64,000 bases of DNA from Isoetes taiwanensis (lineage: Eukaryota > Streptophyta > Lycopodiopsida > Isoetales > Isoetaceae), in contig JAJEKV010000025.1 of assembly GCA_021234155.1 (NCBI GenBank), forward strand, positions 7,640,531-7,704,530, read 5' to 3'. Below, piece by piece: positions 1 through 64,000 of this stretch. The stretch's first letter is position 1. Every line of letters starts with the position of its first letter. Both the position numbers and the translations under genes were made by a program. The notes beneath the pieces were generated by a model. It ran no database searches, was not told the DNA's origin, and saw only the letters and a program-made list of their open reading frames with translations.

Positions 1-479
1 TTGCTCACTCCATACCATAGTTTTCCCCATTATTGCTCCTGGTCATCATGGATTGCTTACAGGGAACGCTTGTGAGTGGTCAAAACAATAAAATCATTAT
101 AATTAATTATAGCGCCAAACATGGCACAAACATCAACAAAAATTTACCTGTAAGCTCTCAGGATCGAGAGCCGCAGTTCACGATTATCCCTCTAAACCCT
201 ATAAAGGCGAATGGAGCAAAACACGCCTTTAAAATCTTAAAGAAAGAATGAGCCCAAACAACTGCATTGATACTAATGCAAAGCCAGTAAATACTCGAGC
301 TTCTCCGAGAGGATTTGGGGTGTTACCTGCTTTCAGGCAATCAACGCGATGGATTGGAGAAAACACTATATGATGGGCTCGCGGATCTGGTGCACCCTAA
401 TAGTCTCAAACTCCAGCGGCTTATTTTCTAACGGCATTGAACCAGTGTTATCTTCGGCGGGAATCCATAGCGACACTAC

Positions 480-965
480 GAAACAAAGCCACATTACGGC
501 TCTCTATTGACGTCCGGTGGTAAGTTTCCGTCGATGATGAAGCGTCAAAGCGTCACGATCGCCGAGCGCCTATTCGGCAATCGGACCGTCGATGCACTTA
601 TTATTATCTTGTCCTTCTCGTATATGCTCGTCTAGCGGCGACATGTAGTCGTTCAGCGTCGTTCGCATTACCGCATTAAATTAAACCCTTGCGCGCTTTA
701 ACTGCCAGTGGCGCCGTACGTAAGGTAAAGCGTGTGGTGACTTGCTGCTTGCGTCGTTCAAGCGGCGACAATTTTGCGTCATCATGTCAGATCGGCGATA
801 AATTTGCAGTAGCGTGCTGCTTGGCATGGTACCCGGTGTGGCGTCGTTCAACGGCGTTCTTGGCGTGGTATTGTCACAATGGCGGCACGGCGCCGCAGCG
901 GCGTCGTTCAGCGTCTTTGGCGACATGGCGACCGCGCGGAACAGCGTGGTTCAGCGGCGATTAAA
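480..965. repeat. Subterminal palindromic array, copy A
   Basis: This tract repeats variants of 'cgtcgttcaacggcg' (for example near 640, 750, 840, 900 and 950) in a locally GC-rich stretch flanked by AT-rich DNA. The same kind of motif fills 35690-36215 and 30183-30560. Short palindromic arrays beside the ends are typical transposase-binding regions of CACTA elements. The open frames crossing this tract are not credible genes. Confidence 0.55.
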
Positions 966-2144
966 GAATTTTGATAAAAAATGTTGTTGTATTGTTCAAT
1001 GTGATTTAGCGGTTGGGTTAATATTCGTATTCAAAATTAACAATATTTAATACCAAATAAATATTTAGTAATATTTATTAATATTAATAATATCAATAAT
1101 AGTATTAATAAATATTAAATATGAACAAAATAGAATAAATATTTAAAATTTAAAAATTCGAAAAATAGAAACAAATATTGATTAAATTATATTAATGGTA
1201 GATAAGCATTGTGACAACATAGCAATTAAATGTTTAATAAATCTAAGAAGATAAAAAAATAGATAGAGCATAAAATTAACATAACAAAAATCACAAATAA
1301 TAAGAGCAAGCATAAAAATTTAAAATTTAATTCAATTAATATATTTCTGATAATTTGCATTTAAAATATATATTAAGTCTTTAGTTGTTAACTCTCTTCT
1401 TCTTGCTTCTTCTTCATTGGCAGTGCTTCATTGCACTGCATTATTGTATGTAACAATTAGTTCATTGTAGTCATAGTAATTATGTAGAATGATACACCTT
1501 CATCTCCCCTTTCCTTGATGTAAGCGTCTGTGATCCGCATATTTGCCTTGTTTGAAGGCCCTTCGGCGTTCATCTTTAGCGTGAGGCGACCGACCAAATG
1601 GCGCCTATTGAGAATGACACCAAAACTAATGTTGGAGTGTTCAACTTTCGAGAACCTACATTATAAACCAAATTTATACTTACAAATAGCTTATCCGAGA
1701 AAGCCATACTTGGCGGACCAGGTCTTATTGGCACTATAGGCGCCACCTTCTCGTACCTACGTCAGTGGCTGCCTTTGTTCTAGCTTCCCTTTCTTCCCGA
1801 TAATATGTTGGCCTTCAAACACTACAATGCAATATAGGGACTTGATCCACATGGCATCACTAATTATCGACTCATGGGAGAGATGATGTACTTGAAATCT
1901 CATTAGTCAACGGATAGAGGCATTGCCACTTCCTCTACTCCGGGACTCCTGTAGCTTAGCGAAACTTTCAACTGCTTCTTACGATTACCTGCAAAATAAA
2001 TAAAATATATAGTCTGATAATTTATAATGAAGAAGAGCGAAAGAGCCCTAATACGGTGGATTTAACATGTTTACCCTGCTTTGAACAAACCTCCTCCTCT
2101 CGACTTGAGCTGGGATATTACACTTCTAAAAGCTCCTTGATCCT

Positions 2145-3674
2145 CTACTTACTATATAGGCTCCCGAGGTTCCATTCACCCTTGTGGGCGTTATGGCAGC
2201 TATTTGTGACATTATTAGCCATCTTCAAAAATTGTCGCCATCTGCGGTGATCTTTGTGGCGAAAACCTTTCTTGCTACCACACTCCAATACGACTAACAT
2301 ATATGAATATGTGTTAGTGAACAAAAGGGCATAATTCAGATGGGCACCACTCATATTGAAGAGATGCCTTCGTGGAGGTAGTGCGGTGGTGCCTTGCGAT
2401 CTTTAGCAATGAGCTTGAGAATTGCGTCCACTTTCAGAAGCGTAAACATGACGATGCGGCAGCTCACTGCATTAAATTCATTCTCGTCTCGAAGCGGGCG
2501 GGCCCAGATACGAAGGAGTGTATGGCCAGCGTGGAGGTCATGAAGCTGATTACTCATACTTTGTTCCAACGGCGGCAGCGCAATCTCATTGCTGCGGTGA
2601 CATCCAGAATTGCAAGGCATTCCCTCTTGAGGGTTGCTCGCCCTCGTTGATATCACCGAGGAGTTCCACGCTCTTAGTCTTCTGCTGGATGCGAGGTCCT
2701 TTTAGACCGGCGTTGGTGGTGAGAGAGAAGATCCGCCCATAACCACGGCGGCCGAACATTATGCATGGAAAGATTACGAAAAGCCGCATTTACACGCTTC
2801 GGCCCAAAACATTAGAGCGTTAAAGAAAATGGATTTAACTTACATTTATCCTGAAAAATCATACCAAATCCACACAATGGTGGAGGTGGCGGTGGTGTGA
2901 GCCACGACGACCAACTGCGCCTCTTAAAGGCCTTCTTGAGTTTAGAGTGTCAATGGAGGCTACCAAGCCAGCAGTAAAGTTGTGAACAATAGATATGCCA
3001 TGCGCATCCATGGTTCTTTGGACGTAATACTTTTACAAGTTATTTATAGGTCACGATGAATAGTAGGAAGCAACAATGTTAGCAGCATGGGAAGTTCATT
3101 ACAAAACATTAGAGTTTGAATAAATTAAAAGTGTCTTTATATATTTGGTTATTAGACAATTGTTAAAAAAAATTTAATACTCTTAAACATGGCAAGATAT
3201 ACAATGTGTATTCATTATTTGGTTGTGACAGCAACAATTTTTGACGCATCTCAAGGCATCATGCACGCTATTATTATTAGGTCTTTGATAACAACCATGG
3301 TAGAAATATTCCAACACTTTGTAAAGGCTTCAACGGAGCTTTGGTGATGAAGAGTCGTCTTTGGCGTTTTTGTCATTCTTGTTTTGCTCCTCAATGGTTG
3401 GTGCATATGGGTTGGATTAATCCATTGGGCATTGTTGTTATTATTAAACCCTCCCATTAGAGTGGCATGGCTTGCGAAATCGAGGAAACATCTCGCTAAA
3501 TATATCCCAATGCATAGACATCTTGAATTTAGGCCCCATACCGATCATCCTTTGATTTCTCCACCTACGGTTTCCTCTAACCATGGATATTTTGCAACGT
3601 CCTTGAAATGCGTCTGGAGCACTTCGAGGGGCGGCGCTCTTTGGTACAGTAAAAATGGGTGTCCCAATCACCAA
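2145..3674 (-). pseudogene. Decayed minus-strand coding tract, copy A (unidentified transposon protein)
   Basis: Short minus-strand open pieces share peptides with the equivalent place in copy B: LKMANNVTN here and FWKMANNVTN there, followed by HKGEW, and KMSMHWDIF here versus MMSMHWDIF there. Agreement between two diverged copies shows this was once coding. The pieces lie in several frames with stops between them, so the gene is either heavily broken or has several short exons. I do not recognise the protein. Its place inside a CACTA-like block suggests the second, non-tnp2 product of that element, which is inference only. Confidence 0.45.
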
Positions 3675-5020
3675 TGGCCACCCACATTTTGGTACTCATC
3701 ATCAAAATGAATTTGACCTCTCAATTAAGCATTAGCCAGGTGACGCTTTGTGGATCTCAACGTACCTTACACTTCGGGCAAGAGCTATCGTCTTGATATA
3801 CAACTTCTAGCATTTTGCTTATAAGTTCCGGCCTATGTGTTTAATGGAGTTCTTCTTGGCGCTCTAGCAATTGCATTTGACCATCTTTAAGCGTGACAGG
3901 ATTATTAGGTAAATAGTCAAACAAGTGTACCCAAGTGTCTCTCCATTCGCGTAGAATCACCATTGGCCCTATGGGTAACCACTAGAGCTAGCAACTTCAT
4001 ATGCAAGTCCAATGGATTAACAGCCAAAGCCCGAGGATCACGGGCTCTTAGCGAAGCGTGTATCTTTGAGCCATCTCATACGTCTCTGCTGCCCTATCTT
4101 TGCCCATGAGAAACCCATCCCTTTGTATAGCTCATCATCTCTTGGAAGTGTTATTATTCCAGTTGTTCGTTTGTCGTCTGGTGTTTGGTTTCTCCTCAAT
4201 AAAGGCATTATCATCCACGGCCTCTCGGGCATAGAACAAAGGTTGATGTGGTGTGATTCTCCAAAGTGGGCCTTGCTAGGCCACCTTCCCTAGAGAACTT
4301 CCCCGATGCAAACGCATTTTTAATTACCACCTCAGCGGCGTTAGATCCCTTGATGATGTTCTTGTGATCCAAATGTAAACTGGGAATTCCCGTGAAGCTA
4401 CCCTATTGATACGAGCCTTTCGGCATTTGAACTTTTAGGCGCGAATGCTTCAACATGTCTTCGGTTCATCATGGGGTTTCCAATCATTGTGGCTTTACAC
4501 ATGTGTGTCGAAGTCAACATTTCTAATATTCTTCTTGACCTGGTACTTTATTGCTAACTCAAATTGGCACTTCCTTTTCACATGTCGGCAAAATGAATTA
4601 CGACCGTTGACCGGTTGCATCTCCGTCGAACTACCGTTAGCACATATCTCTGTTTATGACCATCGTCCTAATCTCACTAATCATTAGATGTCTTCTGATG
4701 GGGAGCCATACCTACAAACCAAATTTAGATTCATTAATCTTGCTTTGTGACTTTTTCAAACCTTCATTATGAATCTTTACCTACTTTCTTAAAGAGTTAG
4801 TTTCCTTGCAATTTTTTAAAACCAACTATTTAAATTTTTTCTTACTCTTAACCACTCCACATCGGTGTTTGTTTGACATCCCTAACATCTTTAAAAACAA
4901 CATTCTTAACTAGAAACCCGAAAATCAATAATGCAATTTTTTCAAAAACCACGCCCTTGTCCAATCAGTAAAGATTTCTATTTATTGATATATTAATAAA
5001 AAAATAAACAAGAGTAGGCG

Positions 5021-5360
5021 GTGAGCTTGGACCGGAACACCTAGTCTTCTCCACTCAAAGTGGGCCGACCATGCCCCTTTGTCCAAGTCTCCCCAAATTT
5101 TTTCTAAACTAAATACATTAATCAATAAAATTACAAAGAGTAAGCGGTGAGCTTGGACCCGGAACACCTAGTCTTCTCCACTCAAGGCGGAGCCGACCAT
5201 GCCCTTGTCCAAGTCTCCCCAATTTTTTCTATACTAAATACATTAATCAATAAAATTACAAGAGTAAACGGTGAGCTTGGACCCGGAACACCTAGTCTTC
5301 TCCACTCAAGGCGGAGCCGACCATGCCCTTGTCCAAGTCTCCCCAAGTTTTTTTTTAACC
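5021..5360. repeat. Triple tandem repeat (~125 bp) near the block's right end, copy A
   Basis: Three copies begin with 'gtgagcttgga' at 5021, 5147 and 5271. Each contains 'acacctagtcttctccact', then 'gccgaccatgcccttgtcc' and a T-rich tail with 'ctaaatacattaatcaa'. Copy B has the same three units at 40451-40790. A related two-unit version lies at 29043-29230 near the end of the tnp2 element. Confidence 0.85.
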
Positions 5361-5616
5361 TAAATAAAACATTAAAATTTTATTCTCCTACTCAAACTCA
5401 AATTCTTACCTAGAATGTCTTCGAGCTGCGAAAATCGATTTCCAAGAGCGACGCATTTTGTTATTAGTGTACATGCAAAAAAATAAAGGCATTCAATAAT
5501 TAGAAAACTTACATAAATAAAGAAATAAATAAAAAAAAAACCCTTTTAAGCCTGATTTACATCAGACATTTAAGACCTCTAAGTCCATTTGGACATAAAA
5601 GCTATAAGTTAGATTC

Positions 5617-6180
5617 CTTGAGAGAAAGCTATAAGTTAGATTCCTTCACGAAACATTGTTATAAGGATTAATGCATGGTTATTCGCTAAAACTTTGAGAT
5701 GTTGAGATAGTTTATGATAACAGTCTACATGTTTAAAACTATGACATAATATAATTTGGAAATTAATGTGCTGGAATTTGTATGTTGTCATATGATATAA
5801 TAAAATAAGATGCAGCTATTTAGAAACTATATGACCAGTAATTACTTTATGAACAATATATCTTCTGAAATTCTGAAAATTAAATGCTATGACCAATATT
5901 TATTTTATGAACAATATATATATTTTCTGAAATTCTGAAAATTAAATGCGTATATGATTATCTTACTACATACATTACCTTTTAAAGCATATGGTATGAT
6001 TAATTGCATAATTATATTAAAGAAGTTCACATTTCCAACCATGTAAGGGTTACCTTATTGCTGTGGCTTGGGTTTTACCCTTGATGGATATGTGGGAATA
6101 GTTTACATCTTGAACGGAACTGTAAATTGTATTTATGCATTTATAGTGTAAGTCTGGATGTAAATGTGAATAAGAAGAAA
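5617..6180 (+). mobile_element. Truncated 3' part of a retroelement pseudo-LTR (unit A1)
   Basis: From 'cttgagagaaagctataag' onward the sequence matches 8740-9301 and 11937-12490, so this is the last ~560 bp of the chain A repeat. A 20-base sequence, 'agctataagttagattcctt', occurs twice here (5600 and 5627). The same doubled junction is at 41031 in copy B, so the join of this fragment to the CACTA-like block predates their duplication. Confidence 0.7.
6063..6092 (+). other. 3' stem-loop type 1, unit A1
   Basis: This is 'gtggcttgggt..acccttgatggatatg', a weaker version of the conserved GTGGCCT...AGGGTGGATATG hairpin that precedes the GAA tail in other units. Confidence 0.5.
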
Positions 6181-6697
6181 ATGTGACTTCCATTAGTTAG
6201 AGTCTTCTAACTAACACAGCTACACTTTACATGGTTGATTATCTACATTGATCACTACGCCTTTATTGGGTGGTGATATCTAACAAGAGCTTCTCTTCCG
6301 CAGGATCATGATAGCATGCATATTATGCCTTTTGGATGAAATGAGAACTACCACATTCTAGTGGGTGGCCTATTGTGCCTTTAGTTCTCTTATTTGAATA
6401 GTATGGATACTGGCCCAATGTGTCGTATCCTACATAATATATGGATATTGGCCCTGCGGGTCTTATCCTACTTCAAAATATAATGGGATTGGTCTATTAC
6501 GCTAATCCTGTTTCAAAATATACTTGGATTGGCATATTATGCCATATCTAACAGTGCATTATAATCTGCTGAAATAAATCAGTCTAATAAGTATGATTCT
6601 TGGTGGGTAGGTAGGGCCCTTCTTCCCATGGAAGGGGGGTCCTACACCTTTTATTCCATGAGAAGAAGTGCCCCACTACCTGAGGGAGGGTTGTGGG
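6181..6697 (+). other. Non-coding internal region of the chain A element, first copy
   Basis: This ~515-bp stretch lies between the two repeat copies. It starts 'atgtgacttcca', like the start of the internal region of the RT copy ('ggacttccacttg' at 46080), and ends in the same 3' terminal stem and G-rich tail as the RT copy. No usable ORF is present, so the ORFs have been lost or never existed. It contains short repeats of the type 'ttggcccaatgtg' and 'ttggcatattatgcc'. The second copy is at 9302-9820. Confidence 0.65.
6619..6668 (+). other. 3' stem-loop type 2, unit A1
   Basis: The arms CTTCTTCCCATGGAA (6619-6633) and TTCCATGAGAAGAAG (6654-6668) pair at 14 of 15 positions. The RT copy has CTTCTTTTCATAGGA with TCCTATGAAAAGAAG at the same place, so several pairs changed together. 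A nested alternative hairpin GTAGG..CCTTC/GAAGG..CCTAC overlaps it. It is followed by 'gagggagggttgtggg' and then GAA repeats. Confidence 0.65.
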
Positions 6698-6745
6698 AGA
6701 AGAAGAAGAAGAAGAAGAAGAAGAAGAAGAAGAAGAAGAAGAAGA
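6698..6745 (+). repeat. (GAA)n tail between units A1 and A2
   Basis: This is a pure GAA run of about 48 bp directly after the G-rich 3' end and directly before the next unit ('attcttcttcatc'). Confidence 0.95.
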
Positions 6746-7561
6746 TTCTTCTTCATCTTTTGATAATGCTCTTATGATTTAGATATGCCTATGGAGGGTG
6801 TGCAAGGGGTGCTCCTTTAAATAATTTAAATAATTTGATTAGTCTAATGTGTGCCTTGTCACATGATTCACATGGCGTAAATATAGTCCACATAAGCCCA
6901 CTATAGAATGAACTTGCCTAAAGTTGTTCTTTAGTGGTTTGTTGTTGATGTTGGATAAAGGTGAGCCACAAAAGTGGTACAAACATATGGTTAATTGGTT
7001 ATTATTTGATGGATGCAAAAATCTCCACTCTAAGTATTTTTCTTGGTATGCTAAGACTCTAATTTCTTAAATGTTGCAGATTGCCTTCAAGTTTTATAAT
7101 ATATTCATTGACTTTATGAATCGTAATTTTTATAAAGAGGTATTACAATAAACTTTTCCTATTGTTTGAAAATTATGCATGCATGCACCTTTATTGCATG
7201 AAAGATGGACACGTGGGGATACATGCAAAATTGCTTTGCATGGCAAGGTACCTTGTAAGTTGGTCTAAAGCACTCAAGATATTGGGCACCATTTGAAGAT
7301 GCCGAATTTGCTTTGCATTTATGGGACCATATAGGGCTCTAAAAAGATGGTGCAAACATGGTGGGATATTCTGCCATGCCACCAAGATCATAATAATGGT
7401 GGACGGTGGCATTAAATACATTAAATGCTTTGATGATATGTAAAGGCCTTAAAATATTTGGACGTTTTGGACATTTAAGTTTTGGGTTTACCCCAATAGC
7501 ATCTCCAAAGCGGCGTCTCTGTTAGTTTACTGCCGCTACTCTATTTCACGGGAAGAGCGAA

Positions 7562-7642
7562 ATGCCCAAGGGCGTGTATATCCTCGGCAGAAGGGCGATT
7601 CAAAGCCGTGAACTCTGCTCCAAACGGACCTGCAAGGTATGA
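7562..7642 (+). CDS. Leader exon 1 of retroelement, unit A2 (MPKGVY peptide)
   Basis: The frame begins MPKGVYILGRRA and reads 25 codons to AAG|GTATGA, a good plant 5' splice site at 7636/7637. Without splicing it stops two codons later at 7642. The MPKGVY or MPRGVY start recurs in seven of the eight leader exons in the window (MPRCVY in unit A4), always followed by a Gly/Arg/Lys-rich stretch and a splice donor. The exon ends in phase 0. I chose this ATG because the conserved peptide starts exactly there in every unit. A short basic leader like this could bind nucleic acid or direct nuclear import, which is inference. Confidence 0.6.
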   Translation: MPKGVYILGRRAIQSRELCSKRTCKV

Positions 7643-8451
7643 CAATGATGGAGAGCAAACGAAGCAAGCTGCCGTGACCATGAGCGACCAAACCCAGGTT
7701 TCGGATATTTATATGCTTGTGTAGTCTACTTTTGGCTGTGATTCTTGCAAATACAGAGCCGAAAATGAAAGCTTTGCCATTCTTGGGAAGTATAAGAATT
7801 TTTCTTGATGAGTCTAGCCAAGAGTCATATAGAAAAGGGCTTTAGAAGTTTACATTCTTATATAATGTTTTGGATGAAAAATTTGTTGATATATCTGAGC
7901 TAGATATAGATTGCACACGCCGATTTACGCTATAATGCTAGAAAGTAAGAAAAACGCAGCTTTGATACATGATATAGCATGATTTATGCCTTTAAAGATA
8001 AGTGTCAAGGTAGTTGTTGCTTCTATCTGAGAACTTAATTGCTGCAAATATGAATGACCGAATATTTTGCTTACAATTTTTGTTGGCAGTTCAGTTTGGG
8101 CATGATTAGGAGGATACATTGTACCAATAATAATGTAGCTTATTTCATTAATGGCTGATCCACATAAGATATGGCTGTGGTAAGCAGATATACATTTAAT
8201 ATTTATTGCATTTGAACACATCGTTCTATTTTACTGAAACCAGCAATCTTGTGGTTGAGATTTGCTATTTGCTGGGTTAATGGCAGCAAGGTTAAGACTT
8301 GTATGCTTCTCATTTGGCTGATTTTAGGCTTATATGCCAGACTTATAGCTGATGTAAGCAGCTATTAGATAATTTGTGCTTGTTCTAAGAGTTATTGTAA
8401 GTTCTAGCGCTCATTTTGCTAATAATACACTATTCTTATTTGAAAAGAATA

Positions 8452-8567
8452 GGTGAAGGGCGAAGAGCCATAGTGTCTCACTGCTTACCTGACGCCCCTT
8501 TCCTTATTACCATTCTCATGCTAATATTGGTCTGTTTGGGTGCAGGTAACCGAGACACAATCTCCTG
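8452..8567 (+). promoter_or_regulatory. Conserved RNA hairpin around a splice site, unit A2
   Basis: The order is a small GGC-GAAGA-GCC hairpin, then outer stem strand ATAGTGTCTC (8470-8479), then CTTACCTG (8484-8491) and CGCCC (8493-8497). A variable apical hairpin containing GCTAAT follows, then GGGTG (8538-8542), CAGGTAA (8543-8549) and the closing strand GAGACACAAT (8552-8561). CTTACCTG pairs with CAGGTAA, CGCCC with GGGTG, and the outer strands pair at 9 of 10 positions. The right arm contains GCAG|GT at 8545/8546, a 3' splice site that also resembles a 5' splice site. The same fold recurs at 11652, 15523, 43019, 45376 and 52840. Confidence 0.75.
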
Positions 8568-8665
8568 TTCTTTCAAATTTACAAGGTGGCAGCACAAAAG
8601 CAACCACTAAGGAAGATGATACAACGGAAAAACGATCAGCAAATCCAGATCTCATACTTCATTTG
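8546..8665 (+). CDS. Exon 2 of retroelement leader, unit A2
   Basis: After GCAG| the frame is open for exactly 40 codons (VTETQSPVLSNLQGG...ANPDLILHL) and ends at TTG|GTGAGAT, a good 5' splice site. Exon 1 ends and exon 2 starts and ends in phase 0, so the pair reads through as a ~65-residue hydrophilic peptide. Unit A3 has the same exon at 11744-11863, and unit A5 has an unrelated-looking but also open 33-codon exon at the same place. Function is unknown. Confidence 0.5.
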
Positions 8666-9185
8666 GTGAGATCTAACTAAACCTTGAGGTGCACTAAGGA
8701 TATAGGCGACATATGACAAGATTATGCATCCGTCATACTTGAGAGAAAGCTATAAGTTAGATTCCTTCCACGAAACATTGTTATATGGATCAATGCATGG
8801 TTATTCGCTAAAAACTTTGAGATGTTGAGATAGTTTATGATACTTGATCTACATGTTTAAAACTATGACATAATATAATTTGGAAATTAATGTCTTTGGA
8901 ATTTGTATGTTGTCATATGATATAATAAAATAAGATCGACTATTTAGAAACTATATGACCATTAATTACTTTATGAACAATATATCTTCTCGAAATTGAA
9001 AATTAAATGCTATGACCAATATTTATTTTATGAACAATATATATATTTTCTGAAATTGAAAATTAAATCATTATATGATTATCTTACTACATACATTACC
9101 TTTTTAAAGCATATGGTATGATTAATTGCATAATTATATTAAAGAAGTTCACATTTCCAACCATGTAAGGGTTACCTTATTCTTT

Positions 9186-9215
9186 GTGGCTTGGGTTTTA
9201 CCCTTGATGGATATG
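9186..9215 (+). other. 3' stem-loop type 1, unit A2
   Basis: This is the same 'gtggcttgggt..acccttgatggatatg' element as at 6063, about 110 bp before 'aataagaagaaa'. Confidence 0.5.
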
Positions 9216-9301
9216 TGGGAATAGTTTACATCTTGAGCGGGCGTAAATTGTATTTATGCATTTATAGTGTAAGTCTGGGTGTAAATGTGAATAAGAAGAA
9301 A

Positions 9302-9820
9302 ATGTGACTTCCATTAGTTAGAGTCTTCTAACTAACACAGCTACACTTTACATGGTTGATTATCTACATTGATCACTACGCCTTTATTGGGTGGTGATAT
9401 CTAACAAGAGCTTCTCTTCTGCAGATCATGATAGCATGAATATTATGCCTTTTGGATGAAATGAGAACTACCACATTCTAGTGGGTGGCCTATTGTGCCT
9501 TTAGTTCTCTTATTTGAATAGTATGGATACTGGCCCAATGTGCCGTATCCTACATAATATATGGATATTGGCCCTGCGGGTCTTATCCTACTTCAAAATA
9601 TAATGGGATTGGTCTATTACGCTAATCCTGTTTCAAAATATACTTGGATTGGCATATTATGCCATATCTAACAATGCATTATAATCTGCTGAAATAAATC
9701 AGTCTAATAAGTATGATTCTTGGCAGTAAGGTAGTAGGGCCCTTCTTCCCATGGAAGGGGGGTCCTACACCTTTTATTCCATGAGAAGAAGTGCCCCACT
9801 ACCTGAGGGAGGGTTGTGGG
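9302..9820 (+). other. Non-coding internal region of the chain A element, second copy
   Basis: This is nearly identical to 6181-6697, including the type 2 3' stem-loop (arms ending at 9791) and the 'gagggagggttgtggg' tail. No coding potential is seen. Confidence 0.65.
9734..9791 (+). other. 3' stem-loop type 2, unit A2
   Basis: This is the same paired arms as at 6619-6668, with the outer GTAGG/CCTAC hairpin beginning at 9734. Confidence 0.6.
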
Positions 9821-9845
9821 AGAAGAAGAAGAAGAAGAAGAAGAT
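9821..9845 (+). repeat. (GAA)n tail between units A2 and A3
   Basis: This is a GAA run of about 25 bp, shorter than at 6698 although the flanks are almost the same, so the tract length is unstable. Confidence 0.95.
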
Positions 9846-10657
9846 TCTTCTTCATCTTTTGATAATGCTCTTATGATTTAGATATGCCTATGGAGGGTGT
9901 GCAAGGGGTGCTCCTTTAAATAATTTAAATAATTTGATTAGTCTAATGTGTGCCTTGTCACATGATTCATATGGCGTAAATATAGTCCACATAAGCCCAC
10001 TATAGAATGAACTTGCCTAAAGTTGTTCTTTAGTGGTTTGTTGTTGATGTTGGATAAAGGTGAGCCACAAAAGTGGTACAAACATATGGTTAATTGGTTA
10101 TTATTTGATGGATGCAAAAATCTCCACTCTAAGTATTTTTCTTGGTATGCTAAGACTCTAATTTCTCAAATGTTGCAGATTGCCTTCAAGTTTTATAATA
10201 TATTCATTGACTTTATGAATCGTAATTTTTATAAAGAGGTATTACAATAAACTTTTCCTATTGTTTGAAAATTATGCATGCATGCACCTTTATTGCATGA
10301 AAGATGGACACGTGGGGATACATGCAAAATTGCTTTGCATGGCAAGGTACCTTGTAAGTTGGTCTAAAGCACTCAAGATATTGGGCACCATTTGAAGATG
10401 CCGAATTTGCTTTGCATTTATGGGACCATATAGGGCTCTAAAAAGATGGTGCAAACATGGTGGGATATTCTGCCATGCCACCAAGATCATAATAATGGTG
10501 GACGGTGGCATTAAATACATTAAATGCTTTGATGATATGTAAAGGCCTTAAAATATTTGGACGTTTTGGACATTTAAGTTTTGGGTTTACCCCAATAGCA
10601 TCTCAAAGCGGCGTCTCTGTTAGTTTCTGCCGCTACTCTATTTCGGGAAGAGCCGAA

Positions 10658-10738
10658 ATGCCCAAGGGCGTGTATATCCCCGGCGGAAGGGCAGTAAGAG
10701 CCGTGAACTCTGCTCCAAACGGACCACGCAAGGAATGA
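10658..10738 (+). CDS. Leader exon 1, unit A3
   Basis: The frame starts MPKGVYIPGGRAVRAV and runs 26 codons to a stop. The expected donor reads AAGGAATGA instead of AAGGTATGA, so the splice site is damaged or miscalled. The differences from the A2 exon fall mostly at CG and CAG/CTG sites. Confidence 0.5.
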   Translation: MPKGVYIPGGRAVRAVNSAPNGPRKE

Positions 10739-11651
10739 CAATGATGGAGAGCAAACGAAGCAAGCTGCCGTGACCGGGAGGCGACCAAACCCGGGTTTCG
10801 GATATTTATATGCTTGTGTAGTCTACTTTTTGTTTGTGATTCTTGCAAATCTGAGCCGAAAATGAAAGCTTTGCCATTCTTGGGAAGTATAAGAATTTTT
10901 CTTGATGAGTCTAGCCAAGAGTCATATAGAAAAGGGCTTTAGAAGTTTACATTCTTATATAATGTTTTGGATGAAAAATTTGTTGATATATCTGAAAGCT
11001 AGATATAGATTGCACACCGATTTACGCTATAATGCTAGAAAGTAAGAAAAACGCAGACTTTGATACATGATATAGCATGATTTATGCCTTTAAAGATAAG
11101 TGTCAAGGTAGTTGTTGCTTTATATCGAGAACTTAATTGCTGCAAATATGAATGACCGAATATTTTGCTTACAATTTTTGTTGGCAGTTCAGTTTGGGCA
11201 TGATTAGGAGGATACATTGTACCAATAATAATGTAGCTTATTTCATTAATGGCTGATCCACATAAGATATGGCTGTGGTAAGCAGATATACATTTAATAT
11301 TTATTGCATTTGAACACATCGAATTCTATTATTGGCGGAAAACCGACCAATCTTGTGGTTGAGATTTGCTATTCGGGTGGGTTAATGGCTTCTCAAGGTT
11401 AAGACTTGTATGCTTCTCATTTGGCTGATTTTAGGCTTATATGCGGACTTATAGGAAATTTGGATGTAGAATCATGATGGGCACTTCATTTCTTAGCACC
11501 AGCTATTAGATAGTGGTTTAATATGCTTGTTCTAAGAGTTATTGTAAGTTGCGGACTTATAGGCGATGTAAGCAGCTATTAGATAGTTCTAAGAGTTATT
11601 GTAAGTTCTCATTTTGCTAATAATACACTATTCTTATTTGAAAAAAGAATA

Positions 11652-11766
11652 GGTGAAGGGGCGAAAACCATAGTGTCTCCTTGCTTACTGGACCCCTTTC
11701 CTTATTACCATTCTCATGCTAATATTGGTCTGTTTGGGTGCAGGTAACCGAGACACAATCTCCTGT
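11652..11766 (+). promoter_or_regulatory. Conserved splice-site hairpin, unit A3
   Basis: This is the same outer stem as A2 (tagtgtctc with gagacacaat at 11750-11759) and the same CAGGTAAC at 11741. The left inner strand reads CTTACTGGACCCC instead of CTTACCTGACGCCCC, and the first small hairpin is also altered, so this copy is decayed or miscalled. Confidence 0.6.
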
Positions 11767-11863
11767 TCTTTCAAATTTACAAGGTGGCAGCACAAAAGCA
11801 ACCACTAAGGAAGATGATACAACGGAAAAACGATCAGCAAATCCAGATCTCATACTTCATTTG
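11744..11863 (+). CDS. Exon 2 of retroelement leader, unit A3
   Basis: This is identical in reading to exon 2 of A2: 40 codons from V-T-E-T to L, bounded by GCAG| and TTG|GTGAGAT. Preservation in both repeats fits recent duplication as well as coding constraint. Confidence 0.45.
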
Positions 11864-12381
11864 GTGAGATCTAACTAAACCTTGAGGTGCACTAAGGATA
11901 TAGGCAGCATATGACAAGATTATGCATCTGTCATACTTGAGAGAAAGCTATAAGTTAGATTCCTTCACGAAACATTGTTATAAGGATTAATGCATGGTTA
12001 TTCGCTAAAACTTTGAGATGTTGAGATAGTTTATGATAACAGTCTACATGTTTAAAACTATGACATAATATAATTTGGAAATTAATGTGCTGGAATTTGT
12101 ATGTTGTCATATGATATAATAAAATAAGATGCAGCTATTTAGAAACTATATGACCAGTAATTACTTTATGAACAATATATCTTCTGAAATTCTGAAAATT
12201 AGATGCTATGACCAATATTTATTTTATGAACAATATATATATTTTCTGAAATTCTGAAAATTAAATGCGTATATGATTATCTTACTACATACATTACCTT
12301 TTAAAGCATATGGTATGATTAATTGCATAATTATATTAAAGAAGTTCACATTTCCAACCATGTAAGGGTTACCTTATTGCT

Positions 12382-12411
12382 GTGGCTTGGGTTTTACCCT
12401 TGATGGATATG
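12382..12411 (+). other. 3' stem-loop type 1, unit A3
   Basis: This is 'gtggcttgggt..acccttgatggatatg' about 80 bp before the GAA tract. Confidence 0.5.
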
Positions 12412-12489
12412 TGGGAATAGTTTACATCTTGAACGGAACTGTAAATTGTATTTATGCATTTATAGTGTAAGTCTGGATGTAAATGTGAA

Positions 12490-12490
<1 letters not shown>

Positions 12491-12520
<30 letters not shown>

Positions 12521-12684
12521 AAGAAGAAGAAGAAGAAGAAGAAGAAGAAGAAGAAGAAGAAGAAGAAGAAGAAGAAGAAGAAGAAGAAGAAGAAGAAGAA
12601 GAAGAAGAAGAAGAAGAAGAAGAAGAAGAAGAAGAAGAAGAAGAAGAAGAAGAAGAAGAAGAAGAAGAAGAAGAAGAAGAAGAA
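12491..12684 (+). repeat. (GAA)n tract ending unit A3
   Basis: This ~194-bp pure GAA/AAG run starts exactly where the A1 and A2 repeats have 'aagaagaaa'. A unit ending here has used the type 1 3' end. Long lysine or phenylalanine frames across it are artefacts. Confidence 0.97.
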
Positions 12685-14136
12685 TTTGTCAGTGAGGCAA
12701 ATTAATTCAGTGAAAAATGAGGGTTTGACCTCATATGCACAGTATGAGTACAAAAACATAAGTTCTTTCTTATATGGGCATGTAACTATGTCCTAACAAG
12801 GTACCTCCAATGGTTTGCCATGGGAAATTGCAATACCATTAGACCTTAGGTTGAAGGTTTAGAATACAAGACAAAAATATAATGGTCCACGTTCCATTAC
12901 CAAAGTTAACTTTTATTTTTAAGTCTTTAATATTTTGGGCTAAAAAGAGCCTAGTAAGCAATGCTACAATTAGAAATAATTTCACCTAAGGTGGTGTGTT
13001 GGTGGAGTAAAGGCATTAAATGATATGCCATGTGCAATAATTGCTTTGGCTTTTGTAAGGATAAGATAATTTATTTTAGCCTACTACATAGTTTATATTT
13101 CACCACCAATTGTACCAATTTTCTTATATGCTTAGGTTTTGGTCAATGGGGCCAATAATAGTAATGGAAAGTTCAATATTTTCCTTACTAGATTATGGGT
13201 TCATGATACGTTGTATTTTCCTTGTATTTCTAAATGGTATATGGTTCTTTTATGATGGGTGTAAAGGCATGCTTGACTCGTGCTTGGGGTGACGAAGGTA
13301 ATAGGAAGATTGGCTTTATGTGCATAACATTGCCATTTCGGTGGCATCCAAAATTAAAATGTCGTCACACATTAACATTGCTTTTTAGCTCTTGTGTTTC
13401 ACGTACAATGGAGTTTTTGGCATAATGGAGTTTTGGCGGGGAAAAAATACCGCTTGCCCAGCTTGCTCTCGGCCCGATCAGGAAGCATTGGTGTGACTCC
13501 TTCCGATGATCTGTGGTTGCATCAGCAGGATAGCTATGCCAAGGTGCGTCTATGACAGAAACCCTGGCAAAAAGAACAAGGGGCCCGAGTTCTGGTGGTT
13601 TCCCGGCTAGAAAGATTGACAAAAACAGCTTCAATAAGAGGCCCAACACTGGCGGAAATATGACGAATATGATAAGAGAAGGAACTTCAAATCAGGTGCA
13701 TGATTGCTCATAAGTTTTATCTCTCGATTTCTTCTAAAAATACTCGGTACAAAGGGCGACCAAACCTCCATTGATTATGGGCAACTTTCTGTAAAAATAT
13801 AGTCTGATATGTGTTGTAGTTTATCTATAGACCTTCTATTTGAGGATCATATTGGAATAAGCTTATGTAAGGCAGACTCTCTATTGCATGGCCTATAATA
13901 GGTCCAATCTAAAAACAGAGGATTCATTTTTGCAGGCTGCCTTAGTATTTAACAAAATGGTCGTAGGCTATAATACAAAGTTGCGTGTTGAAGCGATTGC
14001 GTGGAAAAAGCTCAGGCTGACTAGTCAATATCTGCATTTTTACTAGTTCTTCCCGTACTTGCCTAGTTTGCTGACCTTGTCGGGATATACAATGTTTGAG
14101 AAAAAGTAGTATGTTTGAGAAAAAGGTAATGTTTGA
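12685..14136 (+). mobile_element. Short non-autonomous unit A4 (degraded)
   Basis: This unit lies between two GAA tracts. It carries a leader-exon cognate at 13536 with donor ATCAG|GTGCAT, then 'tttttgcag|gctgcc' (13936) as a possible acceptor. I cannot find the CTTACCTG/CAGGTAAC hairpin. Near 14060, 'ttgcctag..ctga..gggatatac' may be a decayed type 1 hairpin. The remaining 12685-13500 is AT-rich with no recognisable gene. Confidence 0.5.
13536..13695 (+). pseudogene. Leader exon 1, unit A4 (frame interrupted)
   Basis: It starts MPRCVYDRNPGKKNKG and later, in another frame, continues RKIDKNSFNKRPNTGG before CAG|GTGCAT. This matches the family pattern of a basic start, a Pro-rich middle and an Asn/Gly-rich end. 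The frame change shows decay or sequence error. Confidence 0.5.
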
Positions 14137-14160
14137 GAAGAAGAAGAAGAAGAAGAAGAA
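14137..14160 (+). repeat. (GAA)n between units A4 and A5
   Basis: This is an eight-repeat GAA run separating two units. Confidence 0.9.
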
Positions 14161-14755
14161 ATGGTCATAAATAAAGGGTCGTTGAGGAAATGATGATATG
14201 TGATTGAAAGACTTCAGTAAACGAAGTTTTCAAATGGCCTTGGGGTAAAACCGTTGAGAAGGCAGCATGTAAGACGGGATATGAGTTCAAATATACATAA
14301 TTGGAAGTTTAGAAATGTAGGTATAAAAAGCAACGTTGGAGAAAAATTTAAAAATATAAAATATAAAGGGTTGGTAAGATATTATATGAAATATATGGAA
14401 AAAATGTTAGCTCACAAAAGGGAGACATGATATTATATTATGGCAGCAGAAAATTAAAGCATATGACAAGGTCATGGTAAAGGGGGTCTAATATATATTA
14501 GCATTAAACAGATTTTAAAAGTAGGAGGCTAGCATATATAACTAAAGGTTGTGGCCTTTTTGAGGAGTGCAAACGGAATAGGTGGCGGTGGCTGCAATAA
14601 TTTATGCCTAAGCATGCATGGAATAATAACGGCATTTATTATGCATTACGGGCGGGAGAATGTGCTGCCATGAATATATACAGAGGAAGAAATGGAGTTT
14701 ACATTTTCGACACTGGTACATACATAGGAGCGCCGAAGGAGGTCTTACAGGAAAC

Positions 14756-14926
14756 ATGCCGAAAGGTAAATATGAGAGGCCTGCAGGAAAGAAAAGCAAA
14801 GCACAACTGGCTGGTAACCTTCCTCCGAGGAAATTCAGCAAATCAAACACAGGAGGAAAATTTACCTTCAACACTGGAAGCAAGGAGCAAAGACCAACAA
14901 ACAACAGCATGGGCGCCACGTATCAG
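14756..14926 (+). CDS. Leader exon 1, unit A5
   Basis: This is 57 codons from MPKGKYERPAGKKSKAQ through PPRKFSKSN to ATYQ, ending phase 0 at CAG|GTCTTA. It is strongly basic in its first half and rich in Asn, Gly and Thr later, the same profile as the B-chain leaders (PPRKFGKSN). An open frame continues upstream, but the conserved start is at this ATG. Confidence 0.6.
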
Positions 14927-15522
14927 GTCTTATATAGCATAAAATCTTCTAGGAAGTTATGTTTTAGTGGTCTATCTTTGAAAAGGCAGAGATATAGGTG
15001 ATGTAATCTGGGTTCTTTACAGTTTTGAAGGATTAACAGTATTATTTATAGTTTGGAAAAATAAAAATCGTAAAATAAGGATACATGGCAGATTATGTTA
15101 TTGGGGTAAGTTATAAGGGCTGAAGATGAGAGATAGAGTGCATCTTGAGTTCCATATTATGCATCGAAGAAGGTCTGCATGGAATATACGATTGAATAGT
15201 CGGTTGATATTACTGTTTGGGTTTTCTGATATAGTATTACATAGAATGCAGGACCAAAATAAGGGTATATTCTTGGCTGCCAGCAATATTTACAGGGCAT
15301 GAGCTTAAAGCTGATTTGGTGAAATCCATAGTTGCATACTTGTACATACAATAGATCTAAGTAGGAGATAATTGCATGCATTGTATACTTAGACTAATCA
15401 TGGGACCTGCAAAAAAGTCTGGACTGAGGTAAGCAGTCTGGTTCGAGTATGGCTGTAGCATGTTGGCAGCATAATAATGGGTGCAATAGGTTAAAACTTG
15501 AATCTTATTTGACCTGACAATA

Positions 15523-15638
15523 GGTGAAGGGCGAAGAGCCATGTGATTGTATTGCTTACCTGTCACTCCTCTCCTCATTACCAAGTTTTTGCTAATGTTG
15601 GTCTGTTTGGGTGCCGGTAACCACGATCACATCTCCTG
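15523..15638 (+). promoter_or_regulatory. Conserved splice-site hairpin, unit A5
   Basis: Outer stem ATGTGATTGT (15541-15550) pairs fully with ACGATCACAT (15623-15632), including one G-U. CTTACCTG (15555-15562) faces CCGGTAA, one mismatch. CACTC (15564-15568) replaces CGCCC and still pairs with GGGTG. This excludes an alternative pairing of that strand with the upstream GGGCG. The splice site reads GCCG|GT instead of GCAG|GT. Confidence 0.7.
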
Positions 15639-15715
15639 GTTGTTTGGTTAAAAGAGTGGATGATACAAATCATTCATATTTCAATGAAGTTTGCAACATA
15701 AATGAAGACCCGATG
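15617..15715 (+). CDS. Exon 2 of retroelement leader, unit A5
   Basis: This is thirty-three open codons (VTTITSPGCLVKRVDD...NEDPM) ending phase 0 at ATG|GTGAGAT. The first residues V-T-x-x-x-S-P are shared with A2 because they overlap the RNA stem, but the rest differs. The 5' splice site GTGAGAT is conserved. Confidence 0.4.
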
Positions 15716-16099
15716 GTGAGATTAGACCAATTGTAAATGGTTTGGGATTAAAACATGGAAGATACACATTCCTTTTGCATAATGGATATGACATAACAGT
15801 TTATGGCTGTATTTAAGTGTCTTTAATAGAAATCTGAGTTGTAGCAGTATGGAATAATAAAAAAAATCTGAACATTGCATATATTGTTATGACTTATAAA
15901 TACTTTCAATGGAAAAATAGGTTTTTGGTATGCAAAAAGCCCTTGTCTAATGCATCTATATTCTGGGATTTTTTACATGATAAAGTCACTATATAATTAT
16001 GCTGTTAATCCTAAAAGAACACATTTTGTTGTATAAGGCTTAGGTTTATGAAAAATATGAGTACATGAGAAATAAATGGAAAGAATAGTGGCACTGGTT

Positions 16100-16130
16100 G
16101 TGGCCTAGAGTAAAATCTAGGGTGGATATG
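16100..16130 (+). other. 3' stem-loop type 1, unit A5
   Basis: This is GTGG-CCTAGA-gtaaaa-TCTAGG-GTGGATATG. The stem CCTAGA/TCTAGG corresponds to CCTGGGTT/AACCCAGG at 43619 and CCTGG/CCAGG at 45954, so the arms changed together while the flanking GTGG and GTGGATATG stayed fixed. Confidence 0.7.
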
Positions 16131-16219
16131 TGAGTGTCTTAGTCTTTATCTAGAACAAACTCTGTTCATGTAAGCCGTTTGTTTGCATGTAATAGTTAGT
16201 AGTCTAGGTGAAGATAATT

Positions 16220-16396
16220 CGAAGAAGAAGAAGAAGAAGAAGAAGAAGAAGAAGAAGAAGAAGAAGAAGAAGAAGAAGAAGAAGAAGAAGAAGAAGAAGA
16301 AGAAGAAGAAGAAGAAGAAGAAGAAGAAGAAGAAGAAGAAGAAGAAGAAGAAGAAGAAGAAGAAGAAGAAGAAGAAGAAGAAGAAGAAGAAGAAGA
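16220..16396 (+). repeat. (GAA)n tail ending chain A
   Basis: This is a ~177-bp GAA run after 'aagataattc'. It closes chain A. Poly-Lys and poly-Arg frames across it are not genes. Confidence 0.97.
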
Positions 16397-18307
16397 TAGG
16401 AAAGAAAGATTGAATAGAATGAGAAAGTGGTGAAGAAGAAGAAGAAGAAAATGAATAGAAGATTGGAAGAACGGAAGATTAGAAGGAAGAAACCAATGAT
16501 TGGAAGATGATTGGAAGAAGAAGGAGGAGGATTCGATTCATACCAATAAGAGGCTTAAATGGATTGAAGAAAACAAGGATGGAAAGAAGAGGAGGATAGA
16601 AATGGGATGGATTGAAAACAAACAAGAAAAAACAAGAAGCCCTAAATCTATCAAACAACAAGCCTAATTCAAAAATAGAGTTGATTGATCCATTGAAATA
16701 CCTTTGGATGCTTGCTTGAAGCTTGAAAGGACCAAGAAGGATGATCCGCGCCAAAAATCGCCATTTAAAAACGCGCCTCCTCCCGCTGCTTAGAACCAAA
16801 AACTAGGCGGGCGGAAAAGCCGGCTCGCTTTCCCTCGATAAAAAGTTACAGACGTCGTTGAACGACGTCGCGAGGTCGTTTAACGACGTCTGCAATAGTC
16901 GTTAAACGACGTCTATAACGACGTCTTTGTGTTAAACGACGTGCCCTTTTTTTTTATTAAGTTATAATTATAAGTTATTATTATAATTATAATTATTATA
17001 CAAAGAAGGATTGTTACCCAGTGGAGGGCTGTCATTTATGCAGTAATCTAACTCGTGAAGTCGCTCTTGAACAGGATGTTGAAAGTCCGGTTTGCCTCCA
17101 CCTCCAGACATTTTTGTGATAGAAAATGTAGAAATCAAACTCAAATTTTTTATCTTTCGACGAACTTAGATGATTAAAAACAGCTTTTCACCGATGGATC
17201 GGAGCTGCAATATTCGATCTGCATAAACAGAGCAGAGAAAAGAGGTGGGCCGTATTTGCGGGAATGACGCCAATGTGTATACCGACGTGTCTTTTTTTTT
17301 TTTTTTTTTATTAAGTTACCAACTTAGATCTATTTGTTTTATTACTTATGTTTTTTATCTATATTGTGGTGGCACAAGATAGACCCTTCACCTTAATATA
17401 ACATATCCTACTCACCTTGAATTTCGAGTTCGAGATATTCAATTTCGTACACTCCATAATGAGTCCATACGAATCTACACAAGGCATGCCCAGCTACAGT
17501 CCATGCAAAGCTGCAAGAAGAGCTTCTTTGATTTGCCATATTCTCTCGTGCATGATCACATACAACTTCATATATGGTTGAGCCTCTTCATAGATTAACG
17601 CACTAAGGGTTTTGGACATTGACTTGTGGTTCAACGACGCCTCACCTTGAATTTTTGAGCTTCACTTGCATACTTTCATACTAAATCAAGCTTGCCAATC
17701 ACTTCGGGCCATGATCGTAGTAAAGGCAAACATATGGCTCACCAGGTTGTTCTTCTCAGATACAATCTACACAAGGCATGCCCATTTCTGATCCATGCAA
17801 AGCCGCAAGAAGAGCTTCTTTGATTTGCCATATTTCTCGTGCATGATCACATACAACTTCATATATGGTTGCGACCTCTTCATAGATTATTATCGCTAAG
17901 GGTTTTGGACGACTTCGTGGTTCAACGACGTCTCACCTTGAATTTCGAAGTTCGAGATATTCAATTTCATTACACTCCATAATGAGTCCATATGAATGTG
18001 ACCGCCACGGCAATTAATTTGTTGTCAGTACCGGATTTGGACAGTTAAGCTATACCTATTCTAGAGCCCGCCCTATGCTTTCATTTGACGACTTTTTGGT
18101 TTATATCGACGTGTCCTTTTTTTTAAGTTAATATTATTAGCAACTTAGATTTGTTTCATTACTTATGTATTTTATCTATTCTTGTTTATGTATCCACTTA
18201 GATTTCTCTCCATCCTTGTTTATCTATCCACTTTAATAAACCAGACTTGTGCACCATTGAGCTTCACTTGCATACTTTCATACTAAATCAAGCTTGCCAG
18301 CCACTTC
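16397..18307. other. Repeat-rich spacer with CACTA-type palindromes
   Basis: At 16397-16800 there is A/G-rich DNA with scattered GAAG. At 16846-16945 there is a palindromic array. At 17400-18000 there is a partial duplication: 'caaggcatgcccag' through 'catatatggttg' near 17480-17580 recurs near 17770-17880, and 'gagatattcaatttc' recurs at 17430 and 17955. The minus strand of the duplicated part has short open pieces but nothing I can identify. Confidence 0.5.
16846..16945. repeat. Palindromic array gacgtcgtttaacgacgtc
   Basis: Four or five copies of gacgtcgtt(t)aacgacgtc occur in 100 bp, followed by T-rich and AT-rich DNA. The same version is at 22796-22895. This probably marks the subterminal region of a CACTA element whose other parts are missing or lie at 22.8 kb. 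Confidence 0.7.
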
Positions 18308-21300
18308 AGTCGACGTTCTGAGTCCATTGGCAGAGTCAGATCGCGATTCCGGAGAGGGGAGGTCGCCCGTCCGTCCCCAGGGCCTTGGGGAGAGGAAATT
18401 TGGGGCAAGCAGCCTCCGGAGGGATTTTAGGGTCCGCGCTCTGGCGTCAACACCCCAACTCCACTTCAAGACACGGCGCAAGGTCCCGGCCGAATCTGAC
18501 AAGGAGAGGGCCTCCGAAACGTAAACCCTGTGGGTTGCCAGGCTCTAGAAGGGTTTACGTTTTGGGGGCCGAGTCCTGGTCTGTTGCACTTGGGACCTGG
18601 CCGAGAAGCAGCAACCGAGAATACGGAGCAAGGGGAACTGACGGAGCGGAGTTTGGGCCTTTCCTCCTCCCGATGTGGCAAGTAGAAGTCGGGGGGCGCT
18701 TTTGCAGTGGCAAGACATTCGTAAATTCGCAATTAATGCATTGCACGAAAATAAATTCCGGTTTTTTGCCAGCGGGATCCCTAATTCATCTCCAAAGACA
18801 CGCCCAATTTTCGGAATTTTGGAGAAGGTCTAGGTCAAAGGGTTAAGATTAGAACGGCGGGGCAGCCCGTTGGGGGGCAACCGAGCCGCACCCTTCCCCA
18901 AGTCAAACGAGGCTGAGGACCTTGCGGGGATCCCTCACAAGAGGGGAGAGTCCGGACCCCGTGAGGCGGGATCCAAAAAAAAAAAGGCAGCCCTTCCTCG
19001 GCGGCGCCCCCGGGGCTGCACGCTAATGACCACCCTCCCGGAGCCCGGTTCCCCTATCCGGACCGTTGGATCCTCCGCTTAGGGCCCCTCTTCGAAGGTC
19101 CAAAAGATTCCAGATCGGGTCCGGGAGAACTTGTCAAACCGCTGGGCCCCGATGTGTCGGCCTTTGTAGAAACCGCACTGTTTTGTCGTTCGGGCACCGG
19201 GGATGCTCCGGAATGGCAAATAGACCCTGCCAAATCGTCCGGAATGGCGAAATTACCCTAGGGAGCAAGTTACACGGTCGGTTTTGCAAAAGAAGGAAAC
19301 ACTCACGCCCTCGACAAGCAAGATCCCGCATGCACATCCTAGGCCAATTGACTACGAAAGTGTGATGGAAGTGAGCTACTTTGGCGCTTCTTGGAGTTCG
19401 GGTGGTCTTCTGGCCACGGAACTTGGTCCCCAGGGCAATGTCGACGCTCGAGTCCATTGGCAGAGTCAGATCACATTCCCGAGAGGGGAGGTCGCCCGGT
19501 CCGTCCCTGTGGCCTTGGGGAGAGGAAATTTGGGGCAAGCCTCCCGGAGGGATTTTAGGGTCCAAGGCTTCAAGGCCAACACCCCAACTCCACTTCAAGA
19601 CACGGGCGCAAGGTCCCGCCGACCGGACAAGGAGAGGGCCTCCAAACGTAAACCCCGTGGGCTGCCGTGCTCTAGAAGGGTTTACGTTTTGGGGCCGAAG
19701 TCCTGGGTCTGCTGCACTTGGGACCCGGCCGAGAAGCAGCAGCCGAGAATACGGAGCAAGGGGAACCGACGGAGCGGAGTTTGGGCCTTTCCTCCTCCCC
19801 GATGTGGCAAGTAGAAGTCGGGGGCTTTTGTGCTGGCAAGACATTCGTAAAATTCATAATTAATGCATTGCACGAAAATAAATTCGGTTTTTGCCAGCCG
19901 GGATCCCTAATTCATCTCCAGCACACGGCCCAATTTTCGGAATTTTTAGGAGAAGGTCTAGGTCAAAGGGTTAGCATTAGAACGGTCGGGCAGCCCGGTG
20001 GCAACCGAGCTGCACCCTTCCCCAAGTCAAACGAGGCCAGGACCTTGCGGGGATCCCTCACAAGAGGGGAGAGTGGGACCCCCGTGAGGCGGGATCCAAA
20101 AGTTCCCCGAGGCAGCCCTTCTGGCAGGTGGGCCCCCCCGGGCTGCACGCTAATGACCACCCTCCCGAGCCCGGTTCCCCTATCCCAATCCGTTGGATCC
20201 TCTGCTCAGGCCCCTCTTTGGGAAGGTCCAAAAGATTCCAGATCGGGTCCGGGAGAACTTGTCAAACCGCTGGGCCCCGATGTCGGCCTTGTAGAAACCG
20301 TGACTGTTTTGTCGTTCGCACCGGGATGCTCGGAATGGCAAATAGACCCCGCCAAATCGTCCGGAATGGCGAAATTACCCTAGGGAGCAAGTTACACGGC
20401 CGGTTTTGTTTAAAGAAGGAAACACTCACGCCCTCCACGACAAGATCCCCGCATGCACATCCTAGGCCAATTGACTACGAAGTGTGATGGAAGTGAGCTA
20501 CTTTGGCTTCTTGGAGTTCGGGTGGTCTTGGCCACGAACTTGGTCCCCTGTGGCAATGTCGACGCTCGAGTCCATTGGCAGAGTCAGATCGCGATTCCGA
20601 GAGGGGAGGTCGCCCGTCCGGCCCCCGTGGCCTTGGGGGAGAGGAAATTTGGGGCAAGCGACCTCGAGGGATTTTAGGGTCAAGGCCAAGGGCCAACACC
20701 CCAACTCCACTTCAAGACACGGGCAAGGTCCCGGCCGAATCTGACAAGGAGAGGGCCTCCGAAACGTAAACCCTGTGGGTTGCCAGGCTCTAGAAGGGTT
20801 TACGTTTTGGGGGCCGAGTCCTGGTCTGTTGCACTTGGGACCTGGCCGAGAAGAAGCAGCCGAGAATACGGAGCAAGGGGAACGGGCGGAGCGGAGTTTG
20901 GGCCTTTCCTCCTCCCCGATGTGGCAAGTAGAAGTCGGGGCTTTTGCAGTGGCAAGACATTCGTGAATTCGCAATTAATGCATTGCACGAAAAATAAATT
21001 CGGTTTTTGCCGTAGGATCCCTAATTCATCTCCAGCACACGGCCCAATTTTCGGAATTTTCGGAGAAGGTCTAGGTCAAAGGGTTAGCATTAGAACCGGC
21101 GGGGCAGCCCGTTGCAGGGCAACCGAGCTGGCACCCTTCCCCAAGTCAAACGAGGCCGGGACCTTGCGGGGATCCCTCACAAGAGGGGAGAGTCCGGACC
21201 CCGTGAGGCTGGATCCAAAAAGTTCCCAGGCAGCCCTTCCCGCGCAGCCCCCCGGGCTGCACGCTAATGACCACCCTCCTGAGAGCCCGGTTCCCTATCC

Positions 21301-22262
21301 CGACAGATTTGGATCCTCCGTTCAGGGCCCTCTTCGAAGGTCCAAAAGATTCCAGATCGGCCCCGAGAACTTGTCAAACCAAACCAAGGCCCCGATGTCG
21401 GGCCTTGTAGAAACCGTGATTGCTTTTGTCGTTCGGGCACCGGGGATGCTCCGGAATGGCAAATAGACCCTGCCAAATCGTCCGGAATGGCGAAATTACC
21501 CTAGGGAGCAAGTTACACGGCCGGTTTTGGCGAAAAGAAGGAAACACTCACGCCTCCCACGACAAGATATCCCGCATGCACATCCTAGGCCAATTGACTA
21601 CGAGTGTGATGGAAGTGAGCTACTTTGGCGCTTCTTGGAGTTCGGGTGGTCTTCTTGGCTACGGAACTTGGTCCCCAGGGCAATGTCGACGTTCTGAGTC
21701 CATTGACAGAGTCAGATCGCGACCCGGAGAGGGGAGGTCGCCCGTCCGTCCCCGTGGCCTTGGGGAGAGGAAATTTGGGGCGCAGCCTCCGGAGGGGATT
21801 TTAGGGTCCGGCCCCGGCGCCAACACCCCAACTCCACTTCAAGACACGGCGCAAGGTCCCGGCCGAATCTGACAAGGAGAGGGCCTCCGAAACGTAAACC
21901 CTGTGGGTTGCCAGGCTCTAGAAGGGTTTACGTTTTGGGGGCCGAGTCCTGGTCTGTTGCACTTGGGACCTGGCCGAGAAGCAGCAGCCGAGAATACGGA
22001 GCAAGGGGAACTGACGGAGCGGAGTTTGGGCCTTTCCTCCTCCCGATGTGGCAAGTAGAAGTCGGGGGGCGCTTTTGCAGTGGCAAGACATTCGTAAATT
22101 CGCAATTAATGCATTGCACGAAAATAAATTCCGGTTTTTTGCCAGCGGGATCCCTAATTCATCTCCAGCACACGGCCCAATTTTCGGAATTTTCGGAGAA
22201 GGTCTAGGTCAAAGGGTTAGCATTAGAACCGTCGGGGCAGCCCGTTGCGAGGCAACCGAGCT
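18308..22262. repeat. GC-rich tandem repeat, ~1.12-kb units, about 3.5 copies
   Basis: Unit starts ('tcgacg(t)tctgagtccatt' type) fall at 18308, 19440, 20559 and 21687, giving periods near 1130, 1120 and 1130 bp. The last copy stops after ~575 bp, at 'ggcaaccgagctg'. Landmarks repeat in each unit: 'gagaggaaatttggggcaag', 'gggtttacgttttggg', 'gatgtggcaagtagaagtc' and 'ccaattttcggaattt'. Many open frames cross the array on both strands, but they shift between copies through small indels, so I do not call genes. It could be a satellite or the repeated internal part of a larger element. Confidence 0.9.
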
Positions 22263-22640
22263 GATTTGGAAGATTTGGAAGATGCAGTTGACTTCAAGCC
22301 ACAAAGAAACATAAATTTAGTGGCTGCTTCTATCAGTCAGGTTGGAGAAAAAATCCAAGCTGACTGTCCATCACAAACTTCTAAGAATGTGCATTTGAAA
22401 GATTTAGAACATGGAAGTGTCCCATTTGTAAGAGCTACAGGAGAGTCCAAACCACAAATAATCTCAGAAGCTGGTTCTACCAGTCCAAGTCGAAATGTCG
22501 CAGAAACCTCGGGGCTCAAAATGGCAAATCCGTCCAAGAAGGCGATATCCAAATTTAAGAATGCAAAATATCTTCAAGAATCGCCGGATCATGTTCATGC
22601 ATATGTATCAATGCTAGATTGTACCCAAGAGAAAATATAA
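22263..22640 (+). CDS. Candidate exon, unidentified hydrophilic protein
   Basis: Directly where the GC-rich repeat ends, a clean frame runs about 125 codons (LEDLEDAVDFKPQ...SMLDCTQEKI, then stop). Base composition changes sharply to a host-like ~43% GC, and the peptide is Ser, Lys and Glu-rich with no frameshifts. No start codon is visible before the repeat boundary, so it may be the last exon of a gene or the tail of a transposon protein cut by the array. I recognise no domain. Confidence 0.35.
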   Translation, partial: DLEDLEDAVDFKPQRNINLVAASISQVGEKIQADCPSQTSKNVHLKDLEHGSVPFVRATGESKPQIISEAGSTSPSRNVAETSGLKMANPSKKAISKFKNAKYLQESPDHVHAYVSMLDCTQEKI

Positions 22641-22795
22641 CAATGTACAAAACATAGGTTTATTGAACAAAAGATCACTTGAACAATTCAGCATACTCCT
22701 CCTGAGCTTGGCTTATGGTTTCTATCGTGAAGTCCTCCACTTGTCCATCCCCTTTGAACCATAGCTCCATGTCAAGTATGTCTGGCGTCAGCCAT

Positions 22796-22895
22796 GCATA
22801 CGTCGTTTTAAGACGTATAGACGTCGTTTAACGACGTTTAAAGGTCGTTTAACGACGTCTATAACGACGTTCACGGCTATAACGACGTCGTACGA
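22796..22895. repeat. Palindromic array beside CACTA element
   Basis: Copies of gacgtcgtttaacgacg and ataacgacgt fill 100 bp. It is the same motif version as at 16846. Confidence 0.7.
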
Positions 22896-24183
22896 AATTT
22901 GTTTTGTTTTCGTATGCTGAGATGCCATATATATTGCCCTATTAGTCCTCCAGCTTCTCCGCCTCCGCCCTCCGCCTCCCTCGCTCCGGGCCCTCCGGCT
23001 TCCTCCTCCTCCTCCTTCGCCGGAGCTCCTCACCTACATCTGCCATGGCCGCTTCTCCCCGATGCATGCCCGCTTTTGATGCCGCACCGCAGGGCCGCGG
23101 CAGGCTGCTGAGCACTGAACCGCCTCCGGCCCGAAGTGGCTAGAGCTAACCTAACCCAAGAAAGGCCTGAGTTCAAGCAAGCCATGACAAAGCCGCATGA
23201 TAGGGGCAAGAAAGACCTCGCCGCAGACATTGGGAGGCCGGAACCTTCCCTCAATATGTGCTCGAAAGTGCAAGAAGAAATGCATGGTGAGCTCGTTGTG
23301 CTTGGCCCGTATGCTAGAGGATAGGGGCCTTTGGGAAGGGAAACATTTGTCAAGCCCTACTTTCAAAAGTTGCACCGCACCAACCGTGGCATGCGGGAAG
23401 TGCTTGTACATGAATTCCTTGGGGAAAGACACACACCACGGGAGGGGCTTGGATTCCATGCTTCGGGAGGCTTGTTCCGACGGGTGGAGGAAATCACCGC
23501 CGAGCACCTTTCGAGCCTCATGAAAGTGGATCAATCGATGCTGATATATACCACTAGATGTGCACCGGCATCCACTTTGTTTTGTGTATTTGAATTGTGT
23601 ATGGGTTTTTATATGAATTTTGTATTTTGAAGGGAATACATATATGATTTTGTATATGAATCTTGCATTTTGAAGGGAATCTTCACATTTTATGATTAAT
23701 TAAACATAAAGCGTGTACTCAGTATGTAGAACTGCCTCGACGGGCTTGCAAGCCATAGGTCTATACTAGGATGCCAATTAACTTGGCATAAATGTCTATG
23801 ATAACTTCAAGTTGCAATACTAATGTTGCCTAATATGGTTTGTAGTATACACAAATTCGCATGCCAAAGTATTTTCTTATTCATATGTGGGAAGAAAATA
23901 TAATAATCATAATAAAGTAATGAAGGTTCAATCGATGGTAGTCTTCTATCATGACAATAGTCCGCCCCAACCCCCAACCTCCCTATTCGACCGCCATCTC
24001 TTCTTCACCTTCAAATATGCGTGGGGGAGCGAGCCTTACATGGAACTACTTAGTTTGGCTGATCTTGCAAAGGATCCGAACTAAGGTGACCTACAAAACC
24101 TCTATTACATTAGTTCCTTTGTTAATGACATATATAAATTTTATTGCATCCAAGTAAACATACTTGTTCACATTGCTCAACCC
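22896..24183. other. GC-rich leader-like stretch and spacer inside the CACTA element
   Basis: 22940-23110 is C-rich (tandem 'cctcc' and 'ccgcc') like a plant 5' untranslated region, followed by overlapping short open frames on both strands to about 23630, none of which I recognise. This could be a captured host gene fragment, as CACTA elements often carry. From 23640 to 24180 the DNA is AT-rich with no gene seen. Confidence 0.35.
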
Positions 24184-27149
24184 TCACGAGTGTGTCTTGA
24201 CCACGATACCGACGAAGTTGAATCTAGTGAATACAGGCTTTTCGGATCTTTTGCGTATCGTGGCATGAGCACCAATACACACAAGATCAAGCCATTCGGC
24301 ATCAAACAACATTGTTTTGAATGCACTACCGACATCAACCTCCATGATAGTCTTTATAGTACCAATCCATTCCAACATTGCCTCGATTGGGTTTGGGTCT
24401 CAGACTACCACCGTAAAAAGCGTACTAAACTTTCTTTGATATACCACAATCATAAGTGCGTTTGCCATGATCCACACTTTGTCGCCGAAAGTGAGCACCG
24501 TAAGACCATATTGATGCATATGAATTATACTACAAAGTAAAGGAACAAATGTTCAAAAATAACGAACTAAACTCGTGAATTATATGCTATTAAGTTGCAC
24601 TTACAAATAGTGACACGCCTTTAGCATATGCAAATTCTTTTTGCTAGAAACATGTTCGCCACGTTGCCTTGCCATCTCTAGTTGTTCGAGCAGCCATTTA
24701 TTGTTTATCTCACTTGGCGGGGATCCCTAGATGATCCGGAAGTGGTTGTTTGCATTCTTTTGTCGATAGCGTCTTCTCTCCTCATCTCTTTTTATTTTTT
24801 CTTCCTCGTATTTTTTTATCCATTTCTCCATGGGGTGGAGTTGTAGATGAGAAACTTATTGACTTTTGCCCTGCTCTTCTAGTGTGAACAATTTCTTCTC
24901 GGGTCTTCCTTCGGGAACTTCTCCAATTATAGTTGGAGTGTCTTCATCGGTCCATAATCGCGGAGCATTGGGGTGTAGATCGCCAAGAACTCGGTGACAT
25001 AGAATAATGACTCTCGTGCTAACCAACCCTCGGCCATGCAACCCCTCGCCTTGCCTTCCGACGTCTGAAGTCCTTGAGGACCTTCGTAAAGCGTTCTATA
25101 AAAAACATCCATCTAGGATTTGTTGTGCCCGCAAGCTCTACGTCCACTAAATGCACTAGTAAGTGAGTTTGTATGTCCGTAAAACTTGTTGGGAATTCTT
25201 TCTCTAGCATACAACATGCCTCAACGACCTTAGTTCGCATGTCCGTAATTTCATTTGCTGGTTTATCTCCTTCCTTGTAATCCATCTAAATATCATTTAA
25301 GAAAGAAAAAGTTAAGTGAGAGTTTAGCATCGAAAGTGTTTTCTAAACTGCATTTAACCCGAAAAAACTCGATAGGAGACATATTGCATGTAGTGGACCG
25401 TCGGCGAGACGACCCCTCAGAACAATAGGCATAACAAACTGCAACATCTTATGCCAATCATGAGATTTCAACCCAGTTAACTCCCCTTCGTTAGAGAAAC
25501 AATTATAACGAATGCATATATCCCGTTGAGTCTTTATTGCCTTGATCGCTTCTCGAACGGGTTTCATACATTTTCTAGGCACGATCCAATCCACTTGTGG
25601 CCTTATTCCTTCTTCGACATTTAACCATGCTTTAGATTTTGATCCAGCTTCTTGTAGATCTTCTCGTGCTGCATCTGTGTCCTTACGTCCGGTGACATGC
25701 TTCCAAATAGACGCCGAAACGTTTTTAAAGATGTGCATGGGATCAAGAAGATGATGGATCTTCAATTCTGTCCAATAGGGTAGAAGGAAGAAGGATGCTT
25801 TCCACTTCATTCCCTTAACCTTATTTCCTTCAAACCGCATCCCACATGTTACCCCAATCTCTCATTGTCAACCTTTTGGGAGGCTCTTCAGTGCAATGTT
25901 TTTCTCTTGGACCCACGTATCGAAGTCGATTTTCCATTGGCAGATATCTCTTGAAGTTTGCATAGACATTTTTGTGCAATGCCGTTGACCGGGCGAGAGT
26001 TCAACTGCTCAAACCCACACAAGTGACATGCCGCATATCCGCACACTTGGAGTCCGTAGAGTTCATACAAACCAGGCCAATCGCTCGTTGTCCACATTAA
26101 GATTGCTCTCAAGGTAAATCTTCGTTCAGCACGAAGTTCTCTTGAGACATCGTAAACTTCAATACCTTCACTCCACAATGTCAAAAGCTCATCAATAACT
26201 ATTTTCAGATATGGATCTAGACTTTCCGGCTTCTTCGGTCCTGGAACTAATAGTACTACCATTAAATGGCTAGTCTTCATGAGTAACCACGGTGGTAAAT
26301 TATAGTTGATCAACACTACCGCCAAGTTGACCACGCCGCCGCATTGATCCATAAGGATTAACACCATCCGTTGCCAACCCTAATCTGAGATTTCGTGGCT
26401 CTCTTCCAAATTCCGCCATGTTTCATCAATATGCTTCCATTGCTTGGTCACTAACCACGCTGAGTACATTGTCACTGACGATTAGCTGCACACCAACCCA
26501 TGAGTAAGCTAGAGATTCACATCGAAAACAATAGCCTTATGCGAGGGATCAATGGAAAGTAGCGAACCACCTTCATCGGGGACGGTCTTTCCCTTGGCAT
26601 CCGCCAGATTGTACCTAGAGGCACCACATTTAGGGCATGTTTCTGTTCTTGTAGATGTCATCCTGGATAATATACCATGCAATCATTTGGACAAGCGTGA
26701 ATCTTATGGTAGCCTAAACCAAAGAGTCGCCAATATATTTTTATTTCAGTGCGACTTTTGGGCATAGTGTTCCCTTGTGGGAGTATTTTCTTGCAATAAC
26801 CTGTATAAAACAGACCTTTACGATACATTCAACTACAAATTCAATAAGTCAAGTGATTGCAATTGTACTTACTCTAACAAAGCCGTAACAATCGCATTGC
26901 TCCATTTGAATTTGGCTTGAAGGTTTAATATCAATAAAGATGTCACAATCTAGATATGCTTGCACCTGGATATAATGCTTTATGCGCCTCCTCCAATAAA
27001 ACGTGATCTTCATGACCATCGTTAGGAGTATTTATATCATCATCTAGGTCGTTGTCAAGATTGGGCCAAATGCATCTAACATGTCGCCTTATGGGTTCCT
27101 CAACTTCCATGAAGTCAGCCCATAGGGGCATTGTCATCATCTTCATCAT
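24184..27149 (-). pseudogene. tnp2-type CACTA transposase (broken)
   Basis: Reading down the minus strand, an N-terminal piece at 27149-26943 has LLEEAHKALYPGA. A piece near 26640-26540 has KCGASRYNLADAKGK. Near 26400 comes RLGLATDGVNPYG. The core at 26367-25888 has INYNLPPWLLMK and LVPGPKKPESLDPYL. Next, 25840-25343 has LLDPMHIFKNVSASIWKHV. A DUF4218-like piece at 25285-25019 has FPTSFTDIQTHLLVHLVD and RWMFFIERF. Last is a DUF4216-like piece at 24378-24184. This order is the standard tnp2 protein, which cuts and pastes CACTA ends. Several stops and frame changes separate the pieces, beyond what introns would explain, so it looks dead. Confidence 0.88.
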
Positions 27150-29042
27150 CGTATTCCCTGTTCATCTTCATCATTGTACTCTTCATTATGTTGTGCCCAT
27201 GTTTGTACCATATCGCTCAATGTATTCTAATTCGCTATCCAATGACTTTTGATGTCGCCAATTCAAGACGCTTTGGATGTGGTCTTATATCCACTTGCCT
27301 ACCCCGCACGCCGATTAAACTAAATATATGCGTGATTGATACATACATTGAGAGCCCGTGTTTGTTAAATTTTAAGCATTTAATAACGAATTTAAATATA
27401 AAAATTTTATGTCATAATCAAAGCATATATTGAAGATATAATACACATTTATCTTCAATATGTGCAATCTCATTCCAAGAGAAGAAGAAGAAGAATTCAA
27501 GAAGAAGAAGAAAAATGGTGCATTCCGACAAAAAATTATATGAGTAATTTGAGTACATCATCAAAGGACCTCCTAGATTGGTTCACCAGATTCATATTCA
27601 ATGAACAATTCATCACCAATACACAAAGTTTTATAGCATAAACCATGATATATCTCCCACAATTTTACGGCTAAAAAATCTTCTTGGTCTTTGTTTGCCT
27701 CGACAAATTCACAATTGGTAGCTTCTGTGGATTCTCGATAGAGCTATTAATAAAAGCAAAGAAGGTTTCCATGCAAATCGAGGACGACCATCAATATATG
27801 TGAAGCTTTATGAAGTCACCGGGCTTGATATTGTTCGCATTTGAATTTAGGCCATAGATGAGCATGCGCCATCGATGTTTACTCAATTTATGCCAAGTGT
27901 CCGAAGTTATATTCGTGACCTACATATGGCATTAAAGGAACAACTCATACCATCTTTGACTTTCACACTAGTCATAATATATAATCCTGTGCCAGCACCG
28001 GGGACCACTATTTTTAATCATGTAACGCCTACCCCAATATGTAAATTGCTCCCCATAAATAATTGGCTTGCCTCTAGGCCATGCATTGAATTTCTTACGA
28101 TCTTTATCCAGAAGGGCTGGACCGAATGGACTAGTGAAGGTGGAAGATTATTTTCTTCGACATGATCTAGTACATTCCAATTTTGATGAACATTGTCATT
28201 CCCTCCAATCTTGGCAACGGCCATTGCACTCCACGAGTTCTATCAATGTAATGGGATACTCTTTGAGGAAGTTGATGGCTTTCTTTTTGTAGGGTTTTCT
28301 ATGAACGCATTCATAGTATCAACATCATCTACTTCCAATGACAACATAACCCCAAAAATCTATATACCGCTTCGAGCTCACTTCATTCTCAATTTCTTCC
28401 TAACAAAATACAAGCAAACTAAGTTAAGACATCGATTCAAGTACATGAGAGTAGTTGATTCGAAGTTCATAAGATTCGTATTATACCTCGCTGGAATACC
28501 CCACATGTGCGCCCCGAGAGCACCGGATTTGTTCCGCATTCACCATATTTCAACATGGTCGAGGACAGTTTTCTCATCCGCTTTATTTGTCCTTTGCACA
28601 TCTAACAATTGCAATATAACCGCCTCTGTCAATTGGTACAAAAAAAAAAAAAGTAACATCAAGATATAAAGTTAACTAATCATTCAAACATGTTTATGGT
28701 ACATACATCGGCGCATTCATTTCATGCACACCACCCCAAAATTCTAGGAAGACTAGGTCCACTGGGTCTAATTGGACTATTTGTGGCAATTGTTGGGGTA
28801 ACATTCTTGCGCAAGTCGCCATGTAACTTTTCTCAAAGCTTTCTCGTCTCACTTTACGCTCAAAATTCTTCCGACGTCATCCATGTTGTTTTTCTAGTAA
28901 ACAATAAAAAAATATTAATAAAAAACCATGTAATAATATAATAAATATAAATATCCATGTTTTTTTTTCATGATTTTATCAAATGTTTATTCTTAAGATT
29001 GATTCATACAACGCTTATGATATTTAGAAAGCATTTGATTGA

Positions 29043-29230
29043 AGGGTGCCCCGAACCCGATACATCTAGTCCTCTCCATTTGAAATGGAGTCCACGTAAA
29101 GACCTTTATATTCACGCAACCTTTCAAATCTTTTTGTAATCTATGAAGATTGAAACTTCGTTCGAGGTGCATAAACCCGATACATTTAGTCTTCTCCATT
29201 CGGGATGGAACCGACCAAGTACTTTGATCA
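29043..29230. repeat. Two-unit repeat near the CACTA element end
   Basis: 'aacccgatacatctagtcctctccatt' and a second copy at about 29175 match the pattern 'ggaacacctagtcttctccact...gccgacca' of the triple repeats at 5021 and 40451. This ties the three blocks to one transposon family. Confidence 0.6.
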
Positions 29231-29424
29231 TGCATCCCTCAAGTTTTTTAACATACTTTCAAGATTCAATCTTCTAATCTATTAGCATTTGGAGGTGTTT
29301 AACTCTAACACAAAGATTAAAGTAGAGATCTTACCTTTATGAAGACCCTAATGCAAAAAAAACCAAACAAACGAGTGAAAATAACAAGTAAATAACCCGA
29401 AAGGGCGGGTTCCCGCCATATTTG

Positions 29425-29605
29425 ACGCCGCTTATCGACGCCCGTGGTGACGCCGTTTAACGACGCCAGCCGACGTCGCCCCGACACCTAGGCATGCCAC
29501 ATCGCTGCGGCCGCCCGATGCCCCCTCATATGCCACGCCGATGATTATAACGCCGTTTAACGACGCCAATGATCATAACGCCGTTAAACGACTAACCGCG
29601 GATTG
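29425..29605. repeat. Palindromic array acgccgtttaacgacgcc
   Basis: Several copies of cgccgtttaacgacgcc occur between 29425 and 29605, separated by GC-rich spacers. This is probable subterminal DNA of the CACTA element. Confidence 0.65.
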
Positions 29606-30182
29606 TTTAACATAACAAAAACAACATACAATACAAATAACACAAATAAATAAAAATAACCGATTGTTCCCATTCATAAAATAAGCTTATACAACGACAA
29701 CACAAATAGATAAAAACTTATTGTTTCCATTCATAAAAAAAGCTTATACATTACTTATGTCCATCCCCGAGGATCGCGGATGTTTGATGCAACCATTTGC
29801 ATCATTATCCGCGCACCATTAATGTCGCTTTTCTTTGTTTGGCCTTGGGAGCTATTCTACCTACCGCCGCTCCCGCATGGAACGCCGATGTTAGTGCAAT
29901 CGAAGCTCTTTTCACTCATCTTTGCCACGATGGTGAAGGGAGGGTTCTCACGGGAGAAGTGGGGGTTGCCGGAGTTGTCTTCCCTTGAGGAGGAGGATTA
30001 CCGCTAGAAGGAACATATCGCCAAGGTGGTCTTCAAATCACGACCATTATAGCAAGATAGGGAAGAACACTCAAAAAATAAGAATAACAAAGAACTTTAC
30101 CGATGGATCCACTTATAACGTGGATGTAGGGTTAGGGTTAGGTTAGGTTTTTTATTTGGCAAAAAAAAAAAAAAATCCTTCG

Positions 30183-30560
30183 CGGTCACGCCGCTTAACG
30201 ACGCTTTAAGCCGACAAAGGTCTTGACACGCCAGTGCCAGCCTTTGGCAGCAATCTTCATGCCACGCAGCAGACGTGACACGCCGGGCCATGGTGCAGTA
30301 ACGCCGCTCAACGACGACGCCGGGCGCTGCCTTTGACACGCAGGCCGCCAGCCTTGGCAATCGCTTCCATTTCCACGCATGACGCTGGCCGACGACAAGC
30401 CGCTTTCTCGTGAAACGCCGCTGAACGACGCTTAGCCGACGCGGTTTGACACGCGAAGCTCGCCAAAGCAGCGCAGCATCTATGCCACGCAGTAAACCGG
30501 ACACGCCAGCTCCGATAACCGTCACGTTGAACCACGCCGAACGACGTCGTCGCCGCTCAT
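30183..30560. repeat. Palindromic array aacgccgctcaacgacg
   Basis: Four or five copies of (a)cgccgct(c/g/t)aacgacg are spread over 380 bp of GC-rich DNA, the same version as at 35690-36215. Overlapping minus-strand frames here are repeat artefacts. Confidence 0.65.
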
Positions 30561-31989
30561 GCTGAAGGAGAAGCGGGACACTTCGAATCGAGGACACCAA
30601 GAAAGAAAAGTTACCGGGATAAGTGGAAGCATGGGGCATTATTGGTGCAAAGAGTTTTCACCGTGGGTTGGGTGGATCTCCACCGCGGTCAAAACTAAAT
30701 CCCCACAATAAAGTAGCATTGAAATTTGCAACCAACAATCTAATACTTGGGTGCTCATGATTCACTTCGCTTGTTGGTCAAGCATCGTGTTTATATTTCT
30801 TCCTTTTCTTAGCCATGTTCCCATCTCATTTAAAGTAGTAAGGCTTCTTAGCCATGTTCCCATGCTCATTTAAAGTAGCAAGGCTTTGAGAGCCCCAAAA
30901 ATCATGCAATTCAGATCAAAGTTGTTGTGCCTAAACAATAGCATGAGCAATATATTTTTCATATTAGGGTATTTTGAATAGTAGCAAGTGCAATCTTGCC
31001 TTCTATATTGGGCTTACATAAATCAAAGCCGACGCTTTTACTTTTATTTGGGATCCATTCAAATAGAAGTTCCTCTTCTTAGACCAAATTGTAGATAGTT
31101 TTGAACATCAAGAGTGTGAGATCTTTTAATAATTGTTATGGAAAGTTTAAGAGCGTATATGAAGGTCCGCTTCATGCTTCAAAGGTATCGCTTCATGCAA
31201 ATGTGTACCGCCTTCTTGCAAGTGTTCTCGTCCCTCATATGCTACTTCTTTCTTACATTTGCAATCAAATAGAAGACAATTTTTTCCTTTTATGTTCCTT
31301 TGATCCCAAGAAAAAAGAGGATTCCACATTAACATTCTAGTGGCCAAAGTAACATTACATGTTAATCATCTGCAAAAAACATTAATAATAATTGCCAAGA
31401 ATCACCTGCAAAGATGATTCTATATCAGAGCTATTGATACCATATGCAAGAGGAGAATTAGTGATAGAATGCAACAAAGAGAATTTACCTTGTTAGAGTT
31501 GCAAGGTTCCGAAACTATATCCTATTGCAACTTCAATGCATTCATATTGCAACTTCAATGCATAAAAGTAACGGAAGAAAATACAAAACTCTTACATCAT
31601 AAAAAAAGGAGATGTTCAATTTTAAGTCTATAAACATGCTACATTTGAGACTCACCCTTTGCCATCTCTACACTTCATTTGCAAAAAATGTCAAGCAAAT
31701 GCAAAGCAACGGCAAATTTTATGGGAAAAACTCAGCCATAACTATAACCGCAAAAGAAGTAGCAAGCTTAATAAGAAAATTGTGCTCCATGAGAAAAATT
31801 ATGCTCCATTATAATAGTTTTTGCCATGAGAAAAGGATGCATGCCAGAATAGTGCCTTAGTTCCAAACTCAAGTCCCATCGAAGACATAATACGGCGCAT
31901 TATTTATTTGCTTTTGTTTTTTTTTTTTTTTGTTATTGAACTGCCTAGTCACCATCAATGCATTAACTTTGCTAACGAAAAAACAATGC
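30561..31989. other. AT-rich spacer, no gene recognised
   Basis: Contains a short local duplication ('cttcttagccatgttcccat' at 30808 and 30845). Only short uninformative frames are present. Confidence 0.5.
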
Positions 31990-33600
31990 TTTATAAGGCT
32001 TAATGGGTGGGTGGGGGTGGAAGGAAGGAAGGAAGGAAGAGACTTTTTAACGCCCACGAGCCCACCCGGGCTATGGGACCGTATCGAAACAAAGGGGCGG
32101 AAGCCCCACTGTAACCGCGGGCCGGGCCCAAGCAAAACCAATCAAAACATGGGGACGGTCTCCCCATAACAAAACATGGGGACAAAGCCCCTTATCACTC
32201 AAAACCCGTGGCTAGACTAAGATCGCCAGTGGATCGGGCTTGGCCATTGATCCCTAATGATAGCTCGACCGGGCCTCAGACATCGCCCATTTCTCGCCGC
32301 AGCGCCCCTCACGGACCCGCATAACCTCTTCCGCCCGGCAGAGTCAAGACCGAGTCAAATCTTCCTCGTGACCGAGAAGGTGGTCCCCTTCAAATGATTG
32401 CCATGTCGCAAGACGCACGTGCCGGAAAGAGCATTTTGAAAGCAAAACCAAGAGATGCGGGGCGGCCTGACGGCCGCCCCCCACCACAGACGAAAGGATG
32501 CCGTCGGCATGATGGATGTGCATCTCTTGAGCAAAAAAGAGGCCGCCTGCTTCGGGGTCAAATCACCCGCCTCCGCAAGGCCCACAATGCGCAGAGAAAG
32601 GGTTTGAGTGAGCCGCGGGCCGCATCAAAGACGGGAGCGGACCTCTCACCGATTGTGGGCTGCAAATCCCTCCGGAGGAGGCCAGGCGTATTATGGAGAT
32701 CGGTCACGTCATAGGCGTGCATCTCACTACGGGCCATGCATGGGAGGGCCCTCAGAGTCGCCGGGCCGGTGACCCACCACTGAACGGGCCGGCCGGCCCT
32801 ACGCATCGCGGCAAAGAATTTAGTAATCGATTCCAGCCTCGCCAAGAAGCAAATCGGGTATCGCCTTTGGTGAGAGTGGCAGCGGCACGACCGCGGTGGA
32901 TCCCATCAAGTACCCCCACGAGGCAAGCACTGAGCCGAAAGCATCAAGGATGTCCAAAGTCGCAGCCTAAAGAGGCATCGGACCGGTGGTGCCGTAAGAG
33001 GGCCTGGGCCCAACCGGATGGGGCTGTCCCGGGCGTAGGCGAATCGTGGGGTCATAGGGCCGGATCGGATCGCTCAGCAAACAACGAAATTCTTCCACGG
33101 GTCTCCCCGCCATACGCTTGATCCTACCGCCATGGCCGAGAACAAGGCAACGCTAAAGGGTGCCAAGGTTGGATCTGCCCCGGGCTGCCTAGAAGGTGCT
33201 TTTAGAATCTAATTTGGGGACTCGAAGCGTGCAGAGCACCTTTGGGCGCTTTGGGGTTTCGGGCTAGAGAGAGATTGTAAAACCCTAGAGAGAGAAAGCC
33301 GTAAAGGGCAAATCAAGGGGGTCTATGCAAGAGCAAGTTGAGGGCTGGCGTCGAGAGCAATAGTGGGACCCAAAACAGTCCAAAACAATTCAAAGCAATC
33401 CAAAACTTGGTACCTACGGCCGAACATGCCGTGGATGGAAATCTTATCGGACCAGCTCCACTCGATCTTGATGCTAACTCTCCGTACCTGAGTTACACCC
33501 AGCATGGCCTCAAGGGCTTCAGAGCTTAGGCTATCGTGGGAGGGTGGGTGGGTGGGTGTGTATTTGGTTGGGGGTGTGCCTTTAAAGAAAAATGGCATTC
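31990..33600. other. GC-rich island of unknown nature
   Basis: A ~1.6-kb GC-rich tract stands out from AT-rich flanks. It begins with 'gggtgggtgggggtgg' and GGAA repeats at ~32000 and ends with 'gggtgggtgggtgtg' near 33540. It includes repeated 'aaacatggggac' (32145 and 32170). Minus-strand frames such as 32845-32558 (MARLESITKFFAAMRRAG...) and plus-strand 32693-33121 overlap, and I cannot choose between them. It may be a non-autonomous element or a captured sequence. Confidence 0.4.
32558..32845 (-). CDS. Possible open frame in the GC-rich island
   Basis: This is ninety-five codons on the minus strand (LESITKFFAAMRRAG, PVQWWVTGPATLRALP) with a balanced amino-acid content. The plus strand is also open here, as is common in GC-rich DNA, so coding status is doubtful. 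No family is recognised. Confidence 0.2.
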   Translation of the reverse strand: MARLESITKFFAAMRRAGRPVQWWVTGPATLRALPCMARSEMHAYDVTDLHNTPGLLRRDLQPTIGERSAPVFDAARGSLKPFLCALWALRRRVI

Positions 33601-35289
33601 TTGATAATCAAAGTTCAACTTGGGTTTCCTTCAACCGATTGTGTCCATGATAACGCCCCTAAGAGTGATCCTATGAGTTGGTACCCTATGGATCCTAGAG
33701 GTATGTTTGAGGAACTTTTAGAGACGTAAAATGAGATTGTGCTTACAAGATACGCCACTCAAATGGTTTGCCACAATAACTATATATCTTTGAATGTGAA
33801 ATATACATGCACGTAAAGGCATTGGAAATAATACATTATAGAGGACCCGATGTAGACGTTAATTAGAATAATAAAGGGATGGGGATCTACCCAAAGATCT
33901 TGAAGAAAGAATGAGGAGAATTACCATTGTGCTCTTATATGATGCATAAAATAGGCATTGTAGAGGGGTTTCGTGAATCACAAATTTACTCTCTTCCATA
34001 GCTTTCCCTAATTCAATAAAATTACCGCCCATAATACCCCGACACAATCATAAGATGATTTACTTTACTGAAAAATGTACTTAGCAGAATTTCAGACTTG
34101 AAACATGCTAACAAAGCAAGAGGCGCACTACTATAAAAAGTTGCAAATAAAACCACATTGAACTATTCTTTGAAGGAGGTTTGCAAATTCAACACTTTAT
34201 GCCATCTTGCTAGATGTACCTTATACAGTAAGAAATAGAAAGGAGCAATAGCCATGTGCAACAATCGATCAAAACAATAAGCATCCAAACATGAAAAATA
34301 CCATGGCGCTAGAGAAAGAAAATATAAGATGAGTCCACTGCATTTCTTTGTCCATGGTTTCTTTATGGTAACTTCATTGTTTGAGCCAAAACAACAATCG
34401 GAACCTAAATGAAGGTAAAAGCAAGCAATCACCACGAAAAAGGTAGTGTAATTCCAAATTTAAATGTGACCAAGCAAAAATATTATCTTTATCCACAAAG
34501 CTTGACACATACCGCATTTTTTCCCTCGATAAAAAAAAATACTCTTCCATTTCGCCTGAGGCATCGAGCTTGGATTTTGGATGCAATATGAGCAATAAAA
34601 AAAACCTAAATATATAAACATACAATGAAGTATATAAACGAGAAAAACAAAAATATAAAACCACAAAAGATTCATTTAAATGGAGTGTACCTTCGCTTGT
34701 GCATGCATCGCGAAGATGCATCCGCTGCTTCGATATACCCGTATCATTTGTGTTTAGGTTTCAGATCGAAAAAAAAAAGGGCACTTGAGTCGAGCATTGT
34801 GAAGATCGTGACAACCCCAACGTAACAATGTAAATAATAGAACCCTCTTTTGGATTGTTTGAATCTTACAGAGCATATGCCTCTCAATTGCTTCCAAGGA
34901 AGTGGAAATAGGACCTAGAAAAGGGATGCAAAAACTAATTTACCTGAAGCTCCACCGGTTGGAAACTCTAGTTTCTCTTTATCCGACTCCAACAACAGAG
35001 CCCATCCGTAATAAACGCTTTAACTATAGAAGAAACGCTGTTTGCAACGAACCCGATGTCGTCCGGCCGTTGTCGCCGCCTCGCTGCCATGAAATAGAAG
35101 GCGACATGCATCCCGTGATATTTGGAAGGAGCAAACACATAGTGCGTAATAAAATATAAGAGGGACACCCGATGAAGCCGTGATTGAAGACGAATCACGC
35201 TTGTTCTACCACGGGTGCGAGGGCCGGATGTGCCGCCGGATGAAGTCGGCTCCAGTTCCCGCTCGCCATTTTGAAGCGTTGGTCAAAAC
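33601..35289. other. AT-rich spacer, no gene recognised
   Basis: Mostly AT-rich with A-runs. 'gcactactataaaaag' at 34128 resembles a CACTA terminus but no matching partner was found. Near 35040-35280 the DNA turns GC-rich as copy B begins. Confidence 0.4.
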
Positions 35290-35689
35290 ACTAAAATGCA
35301 GCCCTTTAATTAGTCACACGCATAACGCCAAACATGGCACAAACATCAACCCAAAAATTTACCTCAAGCCGGATCCAAGGTACAGCCGATTATCCTCTAA
35401 ACCCTAAGACTAATGGAGCAAAACCCGCTTTAAAAAAATTTTAAAGAAAGAATGAGCCCAAACAACTTACGCGGATACTAATGCAAGAAATAAGTAAATA
35501 CTCAAGCTCTCCAGAGGGATTTAGGTGTTACCGCCCAAAGAATCAACGATGGATTGAGAAAACACTATATGATGGAAACAACGATCCACTGACCGCGACC
35601 TCCTAAACCGCTCTCCAAGCTCCAAGCCGCTTTTTATTTTCTAACAAAGATTGAACAACCCCATCTTCAAAGCCGGTGATCCACCGCGA

Positions 35690-36215
35690 TAATTACAAAA
35701 CCAAAGCCCCACGATTGACGTTTCATTTTATCGCCCGACGCCGCTTCCATCGCCGATGATCGACGCCAAAACGCCGATAAACGACGTTTTTCGGGACGCC
35801 GGACTGTCGATAAACGACATTTATATGCCGCTATAACGCTGCCGCGAATCCCGGCGCCTTTTTTAAGTTTTTTATTACGACGCCGTTCAACGCCGCGGCG
35901 ACAATGGTCACGCATCAAGACTGCCGGGAGGACCGGGGCCAGCGTACCTACCGGGTGGCGATGATTCGCAACGCCGCTCAACGACGACAAGTACATCGCC
36001 ATCATGTCCGGTCTGGGCCAAGGAGCGCTGCCGCCAGAAGGTACCGGACGGTCGCCGCTGCGGTGAAACGCCGCTCAACGACGCTGTCGGGCGTGGTCGC
36101 CACTGCCCGGCCGTCACCGGGCTTCCGGCCCGCTATTTGAGAACGCCGCTCAACGACGCCACGACATGGCGTATTATCGGCAGCATAACGCCGCTCAACG
36201 ACGACATTAAGGAAT
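35690..36215. repeat. Subterminal palindromic array, copy B
   Basis: At least six copies of aacgccgctcaacgacga(c) occur, at about 35970, 36066, 36142 and 36186 among other places. It ends abruptly at AT-rich DNA as in copy A. Confidence 0.7.
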
Positions 36216-37315
36216 TTTGATAAAAAAAATATTTATTTAATATTATTCAATATGATTTAATCCGGACAGCTTAATATTCATATTCAAAAATTAACAAATA
36301 TTTAATATAAATAAATATTTAGTAATATTTATTAATATTAATATTATCAATAATATTAATAGTATTAATAAATATTAAATATGAACAAAATAAATCGAGA
36401 ATAAATATTTAAAAAATTTAAAAATTCGAAAAATAGAAACAAATATTGATTAAATTATATTAATGGTAGATAAGCATTATTGTTTAATATGTAATTAAAT
36501 GTTTAATAAATCTAAGAATAAAAAAATAGAATCGAAAGCATAAAAATTAACATAACAAAAAATCACAAATAATAAGAACAAAGCATAAAAATTTAAATTG
36601 AATTCAATTAATATATTTCACAAATGTAATTTTGCACATTACAAAATATATTAAGTCTTTAGTTGTTGCCTTCTTCTTCTTCTTCATTGGCTTTGCCTTC
36701 ATTTACCCGCATTATATTGTATCGCAACAATTAGTTCATTGTAGTCACAAATAATTATCTAATGAATGATACACACTTCATCCCCTTTCACGCTGCTAGC
36801 ATGTGACGCGCGATGGTCGCGATGATCGCCTTTGTTTGAAGGCCCTTTCGCTCATCTTTAGCAAAACGGGCGACCAAAGAAATGACGCCTATTGAGAATG
36901 AGCACCAAAACTAATGTTAGTGTTCAACTCGAACCTACATTATAAAACCAAATTTATACTTACAAATAGTTTATCCGTAAAAGCCATAACCGCTGCATCA
37001 GCCTTTATTGGCACTATGGTCGCCACTTGTTTCGCCTGCATTCTGGGCCCAAATACGCCTTTGTTCTAGCTTCCCCTTTCTTTGATAATATGTTGGCCTT
37101 CAAACACTACAATGCAATACAAGGACTTAGTCCACATGGCATCACCTAATTATACCACTCATGGGAGAGATGATGTACTTGAAATGCCTCATTAGTCAAC
37201 TGTGATAGGGTCGTGGCCACTTCCTATTCTGGGACTCCTCAGAAGCTTTGGCAAGTATTTTCACCGCTTTTCCGACACCTCCGCAAAATATAAATAAAAT
37301 ATGAGTACAATGAGG

Positions 37316-39345
37316 TTATAATGAAGAACCAAAGAGCCTAATACCCGGTGGATTTAACATGTTTACCCCGCTTTTGAACAAACCTCCTCCATGAGATCTC
37401 TCCGACTTGAGCTCTGGATATTCTCGGGCTTCTAAAAGCTCCTTGATCCTCTCTTTTCCCCTCATCATAGGCTCCCCGAAGTTCCATTCACCCTTGTGGA
37501 CGCTATGGCAAACGCCATTTGTGACATTATTAGCCATCTTCCAAAAATTGTCGCCATCCGCAGTTGTCGGGCGCCGCAACTTCGCTACTACACTCAACAT
37601 ACCACTAACATATGAATATGTGTTAGTGAACAAAAAGGGCATAATTCAAGATGAACCCACCATATTGAAAGAGATGCCTTCGCGGAGGTGGTGCGTGGTG
37701 CACCATCTTTAACCGTGAGCTTGAAGAGGAATTGCGCCCCATCTCGACGTAGACGCACGGCCGGCTTCCTTGGGGTTCATTCTCCCCTCGCGCTCGAACG
37801 GGCCCAAGATTGAATTCTCAAGGAGTGTATGAGCTATGACGGAGGGTCATCGCGGGCTTCGCATTCCTCCGCTTCTACTTTGTTCAACAAACCAAGGCAC
37901 TTCCATTTCTGGCGACATCCCGAATTGCAAGGCATTCCACCTATCTTCAGTGGTTATCGCCGATGATATCCTGAAGTTCCCTCGCTTCTTCGCCAGTTTT
38001 CCCCGCCGGATGGTGGTCCTTTTCCCGCCTCTTCTACGGTGGTGGTGAGAAGAAGATCCGCCCATAACCAATTAATCATCTAACATTATGCATAGGAAAA
38101 GAAGGACGCGAACCGCATTTACACGCCACATTTAAAAACATTAGAACGTTAAAAATAAATGGTTAACTTACATTTTATCCTAGAAAAAATCCATACCAAA
38201 TCCACACAATGGTGGAGGTGGGTGGTGGCGAGCTAAACCCGAACGACCAACTTCGCCTCTTAAAGGCCCTTTGCAGGTTTAGGGTCGTCAATAAGGCTAC
38301 CAAGCCACGCGAGAAGTAAAGTTGTGAACAATAGATATGCCATCGCCGCGATCCCATGGTTGTCGGACATGTGCAAAAACTTGCAAGTTATTTATATGGA
38401 GGCCATGAATAACATAGTAGGAAAGCAACAAATGTTAGCAACATGGGAAGTTCATTACAAAACATTGGGATTTGAATAATTAAAAGTGTCTTTATATATT
38501 TGGTTATTAGACAATTAAAAAATTTAATAATTTTAAACATGGCAAGATATACAATATTGTATTCATTATTTGAGTTGTGACAACAACAATTTTGACATCT
38601 CCAAGGCATCCATGCACTTCATGTGTCGCCTTTTTGTCTCACAACCATGGTAGAAGATATTCCAACACTTTGTAAGGCTTCAAACAACTTCGAAGCTTTG
38701 GTCGTGGATGAGAATACGCCCTCAATGTAGGGCACATCATTCTTGTTTTTGCTCCTCCAACTTGTCAAGACGCCGTTGGTACATATGGGTTGGATTAATC
38801 CATTGGGCATTGTTGTTATTATTAAAACCACTCCATTCGCCGTGATAGCTTGTAATGAAATCCGTAAGCATCTCATAAATATATCCCAATGCATAGACAT
38901 CATGAATTTCGTGGTCCCCATATACCCATCATCATCCTTTGATTTCTCAAACACAGCTTCTAACCATGGATATTTTGTTTGTCCATCCCAAAGTAAGTAA
39001 GTAATACACTTCAACAAGGGACGACGCCTTTTACGTGAAAATGAATTGCATTGTCCCAATCACCAATGGCACCCCCACACATTTTGGTACTCATCATCAA
39101 AATGTAATTTGACTCTCTTGCAATTAAGCTTTGTGTGAGGAAGTGGCCTTTTGGATCTCAACGCACACCTTCGCTAGGGCAAGAGCTATCTTCGAACATA
39201 CCGATATACAACTCGTGATTTTGTTCCTAAGTTCACCTATGTTTGTCGGGCTCTTCTTGGCGCTTCTAGCAATTGCATTTGACCATCTTCTAAAACGACA
39301 AGTTATTAGGTAAATAGTCAAACAAGTGTGCAAGTGTCTCTCCAT
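37316..39345 (-). pseudogene. Decayed minus-strand coding tract, copy B
   Basis: Better preserved than copy A. Open pieces from 5' to 3' on the minus strand are 39345-39124, 39059-38619 (YPWLEAVFEKSKDDDGYMG, MMSMHWDIF, LFEALQSVGISSTMVV) and 37642-37316 (FWKMANNVTN, GEWNFGEPMMRGKERIKEL). The largest piece is 146 codons. Matching peptides in copy A support real ancestry. I recognise no family. It is a candidate accessory transposon protein. Confidence 0.5.
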
Positions 39346-40450
39346 TCATGAAAGGTAGAATCACCATTGGCCCTATGGTATCCCCACTAGAGCTTTAGTA
39401 ACTTCATATGCAAGTCCAATGGATGTAGCCAAAGATGATGGCTCTTGAAGCTGCATGTATCTTGAGCCATCTCATACGCCTCCGCCTCTATCTTTTGTTC
39501 CTTGAAAACCCATCCAATCAGATAGCCTCATCATCTTGGAAGTGTTGTGTTCCGCTGATCTTGATTTGATACGGCGATGTGTTGGTTTTTCCTCAATAAG
39601 GCGACACATCCACTTCTACTGGCATGGGGATCAACAAAGATTGATGTGTTCATGTGATTCTCCAAAGAAAAGTGGCCTTGCTTAGCCCTCGCCCACTAGA
39701 GCTTCCCTCGATGCAAAGCATTTTTAATTACCTCCAACCGACGCGGTATTGAGATCCGCAATGATGTTCTTTGTGATCCAAACGCCGCTTCTTTGAGGAA
39801 TTCCATGAAGCTACCCATTCCTTGATACTTAGCCCCTCGCATTTGAACTTTTAAGTCGGTGACCGAATGCTTCAAACATGTCTTCGTTCATCCATGGGGT
39901 TTCCAATCATTGGCTTTTACATGTGTGTCAAGGAGAGAAGTCAACATTTCTCTTGACCGCCATTTTGTGCTAACTCAAATTGGCACTTCCTTTTCACATG
40001 TCCGACAAAATGGCGCACATCGCTGACTGGGCTTTGCATCTCCCCGTCGGGACTTTCGTTAGCACATATCTCATTTATGACCATGCCTAATCTCACTAAT
40101 CATTAGTGTCTTCACAAATGTGGGCCATACCTTAAAAACCAATTTAGATTCATTAATCTTGCTTTGTGACTTTTTCAAACCTTCATTATGAATCTTTTAC
40201 CTACTTCTTTAAGAGTTAGTTTCCTTTTTTTTTTTTTTTTTTTAAAACCAACTATTTAAATTTTTTTTTACTTTTAACCACTCCACATCGTTGTTTCTTT
40301 GACATCCCTAACATCTTTAAAAACAACATTCTTAACTAGAAACTAAAAAATCAATAATGCAATTTTTTTCAAAAAACCCTGCCCTTGTCCAATCCCCAGA
40401 AAGATTTCTATTTATTGATATATTAAAAAAAAAAATAAAGTAGGGGAGTG

Positions 40451-40790
40451 GTGAGCTTGACCCTGAACACCTAGTCTTCTCCACTCAAGGCGGAGCCGAC
40501 CATGCCCTTGTCCAAGTCTCCCCAAATTTTTCTAAACTAAATACATTAATCAATAAAATTGTTAAAGAGTAAACCAAGTGAGCTTGGACCCGTGAACACC
40601 TAGTCTTCCACTCACAAGGAGATTTAACCATGCCCTTGTCCAAGTCTCCCCATTTTTTTCTAAACTAAATACATTAATCAATAAAATTACAAGAGTAAAG
40701 AGTGAGTTTTGACCGGAACACCTAGTCTCCTCCACCTGTTATGAGTCACCTCATGCCCTTGTCCAAGTCTCCCAAGTTTTTTTAACCTAA
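40451..40790. repeat. Triple tandem repeat, copy B
   Basis: This is three units of ~125 bp starting 'gtgagctt(g)ga', as in 5021-5360, with more small changes. Confidence 0.8.
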
Positions 40791-41030
40791 ATAAAACATT
40801 AAAATTTTATTCTCCCACTAAACTCAAATTCTTACCTAGAATGTTCGAGCCGCGAAAAAATCGATTTCCAAGAGTTTAATGATTTTGTTATTAGTGTACA
40901 TGCAAAAAAAAATAAAGGCATTCAATAATTAGAAAACTTACATAAATAAAGAAATAAATAAAACCCCTTTTAAGCCCCGATTTACATCGACATTTAAGAC
41001 CCTAAGTCCATTTGACATAAAAGCTATAAG

Positions 41031-41602
41031 TTAGATTCCTTGAGAGAAAGCTATAAGTTAGATTCCTTCAATAAAACATTGTTATAAGGATTAATGCATG
41101 GTTATTCGCTAAAACTTTGAGATGTTGAGATAGTTTATTATAACAGTCTACATGTTTAAAACTATGACATAATATAATTGGGAAATTAATGTGCTGGAAT
41201 TTGTATGTTGTCATATGATATATTAAAATAAGAGATTGCTATTTAGAAACTATATGACCAAGAATTACTTTATGAACAATATATTTCCTCAAATTCGAAA
41301 ATTAAATGCTCATTGAATTTGATTTTATGAACAATGGATATATTTTCTAATAGGATGTAAAATTAAATCTGATATGATTATCTTACTACATTCTAAAACT
41401 TTATATATAAATATTAAATGATTAATTGCATAATTATATTAAAGAAGTTCATTATTCCAACCATGTTTTAGGTATTGTGCCTTCCATTTTGGTTTTACCC
41501 TTGATGGATATGTGGGAATGTATTCTACATCTTGAACAGAATCAGAAATTGTAGTAAAATTTTTACCATGTAAGTCTTGATTTAAATGTGAATAAGAAGA
41601 AA
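41031..41602 (+). mobile_element. Truncated retroelement repeat end (unit B1)
   Basis: Same fragment as 5617-6180, with the same doubled 'agctataagttagattcct' junction, more diverged in its second half. It runs to 'aataagaagaaaatgtga' and then, unlike copy A, switches to a different sequence. That fits insertion of unit B2 at the short GAAGAA. Confidence 0.65.
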
Positions 41603-42145
41603 ATGTGAGTTGAAAAAGGATAAAAAAGGATACTATGAGAAAGATTGGCTAAGTATGTGTTGAAAAAGAGGAGTTGAATATGGTTGAAAGAGATAATATA
41701 TTTGTTTAAGGGAAATAGTGGCAAAATGTTTGTTATGATGATAAACCTATGAATATAACCTATATATTCTTTACCTTGATAAGTTGTGACAGGTTGGTGG
41801 ACATACTTTACCATGCCTTTATTGGCAAAAAATAGCATGTTGGATCGTTTATACCATGAGAATAGTTAAGGTACGTACAAATATACTTATTAAATGCTTT
41901 TCGGTGGTCAAGATTCTATCTCAGCCCCCCAGAAAAATACGGTCAGAGTATATAGATATTACTTGAAGACCTAGGGCTATTTGACATAAAGCAAAAAGAA
42001 AAAATCTGATATGGCCGGTGGCATTAAATTATGGTGATGTCTTATACGAAATTATCCTTGCCATAACTTATCCTTAGGTTTGAAGTGCCGAAACCTCAAT
42101 CGGCGCCTAAGGAAACACAGCCGCTTCATTCTGAGATTTTGAAAC

Positions 42146-42310
42146 ATGCCAAAAGGTGTTTATTTGAGAGGCCCTGAGAAGAAATACAGGGCTAGAGGGC
42201 AAGATGGCGGCCCAGATAACAAGTTTCCAAGGAATAATAATGGAAATCGGCCTCCTGGTAGTTCAAGCATGCAAAGGACCAATAACCCAGTTGGGAGCAG
42301 CGATAATCAG
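42146..42310 (+). CDS. Leader exon 1, unit B2
   Basis: This is fifty-five codons starting MPKGVYLRGPEKKYRARG and ending SSDNQ at CAG|GTACTG, phase 0. It is basic at first and Asn/Gly/Pro-rich after. Only the start and the composition are conserved with other leaders. Unspliced, it would stop at 42334. Confidence 0.6.
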
Positions 42311-43018
42311 GTACTGGAGATAAAAGTACTCTGATTTTTCGATATATTCTGCTCTTTCTTGTAGATATGAGTGCTATGAAGTAAATGGATTATCACGATG
42401 ATATTGTACAAAAACAGAGTTCGATTTTTATGATAAGCTGGCAGTAGAAGAAACTAAAGAAATGAGTAATGTGTAGTTGATCTTGAGATGATAGTGTAGG
42501 TAACGTTTGAGAAAGATAAAGCTTTATGTTATGATCTGCATTCTAGCTTTGATAATCACCACTTATAAGTCTTAAATGGCCCATACTACATTGTTTGATA
42601 TGCTGAAAATAGTTTATTGTCATTATTAAATAAATGTCTGCATGGTCAAATAGATCTATACATTAGGCGTGAAGCCTGCATGTAGGAATAGTATTAGTCA
42701 TTACTGCTTTATATCTGATAAAAACGCATGTGAGATAGTACGTACATGAAGTATGGCTCTTTTTCTACCTTAGGTGGTCTGAGACTTGTCTACAAGCATA
42801 ATAAGTTAAGGATACAAGTATAATTTCAGGGGAATATGGAAGATGTAATGATTTCCTTATATTTTGTGGTCTAAAGAAGGCCGCCTCCATACTTTGTTGA
42901 ACTGAACTGTGGTAAGCAGTTTAGACCTTTTGATTGGTCTCACAAACAGGTTTTTACATGTAGTGCACATATACTTCAATAGTATCTGGTGCATATGATT
43001 ATATATTTGATTAACTTA

Positions 43019-43136
43019 GGTTGAAGGGCGATGAGCCAGAAAATCTAATAGCTTACCTGACGCCCCTTGTCTTGTTACCTTTGTTTGCTAACATTGACAT
43101 TGTTTGGGTGCAGGTAACCTAGATTTTCTCTACTTG
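43019..43136 (+). promoter_or_regulatory. Conserved splice-site hairpin, unit B2
   Basis: Outer stem AGAAAATCTA (43038-43047) pairs perfectly with TAGATTTTCT (43120-43129). CTTACCTG (43052-43059) pairs with CAGGTAA (43111-43117), and CGCCC with GGGTG. The small first hairpin is GGC-GATGA-GCC. The branch-point-like GCTAAC lies in the apical hairpin. In this family exon 2 has a stop as its third codon in the leader frame. Confidence 0.75.
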
Positions 43137-43618
43137 GAGTTTATCAAAGTTCTATAGTGCTTATTACGCACTACGATACAAAGACTATTGTTGTTTCCTA
43201 GGAAAAATGATATTTATACATGCAAGATACCCTATTGGTGAGATCTGTCTTAATTTTTAGATAAATACTACAACTGATTTATGATTTGGATAAAGAAATG
43301 AATGGATAAGGAAACATATTTTCTATTTTCTATATTGTAGTTCTTTCTCATATAAATAAATGTCATGGAAACATTTCATATGCTGTATCTTATGTTTTAA
43401 AGATTTACGAGATAATTGTTTACGTACACATAACAAAATAAACTTTTTAAATTATCATAAAATACATTTTTAAAGAAACGAAATCATAGAGAAATAATAT
43501 AATATGAAAGTACATGATAACTAAAAATGGATTACTAGACATGGCATATATTTATACAAGAATAATGCTACTGATTATAACTTGAAATGTAACAGTAATA
43601 TGAGATGGTGCCTAAATA

Positions 43619-43650
43619 GTGGCCTGGGTGTTAAAACCCAGGGTGGATAT
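43619..43650 (+). other. 3' stem-loop type 1, unit B2
   Basis: GTGG-CCTGGGTg-ttaa-AACCCAGG-GTGGATAT is the strongest stem of the set, about 40 bp before the GAA-rich tail. Confidence 0.7.
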
Positions 43651-43689
43651 ATTGGGTTGTTTGTTCCTTTGTTTTATAATATACTTAGA

Positions 43690-43730
43690 TGAAGAAGAAG
43701 GGAATAAAAGAAGAAGAAGAAGGAAGAAGA
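43690..43730 (+). repeat. Impure (GAA)n between units B2 and B3
   Basis: GAA runs are interrupted by 'ggaataaaag' and 'ggaagaag'. Impurity suggests an older tail than the pure tracts. Confidence 0.9.
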
Positions 43731-44250
43731 ATAGATAACACGGAGCATATGAAAAATATGCAATGTTTTCAATATTATCATGAGATAGACAAAAAAGATG
43801 AGACTTGGGAAAATACGTGATATTTACATTAGATGCTAATATTTCATGTGTATGCATTTGCTTGATCCGATATCACCCGATACCATGGAAATTAACATGA
43901 TATTTATAGCTATAATGGCTTAGGTTAACCATTAATGTGGAATTAGAGGGATATTATTTATTATATATGTTTATGGATATTAGGGGATATTTTTATGAAG
44001 GATATTCAATACAATGGGAAGATCGAGAAGGATTTTTAATTAGGGTATGCCCTACGGAAGATTGAAAGATGGATCCTGGCAGTTTGCATTAAACATGGAG
44101 AGACTAATGGCAGCAACTTCTTTTGACCGATGCTTTATAGCCTGGGCGGGATGGCCACAAACACATTTTGTTTCTGGAAATTTGGATCGACTTACCCTCT
44201 GGACCTTGAGTGAAAATTTCGATTCTTTGGTGATACATACAGTGATCAAG

Positions 44251-44411
44251 ATGCCAAAAGGGGTGTACGAGAGAATCCCTGGGAAAAACAAGAAGATGCC
44301 AAACACTGGGAGCTATCCACCGAGGAAGTTTGGCAAATCAAATGCTGGAATCAAGTTCAATAATGCTAAGGAGCAAAATAGACAAAGTGGTGGAGGGAGC
44401 TCAAATCTGAG
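44251..44411 (+). CDS. Leader exon 1, unit B3 first repeat
   Basis: The frame starts MPKGVYERIPGKNKKMP, then PPRKFGKSNAGIKFNNA, then Gly/Ser. It ends at CTGAG|GTTTAT where the second repeat has ACAG|GTTTAT in phase 0. The small change puts this copy in another phase and could be a sequence error at a CAG site. An open frame extends upstream to 44047, but the conserved start is here. Confidence 0.55.
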
Positions 44412-45375
44412 GTTTATAATACTTCAATATTTGATGCATGCTTAAATATGCCTTTATAGGCGTCATTGTGGTATGCATAACCTCGCTTAGTTGTATTTTT
44501 AAAGCTCTAAAATAGCTTAAACTCTATATTTGGAAGCCTTTTGGACATGGTAAATTTAGCATAAGAGGCACCTTCCTTGGAATAGATCTAGTTTATAGTA
44601 GGTCTTAGTTAGACGCTGCTGATACAAGTCTGATAATTGAATAATATGAGATAATATTATGTTGTTAAGAAATATTTTATGAGGATGCAGTCTGCAGTGT
44701 GGCTCCTTTGGCGATGGGTTCATATTTGCTGGTTTACGTAATAATTATGCATAAAAGACTGCCATGATAAGTTAATTTCTGAATAGATATAGGCATTGTC
44801 TATCAAGAGTCTAATAATGTCTTATAGCTGGCACTGCTAATGCTATCTTCATTTGAATATGATCTGCTTTATGGTGGTTTGTTTGGACTTGCATGCTTGA
44901 TTTTATGAGCCTATATGGAAGTCCCCTTGGGCATTAAACTAAGGTCAGCCGGATTAAACATACTGCATGCTTTTAGAAGCAAGATAGCAAACTATGTTCT
45001 GGAAAATACAAAAGTAGTAAGATAGGCTTAGATAGAATGTAGAAGATAATGAAAGGTAGATCTGATCTGTAAGACTATTAGGTTATTTTACATGGTTCTT
45101 CAAGATTATGCTGGCATAATGATTATCTGAAAGTCATGGTCAATACATGGTAACAGTTAGACATTTGGTACAGCCATATGAAAATAGCTAATTCTTTGAT
45201 GAATATGATCTTTGCATGAGGTAAATATTCAATCTTTGATTAGATAGACAACAATAAGGGACTGACGAGTTGAAATATATGTTTTTGAACAAGTAGCATT
45301 ATTACTATACAGCTGATACATGCTATAATTTCTTATTTATTCAAACTGACCTTGTATAAGGCATTTGAGCCTAAA

Positions 45376-45488
45376 GGTGAAGGGCGAAGAGCCACGTAGT
45401 TTCACTGCTTACCTGACGCCCCTTGCATAGTTACCGTTTGCTAACTTATGTCTTGATTGGGTGCAGGTAACCGAAACTACGTCTCCTT
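45376..45488 (+). promoter_or_regulatory. Conserved splice-site hairpin, unit B3 first repeat
   Basis: Outer stem ACGTAGTTTC (45394-45403) pairs perfectly with GAAACTACGT (45473-45482). CTTACCTG (45408-45415) pairs with CAGGTAA (45464-45470), and CGCCC (45417-45421) with GGGTG (45459-45463). The apical hairpin ATAGTTA/TAACTTAT holds GCTAAC, a branch-point match ~30 nt before GCAG|GTAAC (45466/45467). Intron 1 would be ~1.05 kb. Confidence 0.78.
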
Positions 45489-45953
45489 GATGTTGGTTCA
45501 AATGCTTTTTCATAAAAAATATCTTGGAGCTGTTTTCTTGGACTGTTATGGTACAAAGAGAAATGGCAGCTTATGGTATGATCTGTCCAATATATAATAT
45601 GCAGGCTTATGGTTTGGAGATCTGCTCTTGATCTTAAGACTTATACTTGACATTCTAGATTCTGAAACTATTGAATGAAGCATATTATGTTTATAGTGAA
45701 TTGAGCAATATAAATTGAACAGTATGGATTAAGATTTCTCTAATATTGTAGAATGTATTGCTTGAAACCAAATGATCAGATTCTTTATTTATCGTATGTT
45801 GCTACACATTTATTCTAATAATATATGATAAGATTAAACTAAAACAATGTAAATACTTGAAGGCAAATAAACACTACAGGATATGTAAAATGACAGTCTG
45901 GATTCTTTCTGTAATAAATCTGCTTGTTCTCTTAAATTTGCAACTATACATGT

Positions 45954-45981
45954 GTGGCCTGGGTAACGCCAGGGTGGATAT
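45954..45981 (+). other. 3' stem-loop type 1, unit B3 first repeat
   Basis: GTGG-CCTGG-gtaacg-CCAGG-GTGGATATG, about 85 bp before cgaagaagaa. Here transcription would read on into the ORFs, so this copy would act as an early alternative 3' end. Confidence 0.65.
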
Positions 45982-46268
45982 GGGTAGTGTTGTCTTTGCC
46001 TAGAAGGAGTACGGATTAATGTAGGGTGTACAATAATCTGTTATGTAATCGTGGCAAAGATGTATCGAAGAAGAATTCGGGACTTCCACTTGCTAGAGAT
46101 ATCTGGCATGCACACATGTCTGTTATAAAGTTACATATAGAATTTCTGATCCTCAGCCTGCTGAAACAAGTTTCCTCATGGTTGGTTAGACCAACCTATC
46201 ATTTAATGTTTTTACTGTCATGAGAGATTTTGGCTTAATGCTAATCTTCTTCTGGTATGTATGTACAG

Positions 46269-47750
46269 AGAAAAATAGGGTGGCATACACAGTTGGCTGG
46301 TCTCGGCTATGATGTGCTGGGAGATGCGCCAAATATGGCAGTTCAGTCAATATTATGTCTAATCCCTGAAAAGGAGATACATGACTTCCTGATTGCAAAA
46401 GCAAAGGACCTTCCGGCAGGTACATTTTCTCCCATCAGCCACCTAGGTTTCAGTAGTTGGCTGGAGATATTTAAGAAACTTGATGAAAAGAAGATGATTG
46501 CAATAGAATGCCTATGTATTCTAGATCAAGTGTTTGCTGAAACACAAGAAGTACTAGCTGACAGAACGGATATGGACGATATGCTTGCATTGGAGTTTAA
46601 GCTAGGAGTTACATACCTTGAGAAAGTTCATGAATTAACTGATGTCACATTTGAAGTAAAAGGCAGCACAAAGATCAGCCCTGGTACGGAAGAGCTGGGC
46701 ACACAGGGCTTTACCAGCTATATACCTCAAGTGGATTTAGATCTTATGAAAAAAGAGAGTGAAGCTCAAGCAATAAACATGAACTCAGATGATATTATCA
46801 GACTTACTCTGCAGAACTGCATTAGATTCCCCATCATCTCAGAGATGGCCATAGAATGGTTAGGGGAGGAATTTGCACATGGATTATGGCGCAGCCAGAA
46901 TTATGGGACTCTTGCCCCTATTAGCAAAAAGGCTTGGATAATTATGGCTGGTCTGACCACAGAGGATCTTGCTGAAGTTGAAAACTCCGCCAACAGTATG
47001 ACGAAGATCATGGATAAAGAGGAAATCATCTTTCCCATTGGTACACATTTCTTTGACAAAAGATGTCAGATGAACAAAGGGCTTACTTTCTATATTAAAG
47101 CACACATGGGATATAAAGATGTAGAGAGAAATTACTCTTTCGTACATCGTATATGGAGAAGCTTCAGCCCTTACTTCAAATGTAATTGTCAAGCGTGTGC
47201 AGACACTATTACATGGTTTGACCAGGCTGTTTGGTATGTACTGAATCATTTGGAACAGGTTTATCCAAGGTACACACAGGCTGGTCGGATGGGATCCTTT
47301 CTGTTTTTCATACAACAAAATCTGAAACGACCTGTTATGGCCCAATTAGCATACATGCAAGTCAGAGAGATGTTGATTAAGATGACAAACAAACTAGCAT
47401 CAAATTCGAACTGTGATCTGAAGGCTTCATTTGGTGACACTAAACTGGTGGAGGTATGTGAAATTATGCTCAAAGACAAGAAGTTTTTAGCAAAAAAATT
47501 TAAAGGAAGTAATAACGAGCAGGTTGTGGCATACCAGTCAAACAAGACTGCCAGCGGAAGTGAATGCTTTTTGCCACCCAGGGTTACTAGGTCTAATCCG
47601 GATGCATCCTCAAAAGCAGTAGAAAGCATCATCAATCTATCTGATTCGATGGTAGTTGGTACCCCTGGTGAATGTTCAGTCAACAAAGGAGATAAACCAG
47701 AAGGACTGCATAAGTACTTAGTGGATAAGCCAGAAAGGCTACTCTACTGA
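46269..47750 (+). CDS. ORF1 of retroelement B3, unknown 494-residue protein
   Basis: The open frame starts in phase 0 right after 'tatgtacag|aga' (46268/46269), a good 3' splice site. The nearest ATG, 46257, lies in the predicted intron, so translation probably comes from leader exon 1. The protein starts RKIGWHTQLAGLGYDVLGD and ends KPERLLY. It is mostly helical in appearance, with a Cys cluster CNCQAC (near residue 305), a conserved-looking WFDQAVWYVLNHL region, and a charged Ser-rich last 100 residues. I see no zinc-knuckle, protease, nuclease or RT motif and recognise no family. Lying upstream of RT on the same strand, it may be an RNA-binding partner or an N-terminal part of the RT protein: GAG|GTATGT at 47453/47454 is a strong phase-0 5' splice site that could join it to the RT exon. 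Confidence 0.8.
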   Translation, partial: RKIGWHTQLAGLGYDVLGDAPNMAVQSILCLIPEKEIHDFLIAKAKDLPAGTFSPISHLGFSSWLEIFKKLDEKKMIAIECLCILDQVFAETQEVLADRTDMDDMLALEFKLGVTYLEKVHELTDVTFEVKGSTKISPGTEELGTQGFTSYIPQVDLDLMKKESEAQAINMNSDDIIRLTLQNCIRFPIISEMAIEWLGEEFAHGLWRSQNYGTLAPISKKAWIIMAGLTTEDLAEVENSANSMTKIMDKEEIIFPIGTHFFDKRCQMNKGLTFYIKAHMGYKDVERNYSFVHRIWRSFSPYFKCNCQACADTITWFDQAVWYVLNHLEQVYPRYTQAGRMGSFLFFIQQNLKRPVMAQLAYMQVREMLIKMTNKLASNSNCDLKASFGDTKLVEVCEIMLKDKKFLAKKFKGSNNEQVVAYQSNKTASGSECFLPPRVTRSNPDASSKAVESIINLSDSMVVGTPGECSVNKGDKPEGLHKYLVDKPERLLY

Positions 47751-48955
47751 TTTCATGATTTCTCATGACAAGGGTCTACAGGCCCTTGCATGCATTCCTG
47801 CTATCTGCAGAAGACACTATTTGGGCCCACTGACTGCCCATAGTGTACTTAGATACCAGACTTCATACTAAATAATATTTGCGATAGATATATGCTTTTC
47901 CTTGTACTTAATTATTGTACAATATGCAGACCTCTATGCATACGCAGGGATGTTTTGAGATATGTCCTAATGTAAGCTTTCATAATGAGATGGTTCTGTT
48001 TTCTACATACGCTTATAAATGACATGCTACAGTTCATTTCTAGCAGAATAAATATAATACTGAAGTAGGCTCATCGTCTAGCTAGAAGAATTACAAACAT
48101 AAAGTAATATGATAGATTTACAATGCTTAATGGAAATATCAGACAATTTATACTGCATGCAAGATGGTTAAGAATATGTTCAAGGGCGCATGGAGTACAA
48201 ATTACAGTGTTGAATATACAGAAATAGGCAAACAGATGCAGCACACTACAACAATGTGCAAAAGCGGATGGACCTGAAAAAATATGCCATAAAGGCAGAG
48301 ATTAATCCCCTGTATGACACGTTATTCTAGATTAAAGGTTGGATATACAATAAAACAGGCATGCAATAATAATCTAAGATATATTTGGAGATATCTAAAA
48401 TAAAGTTAAAGGGTTCTTTGAGCACAAATACACCTAAATATGAATAGTATTCGGGTGACTGTATATCTAGATATTAATAGGTTCTAAAATGCAAATTCGC
48501 CAAATAATAGTCTAATATGCTCGCTATACACATGTTCGAAATAGCTATAGTAGAGAGAGACTACTATAATAATACAAAAAATCAGGACAGATATGTACAG
48601 TAGGCATATGCCGGAAATATTTATTGAAAAAGGCGCATTCATGGGCATGGATTCGCTTCCCTACGGCAATAAGGCTATATCTTTGGAAGCATTGGTTGGA
48701 TATATGTCTAGATATAGGGCTTACTGGCCGATGATCTACAGAAAATGCCCTATTGGACGATGCAAGTGGTAAGATAAACAATGCAGATGCAAATTTACTA
48801 CAGAGATTATGGATCGTAAAATAGTGCGTGAAGATTACTAATAATTCAGATAAGATAATGTCTCTTAGATGTATTCTACTTTAAGATGTGTATCTATAAA
48901 GGTCCCTGCAAATATTTCAAAAGAGATGCACTGAGAAAAACTCCATTGCATGCAG
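47751..48955 (+). other. Probable intron or spacer between ORF1 and RT
   Basis: About 1.2 kb of AT-rich DNA without ORFs. It ends at 'gcatgcag|gat', a 3' splice site in phase 0 with the RT frame. The pyrimidine tract is weak. Confidence 0.5.
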
Positions 48956-51028
48956 GATATTGAAGAGGAAAAACGAGTGATCGTGCGGAATTCAAATGGG
49001 CATAAAACACTATTTAACAAGAGGCTGCTGGAAAGACGTAAGATCAGGATACACTTTCTATTTTCTTCAAAATTAATGGATAAGCTAGAGATTAACACCT
49101 GCATTAAGGAATATATCATTAAAAGGCTTGGAGATTTTGGTGAATTTATAATGCAAGATACGGCTTTTGGCTGGAGATATTCAAAGCCACTTGTAGACTA
49201 TATGTATAAGCCATTCAGAATTTTTGCAGCTGAAGAGATCCCTAAATGCGTTTGTCAGGCGCCTGGATTGGCAAGATACATTGATAAAAGTGTTGGCCAT
49301 GTGAGAACACTGGATGTTAATATCATCAAGTCAAGAGAATTAAGAAATATGGTCCAAAAGGGACTAAATTACATCCCTGATAAGCCTTTATGCATAGATG
49401 AGCTCATGACAGACATGGATAAAGGTTTAGAGCAGTTTTTTGAATGGCATGCTGCCAGAGGGAGATCTCTACATCCATTGGAAAAGGATGGGATCAAGAG
49501 AAGTCTACTTAGGATTATTAAGGAAAAGGCAGAAGACTTAGTTAAACGACATAAAAAAACGAAATGTGCTCTGTATGATTATAAAGTCAGAAAAGCAATG
49601 GATTGGATTGTGAAAAACCTTTATGTTTCTGGTGTTGACAAGGCGACAAATGTGCCTTCATTTATATGTCCATGGCATATCAGGGACATGGCAAGACAGA
49701 GGTTGCAGGGTTCAGATTTTGAAGGTCACAAGATAAAGATTGACAGTTTACAAATTCAGCTGGATGAGAGCCTAAAACTGCATTTTGATCTAGATTGTCC
49801 ATACAAGGATAGGATGCCTTATCTATTAGGTACTTTTAAAGCGCATAAAAGCGAATATCGCTGGATTACTAATGCCAATCGTACAATATTCACTTTACCC
49901 GCAAAGATTATATCTAGAGGTCTCAGAGGCATTATTGATGTTCTTCCGAAAGCATATATGGAAAAGATGAGTAGACTGAATGTGCTTCTACCAGGCAAGG
50001 TTAACCCATTCTGGATGGTAAATTCGATGTACGAAGTCATGTTAAACCTACCCGCCAAAATACATGACATATTTACTGCTGACATTTCTAAATGCTATGA
50101 AAATATACCAGTTGAGGGTGACAATGGTATCTGCAATGTTATGGGGCAGATTATAGAACTGGCTATTTCCTATATGAGCGGAAATGGGGCTAAATTTAAG
50201 CTATGGTACAAAGTAATTGAGGATGACGTTGTGTCCAAATGGAGTAATTGTAACCAAGATGGCAGCTCATGGCATAGTATGGATTATATACAGTTCTATC
50301 AATTAAACACTTGGCTGCTAAAGAATTGTTTTCTAATTCAAGGGACCAATGTGTGGAGACAACGAAGCGGCATTCCGATGGGTTTTGCATGCTCTCCAGA
50401 GTGGTGTAACATATATCTATCATTTTTTGAATATACTTTCATAGAGAAATTAGCACAGCAGGGCAGATTTCAGGATATTATAAGATTCAAAGATGCCAAA
50501 CGGTACATGGATGACCTTTTTATCCCAAATGGTGGGTGTTTAGATGAATTCTTCCAAAAGGAGAAGAGCTGCCTAGACAGCTGGAATATATACAATCTAG
50601 ATGTGCTCCAAATAAAAGATGAAACGATATATAAATACAATAATGATGGATCAAAGGGAGCAGGTTATAGAGGTAACTTCCTCAATGTTTCTTTTGAGGT
50701 TTTAGACCAAGCTACAGGACTGTTTAGGACCAGCAGATATGATAAAAGAACTAAACTTCCGTTTAGAATTATCAAGTTCATCCATGCATCCAGCTGTCGG
50801 CCATACCTGAATGCAAGTAAAGTGATCATATCGCAAATTTTACCATACTTATATGCACATTCGAGTCCAATCGAGGCGGCGAAAGATATCACTGGATTGA
50901 TTGAAGAATTCACAAACAATGGTTTTCTAAAAGAGGATCTAATAGAGAATGTTACTCGTATGATTGCTTCTGAAGAATTTCCAGGTCTGATTTATGATGC
51001 TAAAATAGTTTTAAGATATCTTAAATAA
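48956..51028 (+). CDS. Reverse transcriptase ORF of retroelement B3 (Penelope-like)
   Basis: This is an unbroken frame of ~690 residues (counting from the ATG at 48950, which probably lies in an intron). The N-terminal part has CVC (100-102) and GHVRTLDVNII, then a basic helical region. The RT core starts near 292 (LLGTFKAHK, RWITNANRTIFTLPAKI). Motif A is TADISKCYENIP (Asp 378), motif B is SGIPMGFACSP (473-483), and motif C is YMDD (519-522) followed by a thumb with RYDKRTKLPFRIIKF. The catalytic Asp residues are all present. The GIPMG..CSP / Y-M-D-D / YDKR pattern recalls Penelope-related RTs of animals (GIPMGTNCAP, YIDD), from memory. No GIY-YIG, APE, RNase H or integrase is visible. It probably copies element RNA at a DNA end or nick in GAA repeats. 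Confidence 0.9.
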   Translation, partial: DIEEEKRVIVRNSNGHKTLFNKRLLERRKIRIHFLFSSKLMDKLEINTCIKEYIIKRLGDFGEFIMQDTAFGWRYSKPLVDYMYKPFRIFAAEEIPKCVCQAPGLARYIDKSVGHVRTLDVNIIKSRELRNMVQKGLNYIPDKPLCIDELMTDMDKGLEQFFEWHAARGRSLHPLEKDGIKRSLLRIIKEKAEDLVKRHKKTKCALYDYKVRKAMDWIVKNLYVSGVDKATNVPSFICPWHIRDMARQRLQGSDFEGHKIKIDSLQIQLDESLKLHFDLDCPYKDRMPYLLGTFKAHKSEYRWITNANRTIFTLPAKIISRGLRGIIDVLPKAYMEKMSRLNVLLPGKVNPFWMVNSMYEVMLNLPAKIHDIFTADISKCYENIPVEGDNGICNVMGQIIELAISYMSGNGAKFKLWYKVIEDDVVSKWSNCNQDGSSWHSMDYIQFYQLNTWLLKNCFLIQGTNVWRQRSGIPMGFACSPEWCNIYLSFFEYTFIEKLAQQGRFQDIIRFKDAKRYMDDLFIPNGGCLDEFFQKEKSCLDSWNIYNLDVLQIKDETIYKYNNDGSKGAGYRGNFLNVSFEVLDQATGLFRTSRYDKRTKLPFRIIKFIHASSCRPYLNASKVIISQILPYLYAHSSPIEAAKDITGLIEEFTNNGFLKEDLIENVTRMIASEEFPGLIYDAKIVLRYLK

Positions 51029-51051
51029 TTAACTAATGCGTGTAGGATAGT

Positions 51052-51122
51052 AGGACCCTTCTTTTCATAGGAAGGGTCCTGCATCCTATTATGCATTCAT
51101 TAATGCATCCTATGAAAAGAAG
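51052..51122 (+). other. 3' stem-loop type 2 after the RT gene
   Basis: Arms CTTCTTTTCATAGGA (51058-51072) and TCCTATGAAAAGAAG (51108-51122) pair at all 15 positions. A competing local hairpin AGGACCCTTC/GAAGGGTCCT (51052-51080) is also perfect, so the RNA could switch. A G-rich tail 'gagggagggttgtgggcgaagaag' and the GAA tract follow. The chain A element has the same layout with compensating changes. Confidence 0.7.
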
Positions 51123-51150
51123 TGCCCTAGTACCCGAGGGAGGGTTGTGG

Positions 51151-51193
51151 GCGAAGAAGAAGAAGAAGAAGAAGAAGAAGAAGAAGAAGAAGA
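51151..51193 (+). repeat. (GAA)n between RT 3' end and second repeat
   Basis: Pure GAA run of ~43 bp joining 'tgtgggc' to 'atagataacacgg'. Confidence 0.95.
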
Positions 51194-51711
51194 ATAGATA
51201 ACACGGAGCATATGAAAAATATGCAATGTTTTCAATATTATCATGAGATAGACAAAAAATGATGAGACTTGTGAAAATACATGATATTTACATTAGATGC
51301 TAATATTTCATGTGTATGCATTTGCTTGATCACGATAATACTGATACCATGGAAATTAACATGATATTTATAGCTATAATGGCTTAGGTTAACCATTAAT
51401 GTGGAATTAGAGGGATATTATTTATTATATATGTTTATGGATATTAGGGGATATTTCTATGAAGGATAATTGATACAATGGGAAAATCGAGATGCATTTT
51501 TAATTAGGGTATGCCCTATCGTAGACTGAATGATGAATCTTAGCAGTTTGCATTAAACATAGAGGTACTAATGGCGGCAACTTTTGACCGGTGCTTTAAT
51601 GGATGGGCGGGATGGCCTCAAATACATTTTGTCTATGGAATTTTGGATACGACTTACCTACAGACCTTGAGTGAAGGCGCTCAGTTGCTGGTGATACATA
51701 CAGTGATCAAG

Positions 51712-51873
51712 ATGCCAAGGGGAGTCTACGAGAGAATCCCTGGGAAGAACAAGAAGATGCCAAATACTGGGAGCTATCCACCGAGGAAGTTTGGCAAATC
51801 TAATGCTGGAATCAAATTCAATAATGCTAAGGACCAAAATAAGCAAAATGGTGGAGGGAGCGCTCAAATACAG
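51712..51873 (+). CDS. Leader exon 1, unit B3 second repeat
   Basis: Fifty-four codons from MPRGVYERIPGKNKKMP to GGGSAQIQ, ending phase 0 at ACAG|GTTTAT. Phase 0 agrees with exon 2 of other families and with ORF1 at 46269. The start codon follows the same 'gtgatcaag' context as the first repeat. Confidence 0.6.
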
Positions 51874-52839
51874 GTTTATAATACTTCAATATTTGATGCA
51901 TGCTTAAATATGCCTTTATAGACGTCATTGTGGTATGCATAACTTCTGCCGTTGTATTTTTTAAAGCTCTAAAATAGCTTAAACTCTATATTTGGAAGCC
52001 TTTTGGACATGGTAAATTTAGCATAAGAGGCACCTTCCTTGGAATAGATCTAGTTTATAGTAGGTCTTAGTTAGACGCTGCTGATACAAGTCTGATAATT
52101 GAATAATATGAGATAATATTATGTTGTTAAGAAATATTTTATGAGGATGCAGTCTGCAGTGTGGCTCCTTTGGCGATGGGTTCATATTTGCTGGTTTACG
52201 TAATAATTATGCATAAAAGACTGCCATGATAAGTTAATTTCTGAATAGATATAGGCATTGTCTATCAAGAGTCTAATAATGTCTTATAGCTGGCACTGCT
52301 AATGCTATCTTCATTTGAATATGATCTGCTTTATGGTGGTTTGTTTGGACTTGCATGCTTGATTTTATGAGCCTATATGGAAGTCCCCTTGGGCATTAAA
52401 CTAAGGTCAGCCGGATTAAACATACTGCATGCTTTTAGAAGCAAGATAGCAAACTATGTTCTGGAAAATACAAAAGTAGTAAGATAGGCTTAGATAGAAT
52501 GTAGAAGATAATGAAAGGTAGATCTGATCTGTAAGACTATTAGGTTATTTTACATGGTTCTTCAAGATTATGCTGGCATAATGATTATCTGAAAGTCATG
52601 GTCAATACATGGTAACAGTTAGACATTTGGTACAGCCATATGAAAATAGCTAATTCTTTGATGAATATGATCTTTGCATGAGGTAAATATTCAATCTTTG
52701 ATTAGATAGACAACAATAAGGACTGACCAGAGTTCGAAATATATGTTTTTGAACAAGTAGCATTATTACTATACAGCTGATACATGCTATAATTTCTTAT
52801 TTATTCAAACTGACCTTGTATAAGGCATTTGAGCCTAAA

Positions 52840-52952
52840 GGTGAAGGGCGAAGAGCCACGTAGTTTCACTGCTTACCTGACGCCCCTTGCATAGTTACCG
52901 TTTGCTAACTTATGTCTTGATTGGGTGCAGGTAACCGAAACTACGTCTCCTT
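52840..52952 (+). promoter_or_regulatory. Conserved splice-site hairpin, unit B3 second repeat
   Basis: Identical to 45376-45488 in all paired strands: outer stem at 52858-52867 and 52937-52946, CAG|GT at 52930/52931. After it the leader frame reads VTETTSP and then a stop, so including this exon would end translation. Confidence 0.75.
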
Positions 52953-53422
52953 GATGTTGGTTCAAATGGTTTCGTATTCATAAAAAATATCTTGGAGCTG
53001 TTTTCTTGGACTGTTATGGTACAAAGAGACATGGCAGCTTATGGTATGATCTGTCCAATATATAATACGCAGGCTTATGGTTTGGAGATCTGCTCTTGAT
53101 CATCAAGACTTATACTTGACATTCTAGATTCTGAAACTATTGAATGAAGCATATTATGTTTATAGTGAATTGAGCAATATAAATTGAACAGTATGGATTA
53201 AGATTTCTCTAATATTGTAGAATGTATTGCTTGAAACCAAATGATCAGATTCTTTATTTATCGTATGTTGCTACACATTTATTCTAATAATATATGATAA
53301 GATTAAACTAAAACAATGTAAATACTTGAAGGCAAATAAACACTACAGGATATGTAAAATGACAGTCTGGATTCTTTCTGTAATAAATCTGCTTGTTCTC
53401 TTAAATTTGCAACTATACATGT

Positions 53423-53451
53423 GTGGCCTGGGTAACGCCAGGGTGGATATG
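53423..53451 (+). other. 3' stem-loop type 1, unit B3 second repeat
   Basis: Same as 45954-45981, here followed ~85 bp later by a long GAA tract, as expected for a used 3' end. Confidence 0.7.
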
Positions 53452-53534
53452 GGTAGTGTTGTCTTTGCCTAGAAGGAGTACGGATTAATGTAGGGTGTAC
53501 AATAATCTGTTATGTAATCGTGGCAAAGATGTAT

Positions 53535-53610
53535 CGAAGAAGAAGAAGAAGAAGAAGAAGAAGAAGAAGAAGAAGAAGAAGAAGAAGAAGAAGAAGAAGA
53601 GGAGGAGGAG
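53535..53610 (+). repeat. (GAA)n(GAG)n tail of unit B3
   Basis: GAA repeats turn into GAG repeats in the last ~12 bp before 'attttggaaattt'. Confidence 0.95.
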
Positions 53611-54537
53611 ATTTTGGAAATTTAAAATATGATATGAAAGGGTGTAATGGGATCCTTAAGGGACAATGGAATAAAGATGGAGAGGATGGCTCTAATTAAA
53701 TAAGGCTACAATATGATGGGGCGGGGATTATGGTATTAAAAAAGATGGCATGTGGGGATTAGAATTGGCATGGGAATAGTAGTTGATAGAATACTGCTGA
53801 CTTAGGCAAAAGGAATGATGTACAAAAACTATGGGTATGAGATCATGGATACGTGACTACAAATAATATAAGGTATGCTTATGTTTGTTTTTATGGTTCG
53901 ATTTAATTTAGTGAAAAGCTAAGATCTAAATGGTGGTTAGTTGGAATATGTGATTGTTGGGCTGGAAATAGAGCTTTAAGAGGATATGAAAAATATAGGG
54001 ATAAATGGATGGTTTTGGCATTATGATTATATGGTTGGAGCATTAAATAGTGAGGCAGTTGATTAATTAACATATCATGTCATAAGATATGGTGTGAAAA
54101 GGAGATATTGTGGCTTTTTGCTTTATTGCAGACCTAGGCTAAGGAATGGTGTATAGAAATGCAGGATACGGGTGTACGGATACAAAATACAAAAGAAAAA
54201 AGGTATGGTGCTATGGATGGTTGTATTTATTGCAAAAGCTAAGGGTCAGGTGAAGATTTCTTGAGTATGAGGCCGAGTTATGAACGCCGGCACAGCTGGT
54301 AAAGGCTCCGGAATATGGTCAAGATAAGATTTCTTGAGTATGATGCCGAGTTATGAATGCCGGCACAGCTGGTAAAGATGGTCAAGATTGGAATAGGGTA
54401 GCCGCTGGCATTCAAGGCATAGTTGGTGAAAAAATATATCCAGAATTGTATTTATGCGGAAGGGCGCCCAATCTTAAGTGCCCGCTCAAATTTTTCGTAA
54501 GCGCTAGCGCTGAACAGAGTTGAACCGCTTAAGGATC

Positions 54538-54711
54538 ATGCCTAAGGGTGTCTATGCTAGAGGGCCGGGTAAGAGAAGCAAAGCTCAGGAGGCCGGAAAT
54601 GGACCTCCAAGAAAATTTGGAAAGACAAACTTTGGGAAGAAGACAAATAACAATACGGTGCAGCAAGCAGGGTCTGCATGGTACATTAGGTTATATGATA
54701 AGATGGAATAA
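54538..54711 (+). CDS. Leader-type ORF, unit B5
   Basis: Starts MPKGVYARGPGKRSKAQEAG, then PPRKFGKTNFGKK and Asn/Gln-rich, ending after 57 codons. It keeps the leader profile most clearly. No obvious donor follows; AGGTTATATG near 54686 is weak, so the peptide may be made unspliced. Confidence 0.55.
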   Translation: MPKGVYARGPGKRSKAQEAGNGPPRKFGKTNFGKKTNNNTVQQAGSAWYIRLYDKME

Positions 54712-55128
54712 GTTCTGGACAAGCTTATGAGGAAGATAAGATACTAATTTTCTAAACCTAGGTCTGATACGATAAATAATCTCATAATAGGATGGAAATA
54801 AGATATGTATGGCAGGGGTTAAGTAACTGTGTATAGATAATAATTATGAATACAAGTAAACAAAAAGCTTTCGGGAAAGTATGATAGTAATCAGTATGAC
54901 AGGCATAGAGAAGCAAATAAATGATTAGGGAATCAAGGGGAATGATAAACATGCTGGAATCTTGGCCTGGGAACGTAAGAAGCAGGGAGGAAATGGTAAG
55001 AATCATGGCAGAAACATGGATACATATGTGTAAGAGTGCTCCTTTAAGAATATATCACTAATTTATTATGGTACGTATGGTTTATTGGTGGAAATATTCA
55101 AATAACCATAGGATTGAGATGTCTTGTT

Positions 55129-55159
55129 GTGGCCTGGGTTAAAATCCAGGGCAGATATG
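55129..55159 (+). other. 3' stem-loop type 1, unit B5
   Basis: GTGG-CCTGGgttaaaatCCAGG-GCAGATATG: the stem is conserved, with one change in the otherwise fixed GTGGATATG. Confidence 0.65.
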
Positions 55160-55240
55160 TGAGTCGTGTCTTTGCCTTGTTTGAAAGCTTTCAATGTGAA
55201 TTTGTTTACATAGAATAGTGAGTAATATAGGTGAAGATAA

Positions 55241-55400
55241 GGAGGAGGAGGAGGAGGAGGAGGAGGAGGAGGAGGAGGAGGAGGAGGAGGAGGAGGAGGA
55301 GGAGGAGGAGGAGGAGGAGGAGGAGGAGGAGGAGGAGGAGGAGGAGGAGGAGGAGGAGGAGGAGGAGGAGGAGGAGGAGGAGGAGGAGGAGGAGGAGGAG
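55241..55400 (+). repeat. (GAG)n tract ending chain B
   Basis: Pure GAG/GGA run of 160 bp, preceded by 'gtgaagataa' as in unit A5, where the tract is GAA. Poly-Glu, poly-Pro and poly-Ser frames across it are artefacts. Confidence 0.97.
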
Positions 55401-58400
55401 ATTTTAACGTCACGCCACAAGGCAGCGTCCTATCGGACATGTGACACTTTACAACACACCCAGATGGGTCCTGCCCCAATTCATTGCCCATCACCATTAG
55501 AATAATCTTGAAGCGAGAGTAATTGCAAAGTAAGGAAATTTAGAAGGCCATAAATCAGATGCCTAGAAGATAAACCTAGCTCTAAATTATTCGAAGAGTT
55601 GCACAAAATCTTCCTAGGCAATACACCTAAGCACCAAATTCATCATCAGAATAGAGTTAGATCTTTTCTAGTATGCGAAACAGCACAAATCTACATGCTA
55701 AAAACCTGCAAAACTAACCTTGTGATGTATTCGTCCATAAAATAACCGGCAGAAAACCTTGTTGAAGGCTGCGATACTTGATGAGTGAAGCAACAACTGG
55801 CATTTGCTCAAAATATCACGTGTTCTTCATAAAAGTAGTGATCCAGACATGGCCAACATAATTAGCTCTTCCACAGCTGGCATCCATAAAATTGCTTTCC
55901 CTGCAGGTAGCATCTCAATATTAGCAGGAACATAAAAGAAAACGGGTCCAGAACGAATTTAAGGCGCATCTGTCATAGCTTTTTAGGATTATAAATTTTG
56001 AAACAGAAAAGTTGTGCTAGAGGCATTCATCAGGCTCTGAGAACATGTCAATCCTCATACCCAAGGTTCTATATGAAGCTCCAAAGATCTCAACTTTCCA
56101 CAGATGATGAAAGCCTACTATGATTGCCATAGAAAGGAGTCTAGTGCCACCGAAACCTTCAGGATAATGACTTACCAAAGACTGAAACGAAAACAGGAGT
56201 TTTGAAACGGAGGTCTGCCAAAACTTGAAGAAGATATTCTTCATGGCCTGCCCACATGCCGAGATTGGGGCAAAATCCACCTCTTCCAAAAAATAGGGCC
56301 TCTTCCAGGGCAAATCATCTCAGACAAGCACCAAAATCCCTCTTCGATCCACGATGAAGGATGCCACAAAACTGCAACTGGAAGAAATGAGTTATTATAA
56401 AGCTGAAAATGAAAAGCCATATGGCCGACATGCACATTCGATTGCCGGGATATAGATAAGCACCTTCATCTTATCTTTGAAGGCGGCATGAAATCGTTAA
56501 AGAAATGCATCTCGATTTTTGGGAAATCGCGAATTCTTTCCGGCAGGTAAACCCTTTAAAACCATTGGAAAACAACCTTAAAAAAAACCAAAAACATTTT
56601 GGGTCAAACCGGAAACTTCCAAATTAACAAGATTGATGGACGAAAGGAAAAAAATGTACCAAAATATTTTGTGAAAAAGCAAGGTCCAATCTTGCAAAAT
56701 TGCTGGTACCAATATAACCTGCATTCGGGCTAGCATGGTTGTAGCGATGGTCGAAGTTATCTCGAGCTAAACTCTGGCAGGGAATTTCCTGGATTTTCTA
56801 ATTTCCATGGCTGCAGAATTCAAAATTAGAGAATTAGATGGTACAGAAGTTTTATAGCTGACGTGCTCTTTACATAGCAGGCTGCAAAGGATTGCATACT
56901 TGAATATTTTCATTATTACTTACTTGGTCTACCTGTTTGTCATTATAGTTATGCTTTGTCTGCTTGTAGTTCTTCAAATCCAATGGACACATATTACACT
57001 GCAAGAGTTGTGGAGAAATGTTAGGTGACCAGAGGCACTAGTGCCCATTTAGCAGCAGTGTTTCAGGAACTCCTAAAAGTGATTGCACGAGTAGATATTT
57101 CTTTCATCCTCACATCCGTAGGTGCAATGAAAAGATGCATTTGCAGATCTCTACTTGGTGGAATGAAGTTTTCTTATGATCCCACATATCTATAGCTCAC
57201 CACAATGTAATATTTTGAAAAAGGAAGAAATTCAACTTGATATAGGTTACTACATAAAAAGAGATGTAGATTGTACAAGATGGTGTGCAAACCTCTAAAA
57301 GTATATATGCTTGGAGACAATATGATCCCATTTAGGGTTCGCAGTGTCAAGAAGCACCAACACAATGTCAAATCAACTCAGTAATGGGCCACAAAGTGTG
57401 GCATTTACAAAAACAGCTAGATGAGATAAAGCCACAAGAACTTCCTTAACTTCCAACTCTTTTCCTTAGAACATATAATTAAGCATACGTTGACTAGGAT
57501 CGTATTGGTCTTGGGATTTGTAACACCAAAAACCATTGTTCATGTATTCAAAGTTGTGACAAGTCCAGCCTGAAATTGACTATACAAAGAAGATGGTTAG
57601 TTGATTATACTCAAGGATGCAACAGTCAAAATTTTGGCTTGGCTACAGATGGCTTTATTGTCAGCTCTTTGCTCATCCAAGCTATGTGACAAAAACCCAA
57701 TGCTCTATTCCATTGAATAAACTGAAAATACAGTGGTAAAAATGCAGAAATGCAAGGACATATCTTTTAAATGTGCAGGAAACAAAGCAATCAATAAAAT
57801 CTTGCAACAAAATTTGTAGTTCTGACTGCTTCAAGCTGCAATGTAGAGAAAAATCCAAAAACTCAAAAACCCAAAAACCCAAAAATGGTTCTCATTCAAT
57901 ATTTTTGGTATAAAATATTCATGACCTGCAAGAAACAAGGAGAAACATTGATGATAGATGACCTGTTGCCATACACTGGTAGTAGAAAAGGGCCCCTGCA
58001 ATCCACTAAAGAAAATCATGCTAAAAAATCTAGATGTCATGTAAGCAAAGAGAGAAGAATAAATACATGGATATTTACCTGGGGGGCACGGTTGCTATAA
58101 ATGAAGTAGAGGCAAAGAGGTGATGAGGTTTTATTTTGGCAAAAACATGAAGAAGCATTTTGGCAAGGTTCCGATAGACCCAAAAAACATAATTATTGAA
58201 ATACATCATGTAGCTGAGATTCTCTTTTCTCATTGCCACAAGGCCTGAAAACATTGTTCAATGATCCGACATATTAGGTCGGTTCCAACAATGCTTTTAA
58301 CTGGATCCTTTTGAGAAAATAAAACACCACCAGAAATAAACACCACCTCTTGGTTCTTGGAAAGTTTGATGGCAGTATCTTCTGGAAGCATGCTAAGAAT

Positions 58401-58722
58401 GACTGGAAAAATCAGTCGTTGGAGAGAAGGAGAATTTCCAGACTTTTTTGCTCCTACGGTGGTGTTGTAGTCCCGAGCCAAAGGCCTATGGCCGATGCAG
58501 GATGTCCAAGAAGGATAAGCCAAAGAAGAAAAGGAGGAACGTGTAACTTGACGTGTCCTTATACGTGGATAAGCTAAGAATTCAAGAAATCATGCACCTC
58601 GGATTAGGCAACCCTGCTAAATAAATAAATAAATAATAAAATAAAGGGATTTTGTGATGGTCCTAAAAAAATGGCTTGCCTCTCGACGACGCATACGAAG
58701 TGCCCCTACGAGTGAAATTACA
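55401..58722. other. Spacer with weak coding signals, nothing recognised
   Basis: Minus-strand frames at 56435-56017 (PWKRPYFLEEVDFAPIS) and 58523-58230 (LPEDTAIKLSKNQEVVFISGG) look plausibly coding but are short, and I cannot assign them. The rest is AT-rich with no repeats of note. Confidence 0.35.
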
Positions 58723-59058
58723 TCATAGAGTTGTCAAGGATGTCGTTTTTGAAGCTTCAACACAGGTAACGATGTCCAAAAGATTGGTGATATATTTTAG
58801 CCCCAAGATGGAGTGACCACATCCAGAATCCACAAGAAATGGGTCGCACATTGTGAAGGCTGCAAAAGGAGAGTCCTCGCGGCTCAAGTCCGACGATCCA
58901 ATGCTGACTTGTGCATCTGCCAAAGTCTCTGGCAACTCCTCTTCCCCGACCAAGACTTCTTGGCATGCCCAAGAAATTTTGCGACATAAGCACCTCAAGA
59001 ATAGATAATGGTGAAACAATGTTAGATGCAATTCTAATGTGCATCTAAAAAAAAACAT
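58723..59058 (-). CDS. Short unidentified open frame
   Basis: About 110 codons on the minus strand including EEELPETLADAQVSIGSS and DPFLVDSGCGHSILGL. The second peptide loosely resembles an aspartic-protease-like D-S-G site, but with Cys instead of Thr/Ala after DSG and no other support. It could be an exon or an old fragment. Confidence 0.25.
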   Translation of the reverse strand: MFFFRCTLELHLTLFHHYLFLRCLCRKISWACQEVLVGEEELPETLADAQVSIGSSDLSREDSPFAAFTMCDPFLVDSGCGHSILGLKYITNLLDIVTCVEASKTTSLTTL

Positions 59059-59199
59059 ACAATCATTCTATTTTGTTGCAGTGCACTAGCATACTGCCAC
59101 GGGGCAGTTCCCTATAATGCAGAATGGAAATCAACTAACCATTTCACATTGCATAGTTTTGTTTAGAGTTGTGACCGCCGCAGCTCAATTCTGCGAACT

Positions 59200-60430
59200 C
59201 CATATTTCGCAGGTAGTTCTTTGTAGGATCTTCACAAGTAGTGTTTTGCAAGATCTTCGTTGGATTTGTTCGATTCCTTGGATGAACCTGTGAAAAATAT
59301 AGCTATCAACAAGTATTTTTACAATACTGCAGTTGTTTCCATCTATGTTGAAATTAATATTGATTGGCCCAACCTCATGCTCCACCGCATTATTGCAAAA
59401 CTCGAACATCTTTTTCGGAAGGAATCAGAAGTTAAAGGTTGTGTTTCTGCTATGGGACCCCACGTCCAGGCCATTGTCAAACATTATTTACCTCTAGTCA
59501 ATCCTAGTTCTACCTCGAGGCACCATTCTAGTCCTTCTTCTTCATAAGTTTCTTGCAGTTAAAGCCTTCGATGATCAGTGCCTTGAACGATATCTCTCTG
59601 GATCAAAACCAGCTCCCTTACCAAATCGAGCATATAGAGGAAGTGCCGACATCTCCACAACCACAGATTTCATGACCTCTATCTCTGCCTACATTTATTA
59701 AAGTTCCTGATAGTTCCTCTAACACTGTTCGACGTCATCCTGATTCATGCCTCTCGTTCTCTCATACATCTGAAGTCAAGGTTGATCTGCCAGACATGCC
59801 TCAGCATCCACGCCAGGATTTATAGAATATCAATAAAATTTTTAGAATTGCAATTCTTAACTCTAAGATTTGCAGGAAAACCTTATGAATGTTGTTCATC
59901 TTCAGCTAGATTCAAGCGATGAACTTCATCGCGAAAATCAATAGCTTCAGGCTGCCAATAATGATCTTGAATAATGGATTTAAAATGCTTGTCTATAGTA
60001 GCATAAGGCTACCTTTGCCGATCTTCAAGAGAAACTACAGCATGAAAAAGAAGGATGATCCGCCTTGCATACTATTCATGCCGCCCTTGCATCTGAGTTT
60101 GAAGACCTCACAACAAGTGATCAGGCCAAAGCCCAACTATTGCTCACAGCCAATGAAGAAACCCAAAATCTCAAGTTTGAACTCAATGCCCATGCACACG
60201 CCAATGTCACGCATTAGATGCGAATTGTGTATTTGGAAGCCCCCCAGATAGAGGCTCACATCCGCATCACGGCTTTTGAGGTCCAACTCCAAGACACTGC
60301 AACACAAAAGATCAATGTAGATGCTGAATTGGCAATGCTCAAGTTGCAGGTTGCTTCTTCTGGTGCCTCACTATCTCAAACTAACCCTACCATATGGATA
60401 GCCAACAAGCTTCATCGCGCCATTCCTTAA
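59200..60430 (+). pseudogene. Interrupted coiled-coil-type coding tract
   Basis: Plus-strand pieces read like one protein: LFDSLDEPVKNIAINKYF near 59265, a Ser/Pro-rich part near 59640-59820, then a heptad-like Leu/Ala/Glu-rich stretch (ADLQEKLQHEKE, AKAQLLLTANEETQNLKFEL, LAMLKLQVASSG) to 60430. The frame is broken in several places. I recognise no family; it could be a host gene relic or part of an old mobile element. Confidence 0.35.
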
Positions 60431-61847
60431 TAGAAAACCTACCATCCATGGAACTTTTCACGCATTAGTGCCTCAATTTTCCTCTCTCTACAAGATATGC
60501 AGCCTATGTTCGATCCAAGAAGACCAATTTATCATCACCTAGTTGGCCTCTAATGGCTCTGTAGATGGCCCTTTGAAGATCAACGATCTTCTTGCTTTAT
60601 AGCCTGACTTGGACATAATGGACAAATGTCTTCTCTGCATCCTTGTCAATTTTTAGCATATCCAGTTTGAGGATCGAGCTCTTTTTGTGCTCCGAGTGGT
60701 TGAACTAGCTTAGGAGTAAGTAAATTGTTATTCCACATTGAGAATGGACATAACAGAAGATGTTTCTAGGTATCTCATGTCAGGAACATCCACCCGAACA
60801 AAATCTGCTACGAGCATGCTGTAAATACAAGCAAGTAGATTATGAGGTCTTGATATAGTTTGTGCTTATATCTTTTGCTGATAAAAACTCGCTTTTACCT
60901 ATTTATTGCATCCAATGCATTTGCTAGTTGTTCATTCGGATGAAGAAAGCAGTGCAAACCCACAAGTTTATCATCTTTCTAGCAACCAAAAGGTCAACGA
61001 ATTTTAACAAAGCTGCTATTTTAATTTTAAAAAAATACATGAAACAAGACAGTTTAATTTTTCTAGTGATATGGGCTTGTTTCTCACAAAATTATCCAAG
61101 CTCTATTATTCTTAAAGGAGATACTCACCAACAATTGTTGTAAATCGTCAATCATGTCCAGAGCACTTGCGCAGTTTGTGGCAGCAACAAGCTGTTGTAC
61201 AATAGTCGGCACTAGAATGTCAAGTAAACCAAATGACTACTTGAACAACCATTTGAACAAGATCATAAATAAGTTACTTCAGATAAGTTATGGGCATGAA
61301 CTAGCAAATAATTTTCAACTTGTAATAGAAGACCTATATTAACAAGTGACTAAAGAACGTACACCCTTCTAACTAAGAGATGTACAGACTTACGCATGAC
61401 CTAAAAGCTCGTCATATGTGCAAAAGCATTCGAAAGAAATATAGCACAGGTTCTTGGGTCACTTTTTTTAGACATGGTGCACCATAGCACATCAAACCAT
61501 GCAAGAACAAATTCTGCTCTCTTAATCTGTGTCTCTACCTCTTAGCTGAATCGGATGAGAATATAGTGGCTAGATATAAACATTAGAGAAAATATGGGGT
61601 CTCCAATGGGCCCTTTATGAAAATAGAGAAATTCCACATCAGGTTTTTGCTCTAGCCAATCACAAATGAGTGACTTTGTTCTTAATCCATACATGCTTGC
61701 CATGCCTAGTTAGCTTTGGCTGCCACGTGTCGATTTTAGATAGGGTCCCTTCTCCTAAGGGAGACTCTCAAATCTGTCCCATTTTTCCATAGAGAGCATT
61801 TCCCAATGGAGATTGGAGGTCATTTACTTACGTGCAGTTAATTTTGG
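60431..61847. other. AT-rich spacer, no gene recognised
   Basis: Only short frames (for example 60928-61143) without recognisable features. No repeats seen. Confidence 0.4.
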
Positions 61848-62096
61848 TTGCTGCGTTTGAATTCTGTTTTGGCAGGTTGGAGCTGGTGTGGGAAGCATGG
61901 GAAGAACAATTTTGAGGCACAGAAGCTGCTCCAAATCGGATCTCAAGCGCGGATATACTGGAGATATCCTTTCGGTTCTGAACTACCAAATTGTTTTTCA
62001 ATAACAGGGCCAGTGATTAGCTCACAGGGTAAGGTATTGATCTGACATTTCAAATTTCCTTGAAACTAACTTCTTGTTTTTTGGCATTCATGCAGT

Positions 62097-63008
62097 ATGG
62101 GCAATCGATCTGAAGGCCGATCTGAAGTAAAAATAGTAGTCCTTCACAATGTCAAGGATGCCAATGGAGAATGGCTTGATTTTGTTGTTTCTGTTGGCTG
62201 CTGGGTTGTCCTCCGTTCTAGATCCACAGGTACTCACGCAGTGAAAAGAGCCAGAATAAATGATGTCAATGCCCACTGAAAAGCCCGTGTAAAAGGAATT
62301 GTATTTGGTTCAGGAGGCAGTAAGGTGAAGGAGGTCATTGTGGAACATGGGTATACTAGCTCTGATTTGGCCAACAAGAAAATTTCTGGAAGGCCGGATC
62401 TTGAAGCCAACACAATTTGTTCTTCGGATTACACTGAAAAAGTTTCTGCCTGCAGCATTACTAGTGTGCTTGAAGTGTATCATCACAAGCTTGGCCAGTT
62501 GATTTTTCAGGATTCTGCATCCAGCTTGAGAGCCCGAGGTATTTTCTTTCACAAGTATCATTACACGGTCTCTCGTGAAGGTATTGGTAAGCTGGCCGAG
62601 ATTGGAGAGCCGGATTTGAAGCAAGTTGGTGCTGATTTTTATGACAGGAGTCTTGCAACAGTAGTATATCAAGAATGTATTGGAGCTGAATTCTTTATAA
62701 CACTAACAGAAAGAGGTGGGGTAAGATGTGCATTCAAAGTATTTCTACCAATTGCTGCCTTTGCTTTCTTTTTCAAGCACGAGAAGATTAGCGTGGCACC
62801 AGTAACATATACGGTCAGCAAATCATCATCCGAAGCATTAGACTTGATGCTGCCAAGTAACAGAAAAAGTAGGCAGCATGAAAGTGGAGGGCAACTGACT
62901 GAAACCTCAGTTGCATGGGACACATACAACATGCTTCTTATATATGTACTTCCAAATTCAAGTGCCAAATTCAAGTTCAATATTGAACAGGGTTTACATG
63001 ATTCTTAA
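62097..63008 (+). pseudogene. Unidentified gene, two same-frame blocks split by one stop
   Basis: Begins after 'attcatgcag|t', a good 3' splice site. The first block (MGNRSEGRSEVKIVVLHNV, NGEWLDFVVSVGCWVVLRS) runs to 62279. The second continues in the same frame (KARVKGIVFGSGGSKVKEV, GRPDLEANTICSSDYTEK, YHYTVSREGIGKLAEIGEP) to 63008. Composition and lack of frameshifts over 300 codons look like a real host gene exon. The single TGA between blocks is a mutation, a short intron missed by me, or a sequence error at a CTGA site. A hydrophobic FLPIAAFAFFF segment is present. No family recognised. Confidence 0.4.
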
Positions 63009-63225
63009 GCCTGTACTTCCTAATACTAGTGCCAAATTCAAGTTGCAAGTTAAATTTTAAACAGGGTTTTCATGAATCTCAAGTCTGTACTTCTGAGTAC
63101 TTGTGCCAAATTCAAGTTGCAAGTTAAATATTAAATAGGGTTTACATGACTTAAGTCTGTACTTCCGAGTACTTTCACGATTTCAAGATGCAATTGATAA
63201 TATCAAACAGGGTTTGCATGATTTC
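62946..63225 (+). repeat. Minisatellite, four ~70-bp units
   Basis: Units start with 'gtacttc' at 62946, 63013, 63087 and 63159, each with 'gccaaattcaagtt' and 'acagggtttacatga' variants. The first unit encodes the last codons of the preceding ORF, so the repeat probably grew from the gene's 3' end. Confidence 0.8.
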
Positions 63226-63399
63226 CACGTGGCTTGTTGCAGGAAATTCCTATACTTGTGTGAGATTCCTGTCTGTACATACAAGTACTTGTGTGCATTT
63301 GAATAATAGTGTGTTTCCGTTTTTTAGCTCGAAAGAGTAGCCCACAAGTCTGTTTCATGTTGTTGCATAGCAATGGTTTTTTATTTATGTACATCTAGA

Positions 63400-63505
63400 T
63401 ATTCAAAGCCACTCATCAAAGATACTGCTGTGGAAGCTGGAGGTAACAACAAAGAGTTGATATTTCATGAAGAGAATGAGCCAAAGACGACAATGATTTC
63501 ACCAG
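63400..63505 (+). CDS. Candidate host exon upstream of copia insertion
   Basis: Bounded by 'acatctag|ata' and 'caccag|gtaat'. One frame is open through the whole 106 bp (YSKPLIKDTAVEAGGNNKEL...TTMISP). It may belong to the same gene as 62097-63008. The copia LTR starts five bases after the donor, so the intron now holds a retrotransposon. Confidence 0.35.
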
Positions 63506-63844
63506 GTAATTGTTAGAATGAGGTCATATTATAATCAGTAGATTATTATCAGGGAACTGCTCATACAATTAAAGGGAAGATCTAATGCTACATGGACATA
63601 GGGTGATTGATCGGATTCATTGGTGAATGAATGCCCGAGCTCTCGTGATTAAGTTGACTTGAAATAAAAGGGGCTTTTTATTGCTACAGTGCATCGTGAA
63701 GATTTAATTGCTACAATATTTCATATGCTTGACCATTGAAAGTTTTCACATTAGGATTGAACTAATTGTAGAGCAATTGTTTAATCAAGTGTGACTTGTA
63801 GAATTGAATTGCTAGACATTATTCTATCTAAGATTTTCTAACAC

Positions 63845-63856
63845 TGGTATCAGAGC
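63845..63856 (+). promoter_or_regulatory. Primer-binding site for initiator tRNA-Met
   Basis: TGGTATCAGAGC directly follows the LTR and is the classic plant copia site complementary to the 3' end of initiator methionine tRNA. Confidence 0.95.
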
Positions 63857-63865
63857 CAGGTTCAA

Positions 63866-64000
63866 ATGTCTAGCAGGTTTGGAGCTTCTCTTTTATCTGG
63901 AATCAAAGTTTATGAAGGTGGCCCTGGTTTTCAAATATGGAAAGAGCAGATTAAAAATGTGCTGGAAAATGAAAATTTATGGGCGATAGTGCAAGGTTCT
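63866..64000 (+). CDS. gag start of the copia element (cut by window edge)
   Basis: The frame opens MSSRFGASLLSGIKVYEG and continues with FQIWKEQIKNVLENENLW to the window edge, 45 codons. The F-x-x-W-K...VL...LW pattern is typical of copia gag N-termini, which form the particle shell around element RNA. Confidence 0.85.
   Translation, partial: MSSRFGASLLSGIKVYEGGPGFQIWKEQIKNVLENENLWAIVQGS

Follow-up and report, generated by a model that had tools for sequence, protein, structure and literature searches.

A conserved block of 112-115 nt occurs at six places in the window (the whole 64-kb stretch of DNA analysed here), and it is very likely a real, selected RNA structure carried by a retroelement. 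The domain sits in the direct repeats of this element, following a conserved first coding exon and preceding ORF1, and is proposed as a candidate new RNA family. Its function can be assigned only tentatively: judged from sequence features, it may be a cis-acting element that marks unspliced genomic RNA for copying, a reading given a little less than an even chance. That the domain works in some way in this divergent retroelement's unspliced RNA is more likely than any single rival explanation.

The six copies, named below by their first positions, were located at 8452, 11652, 15523, 43020, 45376 and 52840, in agreement with an earlier, sequence-only reading of the same DNA, in which the fourth had been placed at 43019. 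A covariance model built from the six copies was run unfiltered on both strands of the 64-kb window and returned the same six, as expected by construction, with 116-139 bits and E <= 5.7e-24; a seventh copy is absent from the window, the next match having E = 1.9. Only four of the stems are independent, all within this one window: the 45376 and 52840 copies are identical over 112 nt, and 11652 arose as a tandem copy of 8452 that has since decayed. Among the four families identity is 0.79 (79%) over the domain; it falls to 0.60-0.62 in the four flanking segments of 115 nt, and random pairs give 0.58. In a self-comparison of the window it is through the domain that 15523 and 45376/52840 are connected to the 8452 family. 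The best-kept sequence block within it is GGTGAAGGGCGAAGAGCCA. The strand CTTACCTG, described earlier as invariant, and its partner CAGGTAA are each exact in five of the six copies, but 11652 carries CTTACTGG and 15523 has CCGGTAA.

The domain was also searched for elsewhere. No Rfam family, ribozymes included, matches any part of the window at gathering score; at E values up to 5, two copies gave three snoRNA matches far below gathering score, the best with E = 0.27. In viral contigs, 17-base patterns gave 21 and 23 stretches, none of which was taken as a copy. On all 44 loci the covariance model produced five matches to E = 1, the best with E = 0.057 and 21 bits, against at least 116 bits for the window copies. 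No report of this RNA domain was found in the literature searched, most subscription papers lying outside it.

Folded singly with 35-45 nt of flanking sequence, the six copies, which represent four distinct stems, share a general plan: an outer stem P0, a mini-hairpin PX and a rod formed by P1, P2, P3 and P4 meet in a three-way junction (Table 1). P1 is a variable 10-bp stem, separated from P2 by an internal loop with 5 nt on one side and 2 nt on the other, while P2, P3 and P4 are near-invariant. P0, variable and absent from the earlier reading, extends the structure by about 13-27 nt on each side past the coordinates given there. It starts near an ATTTGA motif common to the four families, and its consensus end consists of GGUGA and UCUCC around a U.U mismatch; in 45376 and 52840 the inner register is shifted relative to the RNAalifold consensus, A45380 being paired with U45488 in the lowest-energy fold. 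The outermost A of the P1 5' arm competes with P0 for U45482. PX has the motif GGC-GAWGA-GCC, with the loop GATGA (GAUGA) in 43020 and two pairs only in 11652. A 19-nt block holding PX is exact at four of the five sites found, with two mismatches at 43020, and was not found in 11652 by a search allowing up to 3 mismatches.

Table 1. Coordinates of the domain copies, of the structural parts of the 45376 copy and of the host element. Positions are those of the window; a slash marks a splice point.
Feature	Position	Strand	Basis or remark
Domain copy, broken-exon-1 subfamily	8452..8566	+	covariance model, 139.3 bits
Decayed tandem copy of the 8452 domain	11652..11764	+	116.1 bits; P3 gapped
Domain copy with CACTC arm, AG lost (GCCG)	15523..15637	+	127.0 bits
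Domain copy with AGAAAATCTA stem	43020..43134	+	121.4 bits
Left LTR-like direct repeat, with domain	43732..46066	+	bounds by eye, triplet runs excluded
Exon 1 (MPKGVYERIPGK...), ends CTGAG/GT	44251..44411	+	1 nt shorter than right-repeat version
P0 5' strand (ATTTGA...GGTGA), mostly outside the first-reported block	45363..45380	+	folds, flank pairing, RNAalifold
PX mini-hairpin GGC-GAAGA-GCC	45383..45393	+	3-bp stem unchanged in four distinct copies
P1 5' arm ACGTAGTTTC, variable	45394..45403	+	8 of 10 pairs changed on both sides
P2 5' arm TTACCTG ('U1-like' strand)	45409..45415	+	pairing and covariation test
P3 5' arm CGCCC (CACTC in 15523)	45417..45421	+	pairing and covariation test
P4 and apical loop, with TTACC and branch-site-like GCTAAC	45424..45456	+	RNAalifold, single-sequence fold
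P3 3' arm GGGTG	45459..45463	+	pairing and covariation test
P2 3' arm CAGGTAA, holds acceptor-like CAG/GTAACC	45464..45470	+	motif search
P1 3' arm GAAACTACGT	45473..45482	+	pairing and covariation test
P0 3' strand (TCTCC...GGTTCAAATG)	45482..45504	+	folds, flank pairing, RNAalifold
ORF1 exon after TACAG/AGAAAAATAGG (inferred acceptor)	46269..47750	+	reading frame; whole ORF1 46257-47750
Reverse transcriptase ORF with GIPMGF and YMDD	48950..51028	+	ORF, Pfam, protein search
Right LTR-like direct repeat	51195..53535	+	bounds by eye, triplet runs excluded
Domain copy inside right direct repeat	52840..52951	+	130.1 bits

The presence of four different versions of P1, each with its matching partner, was borne out: in the four distinct copies 39 of 40 cells are paired, the departures being one A.A in 8452 and one U.G in 15523. 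The replacement of CGCCC by CACTC opposite a constant GGGTG was likewise found as described, in 15523, where two one-sided changes preserve pairing. The significance of these patterns was evaluated on five distinct rows (the identical 52840 was left out) and the 22 pairs of P1-P3, by comparison with 500 shuffles. Paired cells amount to 96.3% against a shuffled mean of 83.1, double-change cells to 15 against 4.8, and the covariation score is 0.477 against 0.186; no shuffle reached any of these values. Pairs with a double change (8 against a mean of 4.1) and further pair types (16 against 11.2) were each equalled or exceeded in one shuffle of the 500. When partners are slid by 1-3 columns, pairing falls from 96% to 27-43%. 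All eight pairs with a double change belong to P1, where they make up eight of the ten pairs, and none to P2 or P3; since these two stems hardly vary, covariation there speaks neither for nor against the fold, the P3 changes of 15523 apart.

Two further analyses were run, one without a supplied structure and the other without an alignment. RNAalifold, given the four distinct copies without a structure, predicted 39 pairs, including inner P0, PX and P4; of these, 13 show double changes, and 7 have a break or gap in one of the four. Outside P1, double changes are found in P0, at columns 24/142 and 27/139 (in the latter G-C becomes U-A), and in P4, at columns 76/104, 79/100 and 80/99, a region where 45376 is poorly aligned. 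In an alignment-free test of copy-specific pairing, every 5' flank was paired with every 3' flank of the four distinct copies, for a total of 24 assignments. For the P1 arms the own-copy assignment ranked first of 24, with -42.6 kcal/mol where mismatched sets averaged -7.4; it also ranked first for the outer flanks of 25 nt, with -59.7 where the mismatched average was -30.7. Control flanks 30, 60, 90 and 120 nt further out ranked 13, 20, 13 and 18. Covariation against shuffles, slid partners, RNAalifold and copy-specific pairing thus support the earlier claim of a selected RNA structure.

The strand that folds can be told from the pairs which are not Watson-Crick: in the five rows P1-P3 contain six G-U and no A-C, besides four other mismatches, and as an A-C would be a G-U on the opposite strand, it is the sense RNA that folds. 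Folding energy is less striking than covariation, with z-scores of -4.3 (8452), -1.6 (11652), -1.8 (15523), -3.4 (43020), -5.5 (45376) and -4.5 (52840), so that 11652 and 15523 do not stand out.

Two other candidates were considered and rejected, both on inspection by eye. A protein-coding role was evaluated on the frame GTG AAG GGC GAA GAG, in which 8452, 15523 and 45376 have stops and 43020 remains open across the domain; changes in P1 alter residues in this frame, yet keep the pairs. A pairing of CTGCTTACC with an upstream GGTAAGCAG, seen near 42911, 15430 and 8180, has no counterpart in the sequence read upstream of 45376, from 44800 on.

The host element is delimited by direct repeats at 43691-46075 and 51153-53544, which are 95.9% identical and surround ORF1 and a reverse transcriptase ORF. 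Their identity is uneven, 81-97% over the first 900 alignment columns and 95-100% after, which suggests recombination or a template change between different copies. Exon 1 was seen in eight units, six of which carry the domain; of the other two, 54538 has hairpin B (see below) and a triplet run without the domain, and 13536 is cut short by a triplet run. In all six domain-bearing units exon 1 is followed by the domain, then by hairpin B and then by a triplet run, positions being assigned partly by eye. A triplet run is also present 5' of exon 1 in five of them (the exception is 42146), a hairpin C precedes the closing run in two, and ORF1 and the reverse transcriptase are contained in one.

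The other repeated components of the units are as follows. The units are separated by (GAA)n/(AGG)n runs, 24-192 bases long, at 6698, 9821, 12492, 14136, 16221, 51153, 53536 and 55240; these represent either the tail at a 3' end or a site favored for insertion. Hairpin B, found near the end of each unit at 6063, 9186, 12382, 16100, 43619, 45954, 53423 and 55129, and in part at about 41485, exists in the versions GGCCTGGG..CCCAGG, GGCCTAGA..TCTAGG and GGCTTGGGT..ACCC, mostly followed by TGGATATG, and looks like a second covarying hairpin. Hairpin C, at 51030-51136 and also at about 6600-6690 and 9725-9815, is a long, very stable stem (GGACCCTTC...GAAGGGTCC) whose sequence differs among copies. 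A purine-rich tract and then the triplet run follow it directly, and of the 273 segments scanned over 41620-55400 the one containing it has the lowest energy z-score, -8.0. Other parts of the window contain a duplication of about 5.2 kb (960-6189 and 36206-41611, 79% identity), with 124-128-bp tandem repeats inside and no ORF of at least 150 aa; an array of tandem units of about 1.1 kb at 18309-22263, having 54-58% G+C against about 40% in the window; and, on the minus strand at 25888-26367, a tnp2-type transposase fragment (Pfam Transposase_21, E = 1.3e-29), whose presence hints at a plant host.

The product of the reverse transcriptase ORF matches Pfam RVT_1 with E = 0.0032 and 17.6 bits, below the 29.6-bit cut-off. 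Among 5.8 billion proteins its relatives are three records with 30-32% identity, two of them being the same protein, once in a shortened form, and no PDB sequence match was obtained. Scans with two short peptide patterns each collected 137 viral-contig and 105 prokaryote-genome stretches, none of them confirmed by tblastn. For ORF1, no relative was found among 4785 candidates at E 0.001. The predicted structure models (pLDDT 43 for the reverse transcriptase, 33 for ORF1) are too poor for a structure search. A Pfam search of ORF1 and the reverse transcriptase ORF detected no GIY-YIG or other endonuclease domain and no protease, RNase H or integrase, the weak RVT_1 match being the only one seen. 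The reverse transcriptase may represent an undescribed lineage.

In eight units, six identified by pattern and two by reading, exon 1 codes for MPKGVYxRxPGKK... or a related sequence. Its continuity with ORF1 was evaluated on the five copies without an early stop, and the three with stops were left out. In three of the five (14756, 42146 and 51712) exon 1, of 171, 165 and 162 nt respectively, ends with CAG/GT at phase 0, and the frame of ORF1 after the TACAG/AG acceptor at 46269 is also phase 0. Exon 1 of the left repeat of the copy bearing the reverse transcriptase (161 nt) and that of 54538 do not join ORF1 in frame, nor does the second candidate donor of 14756. On the basis of the three copies joined in frame, an intron probably connects exon 1 to ORF1, and the domain would lie wholly inside it, so that full-length unspliced RNA alone would carry the domain and the spliced mRNA would be devoid of it. 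In the unit of 8452, exon 1 is broken by stops, yet the domain pairs well, as expected of a cis-acting signal.

In its organization, the unit resembles Penelope-like elements. Tandem or partial-tandem copies with pLTRs, a feature of that group, were found here by self-comparison and unit order, and according to two studies (PMC11167929, PMC3846280) tandem units, pLTR-like direct repeats including the coding start and a structured RNA at the junction of repeat and ORF are common to both; kept introns, known from that group, are probable here. The reverse transcriptases of Penelope-like elements are related to telomerase, and on this trait the observations here are the weak RVT_1 match and the few distant records given above. 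The element differs in that its ORF1 and reverse transcriptase ORF have neither GIY-YIG, the endonuclease of canonical members, nor another endonuclease in Pfam, in that the window contains no hammerhead at Rfam gathering score, and in its repeats of 2.3 kb and its weakly matching RVT_1 domain. The endonuclease-lacking Penelope-like elements of conifers and Selaginella (PMC9033089) likewise have a reverse transcriptase without endonuclease, in plant genomes, and may offer a further parallel. Gypsy and Copia LTR retrotransposons differ in having the protease, RNase H and integrase not found in the two ORFs. The retroviral packaging signal, RRE and CTE are cis-acting folds present only in unspliced RNA, as would be the case here; they share no demonstrated sequence or element type with the domain and provide a functional parallel, not a membership.

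The resemblance of P2 to splicing signals had led the sequence-only reading to a different interpretation, in which a U1-like strand covers a splice site with a double function. U1 pairs with 5' splice sites of this kind; TTACCTG is, however, whatever pairs with CAGGTAA, so that the U1 likeness is a single coincidence rather than two, carries no information and was set aside as mimicry. CAGGTAA itself is found at 18 sites in the window, 10 in the hairpin copies and 8 elsewhere, against 7 expected in shuffles. The likeness to a 5' splice site is poor, since donors usually have a G at +5 and CAG/GTAACC does not. The likeness to a 3' splice site fares better: GCTAAC or GCTAAT and a U-rich tract precede it in all six copies and TGCAG/GT is present in five, but 15523 has GCCG in place of GCAG. 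A role of the 3' arm as acceptor is plausible from these motifs. At 99-124 nt downstream, a donor-like G/GTGAGATCT, G/GTGAGATTAG or G/GTATGATCT is found in all six copies, with a search pattern picked after the sequences had been seen, and this gives some support to a small exon 2. Read at phase 0, the candidate exon is open to its donor in three of the six copies (8452, 11652 and 15523); in-frame stops occur after 2 codons in 43020 and after 7 codons in 45376 and 52840, hence in both repeats of the element bearing the reverse transcriptase. Its lengths are 120, 120, 99, 124, 109 and 113, those of 43020, 45376 and 52840 not being multiples of three. Exon 2 could be a stop-bearing exon with controlled inclusion, or a product of decay.

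The main rival explanation, a modified form of the earlier one, is that the branch site of this small exon, together with its AG and GT, is concealed by the fold: in folded RNA exon 2 would be skipped or the intron retained, while in opened RNA it would be included, with an early stop in the copies bearing the reverse transcriptase. A switch between unspliced and spliced RNA is possible in principle, and in addition to the motifs listed above it is favored by the constancy of the GGGTG and GGTAACC arms, while the facing arm changed from CGCCC to CACTC in 15523. That same copy has lost its AG although P1 is paired in 10 of 10 positions, the exon-2 frame is not kept, and the conserved 5' block GGTGAAGGGCGAAGAGCCA and PX have no explanation in splicing and call for another reason; masking is thus rated as rather doubtful, and yet the strongest of the alternatives. 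In a combined version, the fold would both bury the 3' splice site and bind a deep-branching, almost undescribed class of eukaryotic reverse transcriptase that picks this RNA for copying, making splicing and copying mutually exclusive; this is unlikely.

Clearly less weight than to masking is given to two explanations borrowed from other elements. The domain might be a new small self-cleaving ribozyme, cutting tandem transcripts into units in place of a hammerhead. It is favored by the one copy per unit in tandem arrays and by variable stems round a kept core, and PMC11167929 places a hammerhead at the pLTR/ORF junction of a Penelope-like element, where, however, its cleavage was dispensable for insertion in vitro; many of the kept bases in the domain are also paired, no Rfam family matches at gathering score and the loose matches of two copies are to snoRNAs only. 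Marginally below it stands a role in nuclear export alone, the domain recruiting host or element factors to unspliced RNA by analogy with CTE or RRE. Retroviruses solve the same problem in this way (PMC4829213) and a structured RNA in the inferred intron of a retroelement would fit, but the likeness is functional only. Two remaining explanations are very improbable. Template switching during replication, a documented mechanism (PMC8794818), could make or mend perfect inverted repeats without selection, and the P1 stems are near-perfect; single compensations in P0 and P4, the pairing kept in P3, an imperfect P0 with a U.U mismatch and bulges, an unchanged PX stem and the same plan in four families argue against it. 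A microRNA-like small-RNA precursor, equally improbable, would account for the facing arms, each about 17 nt long, that are kept at P2/P3 above a covarying lower stem, but not for the internal loop between P1 and P2 or for the kept 19-nt block with PX outside the arms.

The preferred reading, marking of unspliced RNA for copying, treats the domain as a cis-acting RNA; the retroelement to which it belongs is divergent, has long direct repeats and probably bears introns. Carried, as it would be, by full-length RNA alone, the domain would offer a handle to a protein of the element (the reverse transcriptase or the ORF1 product) or to a host export factor. Genomic RNA recognised in this way would be exported, packaged or reverse transcribed, and translation would be left to the spliced mRNA, which has lost the domain; the 3' splice-like sequence buried in P2/P3 would, as a guess, help to keep the RNA unspliced. 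A protein-binding signal on full-length RNA is the most economical account of a covarying, intronic, sense-strand fold, given the precedent of one Penelope-like element, for which PMC11167929 places protein binding and an internal start of reverse transcription within a stem-loop at the pLTR-ORF junction, and a protein-binding motif at the start of the ORF. Against it stand the frame failures of 44251 and 54538, the lack of the domain in 54538 and the decayed 11652 copy of the broken-exon subfamily. Furthermore, for the kept introns of Penelope-like elements an antisense template is the reason favoured in PMC3846280, and an antisense template would need no signal on unspliced sense RNA.

An intron-bearing retroelement must leave part of its RNA unspliced as material for copying, and have the remainder spliced so that it can be translated. 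To our knowledge, how non-retroviral elements of this kind do so is largely open. The domain is a concrete, small and testable candidate for such a signal, in an element whose reverse transcriptase has very few relatives in the databases searched.
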